From Oscillospiraceae bacterium (GTDB taxonomy: Bacteria; Bacillota; Clostridia; Oscillospirales; Oscillospiraceae): a stretch of DNA of 42,428 nucleotides. The stretch spans positions 1-42,428 of the forward strand of contig JAFQFC010000036.1 of assembly GCA_017415775.1 (NCBI GenBank), given 5' to 3'. Positions 1 to 42,428 of this stretch are shown in pieces. Position numbers and translations under genes: made by a program. How positions within the stretch are numbered: the stretch's first letter is position 1; the number at the start of each line of letters is the position of its first letter. A model generated the notes under the pieces. The model searched no databases. It saw only the letters and a program-made list of their open reading frames with translations, and had not been told where the DNA came from.

Positions 1-1303
1 CCCGGGACCGCTCAGTTTCCTGCAATCCGTAGCCGTCGGGATGGGCCGTCCAGTCCTGCTCCTTCAGCCACATCTTGCCCCGGATCTCCCAACGCACCAC
101 ATAGTTTTCCAACAGGTCGCAATCGTCTTCGCCGATACCGGCCAGTCCCGTTTTGAGATAGCGGAACATATCTTCGTATTCAAAGCCGCCGGTCACAGCA
201 TCCACAGCGCTGAGCAGCATGGTGATCACCGGCTTTTCCAAAATATCGCTGCGGCGGCTGATGTAGGCCGGAATTCCGGCCCTGGCAAAGGCATTGTCCA
301 GGATCGGACCGTAAAGCTCCATGTTCCGTGCTGCCACGCCAATATCCCGGTAGCGGAATTGGCCGCTGCGCACCAGCTGCAGAATGCGGGCTGCCGCCCA
401 CTCACACTCGGAATAGGCAGTCCCCGCCTGCCGCAGTTCAACAGCCTCCGCAGCACCCTCCCACGGCTCATCGCTTCCGAAGAAATGGGCTTCCAGATGT
501 TCCAATGCGGAAGTTCCGTGGCCGGTGAGATACAGGATCTCGCACTCCATCCCAGCCCGTTGGGCCATCCGCACCAGCCGCTGGCGCTGACGCACCGCAT
601 TGTAGAAAAGCTCTTCGTTTCCTTTCTCTCCCAGCAGCGTGACGGTCACGCTGTTGGCTTGGCGGAAGATGATCTCCAGAATGCTCTCTTCCGTCCGGTT
701 AAAGAAGGAAAATCCGTCCAGATAGACATCTTTGCCCCGCAGATAGCAGCTCTCCTCCAGCCGGTCCCGCAGCTTTTGCAGGCGGGATCGCACATCTCTT
801 CCCTCGCTGTGCAGGCGGGCATCGTAGGCCGCAAAGAGCATGGCCACATCCCGCAGCTTGTCACCGGCGTTGTCCTCCATGTCCTCCACCTGCTGCCACA
901 GCGTTTCCGGTGCAATCTCATAGGCGTAGAATTCATCGGCCAGTTCCACCAGCTGACGCAAAAAACCGGAGCGCTGGCTGGGACGGGAAAAGACCTTCAG
1001 CTTGCCCTGCAGCTCCTGCAGCGCCATGCGCATGGTCAGCAGCTTACCGCCGTTATCCAGCGTGAAATCGGCGCTGCCGCCCGTTTCACTCAGCACACGG
1101 GAGGCCAGATTCTGAAAGCTCAGCACCTCCGCATCACGGGATGCCGTCGCACCCAATGCACGGCACAGGTCCAGCTCCGCTTCGTGGGAAATATGCTCCG
1201 GCACCAACAGTACCTGCTGGCGCTGGTTTCGCCTGGCGGCCATGGTTTCCAGTACACGTGCCGACTTGCCGCTGCCGGCCCGTCCGATCCAGATAGACAG
1301 CAT
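1..1303 (-). CDS. addB: AddB, helicase-nuclease subunit B (3' part outside window)
   Basis: AddB is a subunit of the AddAB helicase-nuclease, which resects double-strand DNA ends for RecA-dependent repair. The visible 434 residues begin with a Walker A motif, IGRAGSGKS, at about residues 5-13. They continue with the AddB-like features 'VLLVPEHIS', 'DVYLDGFSFFNRTEESIL' and a 'YSECEWAAARI' segment, the order expected for the N-terminal half of AddB (about 1100 residues when whole). The C-terminal nuclease domain with its Fe-S cysteines lies beyond the window. The ATG at 1303 follows a strong purine-rich site (GGGGGGAGA). A TTGGCA-17-TATAAT promoter lies upstream, divergent from the XRE gene. 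Family recognition is by motif and overall pattern; addA would be expected next, off the left edge. Confidence 0.88.
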   Translation of the reverse strand, partial: MLSIWIGRAGSGKSARVLETMAARRNQRQQVLLVPEHISHEAELDLCRALGATASRDAEVLSFQNLASRVLSETGGSADFTLDNGGKLLTMRMALQELQGKLKVFSRPSQRSGFLRQLVELADEFYAYEIAPETLWQQVEDMEDNAGDKLRDVAMLFAAYDARLHSEGRDVRSRLQKLRDRLEESCYLRGKDVYLDGFSFFNRTEESILEIIFRQANSVTVTLLGEKGNEELFYNAVRQRQRLVRMAQRAGMECEILYLTGHGTSALEHLEAHFFGSDEPWEGAAEAVELRQAGTAYSECEWAAARILQLVRSGQFRYRDIGVAARNMELYGPILDNAFARAGIPAYISRRSDILEKPVITMLLSAVDAVTGGFEYEDMFRYLKTGLAGIGEDDCDLLENYVVRWEIRGKMWLKEQDWTAHPDGYGLQETERSR

Positions 1304-1368
1304 GGGTCTCCCCCCTTCCTCGAACAGTATGACAGAGCATCTGTCCCGAAATTCGTTCTTTCGCCTTC

Positions 1369-1397
1369 ATTATACTCGTTTTCTTCCCGCTTGCCAA
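1369..1397 (-). promoter_or_regulatory. Sigma-A-type promoter for addB
   Basis: On the minus strand, TTGGCA (1397-1392) and a perfect TATAAT (1374-1369) are separated by 17 bases, about 65 bases before the addB start. It runs back to back with the promoter of the XRE gene. Confidence 0.75.
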
Positions 1398-1446
1398 TGA
1401 AAAGATGAGTGCAAAAATGATTTGCTATGCAATGTGCGGCGACTTG

Positions 1447-1455
1447 TGCTATAAT
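1447..1455 (+). promoter_or_regulatory. Extended -10 promoter for the tandem XRE genes
   Basis: TGCTATAAT is an extended -10 element with a perfect TATAAT at 1450-1455. The -35 region at 17 bases spacing (ATGCAA) is poor, as is common for extended -10 promoters. The first XRE gene starts 19 bases downstream, so the leader is very short. Confidence 0.6.
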
Positions 1456-1473
1456 CGTGGTGAGGTGAGACAC

Positions 1474-1926
1474 ATGCAGAACATCGCTTATAACATTCGA
1501 ACCCTCCGCAAGGCCAAAGGTCTGACACAGGAAGAGCTGGCTTCGCAGCTTCATGTCACCCGACAGGCTGTTTCCAGCTGGGAGCGTGGCAACTCCTGCC
1601 CGGATTTTGACACGCTGAAGGCTTTGGCCGAAATTCTGGATGCCACACCCGAGCAGCTGCTGTATCCGGCAAGCGACGGAAAGAAAGCGCCCTACCACAA
1701 CGTTCGGTACTTCTGGCCCATTCTTTTAGCAATTGTTCCCTATTTCCTCATCTACGCCATTTGCAGCGGCGGCGGATATTATCCTGAAGGCGGCTTAAAA
1801 GCCGGCCAAGTCTATCTTTGCTTCCTGATTGTCCTCTATGGCCGTACCATCATCGATGAACTGCGCAACTGGGATTATTACAAGCAGCACCCTGACAGGC
1901 TTCCTCCGGATGACGAGGATGAATAA
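1474..1926 (+). CDS. XRE-family regulator with C-terminal membrane segments (copy 1)
   Basis: This 150-residue protein has an N-terminal helix-turn-helix of the Xre/Cro type (residues about 5-60; LTQEELASQLHVTRQAVSSWERG). Two hydrophobic stretches follow (about 80-98 and 112-125), then an acidic C-terminus ending DDEDE. It is probably a membrane-tethered DNA-binding regulator, whose target cannot be read from the sequence. The start at 1474 was chosen over the upstream in-frame ATG because GAGGTGA sits 6-7 bases before it and the promoter overlaps the upstream codons. The next gene, 17 bases downstream, is a near-identical copy in the DNA-binding half. Confidence 0.85.
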   Translation: MQNIAYNIRTLRKAKGLTQEELASQLHVTRQAVSSWERGNSCPDFDTLKALAEILDATPEQLLYPASDGKKAPYHNVRYFWPILLAIVPYFLIYAICSGGGYYPEGGLKAGQVYLCFLIVLYGRTIIDELRNWDYYKQHPDRLPPDDEDE

Positions 1927-1943
1927 CAGATAAGGTGAAATGT

Positions 1944-2384
1944 ATGCAGAATCTTTCCCATAACATCAAAACCCTCCGCAAGGCCAAAGCTCTGACACAG
2001 GAAGAGCTGGCTTCGCAGCTTCATGTCACCCGACAGGCTGTTTCCAGTTGGGAGCGAGGCAATTCCTGCCCGGATTTTGACACGCTGAAGGCGCTGGCCG
2101 AAATTCTGGATGCCACGCCCGAGCAGCTGCTGTACGGTGCAGATAGCGGCAAGCCGCCGAAGCTGCGGCGTGTGCGCTATGAACTGGCTATCTTTGCAAG
2201 CCTCGCTCTGGGTACGCTCTGCTTTCTGGGCTTGGAATTCATCGGTCTTGCCCTGTTTTTCGCTGTGCTGATCCCTGTGTGCACCTGCGTGATCCTTGAC
2301 GAGATCCGCAACGGCACCTACTGGCAGCAGTTCCACAGAGAAGAAGATAACAGTGATGACGAAAACGATGGCGCACAAATATAA
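1944..2384 (+). CDS. XRE-family regulator with C-terminal membrane segments (copy 2)
   Basis: This 146-residue paralogue of the gene just upstream has a virtually identical helix-turn-helix half (residues 1-65), largely so even at third codon positions. After 'PEQLLY' the two proteins diverge. This one carries two hydrophobic segments (about 82-98 and 100-118) and a different acidic tail. The start is at 1944, with AAGGTG six bases before it; an in-frame GTG at 1935 lies inside that ribosome site. It is probably cotranscribed with copy 1 and ends in a hairpin terminator. Shared operator recognition but different membrane sensing would be a reasonable guess, not a demonstrated function. Confidence 0.85.
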   Translation: MQNLSHNIKTLRKAKALTQEELASQLHVTRQAVSSWERGNSCPDFDTLKALAEILDATPEQLLYGADSGKPPKLRRVRYELAIFASLALGTLCFLGLEFIGLALFFAVLIPVCTCVILDEIRNGTYWQQFHREEDNSDDENDGAQI

Positions 2385-2409
2385 AAACGGCAGAAATTCT
2401 GCCGTTTTT
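2384..2409. terminator. Bidirectional hairpin terminator between the XRE pair and spoIIR
   Basis: AAAAACGGCAGA and TCTGCCGTTTTT form a perfect 12-base-pair stem around a 3-base loop. The A and T tracts on either side let it work on both strands. Confidence 0.85.
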
Positions 2410-2410
2410 C

Positions 2411-3031
2411 TTATTTCCCCAGCCATTGCCGCAAGCTTTCCCACAGCTCCAGCGAACGGAATTTCAGCACGTAGCCGGCATTTTCTTCTGTCATCAGCGC
2501 AAGATCCTCTTCTGCCATCCCTGCGGCAACAGCGGTTTCTTCCAGATTTGTGGCCGCCGTCATGCACAAGGGTGGAAAGACCACGCACCACCAGTTTTGT
2601 CCTGCACCTTCCCCGATGACAAGGCGCAGGGCCAGATACTCCCCAGCAGGCAGCGCAAATCCGTCATACACCTTTTCCGGAAACTCCGTCCGCTCCAGCC
2701 GGGCCGATACCCGGTAGGCACAGCCTTTCTCCTTTACAACCTCCGCAGCCGTCGCTTCCAATTCCGGCAGGACCTGCTGCAGCGTCCGCTGCGCCTCCTC
2801 CATGTCGGCCGCATTCTCCAGGATCTCCGTCGCCCGAACCAGCACCGCATCACGGACCTGCAGTTTCAACGCCTGATCTTCTGCTGTATCGGAGTTGGCG
2901 ATCACATGCAGGCGGATCATTTTGCGTTCCAATGCATCCTGTTCCTGCAGCGACCATACGCCCCACAGCAGCGTTACCGTCACCCCCACCAGCAAGGCAA
3001 CTTCCAGATGCATCAACTTACTGTTTCTCAT
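2411..3031 (-). CDS. spoIIR: Stage II sporulation protein R
   Basis: SpoIIR is made in the forespore and secreted toward the mother cell, where it triggers SpoIIGA to process pro-sigma-E. The 206-residue protein has an N-terminal hydrophobic segment (about 8-26) and the family signature IRLHVIANSD (about 39-48) followed by EDQALKLQVRDAVL. The length is normal for the family. ATG at 3031 was preferred over the upstream in-frame GTG because AGGACGG precedes it with 7-8 bases spacing. This ribosome site lies in the right arm of the upstream hairpin, and a forespore-type promoter overlaps the left arm (see the adjoining entries). Confidence 0.93.
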   Translation of the reverse strand: MRNSKLMHLEVALLVGVTVTLLWGVWSLQEQDALERKMIRLHVIANSDTAEDQALKLQVRDAVLVRATEILENAADMEEAQRTLQQVLPELEATAAEVVKEKGCAYRVSARLERTEFPEKVYDGFALPAGEYLALRLVIGEGAGQNWWCVVFPPLCMTAATNLEETAVAAGMAEEDLALMTEENAGYVLKFRSLELWESLRQWLGK

Positions 3032-3075
3032 AAAAAACACCGTCCTATGTAGATTTTCCTACATTATGGACGGTG
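3032..3075 (-). terminator. Terminator of the ispE operon that contains the spoIIR ribosome site
   Basis: On the minus strand, CACCGTCC (3075-3068) pairs with GGACGGTG (3045-3038). The stem is extended by TGTAG/CTACA around a GAAAAT loop and followed by six T. The T run directly abuts the spoIIR ATG, and the 3' arm contains its AGGA ribosome site. A transcript from ispE would therefore either stop here or hide that site. Confidence 0.8.
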
Positions 3076-3091
3076 CTTTCACATTTTATAC
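3063..3091 (-). promoter_or_regulatory. Possible sigma-F/sigma-G promoter for spoIIR
   Basis: On the minus strand, GTATA (3091-3087) is followed after 15 bases by GTCCATAAT (3071-3063). Read in sigma-G terms it is GTATA-18-CATAATG, six of seven matches to CATWHTA from memory. The -10 lies in the left arm of the ispE terminator, so RNA would begin near its loop. This is inference from motif and gene identity. Confidence 0.5.
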
Positions 3092-3937
3092 ACGCTCGGC
3101 AAGCCACGCACGCAGGCCCTCAGCCTTCATGGTCTCACAGGCGGCGGCCGCCGTCTGCTCGTCAGCAAACAGGCCAAACACAGCACTACCGGAACCGCTC
3201 ATGCAGGCAGCATCTGCGCCCAGTTCCGTCAGACGGCTGCGGATGGCAGGCACAGCGCTGTTCTCCGGCAGAACATACTCGAAAATATTGCCGATCCGGT
3301 CGATCACAGCCGGCAGCGAAGCGTCATCCAGCGCCTGCAGCATGCCTTCGGTGTCGATAGCGCAAGCGGGCTGCTCATCATCGATGCGGCGGTACATGGC
3401 GGTAGTGGAGTAGGACTCCTCCGGCTTCACCAGTACGAACCAGCACTCCGGCAGTCTGGACAGCTTCATCAGCTGTTCGCCTCGTCCCTGCACCAGCGTG
3501 GTCGCACCGCAGATGCAGTAAGGCACATCACTGCCAAGCTGGATGGAAATACGCTCCAGCTCCCGCAGCTTCATATTGGGTGCATACAGCTGCCGCAGCG
3601 CACGCAGCACCGCTGCTGCATCGCTGCTGCCGCCGCCCAAACCGGCCTGCATAGGAATGTGCTTTTCCAGATGGATATGCACGCCCTCGCATTCAATGCC
3701 AAAATACTCAAAGAAGAGTTTCGCCGCACGGTAGGCAAGGTTGGTTTCATCGCAGGCCAGCGTCGTATCGCTGCAGCTCAGGCGAATCTCACCACTGGAC
3801 TCGCTTTCCACCGTGATGATGTCGTGGAGTGCCGCGCTGGTCATCACCGAGGTGACATCGTGGTATCCATCATGGTGCTTTGCACCCACATCCAGCGTCA
3901 GATTCAGCTTGGCCGGAGCCAATTCCACTACTTTCAT
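3086..3937 (-). CDS. ispE: 4-diphosphocytidyl-2-C-methyl-D-erythritol kinase
   Basis: IspE is a GHMP-family kinase that phosphorylates the 2-hydroxyl of CDP-methylerythritol in the MEP isoprenoid pathway. The 283-residue protein begins with APAKLNLTL and the substrate motif DGYHDV. It has the GHMP ATP loop PMQAGLGGGSSDAAA at 95-109 and the C-terminal motif MSGSGSAVFGLF. The length is normal. The start is set by AAAGGAGA six bases before the ATG. The start codon overlaps the stop of the upstream membrane-protein gene (ATGA), so the two are translationally coupled. The other MEP genes in the window, ispD and ispF, lie 6 kb away in a separate operon. Confidence 0.96.
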   Translation of the reverse strand: MKVVELAPAKLNLTLDVGAKHHDGYHDVTSVMTSAALHDIITVESESSGEIRLSCSDTTLACDETNLAYRAAKLFFEYFGIECEGVHIHLEKHIPMQAGLGGGSSDAAAVLRALRQLYAPNMKLRELERISIQLGSDVPYCICGATTLVQGRGEQLMKLSRLPECWFVLVKPEESYSTTAMYRRIDDEQPACAIDTEGMLQALDDASLPAVIDRIGNIFEYVLPENSAVPAIRSRLTELGADAACMSGSGSAVFGLFADEQTAAAACETMKAEGLRAWLAERV

Positions 3938-4287
3938 GTAAGATCTCCTTTGTTTTCGTCGCTTTCCTCGTCAAACTGTGCCTTGAGCGCCCGCTCGATG
4001 GGCAGCGTCATCAGCAGCACACCCAGCACTTCCAGCACCACAGCGCCGTACAGCAGCCACTGCTGCAGCCCTTCCGGCAGCAGCCGCACCGACTGCATCA
4101 CCATAAAGCTCAGCGCCGCAAAAGCCAGGCCAAACTGCCACAGCATGTGACGCATCTGCCTGTCGGCAAAGTGCTGGCGCTCCTCGTCCAGCGCACCACC
4201 GGGACTGCGATAGTGCAGCCCGGGCAGCAGCCCGCCAAGGATCATCAGTACCGGCACGATAAAGGCCGGCCACCAGATATGGATCAT
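3934..4287 (-). CDS. Small SdpI-like membrane protein
   Basis: This 117-residue protein has three predicted membrane helices (about 5-22, 50-66 and 74-93) and an acidic, charged tail. The cytoplasmic-side motif 'HYRSPGGALDEERQHFADRQ' after helix 1 resembles the GYR-S/T...FA pattern of the SdpI/YhfL family. That family includes the immunity protein to the SdpC toxin, but most members have no known role. The stop overlaps the ispE start. The ribosome site is GAGGGA. It is in an operon with a DUF1015 gene 12 bases upstream. The family assignment is tentative. Confidence 0.55.
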   Translation of the reverse strand: MIHIWWPAFIVPVLMILGGLLPGLHYRSPGGALDEERQHFADRQMRHMLWQFGLAFAALSFMVMQSVRLLPEGLQQWLLYGAVVLEVLGVLLMTLPIERALKAQFDEESDENKGDLT

Positions 4288-4299
4288 GTTCTTCCCTCG

Positions 4300-5583
4300 T
4301 TACTTCGTAATGCGGCGGCTCTCCACATAGTACCGCTTATCCTGTGCGTGACCCATGGAGAAGGTCTTGCGAGGCAGCACGCCGTCAGCCATGACAGTCT
4401 TGAAAAGCTGCTCCTTACCCATGGCAGGCAGCAGGAAACCCATATTCCCCTTCCGGCTGCCCAGCTGGCGGGTCACATCATCGCCGTGAATGTAGTCCAC
4501 TTCGCCGCCAAACGTCTTGAGATAACCATCCAAAAAGCTTTGCAGCGTACCCACAGCCAGCTGCATGGCAGGATCGGGAACGGTAATGCAGCCTTCGTAG
4601 CCTTCGTACACCACGCCGATGGTATGACCTTCGCCGCAGCCTTCGTAGGCGTTGGGGTAAGCCTTACGCAGCTGCGCCAGCAGATGCTGCGGCTCCACGC
4701 CGAAGAGCACACGATGAATGGGTTCAAACTGCAGCGCATCGTCGTGATTATTTACCACTTCCACCAGTGCATAGCGGGCGGGCAGCGCACGGGTCTCCTC
4801 TTCGGTCAAACCCTGCTTTTTCTCTTCGTAGCAGGCCTTGGCCGTTGCCAGAGAATGATTGCCGTCGCCTACGGCGAACAGCAGCGGAGCAGCATCACCG
4901 TCGCCATACTTGCGCTCCATGGCCGCACGGTCCGTCAGGCCCAGCAGCGCCTCGGCCACAGCGTCACACTGTGCATCACTGAGTCGGTAGCCGCGGATAT
5001 GGCCGCCCCCCAGCATCAAATCAAAATCATACACGGACTCCATCTGCTCCACAGCTGCCGTTACCGGTTCGATAACGGTACGGTCAGGATCGTCGATCAG
5101 CAGCATCACATGGGGCAGCTCAATGGCCGCATTGCGGCGCACTCTGGCCCGGGGCGGAATGCGATCCAGCACTGTACCCTCGGTAGCACGGATCAAAGCG
5201 CCGGAGCCGGGCGTAAAGTCATACTGCTCCAGATCCACCATGCCCACCAGGCCGTGACGGATACGGCCATCGGACTGCTGACGCTCCACATACAGCAGCG
5301 TGTTTTCCAAACAGCGGAACACGCCCTCGTCCAGATAGGACTGCATATTCTCGTTGATGGCGGCGATGTGTTCGTCCACGTTTTCGTCCTTCAGTCGTGC
5401 CTCCGGCAGGATCAGGCGAAGTGCAGAGGGTGCATCGCCCACCAGTTCTTCCGCACTGGCCCAATATTCCGGTTCAGAAGTAAACTGGTCGCAGGCCACT
5501 ACGGCCCACTTGGTCATCTCACAATTCTTGGGCAGCAGAATGTCTGCCGGGTAAAATCCCAGTTTTTTGAAATTCTCGTTCAT
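4300..5583 (-). CDS. DUF1015 family protein
   Basis: This 427-residue protein is of the DUF1015 family (COG4198), whose reaction is not established to my knowledge. It contains the typical opening 'GFYPADILLPKN', a 'VACDQFTSEPEYW' segment, and the highly conserved GDGNHSLATAK at about 240-250, followed by 'YALVEVVNNHDDALQFEPIHR'. In other Firmicutes, from memory, this gene often lies beside serA/serC; here it heads an operon with an SdpI-like gene and ispE. The ribosome site AGGAGGT is 7 bases before the ATG. A cytosolic enzyme is likely because no signal or membrane segment is seen. Confidence 0.85.
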   Translation of the reverse strand: MNENFKKLGFYPADILLPKNCEMTKWAVVACDQFTSEPEYWASAEELVGDAPSALRLILPEARLKDENVDEHIAAINENMQSYLDEGVFRCLENTLLYVERQQSDGRIRHGLVGMVDLEQYDFTPGSGALIRATEGTVLDRIPPRARVRRNAAIELPHVMLLIDDPDRTVIEPVTAAVEQMESVYDFDLMLGGGHIRGYRLSDAQCDAVAEALLGLTDRAAMERKYGDGDAAPLLFAVGDGNHSLATAKACYEEKKQGLTEEETRALPARYALVEVVNNHDDALQFEPIHRVLFGVEPQHLLAQLRKAYPNAYEGCGEGHTIGVVYEGYEGCITVPDPAMQLAVGTLQSFLDGYLKTFGGEVDYIHGDDVTRQLGSRKGNMGFLLPAMGKEQLFKTVMADGVLPRKTFSMGHAQDKRYYVESRRITK

Positions 5584-5621
5584 ATTCGACCTCCTGTGGA
5601 AGCATGGAATAGTACATATTA

Positions 5622-5651
5622 ATTATATAATACGACCGCTTCCCTTTGCAA
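5622..5651 (-). promoter_or_regulatory. Promoter of the DUF1015-SdpI-ispE operon
   Basis: On the minus strand, TTGCAA (5651-5646) is separated by 18 bases from a perfect TATAAT (5627-5622), about 40 bases before the DUF1015 start. Confidence 0.65.
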
Positions 5652-5705
5652 TCGTCAGCGCTCATAAGCTTACAGGAAAAAATGGCGGTGTTTCAATGCT
5701 TTTTG

Positions 5706-5734
5706 TATAAAAGGTTGCCGGCGTGGGAAAATAC
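5706..5734 (+). promoter_or_regulatory. Weak sigma-F-like promoter candidate for the DUF378 gene
   Basis: GTATA (5706-5710) and GGGAAAATA (5726-5734) are 15 bases apart. The last consensus positions of the -10 do not match. This would suggest forespore expression if real. Confidence 0.3.
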
Positions 5735-5763
5735 TGTACAGAATCTTGACAGGAGGTTTCAAC

Positions 5764-5967
5764 ATGAAATATGTGGACCGCATCGCTCTGGTGCTGACCA
5801 TCGTAGGCGCCCTGAACTGGGGCAGCGTCGGCCTGTTCGGCTTTGACTGCGTAGCATTTCTCTGCGGCGGCCAGATGGCCGTGATCAGCCGTATCATCTA
5901 TTCCCTTGTCGGCATCGCAGGCCTTTGGTGCATCACGCTGCTGTTTCGTGAAGACGACCCGGCTTGA
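5764..5967 (+). CDS. DUF378 small membrane protein
   Basis: This 67-residue protein has two membrane helices (about 5-23 and 39-60) and the DUF378 signature VDRIALVLTIVGALNWG at the N-terminus, followed by 'VGLFGFDCV' and 'SRIIYSLVGIAGLW'. The family is widespread in Firmicutes and of unknown function. The start at 5764 is set by AGGAGGT seven bases upstream. It is monocistronic, closed by a strong hairpin shared with rqcH. No convincing housekeeping promoter is visible; a sigma-F-like GTATA-15-GGGAAAATA precedes it. Confidence 0.88.
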   Translation: MKYVDRIALVLTIVGALNWGSVGLFGFDCVAFLCGGQMAVISRIIYSLVGIAGLWCITLLFREDDPA

Positions 5968-5968
5968 C

Positions 5969-6005
5969 AAAAAGGAACCGCCTCTCACCGAAGCGGTTCC
6001 TTTTT
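5969..6005. terminator. Bidirectional terminator between DUF378 and rqcH
   Basis: AAAAAGGAACCGC and GCGGTTCCTTTTT form a perfect 13-base-pair stem around an 11-base loop, usable from both strands. Confidence 0.87.
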
Positions 6006-6006
6006 C

Positions 6007-7746
6007 TCACTTTACATGCAGTTTTTTGGCCAGATCCGCCTCCGGAGTGACAAACATAGTTTGATACGTTGTGTACGTCACCATACCCGGCTTGGCCCCG
6101 GCAGGCTTCTTCACATAGCGCACCGGCGTGTAGTCCACCGGGACCTTGCTGCTCTCCCGGCCCTGAGAGTAGTACGCCGCCAGTACTGCCGCCTCCCACA
6201 GGCTCTGCTCATCCGGCTGGGCGCCGTCGGTACAGAGGATCACGTGAGAACCATGGATTTTTTGGGTATGAAGCCAAATATCACGGGGACCGGCCATCTT
6301 GGTGGTCAAACGGTCGTTCTGCTGATTGCTGCGGCCCACCAGAATCCGCAGTCCTGCCGAAGAGCGGAACTCACGGGGCTTGGAAACACGCTGAAAACCG
6401 GGCTGCTTTTTACCCCGATTGCGGATGTAGCCGCCTTCTGTCAGTTCGGCACGGATATCGTTGAAGTCCTGCTCCGCTTCCGCCTGCTGCAGCTGCTGCA
6501 GCACACTTTCCAGATACATCAGCTCCTCCCGGCCCAGCCGCAGCTGCTCGGTCAGGATCTTTTCCGCCGTCTTGGCCTTGTTGTACTGCTTGAAGTACCG
6601 GGCTCCATTCTCCTGCGGAGAAAGCCGGGGATCAAGACGGATCTCCACAGCGGGACAGTCCGGCTCGTAGTAATTCTCCACCGTCACCTTGGAAGCACCC
6701 CGCTCCATGCGGTAGAGGTTGGCAGTGATCAGCTCACCGCAAATGCGCAGCTGATCCCGATCCTGGGTCTGGGCATACTCCTTTTCCTGCAGAGCGATCT
6801 TGCGGCGCACACGGTCACGGGCGTTGGTGACGGTTTTCAGCAGGTCCTGCCCCTTCTGGCGCACCCGCTCAGCCTGCTCCCGGCCTTCGTAGAAGCCATC
6901 CAGCAACTGACAGAAGGTTGGTTCCTCCCGGCAGTCCATAAAGTCCCCATACTGCTGTGGCGCAAGGTACGTAAAGTCAGAATACTTGCCATCTTTCAGC
7001 AGTACATAGGGCGTCATCTCGCCCCCATTCACCGCCTGCTGCCACGCTGCAAACACACTCCACAACCGCCCAGCTTCCTCCTCCACCCGGCTGTCGGTGC
7101 TGCCGCAGGCACGGTACACCAACTCTCGAGCAATGAGAGGTGAAATAGCAGTAAAAGTATCCAGCAGCCAGCGATCCAGCGGCGTTTCCGAAGGCGCAGC
7201 GGCCAAATGGCGGGCGAATTCGTCCTCCTCCACCGTCAGCGGCGACAGCTTTTCCTGTACAGGAGGCAAATGATAAAAGAGACCCGGCAATACCTGCCGC
7301 TGCTGGGACATCTCAAAATCCACCCGGCGCAGGCAATCGATCACATGACCGTCGGGAGACACCAGAATCAGGTTCGAATGGCGGCCCATACATTCCAGCA
7401 CCAGGCGATAACGGCTCATCTCGCCCAGCTCGTCCATCGCATCGATGGTCAGAGTCACTACACGCTCCAGCGGTGCCTGCTCCACCGACACGATACGGCC
7501 GCCGCCAATATACTTGCGCAGCAGCATGCAAAACATGGGCGGTTGGGCGGGATTGTCACGCAGCAGACTCGTCAGGTGGATCCGGGGCTGGTTGGCCCCG
7601 GCATTGATCAGCAGTCGGCGGCTGCCTCGCAGCAGCAGAACGATCTGATCCCGGGCAGGCTGCTGAATTTTTTCGATACGGTTACCTTCCAGCTGCGGTG
7701 CGATCTCCCGCACCACAGCGCTGAGGCAAATAGCGTCCAAAGGCAT
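6007..7746 (-). CDS. rqcH: RqcH, ribosome quality-control NFACT-family protein
   Basis: RqcH (Rqc2/NEMF homologue, formerly FbpA-like) binds obstructed 50S subunits and recruits tRNA-Ala to add C-terminal alanine tails that mark stalled nascent chains for degradation. The 579-residue protein shows the NFACT-N pattern: 'IEKIQQPARDQIVLLLR' near the start and LECMGRHSNLILV at about 112-124. It has a charged coiled-coil middle (about 280-430) and the C-terminal NFACT-R signature GPRDIWLHTQKIHGSHVIL at about 485-503. The start lies 3 bases after the mrnC stop with GGAGGAG before it, so they form an operon. A bidirectional hairpin follows. Confidence 0.93.
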   Translation of the reverse strand: MPLDAICLSAVVREIAPQLEGNRIEKIQQPARDQIVLLLRGSRRLLINAGANQPRIHLTSLLRDNPAQPPMFCMLLRKYIGGGRIVSVEQAPLERVVTLTIDAMDELGEMSRYRLVLECMGRHSNLILVSPDGHVIDCLRRVDFEMSQQRQVLPGLFYHLPPVQEKLSPLTVEEDEFARHLAAAPSETPLDRWLLDTFTAISPLIARELVYRACGSTDSRVEEEAGRLWSVFAAWQQAVNGGEMTPYVLLKDGKYSDFTYLAPQQYGDFMDCREEPTFCQLLDGFYEGREQAERVRQKGQDLLKTVTNARDRVRRKIALQEKEYAQTQDRDQLRICGELITANLYRMERGASKVTVENYYEPDCPAVEIRLDPRLSPQENGARYFKQYNKAKTAEKILTEQLRLGREELMYLESVLQQLQQAEAEQDFNDIRAELTEGGYIRNRGKKQPGFQRVSKPREFRSSAGLRILVGRSNQQNDRLTTKMAGPRDIWLHTQKIHGSHVILCTDGAQPDEQSLWEAAVLAAYYSQGRESSKVPVDYTPVRYVKKPAGAKPGMVTYTTYQTMFVTPEADLAKKLHVK

Positions 7747-7749
7747 GGC

Positions 7750-8151
7750 TTACTCCTCCATCATGGCGGCAAACAGTTCCTCGATGCGGCCCTTCTCCCC
7801 TCGCAGATACAACCAGCCCAGCAACGCTTCCAGCGCTGTAGCCTGCTGGTACTGGGCACGGCTGGCGTTCTTGGGAATAGACTGCACATTTGCGTTGCGG
7901 CCGCGGCGGAACACCGCCTGCTCGGCCTCCGTCAGCATGGGCAGGATCTTCTCCGCCGCCGCTGCCTGTGCCGGGGCGCATACCAGTTCCACGGTGGCAC
8001 GATGCAGGCCCTTGCCGGTGGCCTTACCGTGGGCGCACAGGTAAGTACGTACCAGCAGTTCAAAGACGGCATCACCCAAATGGGCAAGGCCGATGCTGCT
8101 GATGGCACGGATCTCATCATCAGGAAGCTGAACAGAAAAATACTCAGTCAT
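7750..8151 (-). CDS. mrnC: Mini-ribonuclease III
   Basis: Mini-III is an RNase III-like enzyme without the dsRNA-binding domain that matures 23S rRNA termini. The 133-residue protein contains the catalytic RNase III core, SIGLAHLGDAVFELLVR at about 18-34, and the second acidic helix ALEALLGWLYLRG at about 106-118, with 'NANVQSIPKNASRAQYQQA' between them. The start at 8151 was chosen because AGAGGA precedes it by about 7 bases and the promoter overlaps the longer reading frame. Linkage to rqcH is tight. In many Firmicutes mrnC lies with cysS, which is not seen here. Confidence 0.92.
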   Translation of the reverse strand: MTEYFSVQLPDDEIRAISSIGLAHLGDAVFELLVRTYLCAHGKATGKGLHRATVELVCAPAQAAAAEKILPMLTEAEQAVFRRGRNANVQSIPKNASRAQYQQATALEALLGWLYLRGEKGRIEELFAAMMEE

Positions 8152-8185
8152 ACAGGATTCCTCTTTACAACATATTTTCTCACAT

Positions 8186-8214
8186 AGTATGGCATTCTTT
8201 CGCCGATTTCGCAA
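8186..8214 (-). promoter_or_regulatory. Promoter of mrnC-rqcH
   Basis: On the minus strand, TTGCGA (8214-8209) and CATACT (8191-8186) have a 17-base spacer. The promoter diverges from that of the DUF6062 gene. Confidence 0.55.
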
Positions 8215-8223
8215 GTGTTTTCC

Positions 8224-8252
8224 TTGTGTTTTCAGATGTTTGGCCGTATACT
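8224..8252 (+). promoter_or_regulatory. Promoter of the DUF6062 gene
   Basis: TTGTGT (8224-8229) and TATACT (8247-8252) are 17 bases apart, 31 bases before the ATG. Confidence 0.65.
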
Positions 8253-8282
8253 GGTGTCAACAAACACTCGGGAGGTCAGACG

Positions 8283-9038
8283 ATGAAAGAGCAGCTCCAC
8301 ACCATTCCCGTCAACGAGGCATTTGATGCAGGGGATGAATGTCCCTTCTGCTATCTGCAGCGGCAGGCAGAGCAGCGGATCATCCGCTACGTGGCCGGTC
8401 CCGGTGCCAGCTATATGGAACCCGAGGTACGCCTTGCCACCGACAAGGCCGGTTTCTGCCGGGAGCACATGAAAAAACTCCACGACTATGGCAACACCTT
8501 AGGTGCGGCGTTGATCCTCCAGACCCACTATGCACGGCTCCTGGAGCAGTTCCGCAAGGACGCCGCCGACTTCACACCTCCCGGCAAAAAATCGCTGCTG
8601 GGCAAGCGGAAAGAGGGCGAAAGCTCCGATTTGCCCCGCCGCATCCGGCAGCAATCCTGCTCGTGCTATGTGTGCGATAAGATCGACTACAACATGGACC
8701 GTTACTATCACACCTTCTGCGTGCTGACGAAGGAAGCAGAGTTTCGTACCAAGGTGGAAAGCGGTAAAGGCTTCTGCCTGCGCCACTTCGGTGAGCTGCT
8801 GGCTGCCGCCGAAGAACGGCTGCCCAACGGGCAGTACGAGTGGTTCTACACCACTGTCTTCCCTTTGATGGAGCGGCAGCTGGTGCGTGTCAAGGAAGAT
8901 CTGGACTGGCTCATCGCCAAGTACGACTATCGCAACGCCAGCCTTCCCTGGAAAAACTCACAGGACGCCCTGAAGCGGGCCATGCAGAAGGTAGAGGGTC
9001 TCTACCCTGCCGACCCGGCATATCAGATGGAGAAATAA
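8283..9038 (+). CDS. DUF6062 family cysteine-rich protein
   Basis: This is a 251-residue soluble protein of unknown function. The most visible feature is a repeated pattern. C20-x2-C23 (ECPFC) is followed 36 residues later by C59-x2-H62 (FCREH). The pattern recurs as C128-x2-C131 (CYVC), followed 34 residues later by C165-x2-H168 (FCLRH). Both halves contain a Gly-Phe-Cys-x-x-His context, suggesting an internal duplication with two metal sites, probably zinc. The start at 8283 follows GGGAGGT. The gene is monocistronic with its own promoter and terminator. The family name is from memory; the metal sites are inferred. Confidence 0.75.
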   Translation: MKEQLHTIPVNEAFDAGDECPFCYLQRQAEQRIIRYVAGPGASYMEPEVRLATDKAGFCREHMKKLHDYGNTLGAALILQTHYARLLEQFRKDAADFTPPGKKSLLGKRKEGESSDLPRRIRQQSCSCYVCDKIDYNMDRYYHTFCVLTKEAEFRTKVESGKGFCLRHFGELLAAAEERLPNGQYEWFYTTVFPLMERQLVRVKEDLDWLIAKYDYRNASLPWKNSQDALKRAMQKVEGLYPADPAYQMEK

Positions 9039-9040
9039 AG

Positions 9041-9071
9041 AAACCGCACCCCGTGGGGTGCGGTTTACTTT
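9041..9071. terminator. Terminator between the DUF6062 gene and ispF
   Basis: AAACCGCACCCC and GGGGTGCGGTTT form the stem, followed by ACTTTT on the plus strand. It sits between convergent genes. Confidence 0.75.
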
Positions 9072-9078
9072 TGATCGG

Positions 9079-9561
9079 TTATTCCTTCTCCACCAGCACC
9101 ACGGCATGTGCGGCCATGCCGGAACCGTCGCCGGTGAAACCAAGATGCTCCTCGGTGGTGGCCTTGACGCCCACCTGCTCCACTGCGATGCCCAGTGCAG
9201 CGGCGATATTCTGCCGCATGGTCAAACGGTAGGGTGCAATCTTGGGGGCCTGTGCGATCAAAGTGGCATCGATGTTCACCACCTGCACCTTGGCCTCGGC
9301 CAGTTTTTCCGCCACACGCTGCAGCAGCAGAATACTGGAGATGTTCAGAAATGCCTTGTCGCTATCAGGAAACAGATTGCCAATATCCGGCAGACCCGCC
9401 GCACCCAGCAGCGCATCCATAACGGCATGGGTCAGCACATCGGCGTCGGAATGGCCCAGCAGCCCCTTTTCATAGGGGACGGTCACGCCGCCAAGGATCA
9501 GGGGCCGGCCCTCCACCAGACGGTGCACGTCATAGCCGTGGCCGATACGCAGATTGGTCAT
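9079..9561 (-). CDS. ispF: 2-C-methyl-D-erythritol 2,4-cyclodiphosphate synthase
   Basis: IspF cyclises CDP-methylerythritol 2-phosphate, releasing CMP, in the MEP pathway. The 160-residue protein is full length. It has the metal-binding GHGYDVHRL at about 7-15, the [21 protein letters not shown] segment at about 34-54, the [10 protein letters not shown] loop at 59-68, and the C-terminal [19 protein letters not shown]. Its ATG overlaps the ispD stop (ATGA), showing translational coupling in carD-ispD-ispF. Confidence 0.97.
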
Positions 9562-10295
9562 CTTCCCTGCTCCCTTCTCATCAAGATCGCCTCGGCAATG
9601 GCAATATCCAGCGGCGTAGTGATCTTGATGTTCTCACGATTACCTTCGGTCAAGTAGACCTGCTTGCCCAGCCGCTCCACTGCGGCGCAGTCATCCGTGA
9701 CAGTAACACCATCACGCACCACGGCCTGCAGCGCCGCCTTCAGGAGATCAGCCTGAAAGACCTGCGGCGTCTGGACGGCAAAAAGCTTACTGCGGTCCGG
9801 CGTATCGGTGATGAGACCCGTTTCGTCCGCCACTTTCACCGTATCGGTCACCGGTACAGCGGGGGCTGCAGCGTACGTGTTGCAGGCGTAGCGGATCACA
9901 TGGTCGAAATCTTCCGGCAGCACCAGGGGACGGGCGCCGTCGTGAACGGCCAAAAATCCCGACTTAGGATCAGCCTCCACAGCCGCCGCAAGCACCGATT
10001 CGGTGCGGGTCGCACCGCCGCAGACCACCTTCACCTTCTTGCGAAGGCCGGCGTCCTTCACCAGCTGTGCCACCTCTTCCAACGTATCTTCCCGGGTGGC
10101 CACGATGATCTCCGTCACCAGCTCCGTCTTATCAATGGCCTGCAGCGTACGCTTAAGCACCGGCACACAGGCAACATGCATCAAAAGCTTATTTTCGCCG
10201 CCCATACGGGTGGAACTGCCGGCAGCCGGCACAATAGCTGTGCACAGCGGACGGCAGCTGTCCTGGGCTTTTCTTACTTTATTCCAAAAAGACAT
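9558..10295 (-). CDS. ispD: 2-C-methyl-D-erythritol 4-phosphate cytidylyltransferase
   Basis: IspD transfers CMP from CTP to methylerythritol 4-phosphate. The 245-residue protein has about 16 extra N-terminal residues before the nucleotide-binding '[17 protein letters not shown]' motif at about 20-36. This is followed by the VHDGARPLV signature at about 117-125 and '[14 protein letters not shown]'. The start lies one base after the carD stop, with AGGAG upstream. In IspD the usual loop is GxGxRM; here it is GSSTRM, common in Clostridia. It is in an operon with carD and ispF. Confidence 0.95.
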
Positions 10296-10296
10296 C

Positions 10297-10785
10297 TCAT
10301 TTAGCTCCTGCCATAATGGTCTCGTTCAAGCAGTTCTCTGCCTCCTGATAAGTGAGTCCCTGCACCAGGACGATCTCGGAAATGAGGATCTGCTTGGCGG
10401 TGTGCAGCATTTTTCGCTCACCGTTGGACAAGCCACGCTGCGCATCACGCCACATGAGGCCCTTAATAACACGAGCCACTTCCATCAAATCGCCGCTTTT
10501 GATGCGCTGCATGTTTTCACGGTAACGATGGTTCCAGTTGGCCGTCATCTCCGCATCCATATCAGAAATGCTTTGCAGCACGGCCTGGATCTCCTCTTGC
10601 GAGGACAAAGAGCGCACACCGATGCTGCCGCTATTCTCCGTGGGGATTTTCAGCACTAAACCGCCGACAGGCATGCGGAACACATAGTAGTTCGCCCGCT
10701 TCCCCGCCAGCTTTTCTTCCGTGATCGCCTCGATGACGCCGGCCCCGTGCATGGGGTGCACCACCTTTTCGCCCACCAGATACAT
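10297..10785 (-). CDS. carD: CarD family transcription regulator
   Basis: CarD-type proteins bind the RNA polymerase beta subunit through an N-terminal Tudor-like RID domain and stabilise open promoter complexes. The 162-residue protein shows the RID opening YLVGEKVVHPMHGAGVI and 'YYVFRMPVGGLVLKIPTEN' (residues about 2-51). A helical C-terminal domain includes 'NWNHRYRENMQRIKSGDLMEVARVI', the conserved part of the family. The start at 10785 was chosen for the GGGGAGGGG ribosome site; the upstream extension lies on the promoter leader. It heads the ispD-ispF operon, an arrangement seen in other Clostridia. Confidence 0.93.
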   Translation of the reverse strand: MYLVGEKVVHPMHGAGVIEAITEEKLAGKRANYYVFRMPVGGLVLKIPTENSGSIGVRSLSSQEEIQAVLQSISDMDAEMTANWNHRYRENMQRIKSGDLMEVARVIKGLMWRDAQRGLSNGERKMLHTAKQILISEIVLVQGLTYQEAENCLNETIMAGAK

Positions 10786-10829
10786 AAATGCCCCTCCCCT
10801 CTTAGAGTTGCAGAAAATGCTACATGTAT

Positions 10830-10858
10830 ATTGTAACAAAAGTCTTTCCACTTTTCAA
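10830..10858 (-). promoter_or_regulatory. Promoter of carD-ispD-ispF
   Basis: On the minus strand, TTGAAA (10858-10853) and TACAAT (10835-10830) have a 17-base spacer, about 45 bases before the carD start. Confidence 0.8.
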
Positions 10859-10952
10859 GAAAAACAGTCACTTTTTACCAAAATTTCTGTTTCGCACTGC
10901 AGTATTTCCCGTTGTTTTCACAGTCTTTCCCTTTGCCGCACGAAAATTTTCA

Positions 10953-10982
10953 TAGACAAAGCAGGCATATACGGTGTATCAT
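10953..10982 (+). promoter_or_regulatory. Promoter candidate for the flavoprotein gene
   Basis: TAGACA (10953-10958) and TATCAT (10977-10982) are 18 bases apart, 28 bases before the ATG. Confidence 0.5.
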
Positions 10983-11010
10983 AAAGAAAACATTGTCAGG
11001 AGGAGACACG

Positions 11011-11640
11011 ATGAAAGTACTACTGGTCAACGGCAGCCCCCGCAAAGAAGGCAACACCTATCTTGCTTTGAAGGAGATCGCCGGCGTGCTGGAAGCACAG
11101 GGTATAGAAACCGAAATTTTCTGGATCGGCAACGAGGCCATCAACGGCTGTATCATGTGCGGCGGCTGCCGCACAGAGGGGCGATGCGCTATCAACGACA
11201 TCGTTACTGCGTTTCAGGATAAGGCCGTGCAGGCTGACGGCTTCGTCTTCGGCGCTCCGGTCCATTTCGCAGGTCCTGCCGGCAATTTCTGCTCTTTCAT
11301 GGACCGGCTTTTCTACTCCTGTGTCAACGATGGCAAGACCTTGGCCATGAAGCCTGCTGCCGCCATCACCGTGGCACGCCGGGCCGGCACTTCTGCCTCG
11401 CTGGACCGGATCAACAAGTACATCACCTACGGTCACATGCCCCTCATCTCCTCCAGTTACTGGAACATGGCTTTCGGCGCCAAGTGCGGCGAAGTGCTGC
11501 AGGACGAGGAAGGTCTGCAAACCATGCGCAATGTGGGTCTGAATCTGGCCTATGTGCTGCGCTGTATCCAGGCCGGACAGGCTGCCGGTGTGGAGCGTCC
11601 CCAGCATGAGTGCGGCGCACGCACCAATTTTATCCGTTGA
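11011..11640 (+). CDS. NADPH-dependent FMN reductase / iron-sulfur-flavoprotein-like
   Basis: This 209-residue flavodoxin-fold protein starts with the FMN phosphate loop 'LLVNGSPRKEGNTY' (about 4-17). It has the second FMN-binding segment 'FVFGAPVHFAGPAGNFCSFMDRLFY'. A compact cysteine motif, C47-x2-C50-x2-C53-x5-C59, is close to that of archaeal iron-sulfur flavoproteins, though many plain FMN reductases carry similar cysteines, so a cluster is uncertain. The start is set by AGGAGGAGA. It is monocistronic, ending at a hairpin shared with kup. It is probably a cytosolic electron carrier or reductase of unknown partner. Confidence 0.85.
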   Translation: MKVLLVNGSPRKEGNTYLALKEIAGVLEAQGIETEIFWIGNEAINGCIMCGGCRTEGRCAINDIVTAFQDKAVQADGFVFGAPVHFAGPAGNFCSFMDRLFYSCVNDGKTLAMKPAAAITVARRAGTSASLDRINKYITYGHMPLISSSYWNMAFGAKCGEVLQDEEGLQTMRNVGLNLAYVLRCIQAGQAAGVERPQHECGARTNFIR

Positions 11641-11645
11641 ACAGC

Positions 11646-11676
11646 AAAAGCTCCGTCTTTGAAAGACGGAGCTTTT
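11646..11676. terminator. Bidirectional terminator between the flavoprotein gene and kup
   Basis: AAAAGCTCCGTCTTT pairs with AAAGACGGAGCTTTT. It has A and T tracts on both sides and lies between converging genes. Confidence 0.85.
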
Positions 11677-11681
11677 GACTT

Positions 11682-13706
11682 TCACCAATGCTTCTTGCTT
11701 TTGTTGCCCTCGTGGCTCTCCACACGGACGATCCTGTCTTCTTTCTTGGGCGGAACGATCACCAGCGGCACATTCTCCACGATCAGCGTTGCCGTATCCA
11801 GACCGTACCAGGTCAGCTTGGAACCGGCCAGCTTACGGATGGAGTACTTGGCGTTGAGGATCTTGGCATCCAGCGAATTCAGCACACCCCACTTGGAGGG
11901 CACCACCTTGTGGATCACGCCAAATTTGAAGCTGCCCACCGTAAAGCCGCCGTAGATGGAGTGACGACGGTCCTGCAGCGGCAGTTCTCCGCTCTGCTGC
12001 AGATCCTGCACGATCTGGCGCAGGTATATATTGACATGCTGGCTGCACTTGAAGCCCAGATTGATGCGAATATGGAAAATGAAGTCCGTACCGTATGTCT
12101 CCACCTCATAAGTCATATCGCCGGGCGTTTCCAGCACGTTCATACTGATAAACCAGTAGGCATCGGCACGCTTATGGTCCTTATCCACGATGGAGAACAG
12201 AATGTCTCGGTCGATCAGCTCCGGATCGTCGTCCTTCACCAGAAAGACCAGATTGTTGGCCGTCAAGGGAAGGGACTGATCCTCATGCAGCCGCTGCATG
12301 ACAGGGATATAGTCCCGGAGCTTCAACGTGGTACGGAACTGGTTTTCCAGCTGCGTGCCACGATGCCAGATCACCATCAGCAGCAGGATCAGCAGCGTCA
12401 GAAGTGCCGTGAAATAGCCGCCGTGGAAGAATTTGCCCAGGCTGGAAATGAAGAAGACTATTTCGATGGTGCCGAACACCAGCAGCACCGCCCAGGGCAG
12501 AAGCTTGCGTTTTTTCACCAGACGCAGATAGGCAAAGATCAGCAGCGTGGTCATCAGCATCGTGATGGTAATCGCCAGACCGTAGGCAGACTCGATCTTA
12601 TGGCCGCTGCGGAAGTACAGCACCACCAGGCTGCAGCCGATCCACATCAGCCAGTTCACCGAACCGATGTACAATTGGCCCTTGGTATCGGAGGGATAGC
12701 TCATCTCCAGATGAGGCAGCAGGTCCAGATGAATGGCCTCGGACACCAGCGTGTACGAGCCGGTGATCAACGCCTGCGAAGCGATCACCGCCGCCATGGT
12801 GCTGAGGATCACCGCCACAGGGCGCAGACCCTCGGGCAGCATCTGGAAGAAGGGATTCAGGTCCTTCATCGTGTGCAGTGCCTCGTTACCCATATTGCTG
12901 ATCATCCAGGCGCCCTGTCCCATATAGTTAAGGATCAGGCAGGCTTTAACGAAAGGCCAGCTGAAATAGATGTTCTCACGGCCCACATGGCCCATGTCGG
13001 AGTACAGTGCCTCGGCACCGGTGGTGGCAAGAAAGACGCTGCCCAGAATCATAAAGCCCGCCTTGTTATAAGGGCTCAGCAGCACTTCCACGGCATAGAT
13101 CGGATTGAAGGCCTTCAAAACCACCGGATTCTGCAGCAAGGTCAGCAGACCGGTGATCCCCAAAAAGGAGAACCACACCAGCATGGCAGGGCCAAAGGCT
13201 TTTCCGATCTTACTGGTGCCTGCGTGCTGCACGGAAAACAGAATGCAGATGATCGCCAATGTGATCAGCACCACCAGCAGCTGTCCTTCGCCCAGCAGTT
13301 CGTTCATCAGCGGAATACTGCGAAGACCCTCTACCGCTGTAGTGACCGTCACCGCAGGGGTCAGTACACCGTCGGCCAGCAAAGCTGCACCGCCCAGAAT
13401 GGCCGGGATCACCAGCCACTTTCCGTGATAGCGAACCAGCGCATAGAGGGAAAAGATACCGCCTTCCCCGTGGTTGTCGGCCTTCATGGCGATGACCACA
13501 TACTTGATGGTAGTCAGCAGCGTCACCGTCCAGATCACCAGAGACAACGCACCGACAATAAAATCTTCACTGATGCCGGGAAGTCCGCCGTTGCCCTCCA
13601 TGATGGATTTCATCACGTACAAGGGCGACGTTCCGATGTCGCCATAAACAATACCGATGGTCACGAGAAACATGCCAAATCGGAAATTTTTCTTTGATGT
13701 ATTCAT
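11682..13706 (-). CDS. kup: KUP-family potassium uptake protein
   Basis: Kup is a proton-coupled potassium importer of the KUP/HAK/KT superfamily. The 674-residue protein carries the family signature GIVYGDIGTSPLYV at about 18-31. It has about twelve hydrophobic segments in the first 450 residues and a cytoplasmic C-terminal domain of about 200 residues. The length is slightly above the E. coli enzyme. A clear TTGACA-17-TACATT promoter lies about 110 bases upstream, and a GGCGGA ribosome site precedes the ATG. The leader of about 110 bases showed no convincing ydaO-type c-di-AMP aptamer. No other potassium genes are nearby. Confidence 0.95.
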   Translation of the reverse strand: MNTSKKNFRFGMFLVTIGIVYGDIGTSPLYVMKSIMEGNGGLPGISEDFIVGALSLVIWTVTLLTTIKYVVIAMKADNHGEGGIFSLYALVRYHGKWLVIPAILGGAALLADGVLTPAVTVTTAVEGLRSIPLMNELLGEGQLLVVLITLAIICILFSVQHAGTSKIGKAFGPAMLVWFSFLGITGLLTLLQNPVVLKAFNPIYAVEVLLSPYNKAGFMILGSVFLATTGAEALYSDMGHVGRENIYFSWPFVKACLILNYMGQGAWMISNMGNEALHTMKDLNPFFQMLPEGLRPVAVILSTMAAVIASQALITGSYTLVSEAIHLDLLPHLEMSYPSDTKGQLYIGSVNWLMWIGCSLVVLYFRSGHKIESAYGLAITITMLMTTLLIFAYLRLVKKRKLLPWAVLLVFGTIEIVFFISSLGKFFHGGYFTALLTLLILLLMVIWHRGTQLENQFRTTLKLRDYIPVMQRLHEDQSLPLTANNLVFLVKDDDPELIDRDILFSIVDKDHKRADAYWFISMNVLETPGDMTYEVETYGTDFIFHIRINLGFKCSQHVNIYLRQIVQDLQQSGELPLQDRRHSIYGGFTVGSFKFGVIHKVVPSKWGVLNSLDAKILNAKYSIRKLAGSKLTWYGLDTATLIVENVPLVIVPPKKEDRIVRVESHEGNKSKKHW

Positions 13707-13822
13707 ATCACATCCGCCTTTATTGATTGATCTCTATCGCCGCACAATAAGCCGTGAACATATCTGGCTTTATACATCTAAGTGCTTCTTATTTCACGTT
13801 AAAATTTCATAAAGATATTTTC

Positions 13823-13851
13823 AATGTAGCAAAATCTGTTACTTCTGTCAA
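13823..13851 (-). promoter_or_regulatory. Promoter of kup
   Basis: On the minus strand, TTGACA (13851-13846) and TACATT (13828-13823) are 17 bases apart. It leaves an AT-rich leader of about 110 bases. Confidence 0.8.
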
Positions 13852-13906
13852 TATCTTCTCCGCCATCTTTTGTCGTTAAATTATTCACAGTTTTTATCTT
13901 TTTCTA

Positions 13907-13935
13907 TTGTATCTCCCCCCTTTTGCTGCTACAAT
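13907..13935 (+). promoter_or_regulatory. Promoter of the C69-family gene
   Basis: TTGTAT (13907-13912) and TACAAT (13930-13935) are 17 bases apart, 31 bases before the ATG. Confidence 0.6.
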
Positions 13936-13966
13936 GGACATAACTTACAGGAGAGGACGTGAGCCT

Positions 13967-15178
13967 ATGTGTGATACTCTGGGCAGAATTTTCCCCAACG
14001 GAGCAGTGTTCGCCAAGAACAGTGACCGCAGCCCCAACGAAGTACAGGTCACAGAATTCCATCCCGCCCGCACCGGCCTGTCGGGTGAAGTTGCCTGCAC
14101 CTATCTTCGTATTCCGCAGGTCTCACAGACGCACGCAGTGCTGCTCTCCCGCCCTGCGTGGATGTGGGGTGCGGAGATCGGCGTCAACGAGTTCGGCCTG
14201 TGCATCGGCAACGAAGCGGTGTTCACCAAAGGCGCCTATGGCAAAACCGGACTCACCGGCATGGATCTTCTCCGCCTGGCACTGGAGCGCTGCCGTACGG
14301 CCCGGGAAGCGATCGGCTGCATCACGCAGTTGCTGCAGCAGTACGGACAGGGCGGTAACTGCGGCTACGACCACGATTTTTACTACGACAACGCTTTCCT
14401 GATCATGGACCGCACCACCCTCTATGTGCTGGAAACCTGCGGCAAAGAATGGGTCTGGAAGCAGTATCCGGCCGCCAGTATCAGCAACCGTCTCTCCATC
14501 GGCAGCGACGGCGACAGCTACAGCGGCGAGATTTGTGATTTCAAAAAGAAGCATACCGAGCCGATCTACACCACCTTTTCCGGTTCTGCCCATCGCAAAA
14601 GCCAGACGGCCCGTTTTCTGGATGCTGCCGATCCGCTGAGCGGCTGCATGGCGGCACTGCGGTGCCATGACCACGGCGTCAGCGATCCCTTTGCCAAGGG
14701 CACCGTGTCCAGCGCCTGCATGCATTACGGCGCTATGGTGGGCGATCACACCACCGCCAGCATGGTGGTTTCGCTGGAGCCGGAACGCACTGTGATCTGG
14801 ACCACCGGCAGCAGCGCTCCCTGCGTTTCTCTATTTAAGCCGTGGCTCTTCGGCTGTAAAGCAGTTTTGCCTGTCACATATTCCGATGACAAGTGCGGCG
14901 AATCCTACTGGCTGGAGGCAGAAAAGTTCCGCCGTAATCTGCTGGGCAAGCGATTGCCCAAGGAGTTCTATGCCCAGCGTGACGAGATCCAGCAGCGTTG
15001 GCTGCAGCAGGCAGCCCAGACGGCCCACGATGATTTCCCCGCCTTCTCCCGGGCCTGTCTGGAAGAGGAGGCTGCCTTCTACCGCAAGTGGAGCAGCTGT
15101 GTCCTCTTTCCTGTTTCCTGCGGCGCAGGTTTCCGCAAGCGTTGGACGAAGAAGAATCAGGTTCTCTTCAGCGAATAA
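13967..15178 (+). CDS. C69-family dipeptidase / secernin-like Ntn hydrolase
   Basis: This 403-residue protein is of the peptidase family C69 (U34)/secernin group. The sequence begins Met-Cys-Asp-Thr, so removal of Met exposes the N-terminal nucleophile Cys. This is followed by 'FAKNSDRSPNEVQ' (about 16-28), the typical Asn-Ser-Asp-Arg active-site segment, and 'GVNEFGLCIGNEAVFTK' (about 72-88). No signal peptide is present, so a cytosolic amidohydrolase or dipeptidase is likely. The start was chosen because it alone places Cys at position 2 and AGGAGAGG lies about ten bases upstream. The substrate is unknown. Confidence 0.9.
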   Translation: MCDTLGRIFPNGAVFAKNSDRSPNEVQVTEFHPARTGLSGEVACTYLRIPQVSQTHAVLLSRPAWMWGAEIGVNEFGLCIGNEAVFTKGAYGKTGLTGMDLLRLALERCRTAREAIGCITQLLQQYGQGGNCGYDHDFYYDNAFLIMDRTTLYVLETCGKEWVWKQYPAASISNRLSIGSDGDSYSGEICDFKKKHTEPIYTTFSGSAHRKSQTARFLDAADPLSGCMAALRCHDHGVSDPFAKGTVSSACMHYGAMVGDHTTASMVVSLEPERTVIWTTGSSAPCVSLFKPWLFGCKAVLPVTYSDDKCGESYWLEAEKFRRNLLGKRLPKEFYAQRDEIQQRWLQQAAQTAHDDFPAFSRACLEEEAAFYRKWSSCVLFPVSCGAGFRKRWTKKNQVLFSE

Positions 15179-15199
15179 AACCCCGACAGCAAACAAGAA

Positions 15200-15233
15200 A
15201 AAACCCCGGACAGCATAGACTGTCCGGGGTTTT
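15200..15233. terminator. Bidirectional terminator between the C69 gene and the cyclodeaminase gene
   Basis: AAAACCCCGGACAG-type stem arms (15200-15213 with 15220-15233) are flanked by A and T tracts. Confidence 0.83.
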
Positions 15234-15249
15234 ATCGCTATTTTGCAGC

Positions 15250-16350
15250 TTAATCAATGACGCCCAGACCACGGGCAACGATCGTAATAAAGTCCTGTAC
15301 GTTGGTCACCATGGTAGTGGCACTGAGGCTGCCACGGTCCAGCAGCTTGTTGACCACGAACTCAGCAGCATCCACGCAGTAGAGATACACGGGGCGCACC
15401 GTGCCGTCAGGCAGCACACGGAAAGAGGGCGTCATATTGCCGGTGGCAATGGTGTGCAGCATGGTGGCAAGGCAGATCACCGTGGTACTCTTGCGGGCCA
15501 CAGCACGCATGGCAGACTGACCGGCGTAGGCATCGGCGATCACTTCCGGCAGCGGACCATCATCACGGATGGAGCTGGTCAGCACAAAGGGCACACCCTT
15601 CTTCACACAGCTGTACATAATGCCGTTGTCGATCTGATAGTCTTCCAGAAACTGAGGGATAGAACCGCTGCGGCGCACCTTGTTGATCACGTCCAGATGA
15701 TTGTAGTGGCCATTGGGCTGGGACTGTTGCGTATAGATGTCCTGACCCAGCGCCGTATGCAGCAAAGCGGCCTCCAGATCGTGGGTAGCCAGTGCATTAC
15801 CGGCCAGCACACCATGGACATATCCGTTTTCAATCACTGCCTGCATGGCCCGACGTGCGCCCTCGTCAAAGGAGAACGCAGGGCCCATGACCCACACAAC
15901 ATGGCCATGGTCCTTCTCATACTTCAGCAGGTCGATCAGAGTATCGTAATCCTTGGCATAGGAAGTCTCACGGCTGCGGCCCTGGCGGAATGCAAAGTGA
16001 TCTTTGCAGCCGTCCTCTTCCTGTGTAAAACCGTTGGTATGGAGAAAGATGCCTTCCTCGCAGTGATCGGTCCGGCCCAAAGCCACCAGATCACCCTTCT
16101 TGAGGTTACGGGCTTCCACCACGTCCAGACGGCCGTTGGGGCGGAGCACCACACAGCTGTCCATGCGGCTGTCCTCAGCAAGCGTCCATGCACCGTTAAT
16201 TTTGAAATACTCGGGATACATAGAGGTGCTGTGATAATGCTCAGGCGCAACACCATCCATCTCAGCTACCATAAAGGCAACATCGGGTGCCTCCGTAAAC
16301 TGGGGCAGCGTAAAGTCGGGAGCATGATACTGCGGAAGCTCGAAGCTCAT
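15250..16350 (-). CDS. TIGR00300-family ornithine cyclodeaminase (LOR/SDH domain)
   Basis: This 366-residue protein matches the family that carries the LOR/SDH conserved domain and includes the archaeal ornithine cyclodeaminase converting ornithine to proline and ammonia with NAD. Recognisable segments are 'GYVHGVLAGNALATHDLEAALLHTALG', 'HYNHLDVINKVRRSGSIPQFLED', 'PFVLTSSIRDDGPLPEVI' and 'CLATMLHTIATGNMTPSF'. It is unrelated in sequence to the mu-crystallin-type Ocd. The start at 16350 follows AGAGAGG. It sits 76 bases downstream of tRNA-Ala(GGC), whose terminator lies between them, and no separate promoter is visible in the 36-base gap after that hairpin. The substrate is inferred from the family. 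Confidence 0.82.
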   Translation of the reverse strand: MSFELPQYHAPDFTLPQFTEAPDVAFMVAEMDGVAPEHYHSTSMYPEYFKINGAWTLAEDSRMDSCVVLRPNGRLDVVEARNLKKGDLVALGRTDHCEEGIFLHTNGFTQEEDGCKDHFAFRQGRSRETSYAKDYDTLIDLLKYEKDHGHVVWVMGPAFSFDEGARRAMQAVIENGYVHGVLAGNALATHDLEAALLHTALGQDIYTQQSQPNGHYNHLDVINKVRRSGSIPQFLEDYQIDNGIMYSCVKKGVPFVLTSSIRDDGPLPEVIADAYAGQSAMRAVARKSTTVICLATMLHTIATGNMTPSFRVLPDGTVRPVYLYCVDAAEFVVNKLLDRGSLSATTMVTNVQDFITIVARGLGVID

Positions 16351-16386
16351 AAAGATGCCTCTCTTTCTAATCTTTATGATTGATTG

Positions 16387-16426
16387 CAAAAGAAAAAGTC
16401 CTAAAATCTCACGATTTCAGGACTTT

Positions 16427-16427
<1 letters not shown>
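16387..16427 (-). terminator. Terminator of the tRNA-Ala gene
   Basis: On the minus strand, AAAAGTCCTGAAATC and GATTTTAGGACTTTT form the stem, followed by TCTTTT. It begins at the last bases of the tRNA and ends about 36 bases before the cyclodeaminase start. Confidence 0.8.
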
Positions 16428-16502
<75 letters not shown>

Positions 16503-16533
16503 ATATTTGTCGGTGTTCGCTGCCGACTTGATT

Positions 16534-16562
16534 AATATAACGCATTTGCTTTCAATTGTCAA
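16534..16562 (-). promoter_or_regulatory. Promoter of tRNA-Ala
   Basis: On the minus strand, TTGACA (16562-16557) and TATATT (16539-16534) are 17 bases apart, about 32 bases before the tRNA 5' end. Confidence 0.85.
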
Positions 16563-16591
16563 GCATTATTTTTCGATTTTTGTAATTTTTC

Positions 16592-16628
16592 AAAAAAGAG
16601 AGCCGACTGTATTGTCGGCTCTCTTTTT
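16592..16628 (-). terminator. Terminator after the sodium symporter gene
   Basis: AGAGAGCCGAC and GTCGGCTCTCT form a stem with A/T tracts on both sides, just after the symporter stop codon. Confidence 0.85.
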
Positions 16629-16636
16629 GAAAACGA

Positions 16637-18058
16637 TTACTTCTTCTCGGCCTTTCCTTTGCTGGCCTTGGCGACCACGCTGGACAAGGCGATCAGAGCG
16701 ATGGCGTTGGGCAGAACCATCAGGTAGTTGAAGAAGTCGGTCAGCTCCCACACCAGATCGTTCTTCAGCAGAGTGCCCAGGAAGATGAAGCCGATGGCAG
16801 CCACGGAGTAGATCACCACAGCCACCTTGCTCTTGTTGGACAGGAATTCCACGTTGACCTTGCCGAAGAAGTTCCAGCTCAGGATCGTGGAGAAAGCGAA
16901 GAACAGCAGGCACACAGCCACAAACGTGCTGCCGATGCCACTGCCGAACACGGAGCCGGCAGCCAGCTGCATGGCGTTGGTCTTGGAAACCACAGCAGCA
17001 GCACCGGAAGTAGCAGCCGCATAAGCCTCGCCAGTCAGGCCGGCCAGCACACCGTCGCCGGTGTACAGGCAGGTAATAACTACCAGTGCAGTCATGGTCA
17101 GCACCACGAAGGTATCGATGAACACACCGATCATGGCGACCACGCCCTGATCATGGGGTTTGGCAACATTAGCCATAGCGTGGGCATGGGGCGTAGAACC
17201 CATACCGGCCTCGTTGGAGAACAGGCCGCGCTTGGCACCCTGGCTGATCGCAGTCTTCAGAGCATAACCAATGCCGCCGCCAATGAGGGCGTTGGGAGTA
17301 AAGGCATAGCTAAAAATCATGCCGATGGTCTGAGGAACATACTGGATACGGGCAACGAGGATCACCAGACCGCCCAGCAGGAACAGGCAAGCCATCACAG
17401 GCACCATCTTCTCAGTCACAGAAGCGATACGCTGGATACCGCCCAGGAAGATGAAGGCAGACACAGCCACCAGCGCCAGACCAACGACCCAACCCGGGAT
17501 ACCCAGCGCAGTGTTGCAGGACTCAGCGATGGAGTTGGACTGGACCATGCAGCCCATAAAGCCCAGGGCCAGAATGGTGGCCACAGAGAAGAAGCCGGAC
17601 AGGAACTTACCGAAGCCGTTGGGGAATGCCTTGCGGATGTAGTAGACAGGACCGCCGGAGATGTTGCCATTGTCGTCGCAGACACGGGTCTCCTGTGCCA
17701 GAACTGCCTCAGCATAAATGGTAGCCATACCCAGGAAGGCGATGATCCACATCCAGAAGATGGCACCAGGGCCACCCACCAGAATCGCACCGGAAGCACC
17801 GACGATATTGCCGGTACCAACCTGCGCAGCAATAGCGGTTGCCAGAGCCTGGAAGGAGGACAGGCCACCCTCCTGCTTGCCGCCGCGCAGCTTAATGTTG
17901 CCGAACACCTTCTTCATACCTTCGCCAAAGCAGCGAATCTGTACAAAGCGAGTCTTGATGGTGAAGATCAGGCCGGTGCCGATCAGCAGGAAGATCAGGA
18001 TATAGTCGGCCAGATACGAGTTGATTGTTGCAACCACTTTCAAAATTGCAGCTTCCAT
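16637..18058 (-). CDS. Sodium:alanine/glycine symporter (AGCS family)
   Basis: This 473-residue integral membrane protein belongs to the alanine-or-glycine:cation symporter family, importing the amino acid with sodium. It has about 10-11 hydrophobic segments. Typical features are 'GTGLIFTIKTRFVQIRCFGEGMK' near the N-terminus, 'LATAIAAQVGTGNIVGASGAILVGGPGAIFWMW' (about 75-107), and 'KRGLFSNEAGMGSTPHAHA' (about 275-293). The ATG at 18058 follows GGAGGAAAAGAAAATC. The glycine riboswitch in its leader indicates that glycine is the regulatory, and likely transported, amino acid. It is monocistronic, closed by a hairpin. Confidence 0.94.
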   Translation of the reverse strand: MEAAILKVVATINSYLADYILIFLLIGTGLIFTIKTRFVQIRCFGEGMKKVFGNIKLRGGKQEGGLSSFQALATAIAAQVGTGNIVGASGAILVGGPGAIFWMWIIAFLGMATIYAEAVLAQETRVCDDNGNISGGPVYYIRKAFPNGFGKFLSGFFSVATILALGFMGCMVQSNSIAESCNTALGIPGWVVGLALVAVSAFIFLGGIQRIASVTEKMVPVMACLFLLGGLVILVARIQYVPQTIGMIFSYAFTPNALIGGGIGYALKTAISQGAKRGLFSNEAGMGSTPHAHAMANVAKPHDQGVVAMIGVFIDTFVVLTMTALVVITCLYTGDGVLAGLTGEAYAAATSGAAAVVSKTNAMQLAAGSVFGSGIGSTFVAVCLLFFAFSTILSWNFFGKVNVEFLSNKSKVAVVIYSVAAIGFIFLGTLLKNDLVWELTDFFNYLMVLPNAIALIALSSVVAKASKGKAEKK

Positions 18059-18073
18059 GATTTTCTTTTCCTC

Positions 18074-18111
18074 CAAAATAAATAAGAGTTGCTGACTGAA
18101 ACAGCAACTCT
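18074..18111 (-). terminator. Attenuator hairpin of the glycine riboswitch
   Basis: On the minus strand, AGAGTTGCTG (18111-18102) pairs with CAGCAACTCT (18094-18085), followed by TATTTATTTT. The adjoining CTCCAGAG (18115-18108) overlaps the 5' arm and is fully complementary to CTCTGGAG in the aptamer (18226-18219), giving an alternative antiterminator pairing. Confidence 0.75.
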
Positions 18112-18148
18112 GGAGCCAAACAGTGTTCATCGTTTCCTAACGAAGAAC

Positions 18149-18233
18149 CGCTCTGTCCTTTCGCCTGAGAGATTCGGCCTTGCGGCCTTGCACCTTCGGC
18201 ACCCAACTTAATGGGATTCTCCAGAGTCCCCTC
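18149..18233 (-). ncRNA. Glycine riboswitch (single aptamer)
   Basis: The minus strand reads GACTCTGGAGA, a short hairpin, the conserved TGCCGAAGGTGCAA, a variable GGCCGCAAGGCC hairpin, then AATCTCTCAGGC-AAAGGACAGAG, the hallmark glycine-aptamer core. P1 is formed by CTCT with AGAG. Only one aptamer is seen between the promoter and the gene. It most likely controls the sodium:glycine/alanine symporter by transcription attenuation. Confidence 0.92.
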
Positions 18234-18291
18234 CCCACCCAGTTTCTTGCGATTCTGTGCAGTTCAAAGGGTCTATTCAGTTGACGAAGTT

Positions 18292-18320
18292 ATCCTAACA
18301 CGGATTTCTCCATATTGCAA
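18292..18320 (-). promoter_or_regulatory. Promoter of the riboswitch-symporter transcript
   Basis: On the minus strand, TTGCAA (18320-18315) and TAGGAT (18297-18292) have a 17-base spacer. The aptamer starts about 55 bases downstream. Confidence 0.55.
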
Positions 18321-18367
18321 GCCCTATTTCAATGATTTTTTCGCATGATAAGAAAATAACCTTTCTA

Positions 18368-18396
18368 TTGACAATATCGTAATACGATGTTATGCT
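18368..18396 (+). promoter_or_regulatory. Promoter of the PadR-DUF2812 operon
   Basis: TTGACA (18368-18373) and TATGCT (18391-18396) have a 17-base spacer, which itself contains operator 1. Repressor binding there would block RNA polymerase directly. Confidence 0.82.
18376..18388 (+). promoter_or_regulatory. PadR operator 1 (in the promoter spacer)
   Basis: ATCGTA-A-TACGAT is a perfect 13-base palindrome with its centre at 18382. The same half-sites recur in operator 2, 34 bases downstream centre to centre. Confidence 0.72.
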
Positions 18397-18405
18397 AAAC
18401 ACAAG

Positions 18406-18426
18406 GAATATCGTATTACGATATTC
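18406..18426 (+). promoter_or_regulatory. PadR operator 2 (downstream of the promoter)
   Basis: Two 10-base half-sites, GAATATCGTA and TACGATATTC, flank a central T at 18416, giving a perfect 21-base palindrome just after the expected transcription start. It shares the ATCGTA/TACGAT core of operator 1. Binding of the PadR product is inferred from position. Confidence 0.75.
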
Positions 18427-18446
18427 AAAGAAAGGAGGCGTGTTCC

Positions 18447-18773
18447 ATGCCCCGCAAAGCCTTTGATACGCTGTCCGAGCCCATGTTTTACGTGCTGATG
18501 GCGCTGCGCTGCCGCAGTCTGTGCGGTGCAGAGATCGTGGAGTGGATCCAAAAGAAAACCGATGGCCACATCGTACTGGGTCCCGGCACGCTGTACACCA
18601 TCCTCCCCAAGCTGGCAGACGAAGGCGCTATCCGGGAAATCAGCGCCGAGGGACGCCGCCGCAGCTATCAACTGACCGACAAGGGACAGCAGATGTTTGC
18701 CGCCGAATGTGACCGCCTGCGCCGCTGCATTGCGGATGCTGAGAGCGCAAGTGAGGAGGAATCGCTATGCTGA
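18447..18773 (+). CDS. PadR family transcription regulator
   Basis: This 108-residue PadR-type winged helix protein has 'MFYVLMALRCRSLCGAEIVEWIQKKT' (about 13-38) and the recognition region LGPGTLYTILPKLADEGAI (about 44-62). The wing residues 'RRRSYQLTDKGQQMFAAE' follow. Most PadR proteins are ligand-responsive dimeric repressors. The two palindromes in its promoter imply autorepression. GGAGG lies ten bases before the ATG. The stop overlaps the next gene by 7 bases, so the PadR-DUF2812-DUF2812 genes form one operon in which the repressor probably controls the membrane proteins. Confidence 0.92.
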   Translation: MPRKAFDTLSEPMFYVLMALRCRSLCGAEIVEWIQKKTDGHIVLGPGTLYTILPKLADEGAIREISAEGRRRSYQLTDKGQQMFAAECDRLRRCIADAESASEEESLC

Positions 18774-19948
18774 AACTGAATCCCTACTACACCTATCAAA
18801 TCGATGCCATCGAAAGCTGGCTGGACGAGCAGGCGCAAAAGGGCCTGTTTCTGGACGACTTGGTGGGAAATCTCTTCTCCTTTGTTAAGGGCGAGCCGAA
18901 GCAGGTCCGCTACCGCATTGATCTGAAAGATGGCGTCAACTATACGGAAGATCAGGCACGTATTGCCGACTATCGGGAATTTGGCTGGGAATATGTCTGC
19001 GAGCTGAGCAGTCACGCCGACATTTATGTGAGCCACGATCCCACCGCTGTCGAATTGAATACAGACGAAGAAACACTCCACGACGTGCTGGATTCCCTGT
19101 TAAAGCGAGAGATCGCCGTCGGCATCGTGGGCACGGTCCTTGTCCCCCTGCTGTGGCTTTACAATCTCTGGCCCGACACAAAGGGATATTACGGCGTCTA
19201 CGACAGCATCGTCAACGGACTTTCCCCGTTTTTGACCATCTTCACCGTCCTTTTGATCCTCACCTGGACCATCCCCATGGCGCTGCATTTGTGGGACGCC
19301 GTACAAACCCGCCGCCGTATGCTGCTGGATCGAACCTATCACACCGACTCCCGGGCCAAGAAGCGGCAGGCACTGCACCGCTCCGTTCTTGCCACAGCGC
19401 TGCTGATTCTGGTGTCCGTCGGCGTACTTTGGGGCTACACGCAAAGCGGCACCGACATCACCGCCGAAGAATTCGGCCCATCGATCACCGTTCTGTTCCC
19501 CGGCCACCAGCCCGCTTCTTTCCGGCCGCACACCAACATTCCGGATGAAATGTTCCGGAAGAGCAGCATGCCGCTGAACCGCACGATCTATGGCCGTCAG
19601 TGGGGGCGGGAGATTTTGAACGCCGATGCCTTTGACCTGCGGCAGACGTGGACCTACAACGCCGACATGGAGCATGTATATATCCAATGGCTGGCAGAAA
19701 AGTACGCCGCCGAACAGGCAGAAGTTAAGGGACTTGAACCTGTTGCCTTCCCCGATTGGGAAAATGCGTGGTTTGCCGTGCGAACAGACGATAGCGAGAG
19801 TCCGACAGTTTTCTCCCAGCAGCTGGTACTACAAAATGGTAAGGATGTCTGGTCGTTCAGTTACTGGACCTATGACGAAGCACCGCAGTATGACCTGCTG
19901 TCCGCCGTAAAGGCCTATTGGCAGGCAAATCCCACCCACATCGGATAA
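18767..19948 (+). CDS. DUF2812 membrane protein (copy 1)
   Basis: This 393-residue protein has an N-terminal DUF2812 domain (about 6-100), with YQIDAIESWLDEQAQKGLFL, 'FVKGEPKQVRYRID' and 'FGWEYVCELSSHADIYVS'. Three membrane helices follow (about 116-135, 151-175 and 205-224). The C-terminal segment of about 165 residues is presumably outside the cell. DUF2812 genes are regularly paired with PadR regulators in Clostridia, and their role is not established. The start overlaps the padR stop, with GAGGAGGA just upstream. The next gene is a paralogue with the same layout. Confidence 0.88.
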   Translation: MLKLNPYYTYQIDAIESWLDEQAQKGLFLDDLVGNLFSFVKGEPKQVRYRIDLKDGVNYTEDQARIADYREFGWEYVCELSSHADIYVSHDPTAVELNTDEETLHDVLDSLLKREIAVGIVGTVLVPLLWLYNLWPDTKGYYGVYDSIVNGLSPFLTIFTVLLILTWTIPMALHLWDAVQTRRRMLLDRTYHTDSRAKKRQALHRSVLATALLILVSVGVLWGYTQSGTDITAEEFGPSITVLFPGHQPASFRPHTNIPDEMFRKSSMPLNRTIYGRQWGREILNADAFDLRQTWTYNADMEHVYIQWLAEKYAAEQAEVKGLEPVAFPDWENAWFAVRTDDSESPTVFSQQLVLQNGKDVWSFSYWTYDEAPQYDLLSAVKAYWQANPTHIG

Positions 19949-19960
19949 GGAGGTGTTTTT

Positions 19961-21073
19961 ATGGCAACCGTTGCAAAGCTTCTTCCCTACGAGCTCTGGG
20001 AGATCGACGCTGTGGAAGGCTGGCTGGATGATATGGCCTCACAGGGCCTGATCTTCACCCACAACAGCGGCGGACAGTTCTACTTCCGGGAGGGCGAACC
20101 GCAGAAACTGCGGCATCGGCTGGATTTCCGGGAGAAGCACTGGAGCCACAGCAAAGAGCGCCGCCAATTCTTCGAGGACTGCGGCTGGGAATACCTATGC
20201 TATGTTGACGACCGCACTGACCTCTACCGCACGGCACGGCCCGACACCGTGGAAATCCACACCGATGAATCCATACTGGAAGAGATCATGGGCAAGTATG
20301 TTCGTCGGCAGAAAATCGTGCTGCTGGTCTGTCAGATCCTCCTGCTGCTGACGCTGGCCTATGTTGTTTGGAAATGCTGTACCTACGGGTTCTTCCCCTC
20401 CCTGCTGACCAACGGATTCTGGGACTTCTTTACAATTCCATTGTGGCTGTTTATCGCTGTTTTCGGCGATATCCGTTTGTGGCGTTCCTTCCGGGACATC
20501 AAGCGCCGTGCCCTGCTGGAGCGCAGCTACCACACCCGGGAACGTGAGCAGAAGCGCCGCCGGGAACAGCGGATCGACTTCATCGTTCGATTGGTGATTG
20601 TTGTACTGCTGGCGTTGGATCTGTTGCAGCCCAATCAGTACGCCGCCGAACATCTTCCATGGGAGGGCAGCGGCTACGAGGGCTACAGCATCCATCAGGT
20701 GCTGCCCGAAGATGCGGGTGATGATCAGCGAACCGACCTTTTCTGTTGGAATTATCCCGCCGCCCGCCGCCTCTTTCAGGACGAAAAAACCGCTGACGGC
20801 AAGTGGAACTATGAGGTGAAGATTTACGAAACAGAATCCGACTGGCTGGCACGGTGCTATGCCCGGGAGCAGGCCCGCCTGGCAGGCGCCCAGTCCATCA
20901 CCGTACCGGGACACGACACCGCATGGTTCTTTATCGGCACGCCCGTGAGCCAGCGCCACCGTTACGAAGCTCCGGACACGCAAAATCTCCTGCTGCTGCG
21001 AGGCAACGTCGTGATCGAGATCGCTTACCTCGGCTCTGCCGACCTGCGCTCTGCCGCAGAAACCATGGGATAA
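19961..21073 (+). CDS. DUF2812 membrane protein (copy 2)
   Basis: This 370-residue paralogue of the preceding gene has DUF2812 at about 9-98 (YELWEIDAVEGWLDDMASQGL, 'FREGEPQKLRHRLDF', 'CGWEYLCYVDDRTDLY'). Membrane helices lie near 117-137, 151-170 and 207-223. A basic linker with 'LLERSYHTRE' is also present in copy 1 ('LLDRTYHTDS'). The C-terminal domain (about 225-370) is diverged between copies. AAGGAGG precedes the ATG; the gap to copy 1 is 12 bases. A heteromeric membrane sensor is one possibility, but nothing in the sequence proves it. Confidence 0.87.
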   Translation: MATVAKLLPYELWEIDAVEGWLDDMASQGLIFTHNSGGQFYFREGEPQKLRHRLDFREKHWSHSKERRQFFEDCGWEYLCYVDDRTDLYRTARPDTVEIHTDESILEEIMGKYVRRQKIVLLVCQILLLLTLAYVVWKCCTYGFFPSLLTNGFWDFFTIPLWLFIAVFGDIRLWRSFRDIKRRALLERSYHTREREQKRRREQRIDFIVRLVIVVLLALDLLQPNQYAAEHLPWEGSGYEGYSIHQVLPEDAGDDQRTDLFCWNYPAARRLFQDEKTADGKWNYEVKIYETESDWLARCYAREQARLAGAQSITVPGHDTAWFFIGTPVSQRHRYEAPDTQNLLLLRGNVVIEIAYLGSADLRSAAETMG

Positions 21074-21079
21074 ACAGTG

Positions 21080-21107
21080 AGAGACCCGCATGCTGCGGGT
21101 CTCTTTT
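21080..21107 (+). terminator. Terminator of the PadR-DUF2812 operon
   Basis: AGAGACCCGCA and TGCGGGTCTCT form the stem, followed by TTT. Confidence 0.82.
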
Positions 21108-21109
21108 CA

Positions 21110-21138
21110 TTTACATTTCTCTGATTTTATAGTATGAT
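21110..21138 (+). promoter_or_regulatory. Promoter of the rhomboid gene
   Basis: TTTACA (21110-21115) and TATGAT (21133-21138) are 17 bases apart, starting a few bases after the previous operon's terminator. Confidence 0.62.
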
Positions 21139-21170
21139 GTAGAAAAACACCCGAAACGAGGATATCTATC

Positions 21171-21749
21171 GTGAAGAATAAAAAACTTGTGATCCGCTTT
21201 AATTCCCCGGCGGTACTGACCTTTGCACTGCTGAGCCTGTGCGCCCTGATTCTCGACAGCGTTACCGGCGGCTACACCACCTCCAAATTCTTTTGTGTTT
21301 ACCGCTCCTCGCTGGCGGATGTCACCACCTACATCCGTTTCTTCGGACACGTACTGGGGCACTCCGGCTACGAACATTACATGGGCAACATGCTGCTGTT
21401 GCTGCTGGTAGGGCCGGCGCTGGAGGAAAAATACGGCAGCAACACCATCACTATGACCATTGTGGTCACGGCGCTGGTGACGGGTCTGGTGCAGTTTCTC
21501 TTCTTTCCCGCCTCTGCCCTGCTGGGCGCCAGCGGCGTGGTATTTATGATGATCGTCCTGTCCTCCTTTACGGAAATGAAAAAGGGCGGTATCCCTGTCA
21601 CGCTGATCCTGGTGGTGATCTTCTATCTGGGCGGCGAAGTGCTGGACGGCCTTGTGAATCACGACAGCGTGTCCCAGATGACCCACATTGTGGGCGGTGT
21701 GTGCGGCATGGTGTTCGGCTTCTCTCTAAAAGGGAGCAAACGGGGCTAA
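21171..21749 (+). CDS. Rhomboid-family intramembrane serine protease
   Basis: This 192-residue polytopic membrane protein has about six helices. Rhomboid features are HYMGN at 69-73 (the oxyanion-side His and Asn), GASG at 119-122 with the predicted nucleophile Ser121, and MTHIVGG with the predicted catalytic His172, so the Ser-His dyad is present. It starts with GTG; a weak CGAGGA lies about 9 bases upstream, and no in-frame ATG is close. The substrate is unknown. It is monocistronic between a promoter and a bidirectional hairpin. Confidence 0.88.
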   Translation: MKNKKLVIRFNSPAVLTFALLSLCALILDSVTGGYTTSKFFCVYRSSLADVTTYIRFFGHVLGHSGYEHYMGNMLLLLLVGPALEEKYGSNTITMTIVVTALVTGLVQFLFFPASALLGASGVVFMMIVLSSFTEMKKGGIPVTLILVVIFYLGGEVLDGLVNHDSVSQMTHIVGGVCGMVFGFSLKGSKRG

Positions 21750-21757
21750 AAACTGAT

Positions 21758-21793
21758 AAAAGAGTGCTGACCGCAGCGGTCAGCACTCTTTTT
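21758..21793. terminator. Bidirectional terminator between the rhomboid and MBL genes
   Basis: GAGTGCTGACCGC pairs with GCGGTCAGCACTC, and T and A runs flank the stem on the two sides. Confidence 0.83.
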
Positions 21794-21797
21794 ATGC

Positions 21798-22601
21798 TTA
21801 AAACTCAATCACATCTGCCACGCAGGTATCGCCGATAGGGACAGCGAAGTGGATGGCGGCCCGGGCGTGGAAGCAGGTACAGTGGCAGGGCCGCAGGTTC
21901 TTGGGCCGCAGCTTGCTGAGCCAGCGCACCGTCTCCTCTGTCTGGCGGGTCACTGTAGGCATATGGAAGCCGCCGATGATGCCGCTGATGCGCTCATCAC
22001 CGCAGACCTGCTTGGCGTACTCGGTAATATTTTGGATGCCGGCGTGGCTGCAGCCGCTGATGACGGTAAGGCCGTCCGCTCCTTTGTAGACAAGGGCGCT
22101 GTCCTCGGGCATGAAGTCCGGCTCCCATTTGCCGTCCACCAGCCGCTCGCCCACGGGCGTTTTGTTTTCGTAGTCGTTGACACGGGGAATGGCGCCCAGG
22201 AACCACAGGCGCTCACTCAGCTGCACCGGGCCTTCGCTCAGGTGCAGGTCAAAGATTTCTGCCGCCGCCTCCTGCGTATAGGGTGCGCCGATCTCCTCAC
22301 CCTGGTAGAACTTGCGGTCAAAGACGTTGGGATGGGCATAGAGCGGCAGCTTGCCCGCCTGCTGGCGGGGCAAGTGGATCATACCGCCGGTATGGTCATC
22401 GTGGCCGTGAGACAGCACCAGCGCCGTCAGGTTCGTCAGGTCGATGCCCAGCTTTTCGGCATTACGAACATAGACATCGGTATAGCCGGTATCCAGCAGG
22501 ATTCTGGCGTCGCCGTCCTCCAGCAGATAGGAGACGCCGGACTCGGACAGGTAATAAGCGCCCACACGGGAGCAGTTGTCGCAAAGAACAGTCAGTTTCA
22601 T
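21798..22601 (-). CDS. MBL-fold metallohydrolase (COG1237-like)
   Basis: This 267-residue metallo-beta-lactamase-fold protein resembles the COG1237 group, sometimes annotated as a dihydropterin-ribofuranosyl-aminobenzene phosphate synthase-like enzyme. The N-terminus is 'LTVLCDNCSRVGAYYLSESGVSYLLE', followed by the metal motif HGHDDHTGG (about 64-72), 'ISGCSHAGIQNI' (about 180-191), and a C-terminal 'GFHMPTV'/'PCHCTCFHARAAI' region. The start at 22601 follows AAGGAGA; the upstream extension crosses a terminator. The substrate cannot be assigned. Confidence 0.85.
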   Translation of the reverse strand: MKLTVLCDNCSRVGAYYLSESGVSYLLEDGDARILLDTGYTDVYVRNAEKLGIDLTNLTALVLSHGHDDHTGGMIHLPRQQAGKLPLYAHPNVFDRKFYQGEEIGAPYTQEAAAEIFDLHLSEGPVQLSERLWFLGAIPRVNDYENKTPVGERLVDGKWEPDFMPEDSALVYKGADGLTVISGCSHAGIQNITEYAKQVCGDERISGIIGGFHMPTVTRQTEETVRWLSKLRPKNLRPCHCTCFHARAAIHFAVPIGDTCVADVIEF

Positions 22602-22616
22602 GGTTGCTTCTCCTTG

Positions 22617-22645
22617 TGAAAAGAGGGTCGCAGTGCGACCCTCTC
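22617..22645 (-). terminator. Hairpin between the cytidylate-kinase-like and MBL genes
   Basis: On the minus strand, GAGGGTCGCA pairs with TGCGACCCTC, followed by TTTTC. It ends about 15 bases before the MBL start, overlapping the approach to its ribosome site, so MBL expression may depend on read-through. Confidence 0.7.
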
Positions 22646-22653
22646 GTGGTTGT

Positions 22654-23277
22654 TTATTCTTCTTCACCGAACCATGCCCGGGCAAACTGCGCCAGAGCGG
22701 GGATCAGCTTCTTGATCTCCTTGCCGGAGGTATTAATGCACAGGTGGTAGGCTTCCTTAGCGCCCCATTTCATGTCGCTGTACATCTGGTGGTACTGGGT
22801 ACGCTGCTTGTCGATCTGGCGGATCATACGCAGCAGCTCATTGCGGCTCAGATTCTCCCCTTCCGGCGCACGCTCAATGCAGCGCTGGATGCGGGACTCC
22901 AGATCGGCATAAACGAACAGGTTCAGCGGATGCATCTCCTCAAGGATCACATCGGCGCTGCGGCCGACGATGACGCAGCTGCTCTGCTTGGCAAAATTCT
23001 CGATGATCTGGCGCTGGGCCGCTGCCACACGGATAGGCTGATCCATGATCTGCAGAGGCGGCATGGCAAAACGGTGACCGATGGTCAGCGGGTAGGCAGC
23101 CTCAATGCTCTTTTCCGACACATTGGCCACATAGCGTGCATCAAAACCGTTCTCCTTGGCGATCATCTCAATGATCTCATGGTCGTAGCAGGGAATTCCC
23201 AGCTCATCAGCCAGACGCTTACCCAGTTCACGGCCGCCGCTGCCGAACTCTCGACTGATGGTAATGATATGATTCAC
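22654..23277 (-). CDS. Cytidylate-kinase-like protein (PF13189 type)
   Basis: This protein of about 207 residues starts 'NHIITISREFGSGGRELGKRLADELGIP', the altered P-loop typical of the cytidylate-kinase-like family common in Clostridia. 'CVIVGRSADVIL' and a helical lid region follow. True Cmk activity is not assured. Two starts are possible: ATG 23283 lies only one base from the GGGGG ribosome site, whereas GTG 23277 has about 7 bases spacing, so the GTG was chosen. It has a strong TTGACA-17-TATAAT promoter. Confidence 0.85.
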   Translation of the reverse strand: MNHIITISREFGSGGRELGKRLADELGIPCYDHEIIEMIAKENGFDARYVANVSEKSIEAAYPLTIGHRFAMPPLQIMDQPIRVAAAQRQIIENFAKQSSCVIVGRSADVILEEMHPLNLFVYADLESRIQRCIERAPEGENLSRNELLRMIRQIDKQRTQYHQMYSDMKWGAKEAYHLCINTSGKEIKKLIPALAQFARAWFGEEE

Positions 23278-23304
23278 AAACATTCCCCCTTATCTATTGG
23301 GGTT

Positions 23305-23333
23305 ATTATACTACGAAATCATCAATTTGTCAA
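23305..23333 (-). promoter_or_regulatory. Promoter of the cytidylate-kinase-like gene
   Basis: On the minus strand, TTGACA (23333-23328) and TATAAT (23310-23305), both perfect, have a 17-base spacer. Confidence 0.9.
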
Positions 23334-23356
23334 ATTAACCACAATACTCCTTATGC

Positions 23357-23385
23357 AAAAAACGCCGCCCGAAGGCGGCGTTTTT
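23357..23385 (-). terminator. Terminator after the uridine-kinase-like gene
   Basis: AAAAACGCCGCC and GGCGGCGTTTTT form a perfect stem around a CGAA-type loop, followed by T on the minus strand. Confidence 0.88.
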
Positions 23386-23390
23386 GAGGA

Positions 23391-24311
23391 TTAATAGTCG
23401 AAACTGCTGCCGCCCACAAACTCACGGATCAGGGAATTGCGGGGCACATAGGGCGTAGACAAGGCAGGAACGCCACGGACGACCTTCATCAGGTCTGTCA
23501 GACCGTGCTCTTCCAGGAAGGCATCGTCCAGTTCCTTCTCAAACTCCGGCAGGCCCAGCAGGAATTTGGCCAGAATGCAGGGTTCATAGTCATGGAAGGT
23601 ATCAATATGGATGGAAGCGTTCTTCTTGTTGGGCTGGATATAGTTGATCTCGCCACGGTCCACGCTCTCGGCGCGCATCACCGTATCCCGCAGGGAATGG
23701 CCACGATTATAATAGTCGCGGATCATGCGGCGGGCCACACGCAGCTGCTCGGGACGAACGATCTTATCGTCGTTGGTGATGATACGGGTGCGAGGTGCCA
23801 CGTACACACCATGAGCCGCCTCACGGATCTTGTCGAAGATCATCGGGTTGAGCATATGGATGCCCTCGGCCAGCACGATGCCGTCCTTATGGCCCTGCAC
23901 CTTGGTATAACCGCCGGTATTGCCGGTTTTGAAATCATACCAGGGCATATCCACTTCCCTGCCCTCAGCCAGCTGCCACAGCGTGTTTACCAGCAGGTCG
24001 ATATTGACGCAGTAGGGAGACTCCCAGTCACTGGCCTCCGGAGGGCGCTGGTCCAGCGGCAGGAAAAAATTGTCCATGCTCAGCACCGTCACACCGACAC
24101 CCAGATTCTCCAGATATTCCTTCAGGCGCATAGCGGTGGTGGTCTTGCCGCTGCCGGACGGGCCGGTCAGGGCCACGAAGGGCTTGCGGTTGGAAAGAAT
24201 GGTGCCTACGGCGGCGCTGATCTTGTCATGATAGACTTCTTCGCAGCGCAGTACGAACTGCGTTTCATTGCGCATATTATAGTTGATGTTTTCCAGATCG
24301 ATCACGCGCAT
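23391..24311 (-). CDS. Uridine kinase/phosphoribulokinase-family P-loop kinase
   Basis: This is a 306-residue protein with Walker A TGPSGSGKTTT (about 49-59), the substrate-binding segment 'VLSMDNFFLPLDQRP' and 'WYDFKTGNTGGYTKVQGHKDGIVLAEGIHML', as in the uridine kinase/PRK superfamily. An N-terminal extension of about 45 residues and a C-terminal region of about 90 residues distinguish it from classic Udk (about 210), so the physiological substrate is uncertain. AGGAGG precedes the ATG. It has its own extended -10 promoter and a strong terminator. Confidence 0.85.
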   Translation of the reverse strand: MRVIDLENINYNMRNETQFVLRCEEVYHDKISAAVGTILSNRKPFVALTGPSGSGKTTTAMRLKEYLENLGVGVTVLSMDNFFLPLDQRPPEASDWESPYCVNIDLLVNTLWQLAEGREVDMPWYDFKTGNTGGYTKVQGHKDGIVLAEGIHMLNPMIFDKIREAAHGVYVAPRTRIITNDDKIVRPEQLRVARRMIRDYYNRGHSLRDTVMRAESVDRGEINYIQPNKKNASIHIDTFHDYEPCILAKFLLGLPEFEKELDDAFLEEHGLTDLMKVVRGVPALSTPYVPRNSLIREFVGGSSFDY

Positions 24312-24346
24312 GGTCAGGTTCCTCCTGTAAAGATTTTGTTAAGCAA

Positions 24347-24375
24347 AGTATAACAAAGGCACGCGGCTACCGCAA
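24347..24375 (-). promoter_or_regulatory. Extended -10 promoter of the uridine-kinase-like gene
   Basis: On the minus strand, TTGCGG (24375-24370) and TATACT (24352-24347) have a 17-base spacer, and TGT immediately before the -10 makes an extended -10. Confidence 0.65.
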
Positions 24376-24404
24376 GAGCGTTTATGTAAAGCTTTTGTAA
24401 ACCA

Positions 24405-25862
24405 TTAATTGGCAATGCCGTGATGCACGGGTGCCGTTCCCGGTGTGATCGGCGCCAGCACGTAGCCATTGGCTTTGGCGTAATTGATGATGTCCTGCAG
24501 CGCATCCACCGTGGTCTGTTTACCGCCGGCATCGTGCATCAGCACCACATTGTTGCGTCCGGGACGCAGTCCCTTGACAACGGCGTTATAAATCTGGGTC
24601 TTGGTCCGCTTCGTGGCGCTGGCATCGCCGCTGGACACGTTCCAGTCAAAGTAGGAGAAACCTTCCTGCTGCACCCGGGCTGCCAGACGGGTCATGATGC
24701 CCTTATTATACGAAGCACTCACCGTGTTGGAGCTGCCGCCCGGGAAGCGGATAATGGTGGCGTTGTAGCCGAAATCGGCCAGCAGCCGATCACGCAGCTT
24801 GTAAATATTCTGCATGAAAGCCTCGTCGCTGGCGTAGATCTTGGCATAGTCATGCGAATATCCGTGAATGGCCACTGTATGACCTTCGTTGATCATCCGC
24901 TGCACCAGATACTTATTGCTGTTGGAGTAGCTGATAATAAAGAAGGTTGCCTGCACGTTGTTGGCTTTCAGAATATCCAGTACCTGCGGTGTCACATTGG
25001 CGCTGGGGCCATCGTCAAAGGTGAGGTAGACCCGATTTTTCGGATTGGGCTCATAAGTATAGACCTTGACGGTGCGCTGCACCTCTGTGCGGTTGCCGCC
25101 GCCGTCGCTGACAGTGTAGGTCAAAGTATATGTGCCGGTCACAGAAGTATTCACGCTGCCGCTGACTTTGACGGCGGAGGTCAGGTCACCGTCCACATCG
25201 TCACTGGCGCTGTAGCCGGGATCCTTGAAGCTGCTGCCTACGGTAACATAGACCGACGTATAACCCTTCAGGGCAATGGTGGGCGGCACCACGTCCCGGA
25301 TCAGCAGGCGCCGCTGAACCGTTGCCTCGTTGCCGGCGGCATCGGACACCGTATACGTCAGGGTAATGTTCTTGCCCTCACCTGTCTCCTCTTCCGTTTC
25401 GGTAACAACCACCCTGTCGGTCAGATCGCCGTCACAGCGGTCCAGCGCAGTAAAGCCGGGTTCTTCATAGAGCTTCCTTGCAGAGATCCGCATTTCCGCA
25501 TCGCCGACCAGTTCCAGCGCAGGAACCTCCCGATCCACCACGGAAACCATCCGCTGTACCGTATAGGTTTTCCCCTTTACATCAATTGTGTAAGTGAGGG
25601 TATAGTCTCCGGGGACAGTCGTGTCCACAGCACCGTCCACCACTACCTGATCCAACAGATCCGTTTTGCCCTTCCGGGCCGTGACACCGGGGTCATCATA
25701 ATCGCTGTGGGCATCGATCACCACCGTCTCCTCACCGTTCAGCAAAAGCTGCACCGAGGGAGCCAGCACAAAATAGCCTCTCTGCACGCTCAGCAATCCC
25801 ACAACCAATGCCGCCACCAGCACAACGCCGACAGCGGCCCAAGCAATGATCTTCTTATTCAT
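24405..25862 (-). CDS. Membrane-anchored polysaccharide deacetylase with Ig-like repeats
   Basis: This protein of about 485 residues has an N-terminal membrane anchor (about 5-25). Three Ig-like DUF5011/HYR-type repeats follow (about 35-110, 115-190 and 195-268), each with a 'DPGVTA/EPGFTA/DPGYSA' element and a 'TYTVSD'-type strand. The NodB domain is C-terminal: TFDDGPS (about 282-288), HGYSH (334-338), RFPGG (373-377), DWN (407-409) and LMHD (442-445). The metal Asp and both His of HxxxH are present. It probably deacetylates peptidoglycan or another wall glycan outside the membrane. The second of two adjacent ATGs (25862) has the better spacing to GGAGGG. Confidence 0.9.
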   Translation of the reverse strand: MNKKIIAWAAVGVVLVAALVVGLLSVQRGYFVLAPSVQLLLNGEETVVIDAHSDYDDPGVTARKGKTDLLDQVVVDGAVDTTVPGDYTLTYTIDVKGKTYTVQRMVSVVDREVPALELVGDAEMRISARKLYEEPGFTALDRCDGDLTDRVVVTETEEETGEGKNITLTYTVSDAAGNEATVQRRLLIRDVVPPTIALKGYTSVYVTVGSSFKDPGYSASDDVDGDLTSAVKVSGSVNTSVTGTYTLTYTVSDGGGNRTEVQRTVKVYTYEPNPKNRVYLTFDDGPSANVTPQVLDILKANNVQATFFIISYSNSNKYLVQRMINEGHTVAIHGYSHDYAKIYASDEAFMQNIYKLRDRLLADFGYNATIIRFPGGSSNTVSASYNKGIMTRLAARVQQEGFSYFDWNVSSGDASATKRTKTQIYNAVVKGLRPGRNNVVLMHDAGGKQTTVDALQDIINYAKANGYVLAPITPGTAPVHHGIAN

Positions 25863-25891
25863 CATGACCCTCCGTAAGTTTTCTTTTCTCT

Positions 25892-25919
25892 ATTATAATG
25901 GACTGTCGAGCCGTGTCAA
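25892..25919 (-). promoter_or_regulatory. Promoter of the polysaccharide deacetylase gene
   Basis: On the minus strand, TTGACA (25919-25914) and TATAAT (25897-25892), both perfect, have a 16-base spacer. Confidence 0.85.
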
Positions 25920-25948
25920 GAAAAGAAGAATAACAGGGCGGTTACAAA

Positions 25949-25978
25949 AGAAAAATCCCCCGGAAAATCCGGGGGATC
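25949..25978 (-). terminator. Terminator after the small acidic membrane protein gene
   Basis: ATCCCCCGG pairs with CCGGGGGAT around an AAAAT loop, followed by T5 on the minus strand. Confidence 0.85.
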
Positions 25979-25983
25979 ATGGG

Positions 25984-26319
25984 TTACTTTTTCTTCTTCA
26001 GCAGAGTCAGGACCACGCCGGCCACAGCAACAGCCGTAGCGACAGCACCGATGATAGCCAGAATGGCCACCTTGTGCTCCTTGAACACACGACCGGCCTC
26101 GTACAGAGTATTGCTCAGCCACTCCTTCACAGCAACAACGCCGCGCTTGAGTTCTTCCTCGGCGTCTTCCAGTGCATCTTCCACGGCCTCGCCCACTTCT
26201 TCCAGCTTCTCTTCCACGGCGTCCATGTCGATAGGATCGGGAACAACCTCCCAGGCGGGCTGCTGAACAGTCTCCTCCACACATTCACACGCATTCATGA
26301 CAACATTATTCTCTTCCAT
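25984..26319 (-). CDS. Small acidic tail-anchored membrane protein, unknown function
   Basis: This 111-residue protein matches no family I can name. The first 75 residues are strongly acidic and helical, with a run of Glu/Asp heptad-like segments from about 30 to 60 ('EEKLEEVGEAVEDALEDAEEE'-like). A single hydrophobic helix (about 85-105) follows, ending in four lysines. The topology suggests a C-terminally anchored protein with a cytoplasmic or extracytoplasmic amphipathic coil. AAGGAGG precedes the ATG. It has its own strong promoter and terminator, so it is a deliberate single-gene unit. Confidence 0.8.
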   Translation of the reverse strand: MEENNVVMNACECVEETVQQPAWEVVPDPIDMDAVEEKLEEVGEAVEDALEDAEEELKRGVVAVKEWLSNTLYEAGRVFKEHKVAILAIIGAVATAVAVAGVVLTLLKKKK

Positions 26320-26351
26320 GAGGTGTTCCTCCTTTTTGTATTGTTGTTTTC

Positions 26352-26379
26352 ATTATACAGTGTTCAGAAAAAATTGCAA
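26352..26379 (-). promoter_or_regulatory. Promoter of the small acidic membrane protein gene
   Basis: On the minus strand, TTGCAA (26379-26374) and a perfect TATAAT (26357-26352) have a 16-base spacer. Confidence 0.75.
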
Positions 26380-26482
26380 CGGTAATTTGCGGATAAACCA
26401 CCGAAAAAGTTTCATCTTTTTCCTGCTGCCCGCATAGGCTTGTCTGTACCTTCATCATACCGCTTACTTAAGGAGTCTGTCA

Positions 26483-27631
26483 ATGAAAAGAAAGCTGATA
26501 CGCCGTGTTCTGGCATTTTGCGTTGCTGTACTGACACTCTGGGCTGCCTTGACAGGCAGTCAAAGTGACTCTCTGGGCAGTGCGTTGGCAGAGATCGGAG
26601 GCGGCAGCCATGCGCTGCAGCTGCTGCGCTGGGAACTGGCCGACCTGCAGGCCACGGACGGGCTTTCTCTTGCCAATTTTCTGGCACTGGCCCAGTCTCC
26701 CCTTCTGATCTATCCACGCACTGCCATCACAGCTGCGCTGCTGGAGGCGCTGGAACCGCCATCGCAGGAGCAGACAACACCATCCACACCGCCGAAGGAT
26801 CCGGAACCAGAACAGCCTCCCGTTCACGTTTCCGTCGACAGCAGCGACCTCGCTTTCCTTGATAACGGGGTGCCGGCTCAGACTACCGTGCCCACCACAG
26901 CCAAGGGATATACCGTTATCAACGGCATCCATATCAAGAACACTTCCTCCCGTACCATCAGCAAGGCGGACCTGGAGGCTATGGCATTTTCCGCCCGGGT
27001 AAACAAGGAAGGTCCGCAGGTGCTGATCGTACACAGTCACGGCAGTGAAGCCTATTCTATGCCCAAAGGACAGGAGTACAAGCGCAGCGGCAACTACCGC
27101 ACCAAGGACACCAGCTGCAACGTGGTGCGCATCGGCGATGAGATCGCCGCCGTACTGTCGAGCTACGGTATTTCTGTGATCCACGACCGAACGCTCCATG
27201 ATGCCGCCAGCTACAACGACGCTTACAATAACAGCTACGATTCCATTAAGCGTTATCTGGAAAAGTACCCCTCTGTCTCGTTTGTGCTGGATGTGCATCG
27301 GGACGCCATACAAGACTCGGACGGCCAACAATACAAGCTGGTGACCCGAGAGGACCCACGGGTAGCGCAATGCAGCCTTGTGATGGGCGTGGCCCACGAT
27401 GGCTGGCAGGATAATCTGCAGCTGGCCCTTGCGATACAGCACAAGCTCAACACCATGTCCCCTACCCTGATGCGTCCCATCGCCACACGGGGTTACCGCT
27501 ACAACCAGCAGTTGTGCCCCGGCTCACTGTTGGTGGAAATCGGGGCAGCAGGCAATTCGCTGGACGAGGCTATCATGGGCGCCCGGTATTTTGCCACCGG
27601 CTTTGCCGAGACGGTGCTGGCCGCCGAATAA
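26483..27631 (+). CDS. spoIIP: Stage II sporulation protein P
   Basis: SpoIIP is the peptidoglycan amidase/endopeptidase of the SpoIID-M-P engulfment complex. The 382-residue protein has an N-terminal membrane anchor (about 8-24), a helical region, and a Pro/Glu-rich linker (about 91-113). The catalytic domain has VLIVHSHGSEAY (about 180-191), 'FVLDVHRDA' (267-275) and VEIGAAGN (351-358), the zinc-binding His/Glu/His framework of the family. B. subtilis has HTHGTE-like residues where this has HSHGSE. AAGGAG precedes the ATG. It ends at a hairpin shared with the convergent flavodoxin-like gene. No gpr, spoIID or spoIIM is present nearby. Confidence 0.93.
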   Translation: MKRKLIRRVLAFCVAVLTLWAALTGSQSDSLGSALAEIGGGSHALQLLRWELADLQATDGLSLANFLALAQSPLLIYPRTAITAALLEALEPPSQEQTTPSTPPKDPEPEQPPVHVSVDSSDLAFLDNGVPAQTTVPTTAKGYTVINGIHIKNTSSRTISKADLEAMAFSARVNKEGPQVLIVHSHGSEAYSMPKGQEYKRSGNYRTKDTSCNVVRIGDEIAAVLSSYGISVIHDRTLHDAASYNDAYNNSYDSIKRYLEKYPSVSFVLDVHRDAIQDSDGQQYKLVTREDPRVAQCSLVMGVAHDGWQDNLQLALAIQHKLNTMSPTLMRPIATRGYRYNQQLCPGSLLVEIGAAGNSLDEAIMGARYFATGFAETVLAAE

Positions 27632-27664
27632 AAAAGTCCTCCACCCTTGGGGTGGAGGACTTTT
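27631..27664. terminator. Bidirectional terminator between spoIIP and the three-gene operon
   Basis: AAAAGTCCTCCACCC pairs with GGGTGGAGGACTTTT around a very short loop, with A and T tracts on both sides. Confidence 0.87.
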
Positions 27665-27666
27665 CT

Positions 27667-28716
27667 TTACTTTTGCAAAATACTCGTCATGTGGGCGGCA
27701 AACCGATCCAGTCGGGTCTCCACACCGCCCAGCTGTTTGGCAGAACCGGGATCGTGGGCGGTTTCCATCATGCAGAATTGCGCAGGCAGCGTCACCGTCT
27801 TATTGAAGCACAAAGCGCCCATCAGCTGGCGGGCCACCAGATCGCTGCCGGAATAGCCGGAAACCACCACGCCGAATAGGTATTTATCCGTCAGTTCCTG
27901 CTGCACCAGCAGGTTGGTCATGCGGTTGAACAGGGCCATAATATTGGCGCTGACGGCGTCATTATAGTTCGGACAGAGGAACAGCATGGCGTCACAGTCC
28001 CGGATGGCCGGCAGCACTTCCTGCGAAATGGCACCGCCGTAGAAGCAGGTGTCACTTTGAGCGAAGTGCAGGCAGGCAGCGTAGGAACAGCCACGGCAGT
28101 CATGGATCGTGCCGTTTTGCAGAGAGATCTCACGGGAGATGAAATTCTCCGGCAGGCGGGCCAGCAATTCCCGACCCAGCCACACCGTATTGGAGCGTTT
28201 GTTGTCCGAAGCATGGATCATCAGCACACGGGGATTGTCAAAGCGCAGCGGCTCATACGCCAGCAGGCGGGATACCAGATCCCGGGCACGGGTGAAATAA
28301 GTCTCCTCCCAGCTCAGGTCCAGACGGCGGGCCAGAATATGCTGGTTATATAGAGAGCCCGTACCTTCCACCAGCGGCTTGCCCAGGAACGTGCAGCCGG
28401 CCATATTGGCGCTGAGCACCAATTCCTGCGCCGCAGACTTGGTATACAGCTCGTCGCTGCCATCCACGATCACCGCAGCCGTGCTGCCACGCAGGCAGTC
28501 ACCATTTCCACGCAGAAGGCGCAGCGTACGAAGGAAGCTTTCCTCCACACCCAGCGCATCCACCGCCACAGCAAAGAGGATCCGTGCCTCATAAAGGCCG
28601 CAGGACAGGCCGTCCGGCGGCAGGAAGGTCACTTCCCTGCCTTCCAGCGCATAGCGCAGCAGGCGATCCATGCGCTCGCTGCTGCCAAGGCGCACCACAT
28701 ACAGGCCGCCGCTCAT
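27667..28716 (-). CDS. Flavodoxin-like protein with four-cysteine motif (third gene of the fusion operon)
   Basis: This 349-residue protein has an unassigned N-terminal domain (about 1-155). A flavodoxin-fold, FMN-reductase-like C-terminal domain (about 160-349) follows, starting 'RVLMIHASDNKRSNTVWLGR'. C207-x2-C210-x4-C215-x8-C224 sits where iron-sulfur flavoproteins hold their compact cysteine motif, but the spacing differs, so cluster binding is uncertain. 'FLCPNYNDAVSANIMALFNRMTNLL' corresponds to the second FMN loop. Its ATG overlaps the LDH-like gene's stop (ATGA) with no strong ribosome site, so translation is coupled. A redox partner of the LDH-like protein is likely by context; the substrate is unknown. 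Confidence 0.75.
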   Translation of the reverse strand: MSGGLYVVRLGSSERMDRLLRYALEGREVTFLPPDGLSCGLYEARILFAVAVDALGVEESFLRTLRLLRGNGDCLRGSTAAVIVDGSDELYTKSAAQELVLSANMAGCTFLGKPLVEGTGSLYNQHILARRLDLSWEETYFTRARDLVSRLLAYEPLRFDNPRVLMIHASDNKRSNTVWLGRELLARLPENFISREISLQNGTIHDCRGCSYAACLHFAQSDTCFYGGAISQEVLPAIRDCDAMLFLCPNYNDAVSANIMALFNRMTNLLVQQELTDKYLFGVVVSGYSGSDLVARQLMGALCFNKTVTLPAQFCMMETAHDPGSAKQLGGVETRLDRFAAHMTSILQK

Positions 28717-29939
28717 GCGTAATCAAACTCACGCAGCGTGCGGCGAGTTTCCTCCAGGCGGGCGAGCAGCGGCTCGCAGATCGGTTCACGGCACAGGGAC
28801 ACACCGTGTTTTGTCATGCAGTTCAGGCAGCCAAAGTAGACCCCGCCCAGCGGCACGGCGCCATAGTGTGGCTCGCCACGCACCAGACGCAGCAGCGACA
28901 CGGCGGCCGAGGACAGACCCGGCGCAATATAAGGCTTGAAGCCCAGCTCACGCACCTGCAGATTGGCGGTGCGGGTCAGGTCGGTCAAGCGACGGGACAG
29001 CTCGTCATCATAACCGTCGCAGGCTGCGTTGGCCACGATCAGGCCCTGACCGTGAGGGCCGTAAACACGGAGGGCTTGGACATCTGCCCCCTCCTTTTCG
29101 GCGTAATAGGCAGCACGGGCCGCCATCACGCCCAGACCGAAGCCCTGTACCTGCTCGGGCAGGAGACCGGCAAAGTCGAAGCTGCCGTCTTCTGCACGGT
29201 TGGAAGCGAGAAAAACTTCACGGGACAGGTGATCCACCGGGTCGGAAACCTGACAAAAGAGGCCGGCAAAGCCCGCTTCCCGGGCTTTTTTCGCATAAAC
29301 GCCCAGCATGGCACGGTTGGCGGCAAACTGCGCCATCCGCACATCCTGCACGCCGCTGTTCAGGCCGGGAACGCCACGGGAGGCAGTGAAGACAAAGAGG
29401 TCACAGTCAAAGAGACGCTCTTCCGGGCAAATGGTTACCTTGGGGACGGTTCCGCCGGGATGCTCCGGCAGCACCTGATTCATCTCCATCTCATAACGGC
29501 GGCACATGGCTTCGTTGGGATCGTAGACGGCGATCTCGTCGATCTCACGGCCCAGCAGTTTCAGCCCTGTCAGCACCGTACCACCCACATCGCCAAGGCC
29601 AACCAGCGTCACACGAAAGCCGTGGGTTTTGGGGAAAAGAAACCGGGGCAGCAGCTCAAACAGACGGCCAAAAGCCACATTGGCAACGGTAGCGCCGTTT
29701 TCGGCAATGAAGCGGGCCAATTCTCCCTCTTCCGCCCCGTCACAGGGCGTCAGGCAGCGAACCGTTTCCTCTTCCCACACTTGCGCAAGAGAACGGACGG
29801 CCCAGATGCCACGGGAAGTCAAACCATCCCGGCGCACCAACAGCACCAGCGGCGCAAAGGGACCTTCCGCTGCCACAGCATCGGCAGGAAACAGATCTTC
29901 ATCGCTCCACAGACACAGGTCATTCCAGCGTTTGAACAC
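28713..29939 (-). CDS. LDH/MDH-like NAD-binding protein with C-terminal cysteine cluster
   Basis: This protein of about 408 residues has an N-terminal region (about 1-108) not seen in ordinary lactate dehydrogenase. A Rossmann fold follows ('VTLVGLGDVGGTVLTGL', Gly-rich loop about 117-123; Asp in 'AVYDPNE' for the ribose). Weakened LDH/MDH landmarks are VSDPVDHL where LDH has NPVD, and VYGPHGQG where LDH has the catalytic His in GEHG. The C-terminus holds C374-x2-C377-x8-C386-x4-C391 (numbered from GTG 29948), a possible metal or Fe-S site. GTG 29939 is preferred over GTG 29948 because AAGGAG lies 8 bases before it. It is the middle gene of a three-gene operon. Confidence 0.72.
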   Translation of the reverse strand: MFKRWNDLCLWSDEDLFPADAVAAEGPFAPLVLLVRRDGLTSRGIWAVRSLAQVWEEETVRCLTPCDGAEEGELARFIAENGATVANVAFGRLFELLPRFLFPKTHGFRVTLVGLGDVGGTVLTGLKLLGREIDEIAVYDPNEAMCRRYEMEMNQVLPEHPGGTVPKVTICPEERLFDCDLFVFTASRGVPGLNSGVQDVRMAQFAANRAMLGVYAKKAREAGFAGLFCQVSDPVDHLSREVFLASNRAEDGSFDFAGLLPEQVQGFGLGVMAARAAYYAEKEGADVQALRVYGPHGQGLIVANAACDGYDDELSRRLTDLTRTANLQVRELGFKPYIAPGLSSAAVSLLRLVRGEPHYGAVPLGGVYFGCLNCMTKHGVSLCREPICEPLLARLEETRRTLREFDYA

Positions 29940-29944
29940 AGCTA

Positions 29945-32900
29945 TCACTCCTTTTCCCGGCGGGAGATCCGGCGGATCTGCCGCAGGTCCTCTGCCAGAT
30001 ACGCAGAAGCCGGCAAACTGAAATCGTAATGCACGCAGTCACCCTTATCCGGCAGGCGAGGCTGCTGCAGCGCCTCACCCAAACGGCGCAGCGTCAGGGA
30101 TGTGTTGAAGATGCGCTGATGGCGGCGCTCCAGCGTCTGCATGATCTCCCATGCGTTCTCCAGCGCTACACGGCTGAAGTTGCGCAGGGCAGCATCGGTG
30201 ACATCGGTCATAAAATAGGGGTAAAAATACGGCAGGATCAGGTTAATGGAGGGCAGCATATGCTCGGTCATGGTCTGCCGGCCCACACTGTCACCGCCCA
30301 CGAAGGGATACAGCAGGCTCTCGTTGAGCCAATAGCGCAGATTGGGGATGAAATACTCGCACTCCGCCTGACGGCCTTGCGCCTGCATCAGGTCCTTGCC
30401 GTTGCCGGACATGATGCCCACCACGATACGGTCGATGGTCAGCTGTTCTTCACGGAACACACGATCCAGCTTGTCGATGCGGTAGCCTTTGTGGAGGAAA
30501 TCATCCACCAGCAGAATGGGTCTGCGGAAGGAGCGCAGGGTCCGGGCCTGCGTATGCAGCTGAGAATAGCCGGGATACTCCACGATCTCAAAGGTACCGG
30601 TCTCCGTATCAAAGCGCTTTTCCACATGGAGCGTCTTGGTGACGGTATTGGGAACAATCTCGTTGGAAAGGATCTTGCCGTAGGGCACGCACATATAGGG
30701 GCCCAGACGGCGGACACCGTCAGGCACGTCCTGCACGCCGTTGTCGCGCTGCACCTGTTCCATCACCGCCTGATTCAGCATTTCCGAGTCGAAACACAAC
30801 ACCAGCTGGCCGGGGAACATGCGGTTCAGCGCACTGCGCAGCCGGGGGCGAGTCCGCATCACGGCGGACTTCACCTCATCGTCATCCTGATGGGGCTTTT
30901 TCAGCCACAGCAGCACATCCTGCAGCAGCATCACCGGCGCACGCATATCCACACAGAAAATATCCTCGCAGTCCTGTACCGGGGCGAAGCCCAGTTGGAT
31001 CAGGGCGTCACGCAGCGCCTCGTCTTCCTTGCCGCAGCGGCACAGCGCATAGGTATGCTCCCCCTCCAGGCTGCGGGCCAACAGTTCGTTGAGGATACAG
31101 CGGCACTGTTCGCCGCTGCGCAGGCCAATGATCTCCACCGCATCCACCATCAGGATGCGGCCGGAAGCATAGCGGCGTACATAGCGGGCGGCTTCCAGCG
31201 AATGCAGTACATCGTACAGATCGGCCGCACGCAGCGTATGGCCCACCGCCCAGCCCAGAAGCGTATCGGGACGAGCATTCAGCGTCACGGCCAAAGGCTT
31301 GGACACCGAACCGATCACTTCGTTCAGTGCCGTCGGCAGCGCAGCATTCACCTCATGGAAGCGGCCAAAGTACAGGTCCTGAGGTTTCATTACATTCTTC
31401 AGTTCCTGCGAACGGACATAGAGGCCGTAGCCATAGATGAAGGATTGAACCACAGGGTCTACCAGCATGGAGATATCCAGCTTGCGGTCGATGTATTCAC
31501 GAATGCGGGTGGAACTGACCGATTCGAAGAAAGGCGGTAGGGACAAAACCTTCAGTTTGCCGTGGATGGTCTCCTGCAGCGAAGTATGGTCCGCCTTTCG
31601 GGCGCTGTTGCGGCAGAAAACAATATGGTTATACTCCGCCGCACCGCCCGGCTGCGGGATGCGGTAGGCCGAAGCGTTTTCAATCACATCGCTGCCTGCC
31701 ACCAGATACAGCTCACGATCCGGCAGCAGTCGGGCCAAATGCGCAAGATCGTCAGGCATGGCAATGTTGACGGGGATCTCATCGGGGAACAGATAGGTAT
31801 CCCACTGGTCGGCCACCGAAATGCTGACGATCTGTCGGCGCAGCAGCTTGGGCAGCGGCATCTTGGACCAGGAGAATTCGTCCACCGCCAGATAGACCTC
31901 AAAGCCCAGCTTGCGGATCTCTTCCACGATCTGCTTATGGCCCAGGGAGAAGGGGTCAAAGGTGCCCGGGAAGAAAGCGACAGGTTTGGGCGGCAAAAAG
32001 ACGAAACGTCCTTGCTCCACCTCCACGCCCACGATAAAGCGGTAGAGATGGTTGAGCATGGCGGCGGAATTGAAGAAGGTCAATCCGCCTTCACGGGGCT
32101 CCGTCAGCACCGTCAGCAGTTTTTTGTGCAGCCGCACGAACATAGCAGCACGGCGATGCAGGAAAATACGATCGTCGCTCAGCACATCACGGCACAGCAC
32201 CGCCAGCGCCGTCTGGTGAATGGTGGGATCATAGTGGCAGATGCCTGTCATCAGCAGACCCAGCGTGCGATCGATCATCCGATCTTCCCGCTCGGGCAGC
32301 GTGTTCAGCATTTCGCCCACCACATGCAGTGCCACACGAGCCGGACGCACAGCGCTGCCGTGGACCAGATCCTCCAGGAAGGATTCCGCTTCCCACATTT
32401 CCTTCTCCGGCAGCATACACATCAGCCGTCCCAGATAGGGCGGGATCACATAGGAGATCTCGTCCTGCCCCGTTTCCAGTTCACGCAGCAGGTCAACGGT
32501 GATCTCATTGATATGGTCCACCGACAGGTAGGGTGCGATCTGCAGCAGATGCTTACCGGCAGACTGACGCACGGGGAAATGTTCGCTGACGGACAGCACG
32601 TTGGAAAGGTGCATGGCCGTGTGCAGCGCCGTTTCCGGGTGGGAGCGCACATGGTCGCACAACATGTCGATCTGGGTCATCTTCACCGTCCAATGGACGG
32701 CACTTTTCAGGTTGCTCAGGTAAATACGGGAGGCGCCCTCCTCATCCAGCGTGTCGAGGCGGCAGCCGATGGCACGGCGCTTCATATACGCCAACACCTC
32801 GCTGTCGGCATAGAGGGTCGGGTCGAAGGAATCGAGGATCTCCTCCACCCTGTCGCTGACCTCCGTGTGGCGGCGCAGCTTTTCCATGCAGTGCAGCGCC

Positions 32901-34636
32901 GTCAGCTGCAGGCGGGTTTCGCCATCCTGCAGCATTTTGCCCATGGTCTCCACAATGGACAGGCGGTGCTCCTCAGGGATATGGACGTAGGGCACCATGG
33001 TCAGCGCATCGGCCAGCACAAAACGGTCTGCCCCCTCCGCCGTGTAGAGTCGGCGCAGCAGCGCCTCTGCCATGGGACGGGATTCCTTGGGATCTACGTT
33101 TTCAAACAGCGTCTCGCACAGCGTTTTCAAGCTGTTGGAGATGCGAAGGGCATGCTTGGGCGCAATTTTACGGTCAGGATGCAGACATGCCTCGATATAG
33201 CTCTCCCACAGCTCCACGGACTCATCCAGCAGCGCCATCATGGTAGGCGTCATGACTCCACTGTCACGGGCGCCGCTGGGCCGCTCCTTGCGGTACTTGG
33301 GGCCGCTGTTGGCCAGGATCCGGCCCATGATCTGTCCGGCAACACGGCGCACATCGCCGTCGGGATGCATCAGCAGCTCGTACAGCAGCAGCAGCGTCTT
33401 TTTCTTATTGGACTTGGTCATGTAGGTGCTGTATTCCTGCAGCAGCAGCAAATAGGTGCGGATGCGCTGCAGATTTTTCTCACCCTTGGCCTGCTCCAGC
33501 AGCTGGTCGAAGGAAAGGTCGGTACTGATGGTCTTCATCAGGCGGATGGAGCCGGACAACGCCATGCTGCGCAGCGCCTGCAGCGCATCTTCCGCCGACA
33601 GGAGCGAGGCATCACGCTGATCGGGAGACAGCAGCTCGTCGGCGTCCATATCGGTGGGGACACCCATGGAACGCAGCATCAGCTCAAAGTCACGCAGCTT
33701 ATAGTACACCGTCTGGTAGCGCTTGGCCTTCTCCGGCGTCATGTCATAGAGCTTGGAGAAGATCATCTCATAGGCCTGCGCCAGTGTGTATATGCAGATC
33801 TTTTCCTTGCCGTCTTCGCCCCGGGTACCACGGACACGGAAGTCGGCATAGATCAGCAGCAAGGACTCCACCGGCAGGTTCTCAAACTCCAGATCCCAGG
33901 TGGAGTGGTTGGCCGACACATGACCGATCTCCTCTATATCATGCTGGTTGAACCACTGCCAGGTATAGTAATAATGCAGATACGGGATGCGGCGGGCGTC
34001 ATCGCCACGGCAGCCGAACTTGCCCACATCATGACCAAAGGCGGCAGCGCTGACCAGCGGCAGATCCACATCCAGACCGGCCTTCTTTGCCAGAATGGCC
34101 GTATGCAGCGCCACATTGTGGACGCCGATGGTATGGGACGCCGGGTCAAAGGGGCGGATCTCACGGCTGATGCGCATCAGCGGCAGCACATGGGCCGCCA
34201 CAATGGCACGGTGGTAGCGATTGTACTCCTCCGCCACACGACTGTCGCGCAGCGCACTTTCATCAAAGGGCAGCACATCTGTCAGAGGCTCAAACGCCGT
34301 CAAATGCTGGCTCAGCACCTGCACCAATACCGTCAGGTACAGCTGCTCGTCATCGGACAGCGGGCGGGCAGGATGCGCCTCATCAGGGAACATATTGTCG
34401 CTGAGTCGGTCACACAAAGCGCTCAGCCAGACGTGCAGGTCTTCGGGCTGCTGCTCCATCACACCGGCGCACTCCTCCAGTACACGCAGGCAGGCATCGG
34501 CATCGTGGCCGCCAATGGATTCCAGCGCCGCCATGCGACTGTCACTATCCAGCAGCACCGCCGCAGCGTCTACCGTTTCTGCCAACTGTGCCAGCGCACG
34601 GCGCAGGTCTTCGTTTCTGTAAATCATATCACTCAT
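29945..34636 (-). CDS. Multidomain HD - helical repeat - NadD-like nucleotidyltransferase - GNAT-like - PRTase-like protein
   Basis: This 1563-residue protein would be cytosolic, as no signal or membrane segments are seen. An HD domain lies at about 165-265 (H173; H202-D203 in FGHDVGKFG; H244). A long helical, HEAT-like region runs from about 390 to 840. A NadD-type nucleotidyltransferase occupies about 885-1076, with GTFDPFSLGH at 891-900, 'LVAGSDVIENASAYRIP' and SSTRIREYI at 1041-1049. A GNAT-like segment lies at about 1110-1225 ('ILMVDAVEIIGLRSGEQ', 'DEALRDALIQLGFAPV'). A phosphoribosyltransferase-like domain with ILLVDDFLHKGYR, a PRPP-loop-like motif, is at 1374-1386. GAGGTG precedes the ATG. 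It is first in the operon with the LDH-like and flavodoxin-like genes. Activity is unproven; the nucleotidyltransferase motifs are the strongest evidence. Confidence 0.8.
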   Translation of the reverse strand: MSDMIYRNEDLRRALAQLAETVDAAAVLLDSDSRMAALESIGGHDADACLRVLEECAGVMEQQPEDLHVWLSALCDRLSDNMFPDEAHPARPLSDDEQLYLTVLVQVLSQHLTAFEPLTDVLPFDESALRDSRVAEEYNRYHRAIVAAHVLPLMRISREIRPFDPASHTIGVHNVALHTAILAKKAGLDVDLPLVSAAAFGHDVGKFGCRGDDARRIPYLHYYYTWQWFNQHDIEEIGHVSANHSTWDLEFENLPVESLLLIYADFRVRGTRGEDGKEKICIYTLAQAYEMIFSKLYDMTPEKAKRYQTVYYKLRDFELMLRSMGVPTDMDADELLSPDQRDASLLSAEDALQALRSMALSGSIRLMKTISTDLSFDQLLEQAKGEKNLQRIRTYLLLLQEYSTYMTKSNKKKTLLLLYELLMHPDGDVRRVAGQIMGRILANSGPKYRKERPSGARDSGVMTPTMMALLDESVELWESYIEACLHPDRKIAPKHALRISNSLKTLCETLFENVDPKESRPMAEALLRRLYTAEGADRFVLADALTMVPYVHIPEEHRLSIVETMGKMLQDGETRLQLTALHCMEKLRRHTEVSDRVEEILDSFDPTLYADSEVLAYMKRRAIGCRLDTLDEEGASRIYLSNLKSAVHWTVKMTQIDMLCDHVRSHPETALHTAMHLSNVLSVSEHFPVRQSAGKHLLQIAPYLSVDHINEITVDLLRELETGQDEISYVIPPYLGRLMCMLPEKEMWEAESFLEDLVHGSAVRPARVALHVVGEMLNTLPEREDRMIDRTLGLLMTGICHYDPTIHQTALAVLCRDVLSDDRIFLHRRAAMFVRLHKKLLTVLTEPREGGLTFFNSAAMLNHLYRFIVGVEVEQGRFVFLPPKPVAFFPGTFDPFSLGHKQIVEEIRKLGFEVYLAVDEFSWSKMPLPKLLRRQIVSISVADQWDTYLFPDEIPVNIAMPDDLAHLARLLPDRELYLVAGSDVIENASAYRIPQPGGAAEYNHIVFCRNSARKADHTSLQETIHGKLKVLSLPPFFESVSSTRIREYIDRKLDISMLVDPVVQSFIYGYGLYVRSQELKNVMKPQDLYFGRFHEVNAALPTALNEVIGSVSKPLAVTLNARPDTLLGWAVGHTLRAADLYDVLHSLEAARYVRRYASGRILMVDAVEIIGLRSGEQCRCILNELLARSLEGEHTYALCRCGKEDEALRDALIQLGFAPVQDCEDIFCVDMRAPVMLLQDVLLWLKKPHQDDDEVKSAVMRTRPRLRSALNRMFPGQLVLCFDSEMLNQAVMEQVQRDNGVQDVPDGVRRLGPYMCVPYGKILSNEIVPNTVTKTLHVEKRFDTETGTFEIVEYPGYSQLHTQARTLRSFRRPILLVDDFLHKGYRIDKLDRVFREEQLTIDRIVVGIMSGNGKDLMQAQGRQAECEYFIPNLRYWLNESLLYPFVGGDSVGRQTMTEHMLPSINLILPYFYPYFMTDVTDAALRNFSRVALENAWEIMQTLERRHQRIFNTSLTLRRLGEALQQPRLPDKGDCVHYDFSLPASAYLAEDLRQIRRISRREKE

Positions 34637-34681
34637 TTTGCACCTCGCAAACGAGAATTGGCGTGTTATCCCAACACAGAT

Positions 34682-34687
34682 ATTATA
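34682..34687 (-). promoter_or_regulatory. Candidate -10 for the three-gene fusion operon
   Basis: A perfect TATAAT lies on the minus strand about 46 bases before the start. No good -35 sits at 16-18 bases. A second -10-like TATAGT lies just upstream. The promoter is not certain. Confidence 0.4.
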
Positions 34688-34746
34688 CCGAATTTACTAT
34701 ACCACAGACTGATGGCAATAGCCAGTCTTTACCATAACTTTTACAG

Positions 34747-34787
34747 CAAAAAAACAAAGAGAACAGCCGTGGCTGTCCTCTTCGTTT
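34747..34787 (-). terminator. Terminator of the larA-glycerate kinase operon
   Basis: On the minus strand, AAACGAAGAGGACAGCC pairs with GGCTGTTCTCTTTGTTT, followed by TTTT. Confidence 0.78.
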
Positions 34788-34795
34788 TCATCTCT

Positions 34796-35917
34796 TTATC
34801 TTGTCAGCAGGCGCACAATAGCATCCATCGTGGCTGCAAAGTTCTCTTTTGTCTTGTGGCGTGACACAGAAAAATCCTCCGCCCGGCGGTTGATGCTGAA
34901 TACCGAGGTAACGCCCAGATCGTAAGCACCCTCTGCCCCGTCGCCAACGCTGCCCACCACAGCCACCACCGGCACATGCTGCGCTGCGGCACGGCGTGCA
35001 ATGCCTATGACCACCTTGCCCCGCAGACTTTGGCTGTCCAGCTGTCCTTCGCCGGTAAAGACCATGTCGGTCTCGCCCAGCAGGTCATCAAAGCCCACGC
35101 AGTCCAGCACCGTCTCAATGCCGGATTTCAGGCTGCCGCCCAGAAAAGCCACCACACCTGCGCCAAAGGCGCCGGCAGCACCGGCACCCGGGATATCGGC
35201 AACGTTTCGGCCGCTCTGTCGCTGCATGACATCGGCCAGGTGGCGCAGTCCATCATCCAGACGTTCCACCATAGCTTTGTCAGCCCCCTTCTGGGGGCCG
35301 AAAATATAGGCTGCGCCCTGCAGTCCATACATGGGGTTATCAATATCGCACATGGCCGTGATCCTGCAGCCGGCAAGAAGCTTCTGCGCCGCAGATACAT
35401 CATAGTCATCGATCATATGCATCGTTGCGCCAGTCGGTGTAAAGCAATTTCCCTTCGCATCGAAAAACGCAACACCCAGCGCAGCAGCAGCGCCGGTACC
35501 GGCATCGTTGGTGCAGCTGCCGCCCAGTCCCAGCACGATCTCCCGGGCGCCGTGCTCCACGGCATGACGAATGATCTCACCTACGCCGCAGGTAGTGGTC
35601 AGGGACGGATCCTTTCGCTCGCCCACCATAGGCAGGCCGGCCGCCTGAGCCATTTCCACAAAGGCAGTATCCCCATGGACGGCATAGCAGGCTTCCACCG
35701 GCTCACCCCACGGACCGGTAACGGTCACGAACACCTTCTTCGCCTGCAGCGCATGGACAAAGCAGTCCACCGTTCCCTCGCCGCCATCGGCCACGGGAAT
35801 GGTCAGCACACGGCAGTCGGGCAGATGCTTTGCGATCACTTCCCTGCCCAGTTCGCAGAACTCCACGGCAGAAAGGGTACCTTTAAAAGAATCAGGGATC
35901 AAAATACACTGTTTCAT
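34796..35917 (-). CDS. glxK: Glycerate kinase
   Basis: This is a 373-residue glycerate kinase of the GlxK/GarK family (normal length about 375-380), phosphorylating D-glycerate to 2- or 3-phosphoglycerate. Signatures are 'ILIPDSFKGTLSAVEFC' at the N-terminus, 'PVADGGEGTVDCF', 'FVEMAQAAGLPMV', and the glycine-rich LGLGGSCTNDAGTGAAAALG (about 128-147). 'FTGEGQLDSQSLRGKVVIGIARRA' lies toward the C-terminus. AAGGAGC lies about ten bases before the ATG. It is 24 bases downstream of a larA-family gene, suggesting that the racemase feeds it. Confidence 0.94.
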   Translation of the reverse strand: MKQCILIPDSFKGTLSAVEFCELGREVIAKHLPDCRVLTIPVADGGEGTVDCFVHALQAKKVFVTVTGPWGEPVEACYAVHGDTAFVEMAQAAGLPMVGERKDPSLTTTCGVGEIIRHAVEHGAREIVLGLGGSCTNDAGTGAAAALGVAFFDAKGNCFTPTGATMHMIDDYDVSAAQKLLAGCRITAMCDIDNPMYGLQGAAYIFGPQKGADKAMVERLDDGLRHLADVMQRQSGRNVADIPGAGAAGAFGAGVVAFLGGSLKSGIETVLDCVGFDDLLGETDMVFTGEGQLDSQSLRGKVVIGIARRAAAQHVPVVAVVGSVGDGAEGAYDLGVTSVFSINRRAEDFSVSRHKTKENFAATMDAIVRLLTR

Positions 35918-35941
35918 GTTGATTTGCTCCTTTTTTCCGCC

Positions 35942-37219
35942 TTACGGAAGAACAATGACGCCCACACCGTCGGGGATGGCGGTAATGGAGACCTCTTCTC
36001 TGCCCAGCATGCGGCGTGCCAGCGTCAGCGCTTCTTCGATGGAGTGGGCCGGTGTCATATGCAGCTGCTCTACCAATACATCTTCGGCGTCGGAGATGTA
36101 AATCACACGGGCACGCTGCAGAATACGGATCATGATCTGGGCCTGCCACTGGTCCGGCAGCGTTTCTCCTCTGCCCCGACTCAGAATATCGGCCATCAGC
36201 GCATCCATGTCGTCGCCGGCCATCAATTCCCGGCAGAAGGCTTCGCCGCCGTGGCCGTCATTGGACTTGGCCAGCATGATGATCACGCCGCCTTCTTTCA
36301 CGGTGGCTTCTGCCGCCGTCATCCCCTTCACCGCCTGATAGATGTTCTGGTCAAGGGGGTATCCGCCGTTGGTGGTGATGACGATGTCAGCCATGGCAGC
36401 CTTCACGCCGCACAGGCCTTCCAAAAATGCACAGCCTGCTTCGTGGGCTGCTTCTATATCACCGGCCACGGCGTGGATGGTCTCCTTCTCGCCGTTGAGA
36501 ACCACGTTGAGGATGAATGCCAGGCCCGCTTTCCGGGCAGCCCACACCATATCGCAGTGGATGGGATTATCCCGCAGACTGCCGGCACGGGAGGCCGGGT
36601 GGTCGATAAACTCAGCGCAATGGTTGGCCAACACCGTGCTGCGGCCTGCCACACCGGGCAGCACCGCCTTGCGGCTGCCGGAATAACCGGCGAAGAAATG
36701 CGGTTCAATAAAGCCCTCGGACACCAACAGGTCTGCCTCGCAGGCCAGACGGTTGACCCAACACTCGCCGCCGGAGGGCAGTATACCCAGCAGCACCATG
36801 TTGGCCGTATCGTCGCAGTCGTGGATCACGATCTTCTCCCGGGCCACGATGTCCTCGCCAAACTTGGCCACCAACTCCTCACGGGTCGTCTCACGATGGC
36901 AGCCGGTGGCGATGAGAATGGTGATCTCCGCCTCGGGATTGCCGGTGCGGATCTCCTGCAGCAGCGCCGGCATCAGCAGCTTGCTGGGGACAGGGCGGGT
37001 ATGGTCGCTGGCGATGATGGTCACCTTTTGCTTTCCACGGCTCAGTTCCCGCAGGGGCAGTGAGCCAATGGGGTTCTCCAGCGCACGGCGCACCAGCGTC
37101 ACATCATCGGTGTCGGGCCGATAACTCTCCAATTCGGAGGTCAGCACGGCTTTGATCTGCTGCTTGGGAAGTGCGGCAGACATAACACCTTTACCGTAAG
37201 GAAATTGCAGATGAGTCAT
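35942..37219 (-). CDS. larA: LarA-family nickel-pincer 2-hydroxyacid racemase
   Basis: LarA racemises lactate using a covalently bound nickel-pincer nucleotide. The 425-residue protein retains the catalytic set at the same numbering as the L. plantarum enzyme: DHTRP (72-76), H108 (GCHRE), H174 (EPHFFAGYSG), K184 (SRKAVLPG) and H200 (LANH). Related family members act on other 2-hydroxyacids, so lactate is not assured; a glycerate kinase directly downstream makes glycerate a reasonable candidate. The start at 37219 follows AAAGGAGG. The cofactor genes larB, larC and larE are not in the window and must lie elsewhere if the protein is active. Confidence 0.88.
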   Translation of the reverse strand: MTHLQFPYGKGVMSAALPKQQIKAVLTSELESYRPDTDDVTLVRRALENPIGSLPLRELSRGKQKVTIIASDHTRPVPSKLLMPALLQEIRTGNPEAEITILIATGCHRETTREELVAKFGEDIVAREKIVIHDCDDTANMVLLGILPSGGECWVNRLACEADLLVSEGFIEPHFFAGYSGSRKAVLPGVAGRSTVLANHCAEFIDHPASRAGSLRDNPIHCDMVWAARKAGLAFILNVVLNGEKETIHAVAGDIEAAHEAGCAFLEGLCGVKAAMADIVITTNGGYPLDQNIYQAVKGMTAAEATVKEGGVIIMLAKSNDGHGGEAFCRELMAGDDMDALMADILSRGRGETLPDQWQAQIMIRILQRARVIYISDAEDVLVEQLHMTPAHSIEEALTLARRMLGREEVSITAIPDGVGVIVLP

Positions 37220-37253
37220 AAATACTCCTCCTTTGGGCTTCATTTGAGAAGAA

Positions 37254-37910
37254 TCATTGCTTTTTTGTAAAACGAAGAGCCGCAAGGTACAGTAGAACGA
37301 GGCCTATGCTGAGCAATACGCCGCCGATGATATCCGTCAGCCAATGGACACCGGAAATCAGTCTGCCGATGACCATAAACGCCGTAAAGGCAGCCAACAT
37401 CACCTGCACGCAATTCTTGCGCACACCTGCTTTCATCCGCCCATGCAGCTGCAGCATAACGCTGGGCATCACGCACAACACCAGCATGGTGGTGGAAGAA
37501 GGATAAGATGCCTCCAGAACGCCATTGATCAGCACAGGGCGATAGTTGACGGCCAGCTTCTCAAAGAGAACGAACACCGCCAACACCGTAACGTAGAAAC
37601 CGCCCAGCACCAGAAGATCGCCGTCCACCTTCCGCAGATCCTTTCGACGGATCAGCTGCACCAAACCCAGCAAACCGAAGGCCGCCACGCAGCCCAGCGG
37701 GATCACACTCAGGGTGTCCGTCAGGTCGTACAGCGCCATATGCACGCCGGTCAGCTGATGGAACGCTCCGTTGATCCCGGCAAAGCCGACGGCAGAGTTC
37801 GCTGGGCCGATGGGCTGCACATTTACAAGAGAAACCACCACCGTCCACAGCACAAAGGCTGCCAGCAGACACAGGGCAAGGGTCAAATATTTCTTCGCTT
37901 CATTTTTCAA
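37254..37910 (-). CDS. PAP2-superfamily membrane protein with altered motif 2
   Basis: This 218-residue protein has about six membrane helices. PAP2 phosphatase motifs are visible: K118...R124-P125 (KLAVNYRP) and the third motif GRLISGVHWLTD (R183, H189, D193). In motif 2, the normal Pro-Ser-Gly-His is replaced by YPSSTTM (136-142), so the acid/base histidine is missing. It may be inactive, a different enzyme, or a binding protein. The start codon is TTG 37910, with GGAGGACC upstream; no in-frame ATG is nearby. It ends 34 bases before larA and may be cotranscribed with it. Confidence 0.8.
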   Translation of the reverse strand: MKNEAKKYLTLALCLLAAFVLWTVVVSLVNVQPIGPANSAVGFAGINGAFHQLTGVHMALYDLTDTLSVIPLGCVAAFGLLGLVQLIRRKDLRKVDGDLLVLGGFYVTVLAVFVLFEKLAVNYRPVLINGVLEASYPSSTTMLVLCVMPSVMLQLHGRMKAGVRKNCVQVMLAAFTAFMVIGRLISGVHWLTDIIGGVLLSIGLVLLYLAALRFTKKQ

Positions 37911-38015
37911 TTTTGGGTCCTCCCTATCGTAAAATCAGCTTTCGCTGAAGGGAGCATACAACCCATCCGCCGTTTTAGCAAGCAACTTGCCGTCACATCT
38001 GCGACACGTTTCGTG

Positions 38016-38609
38016 TCAGCGCCTTTTGAGCAGCAAAAGTTTGACCACCAACAGTACAAAGAGCAGCGCTGCAGCATAGGGCTGCGACCCGGCGATGAAT
38101 AAAAGTACACCCGCACCGTGCAGCAGGAGTGATACCGAAACGCTCCATTCTTCCCACAGCTTCTCTCTGCAAAGCATGGTCAGCAATCCCCACAAGCCCA
38201 GCATAACCGTCAGCACGAGATAGATGTTCCGCATATACGGTGCAATTGTTGTCAGACGCCAAAGCGAAACCGACTGAACCTGTCCGTTCACCGTTTGACC
38301 AAAAAGCGGCAGCAGCAAGAGAAGGGACGCACTGACATCCAGCAGGCCAAAAATCCGTCTGCGAAAGTCTTTCTTCTGCTGATACAAATCCTCCTGTGCC
38401 GCATGCAGCAGTTCCTCACCGGACAGCAGTTCGTCCAGTGACACAGAGAAGAACGCCGCAAGATCCTTCAGCGATTCGATGTTGGGATAGCCTCTGCCCG
38501 ATTCCCATTTGGAAACAGCGGTGCGAGACACAAACAGTTGCTGGGCCAGTTCCTCTTGGGTAAGGCCCTTTTGTTTTCTTAGCTTTTGCAGTTTTTCGTG
38601 AAATTCCAT
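38016..38609 (-). CDS. XRE-family regulator with C-terminal membrane domain (third)
   Basis: This 197-residue protein has an N-terminal Xre-type helix-turn-helix (about 4-60; LTQEELAQQLFVSRTAVSKWESGRGYPNIESLK). Four hydrophobic segments follow (about 93-107, 127-146, 152-168 and 171-190). It has the same design as the two XRE genes at the left end of the window but is clearly diverged in sequence. The ATG at 38609 lacks a strong ribosome site (GGAAAG at about 12 bases). The alternative TTG at 38633 adds 8 residues. It has its own promoter. Confidence 0.85.
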   Translation of the reverse strand: MEFHEKLQKLRKQKGLTQEELAQQLFVSRTAVSKWESGRGYPNIESLKDLAAFFSVSLDELLSGEELLHAAQEDLYQQKKDFRRRIFGLLDVSASLLLLLPLFGQTVNGQVQSVSLWRLTTIAPYMRNIYLVLTVMLGLWGLLTMLCREKLWEEWSVSVSLLLHGAGVLLFIAGSQPYAAALLFVLLVVKLLLLKRR

Positions 38610-38654
38610 GACCGTTGCGCTTTCCGGAGACAACCGACGGTCCCCTTTTTTGAC

Positions 38655-38683
38655 AGTATAGCACAGCGCCGGTCAGGATACAA
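38655..38683 (-). promoter_or_regulatory. Promoter of the third XRE gene
   Basis: On the minus strand, TTGTAT (38683-38678) and TATACT (38660-38655) are 17 bases apart, with TGC before the -10 (extended -10). The -35 overlaps the end of the fhs terminator. Confidence 0.65.
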
Positions 38684-38718
38684 GAAGAGGCACAGCAGGA
38701 AAACCTGCTGCGCCTCTT
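38681..38718 (-). terminator. Terminator of fhs
   Basis: On the minus strand, AAGAGGCGCAGCAGG and CCTGCTGTGCCTCTT form a 15-base-pair stem with one mismatch-type pair around TTTT, followed by CTTG. Confidence 0.75.
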
Positions 38719-38733
38719 TCATTTGAAGTTTTC

Positions 38734-40407
38734 TTAGAACAGGCCGGTGATCTTGCCGGTCTCGTCCACGTCGATCTTCTCGGCAGCGGGAACCTTGGGC
38801 AGGCCGGGCATGGTCATGATGTCGCCGGTCAGAGCCACCAGGAAACCGGCGCCGGCGCTGACCTTCAGGTTGCGCACGGTGACGGTAAAGCCACGGGGAG
38901 CGCCCAGCAGGGCGGGATCGTCGGAGAAGGAGTACTGGGTCTTGGCCATGCAGATGGGCAGGTTGCCAAAGCCGTTGGCTTCCAGCTCAGCCATCTGCTT
39001 GCGGGCGTTGGCCGTCAGGGCCACGCCGTCGGCATGGTAGATCTTCTTGGCGATGGCGTTGAGCTTGGCCTCGATGCTCTCTTCCACGTCATAGGCGAAG
39101 GTGAAGTTGGACTCCTGCTCGCACAGGCGGACCACTTCCTCAGCCAGAGCCATACCGCCCTCGCCGCCCTTGGCCCACACCTCGCTCAGAGCCACGTTGA
39201 CACCCAGCGCACGGCACTTATCCTCCACCAGCTTCAGCTCAGCGGCGGTGTCGGTGGGGAAAGCATTGATGGCCACCACGCAGGGCAGACCGTAGACCTG
39301 CGTGATGTTCTCCACATGCTGCAGCAGGTTGGGCAGGCCCTTCTCCAGGGCCTCCAGATTCTCGTTGTTCAGCTCAGCCTTGGGCACGCCGCCGTGGTTC
39401 TTCAGAGCACGGACAGTGGCCACCACCACAACAGCGGCGGGAGTCAGGCCGGCCAGACGGCACTTGATATCCAGGAACTTCTCAGCGCCCAGGTCGGCAC
39501 CGAAACCGGCCTCGGTGACGCAATAGTCGGACAGCTTCAGAGCGATCTTGGTTGCCATGACGCTGTTGCAGCCGTGGGCAATATTGGCGAAGGGGCCGCC
39601 GTGGATGAAAGAAGGCGTACCTTCCAGCGTCTGCACCAGATTGGGCTTCAGGGCATCCTTCAGCAGAGCTGCCATAGCGCCCTCGGCCTTCAGGTCATGA
39701 GCGGTGACAGGCTTGCCGTCGAAGGTGTAAGCCACCACCATGCGGCCCAGACGGGCCTTCAGGTCAGGAATGTCGGCGCTCAGGCACAGAACGGCCATGA
39801 TCTCGCTGGCCACGGTAATGTCGAAGCCGTCCTCACGGGGCACGCCCTGCATGCGGCCGCCCAGACCGTCGATGACGTTGCGCAGCTGGCGGTCGTTCAT
39901 ATCCACGCAGCGCTTCCAGACGATGCGCTTAACATCGATGCCCAGGCTGTTGCCCTGCTGAATGTGGTTATCCAGCATAGCAGCCAGCAGGTTGTTGGCA
40001 GCACCGATGGCGTGGAAGTCACCGGTGAAGTGCAGGTTGATATCCTCCATAGGCACCACCTGTGCGTAGCCGCCGCCGGCAGCGCCGCCCTTGACGCCAA
40101 ACACGGGGCCCAGAGAGGGCTCACGCAGAGCCACCAGGGTATTCTTGCCCAGACGGCGCAGACCATCGGCCAGACCAACAGTGGTGGTGGTCTTACCTTC
40201 ACCGGCAGGAGTGGGATTGATGGCGGTGACCAGGATCAGCTTGCCGTCTTTGCGGTCGGTCTCCCGCAGCAGGTTATAGTCGATCTTGGCCTTATACTTG
40301 CCGTACAGCTCCAGATACTTCTCATCCACACCGGCGACTTGGGCGATCTCGGTGATGGGACGCATGGTACAGGCCTGGGCGATCTCGATGTCGGTCTTGA
40401 ATTCCAT
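38734..40407 (-). CDS. fhs: Formate-tetrahydrofolate ligase
   Basis: This enzyme condenses formate and tetrahydrofolate with ATP to give 10-formyl-THF for purine synthesis and one-carbon flow. The 557-residue protein is full length. It has 'SDIEIAQ'-like N-terminal residues ([14 protein letters not shown]), the P-loop [12 protein letters not shown] (about 63-74), '[36 protein letters not shown]', and the C-terminus 'ITGLF'. The start at 40407 follows GGAGGAATACATT; the frame upstream passes through the riboswitch and is not coding. It is controlled by a ZTP riboswitch. The neighbouring purL and the micro-fhs frame suggest an ancestral purine/one-carbon cluster. Confidence 0.97.
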
Positions 40408-40448
40408 AATGTATTCCTCCGTTTTTTCTGTTGTGGCGTCCTTCCTGT

Positions 40449-40486
40449 AAAAACAAAAAGGACGCACTACAATGTGTAGTACGCCC
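40449..40486 (-). terminator. Attenuator of the ZTP riboswitch
   Basis: On the minus strand, GGGCGTACTACA pairs with TGTAGTGCGTCC (12 pairs), followed by TTTTTGTTTTT. Its 5' arm starts with the GGGC of the aptamer's conserved CTGGGC, so ligand binding and terminator formation exclude each other, implying an ON switch. Confidence 0.85.
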
Positions 40487-40558
40487 AGACGGTCGGCAAT
40501 AGCGGTGTTCCGCAACTGTACTCCGTGTGGTTATTCCACTTCCGTCAGTCATACAGCC
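40483..40558 (-). ncRNA. ZTP (pfl) riboswitch upstream of fhs
   Basis: The minus strand shows GACTGACGGAAGTGG-AATAA-CCAC, then ACGGAGTACAG, a short hairpin with GCGGAACACCGC, and GCCGACCGTCTGGGC, the two conserved halves of the pfl/ZTP aptamer. It senses ZMP/ZTP, which accumulate when 10-formyl-THF is short, and is expected to raise fhs expression. Confidence 0.88.
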
Positions 40559-40564
40559 AACTTA

Positions 40565-40593
40565 TTTATATCAAGATTGCGGGAAATTGTCAA
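40565..40593 (-). promoter_or_regulatory. Promoter of the ZTP riboswitch-fhs transcript
   Basis: On the minus strand, TTGACA (40593-40588) and TATAAA (40570-40565) have a 17-base spacer. The aptamer begins a few bases after the expected start. The stretch 40594-40730 upstream holds no gene or motif I can recognise. Confidence 0.82.
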
Positions 40594-40730
40594 GGGAGAT
40601 TTGGAAAATGATGATGCGAATCAAAAAGTAACCGTACAGATGGAAGATATGAAGAATCGAGCTCCGATCAGCATGTCTCTATAGGTATGATCTTTTATAC
40701 CACCTGTCTGGCAAATGCTTTTTGTTATAC

Positions 40731-40767
40731 AAAAAACGAGGTCTGCGCTTTTATGCGCAGACCTCGT
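40731..40767 (-). terminator. Terminator of the purL operon
   Basis: On the minus strand, ACGAGGTCTGCGC pairs with GCGCAGACCTCGT, followed by six T, ten bases after the micro-fhs stop codon. Confidence 0.88.
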
Positions 40768-40776
40768 CCATAGAGT

Positions 40777-40842
40777 TTAGAGCAAACCGGTGATAGGCTG
40801 CATCGTGCAAGCCTGAGCGATCTCGATATCACTCTTGTACAC
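40777..40842 (-). pseudogene. Micro-fhs: 21-codon frame joining the two ends of a formate-THF ligase gene
   Basis: A GTG-started 21-codon frame has a good ribosome site (GGGAGGA, 8 bases spacing) 25 bases after purL. It encodes [11 protein letters not shown] near its start, nearly the same as Fhs residues 5-15, and ends 'PITGLL', which resembles both Fhs 'RPIT' near the N-terminus and its last residues 'ITGLF'. In the intact fhs both sites carry ATCACCG, so a deletion between such repeats in a second fhs copy would yield this frame exactly. It has no frameshift and is followed by a terminator. It is either a deletion remnant or a retained small peptide; I see no way to choose from one sequence. 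Confidence 0.72.
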
Positions 40843-40867
40843 GATAGCAGTCCTCCCTATCGAAATT

Positions 40868-42428
40868 TTACTTGAAATACTTCACAGCACTGCGGAACAT
40901 GCCGATGTCATAGTCACCGGGGACATTCTGATACAGGCCCTTCACATAGCGCTCGGCATGGCCCATCTTACCGAAGACACGGCCATCGGGAGAGGTAATA
41001 CCCTCCACAGCCAGCACAGAGCCATTGGGGTTGAACAGAATGTTATCGGTGGCGTTGCCCTCCAGGTCGGCATACTGGGTAGCGATCTGGCCGGCAGCGG
41101 CCAGCTTTGCCACCAGCTCATCGCTGGCCAGGAAGCGGCCTTCACCGTGGGAAATGGGCACATTGTACACGCCGCCCACCTGTGCTTCCTGCAGCCAGGG
41201 AGACAGGTTGGAAGCCACACGGACACGGACGATGCGGGACTGGTGGCGGGCGATGGTATTGAAGGTCAGCGTGGGGCACTCGGCATCCATATCCCGGATA
41301 TCGCCGTAGGGCACCAGGCCCAGCTTGATAAGGGCCTGGAAGCCGTTGCAGATACCGCCCATCAGGCCGTCACGCTGCTGCAGCAGCTCACGCACGCCGT
41401 CGGCCACAGCGCCGTTGCGGAAGAAAGCAGTAATGAACTTGCCGCTGCCGTCGGGCTCGTCGCCGCCAGAGAAACCACCGGGCAGGAACACGATGTTGGC
41501 CTGCTGCAGCTTCTTGGCGAAAGCCTCCACGCTCTCGGTCACTGCGGCAGCCGTCAGGTTGCGGATGACGAAGATCTCGGGCTCGGCGCCGGCCTCACGG
41601 AAGACACGTGCGGTGTCATACTCACAGTTGGTGCCGGGGAACACAGGGATCAGCACACGGGGCTTGGCGGCCTTGATGGCGGGAGCCACCGTGCAGCCGG
41701 CAGTGTAAGACACATTTCTCACCTCATAGGGCATACCGGCACGGGTGGGATACACATCCTCCAGCTTGCCCTCGGAGATGGCCAGCAGCTTGGACATTTC
41801 CACCTGCTCGCCGCCGAAGGTCAGAGCGCCGTCGTCGGTGGTATAACCCAGGGTCACACCAATCTCATCCTCGGTCTCGATGATGAAGGAGCCGAAGGCG
41901 GGGGCGAAGATCTCTTCCAGAGCGATACCGTCGGCATAGCGGAAGCCCAGACCGTTACCCAGGCACATCTTGGCCACGGCATCGGCCACGCCGGTGCGGG
42001 TGGGGGTATAAACGGCGGTCTTGGCGCAGCTGTAGACCTTGGCAAAGCAATCCTTCAGGCTCTCAGCGGTGGGCAGGCCATCCTCGCCCAGCTGGGGGCG
42101 CAGCCATGCCACACGGCGGCCGGCAGCCTTGAACTCGCCGGACACCACCTCGTTGACATTACCGGTGGTGACAGCGAAGGAGATCAGCGTAGGAGGCACA
42201 TCCAGCTTCTCGAAGGAGCCGGACATGGAGTCCTTACCGCCGATGGCAGCGATACCCAGTTCCATCTGGGCCTTGTAGGCACCCAGCAGAGCAGCCAGAG
42301 GCTTGCCCCAGCGCTTGGGGTCGGTGCCCAGACGTTCGAAGTATTCCTGGAAGGTCAGGTACACATCTTCGAATTTGGCGCCGGTGGCAATCAGCTTGCA
42401 CACAGATTCCACAACAGCCAGATAAGCG
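40868..42428 (-). CDS. purL: Phosphoribosylformylglycinamidine synthase (5' part outside window)
   Basis: FGAM synthase converts FGAR to FGAM with glutamine and ATP, the fourth step of purine synthesis. The visible 520 residues are the C-terminal part of the long, single-chain form. It has an AIR-synthetase-like segment with 'GIAAIGGKDSMSG', then a class I glutaminase domain beginning 'RVLIPVFPGTNCEYDTARVF'. The nucleophile Cys is in GICNGFQALIKLG, and the catalytic His/Glu region includes ISHGEGRF and 'GKMGHAER'. The frame is open through the window edge; the GTG at 42412 is internal, not the start. The micro-fhs frame follows in the same operon. Confidence 0.96.
   Translation of the reverse strand, partial: AYLAVVESVCKLIATGAKFEDVYLTFQEYFERLGTDPKRWGKPLAALLGAYKAQMELGIAAIGGKDSMSGSFEKLDVPPTLISFAVTTGNVNEVVSGEFKAAGRRVAWLRPQLGEDGLPTAESLKDCFAKVYSCAKTAVYTPTRTGVADAVAKMCLGNGLGFRYADGIALEEIFAPAFGSFIIETEDEIGVTLGYTTDDGALTFGGEQVEMSKLLAISEGKLEDVYPTRAGMPYEVRNVSYTAGCTVAPAIKAAKPRVLIPVFPGTNCEYDTARVFREAGAEPEIFVIRNLTAAAVTESVEAFAKKLQQANIVFLPGGFSGGDEPDGSGKFITAFFRNGAVADGVRELLQQRDGLMGGICNGFQALIKLGLVPYGDIRDMDAECPTLTFNTIARHQSRIVRVRVASNLSPWLQEAQVGGVYNVPISHGEGRFLASDELVAKLAAAGQIATQYADLEGNATDNILFNPNGSVLAVEGITSPDGRVFGKMGHAERYVKGLYQNVPGDYDIGMFRSAVKYFK

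Follow-up and report, generated by a model that had tools for sequence, protein, structure and literature searches.

The locus and its inheritance

Within the window, as the whole 42,428-nucleotide stretch of DNA analysed is called here, positions 27667..34636 hold three head-to-tail open reading frames, g1, g2 and g3, all on the - strand, on which all features given below also lie. The first gene, g1 (29945..34636; ORF call and alignment), encodes a fusion protein of 1563 aa with HD, HEAT, NadD-type, GNAT-like and PRTase-like parts; g2 (28713..29948) encodes an LDH/MDH-superfamily oxidoreductase of 411 aa with an extra N-terminal part of ~100 aa, and g3 (27667..28716) a flavodoxin-like, NADPH-dependent FMN reductase of 349 aa. 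The partners had been predicted from the sequence to be LDH/MDH-like and flavodoxin-like, and g2 indeed matches the LDH/MDH profile, while g3 passes the cut-off of the Pfam FMN_red family (PF03358, 1.2e-15). Stop and start codons overlap by 4 bases at both joints, g1/g2 and g2/g3, in agreement with the coupled or overlapping starts and stops of the three-gene unit proposed originally; from these overlaps and from conservation we infer that g1-g2-g3 form an operon.

Each of the three genes occurs in 24 of 317 good Clostridia genomes, these 24 being identical for all three, and the trio is found in order and adjacent at 37 of 43 loci (40 genomes); because of this co-occurrence and adjacency, the trio is a real module inherited as a unit. 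Four further loci carry the trio in order (L100, L221, L222 and L223, with g1 cut by a contig end in L223), and the pairwise distances of g1, g2 and g3 correlate at 0.86 to 0.94. Linkage is stricter than had been proposed, and the trio reaches beyond the Oscillospiraceae; Acetoanaerobium is one of its carriers, and a g1 is also known from Clostridium vitabionis. Its distribution is patchy, the flanking genes differ between lineages and no function shared by the neighbours was seen. A riboswitch that could hint at the ligand was looked for directly upstream of g1 in 12 sources, and none was found; the L059 locus has an FMN riboswitch in front of an ECF transporter gene that is two genes upstream of g1, which is a local peculiarity. 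Among the open-licence PMC papers listed by the literature searches, no title or abstract start describes the trio.

Domains of the g1 fusion protein

All five domain assignments of the original prediction are supported by profiles or models, those of the HD and PRTase parts by sequence only, and the domains belong to named families. Fourteen g1 homologues were aligned, with identities of 80 to 35% (one is cut by a contig end); across 43 homologues the catalytic residues are nearly invariant. In a Pfam search with the whole chain, the cut-off was passed only in the nucleotidyltransferase part. The structure models of g1 were built from 7 sequences only, and for this reason their HD and PRTase parts are poor. 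The models place helices at both ends of the chain, variable ones at the N-terminus (residues 1-124, 34265..34636), where none of 124 columns is invariant, and others at the C-terminus (residues 1481-1563, 29948..30196), where 4 of 83 are.

The HD domain (residues 160-320, 33677..34159) carries a six-ligand dinuclear motif, H168..H202-D203..H221..H244..D265, all six ligands of which are kept in 42/42 readable homologues. Of the HD residues named originally, H202-D203 are confirmed, whereas H173 is rejected in favour of H168 as the first metal ligand (H168 is found in 42/42 readable homologues, H173 in 35/42). H221 and H244 are two extra histidines between HD and D, as in YqeK, and occur in 42/42; the six-ligand pattern is that given for the dinuclear phosphatase YqeK, an Ap4A hydrolase, in PMC8177086. 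Pfam HD was matched in 22/25 g1 members (best 5.3e-6; the window's own g1 reaches merely 0.032), and the best PDB profile match is an HD-GYP protein, 4mcw (E 0.0059), named PmGH in PMC8177086. Against the YqeK profile, hhalign gave a local E of 8.5e-4 at 24% probability and no match in global mode (0.2%), so a family-level relation to YqeK was not found; at E 0.01, TIGR00488 did not match any g1 locus. The model over this domain is helical but of low confidence (pLDDT <50 at residues 204-249), and the HEAT part fills the match lists; the 50 structure matches listed per g1 model are without an HD or PRTase chain and bear on neither fold. The scaffold that follows is a HEAT/ARM-type alpha superhelix (residues 348-880, 31997..33595), recognised by profiles and models.

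The NadD/NMNAT-type domain (residues 884-1080, 31397..31987) keeps the catalytic signature and is altered on the acceptor side. It takes the nucleotidyltransferase fold, the solved structures closest to it are NadD/NMNAT, and the canonical NadD profile matches it at E 1.7e-19. The motifs on which its prediction was based are located at residues 891-900 (GTFDPF..GH) and 1041-1049 (SSTRIREYI); of the general signature GxFDP..H plus ISSTxIR, FDP is kept in 43/43 homologues, the second His in 42/43, and both Ser as well as the final Arg in 41/43 each. Against TIGR00482, one g1 member reaches E 4.5e-16; the best g1 domain scores 59.4 bits and the window's g1 30.8 bits, and no g1 listed reaches the cut-off of 112.45 bits. 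PPHK, YTxDT and GxD..W, which we take to be the acceptor-side motifs of canonical NadD, are present in 14, 13 and 18 of 18 canonical NadDs, all from the genomes analysed here, vs 0/43 g1 proteins. Conversely, SWSK and GxD[VI]xxxASxY occur in 40/43 g1 proteins vs 0/18 canonical NadDs. The three g1 proteins outside this pattern are lone paralogues, accompanied by neither g2 nor g3, in which the HD motif is kept. These paralogues form one clade, and the coupled loss is therefore probably one event.

In the genomes tested for them, which include 13 trio carriers, canonical NadD and YqeK are always present (18/18), so the g1 domain is not the cell's NadD. Since the canonical acceptor-side motifs are missing from all 43 g1 sequences, its product is probably one other than NaAD. 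Both observations run counter to the NAD route, which had been raised originally from known families.

The GNAT-like part (residues 1088-1233, 30938..31375) adopts the GNAT fold in the structure model, as the acetyltransferase-like segment proposed originally would, but the CoA-binding pyrophosphate loop [RQ]xxGx[GA] is absent from 40/43 g1 proteins (present in 3/43 vs 20/26 control GNATs). Because this loop is mostly absent and only 2/165 columns are invariant, an active acetyltransferase is unlikely. TacT and AtaT, toxins that act on tRNA, are two of its many fold matches.

The type I PRTase-like domain (residues 1246-1480, 30197..30901) has an invariant NTxTK loop and an atypical PRPP loop, (L/I)VDDxLHxGxR, to which the ILLVDDF..GYR noted originally, at residues 1374-1386, corresponds. 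By sequence profile the domain is related to type I phosphoribosyltransferases: Pfam Pribosyltran (PF00156) was matched in 19/25 g1 members (best 6.7e-4; the window's own g1 is not matched), PRTase_2 (PF15609), a family linked to Ter operons, in 3/25, and hhalign against a 25-member PRTase group gave 5e-5 over just 46 columns around the PRPP-like loop. Smaller PRTase groups gave 0.0014, 0.017 and 0.29, with a GNAT control at 0.0068. In the loop, D1378, G1384 and R1386 are found in 43/43 homologues, whereas D1379 is replaced in 4/43 and H1382 in 11/43. The usual PRPP loop of type I PRTases is DDxxxTGxT; that of g1 reads DDxLHxGxR, HxGxR-like where TGxT is expected. As the loop is atypical and the model there is of low confidence (between about residues 1280 and 1480, the block means are 27 to 69), the likeness to a PRTase holds at the profile level, and transferase activity is no more than putative.

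The two redox partners

The relation of g2 to LDH/MDH extends over 276 columns (hhalign, 2.1e-12), and its PDB profile matches are 2-hydroxyacid dehydrogenases (5.4e-7). The Rossmann loop GLGDVG (residues 117-122, 29583..29600) is of the NAD type, with G119 and G122 in 39/39 homologues, G117 in 28/39 and an acidic D143 in 35/39. Equivalents of LDH R109, R171 and H195 are kept, whereas LDH D168 is replaced by Met and N140 by Asp in 39/39. The catalytic His-Asp pair of LDH is thereby incomplete: H299 is found in 39/39, and the Asp position is Met in 39/39, while the control pattern [LF][DE]..R is matched by 10/10 canonical LDH/MDH sequences. The Met-for-Asp and Asp-for-Asn replacements would fit an unusual substrate or cofactor. 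At two loci (L069 and L077), the N-terminal addition of g2 is absent.

In g3, four cysteines, C207-x2-C210-x4-C215-x8-C224 (28045..28098), are kept in 38/38 homologues and form a candidate Fe-S site; a compact cysteine motif is also a feature of iron-sulfur flavoproteins of the Isf type, and g3 probably holds an Fe-S cluster on these invariant residues. The g3 profile found no match in the PDB at 1e-3.

A putative nucleotide module and its relatives

The trio suggests an undescribed route by which many Clostridia make and recycle an AMP-linked cofactor or signal. The chemistry that we infer for the module is as follows: The NadD-type domain may make an AMP-linked dinucleotide by moving AMP from ATP onto a phosphorylated acceptor that is not nicotinate mononucleotide, with the PRTase-like domain as a possible source or binder of this acceptor, a mononucleotide. 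With its dinuclear site, the HD domain may hydrolyse the pyrophosphate product, for proofreading or turnover, like YqeK on NadD products. The HEAT superhelix would join both ends and offer a docking site for partners, a structural or ligand-binding role is probable for the GNAT-like domain, and g2 (LDH-type) and g3 (flavoprotein) may make, reduce or use the resulting nucleotide. Of the original proposal, synthesis and turnover of a nucleotide for two redox proteins is retained as the most economical reading, without the NAD route. That adenylyltransferase and HD hydrolase act as one module making and turning over a non-NaAD nucleotide served by the two redox partners is quite possible, and we put it forward tentatively. 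Its more specific form is doubtful: an unknown AMP-linked dinucleotide redox cofactor, for which a PRTase-like step would act on a non-nicotinate base, the NadD-type domain would add AMP, the HD domain would recycle or proofread, and g2 with its Met-for-Asp replacement and the four-cysteine g3 would be dedicated oxidoreductases.

The module could instead serve NAD homeostasis, g1 being a divergent NaMN/NMN adenylyltransferase joined to a NaAD/NAD pyrophosphatase and acting, like NadR, as a switch by which the NAD supply of the two redox enzymes is adjusted. The NadD/NMNAT structures closest to the domain and the NAD-type loop of g2 are consistent with this, and in NAD synthesis a NadD-HD pair is already known (PMC9426524). 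Canonical NadD and YqeK already present in every genome tested and the missing acceptor-side motifs make it rather unlikely, as does NadC, which is not depleted with the trio (15/24 trio genomes vs 21/56 others, p 0.05 in the opposite direction). With NadC in 15/24 trio genomes, the trio is not in general a stand-in for a missing de novo NAD route. Alternatively, the NadD-type and HD domains might make and degrade an alarmone-like dinucleotide (e.g. ApnN), the level of which the redox proteins sense or set. The HEAT scaffold, the patchy distribution, the HD-GYP protein as best PDB profile match and the six-ligand motif shared with the Ap4A hydrolase YqeK (PMC8177086) point in this direction. 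We consider it unlikely: strict linkage to two redox enzymes is more in keeping with metabolism, the acceptor-side residues of g1 are family-specific rather than relaxed, and neither a sensor nor an output domain was recognised in the trio. HEAT repeats often bind macromolecules, and together with the resemblance of the GNAT-like part to TacT and AtaT those of g1 raise the thought of RNA or protein as the target, to be AMPylated by the NadD-type domain or modified by the module, with the HD domain as eraser. This is improbable, as the toxin likeness is one of fold alone, the CoA loop is absent in 40/43 and no RNA-binding domain was recognised in the trio.

Two further readings start from the surroundings and spread of the trio. 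Its patchy distribution and nucleotide-acting domains would suit an anti-phage defence operon; the only PADLOC match, to Cas11 in the GNAT part, is weak (E 0.012) and judged to be chance, PHROG matched none of the three proteins, the phage collection held no match to the C-terminal half of g1, and viral contigs held none to the PRTase part (46 pattern stretches, none confirmed). On these searches, a phage or defence origin is rejected, and the defence reading is very improbable. A module serving the nickel-pincer cofactor (NPN) of lactate racemase would suit the arrangement in the window, where g1 follows genes for LarA (35942-37285), two genes upstream of it, and glycerate kinase (34796-35917), all in one orientation. 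The presence of LarA does not track that of the trio: it occurs in 9/24 trio genomes vs 22/56 others (p 1.0; the 56 include all 9 less complete genomes). Of 47 trio-family loci, some cut by contig ends, just the window and L087 have relatives of the window's LarA and kinase close to g1, and L088 has one of the kinase there. Some trio genomes do not have LarA, and co-occurrence thus rejects this link, to which we give hardly any credence.

Should the acceptor of the NadD-type domain prove to be a different one, NAD synthesis in many Clostridia would run in parallel with a second, pyridine-nucleotide-like route that has proofreading of its own and a pair of dedicated redox enzymes. This would amount to a new cofactor or signal. 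In the mundane case, too, partners and key residues are named for a protein of ~1600 residues.

Compared with known systems, g1 shares with canonical NadD (TIGR00482) the fold and the FDP and ISSTxIR signature, but falls below the family cut-off and lacks PPHK, YTxDT and GxD..W in 43/43. With type I PRTases (PF00156) and PRTase_2 (PF15609) it shares the hydrophobic-DD loop and an upstream loop that bears a Lys; it differs in having HxGxR instead of TGxT and in a long C-terminal part unmatched in these comparisons. Like the LDH/MDH superfamily, g2 has the Rossmann loop and the R109/R171/H195 equivalents, whereas D168 to Met, N140 to Asp (39/39) and the N-terminal addition set it apart; g3 resembles FMN_red and iron-sulfur flavoproteins in its Pfam match and compact four-cysteine motif and differs in the spacing C-x2-C-x4-C-x8-C and an added N-terminal half. 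In the NadD-YqeK fusion of JCVI-Syn3A (JCVISYN3A_0380), one chain makes and proofreads a dinucleotide (PMC9426524). Likewise, g1 holds a NadD-type adenylyltransferase and an HD hydrolase on one chain, with the six-ligand dinuclear motif of YqeK; in contrast to the fusion, its HD domain is N-terminal and set apart by the HEAT superhelix, its acceptor-side motifs differ, GNAT-like and PRTase-like parts are added, and it is strictly tied to two redox genes and coexists with canonical NadD and YqeK.

Gene order and distribution

In the window, the genes of the fusion protein g1 (34636-29945, minus strand; ORF of 1563 aa), the LDH/MDH-superfamily oxidoreductase g2 (29948-28713, minus; 411 aa) and the FMN reductase g3 (28716-27667, minus; 349 aa) overlap by four bases at both the g1/g2 and the g2/g3 joint, confirming the coupled or overlapping starts and stops of the original prediction. 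A SpoIIP gene lies downstream of this trio on the opposite strand. An open frame of 1100 aa antisense to g1 (31562-34864, plus) was put down to composition and is not considered a gene.

Profile searches of 391 Clostridia genomes detected g1 in 32, g2 in 31 and g3 in 30, and among the 317 good genomes each occurs in the identical 24; trio members served to build the profiles of g2 and g3, which were applied with a stringent threshold, so that remote non-trio relatives would escape these counts. In G234 (g1 only) and G296 (g3 missing), the loci are broken by contig ends. Of 43 loci from 40 genomes surveyed for gene order, 37 show g1-g2-g3 in direct order, including L068, whose g3 was missed by gene calling and recovered by the g3 profile; the proposed linkage is thus borne out. 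In L058 and L059, four or five genes intervene between g1 and the g2-g3 pair; by Pfam on L058, these include an ammonium transporter gene and three of glutamate-synthase type. L071 stops within g2 at a contig end, and three loci are lone g1 copies. Spacing, measured on first-start ORFs, is at most 100 bases in 35/39 cases for g1-g2 and in 37/38 for g2-g3.

The trio also stands in order at four further loci. L100 belongs to Acetoanaerobium noterae (NZ_CP154629, catalogued as a plasmid of 2.6 Mb), L221 and L222 were found in two genomes that fall outside the Clostridia class, and in L223 g1 is truncated by a contig end. In a phylum sample, g1 was present in 4/299 genomes; closer to home its distribution is patchy, with a long match in 13 of 32 genomes from the same genus, the window's own counted among them, and in none of 28 others. 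Pairwise distances of g1, g2 and g3 correlate at 0.86 to 0.94 over 37 loci (0/2000 permutations as high), which shared descent alone would also produce.

Parts of the fusion protein

Conservation was assessed in 43 g1 homologues, 42 for the HD part, which one homologue lacks. The predicted NadD-type signature is well preserved: F893, D894 and P895 are invariant, the second His is kept in 42 and S1041, S1042 and R1046 in 41. All 18 genomes examined, of which 13 carry the trio, yield canonical NadD (TIGR00482) and YqeK (TIGR00488) above cut-off; in the window's own genome, one of the 13, the two share a single 437-aa frame on contig C6. Against TIGR00482, the g1 domain scores no more than 59.4 bits (cut-off 112.45). 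PPHK, YTxDT and GxD followed by W, which presumably line the NaMN pocket, are absent from every g1 homologue but present in 14, 13 and 18, respectively, of the 18 canonical NadDs, whereas SWSK and GxD[VI]xxxASxY are found in 40 g1 homologues and no canonical NadD. The g1 part is distinct from the housekeeping enzyme, and these results speak against the originally suggested NAD-route role. Because the catalytic residues are conserved and the canonical motifs are replaced by family-specific ones, catalysis and the ATP side seem to have been retained, and the acceptor side remodelled yet constrained.

The HD ligands H168, H202, D203, H221, H244 and D265 are kept in 42/42 homologues; H202-D203 had been named correctly, whereas H173, also proposed, is present in only 35. 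The extended ligand pattern is described in PMC8177086 as the mark of the dinuclear phosphatase YqeK; YqeK and g1 have the six ligands in common, but their sequence similarity is only local. In the GNAT-like part, 2 of 165 columns are invariant, and the CoA loop is found in 3/43 homologues compared with 20/26 control GNATs. In the PRTase-like part, N1330, T1331, T1333, K1334, D1378, G1384 and R1386 occur in all 43, D1379 in 39 and H1382 in 32, so that the loop reads (L/I)VDDxLHxGxR. PRTases usually carry DDxxxTGxT as their PRPP loop; the predicted loop departs from that form, and the evidence for a PRTase is weak.

Partners and lone paralogues

Both predicted redox partners were recovered, g2 aligning to the LDH/MDH profile over 276 columns (E 2.1e-12) and g3, with four cysteines invariant in 38/38 homologues, matching FMN_red (1.2e-15). 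R204, R278 and H299 of g2, which correspond to LDH R109, R171 and H195, are kept in 39/39, but Met replaces the catalytic Asp168 and Asp replaces Asn140, likewise in 39/39.

Besides the trio, which in G255 lies on more than one contig, three genomes (G212, G255, G366) have a further g1 copy unaccompanied by g2 and g3 (L072, L079, L085). SWSK and GxD[VI]xxxASxY are missing solely in these paralogues, and ISSTxIR is damaged in them, the trio member L027 also deviating at Thr; the HD ligands, D1378, G1384 and R1386 are retained. The loss of NadD motifs in copies lacking g2 and g3 suggests that the NadD step is what these partners need or serve. The paralogues form a single, fully supported clade, so the decay of their NadD signature is one lineage's experiment. 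They adjoin a divergently oriented conserved gene of ~310 aa; in both cases examined, Pfam identifies it as APH/fructosamine-kinase-like.

Neighbouring elements and a possible mechanism

Genes for a LarA-type racemase (Lar_N/LarA_C) and a glycerate kinase (34796-37285, minus; kinase 34796-35917) share the strand of g1 and lead up to it; they perhaps form a glycerate racemase-kinase pair. Among 47 trio-family loci, relatives of both occur only at L087 and of the kinase alone at L088; LarA is not associated with the trio (9/24 trio genomes, 22/56 others; p 1.0), and NadC gives no lead (15/24 and 21/56; p 0.05). No riboswitch was found directly upstream of g1 in 12 sources scanned. In L059, an ECF transporter gene located two genes upstream of g1 has an FMN riboswitch (3067-3185, plus) at its start; a homologous gene (Pfam) is immediately upstream in L058. 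Elsewhere, the window holds a ZMP/ZTP riboswitch (40476-40562, minus) at the start of a formate--tetrahydrofolate ligase gene (38734-40515), one glycine riboswitch aptamer match (18143-18234, minus) upstream of a Na:alanine symporter (16637-18130), two tandem DUF2812 proteins (18767-21073, plus) with a 108-aa ORF ahead (18447-18773), and a polysaccharide deacetylase that also carries several bacterial Ig-like surface domains (24405-25865, minus).

The trio is one module with conserved residues and assigned folds, those of the HD and PRTase parts being assigned from sequence. It could operate in the following manner: the PRTase-like part may supply an acceptor other than NaMN, to which the NadD-type part would transfer AMP; the HD part may hydrolyse or proofread the product, and g2 and g3 would put it to redox use. 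Against this mechanism count the weak PRTase evidence, the local extent of the HD part's similarity to YqeK and the derivation of the NadD-g2/g3 coupling from one clade. No paper on the trio was found in the open-licence PMC literature, to which the search was confined. The proposed HD activity draws on the precedent of JCVI-Syn3A, whose NadD-fused YqeK domain, according to PMC9426524, hydrolyses NaAD and its wrong-base analogues; this NadD-YqeK fusion is the closest known arrangement to g1.
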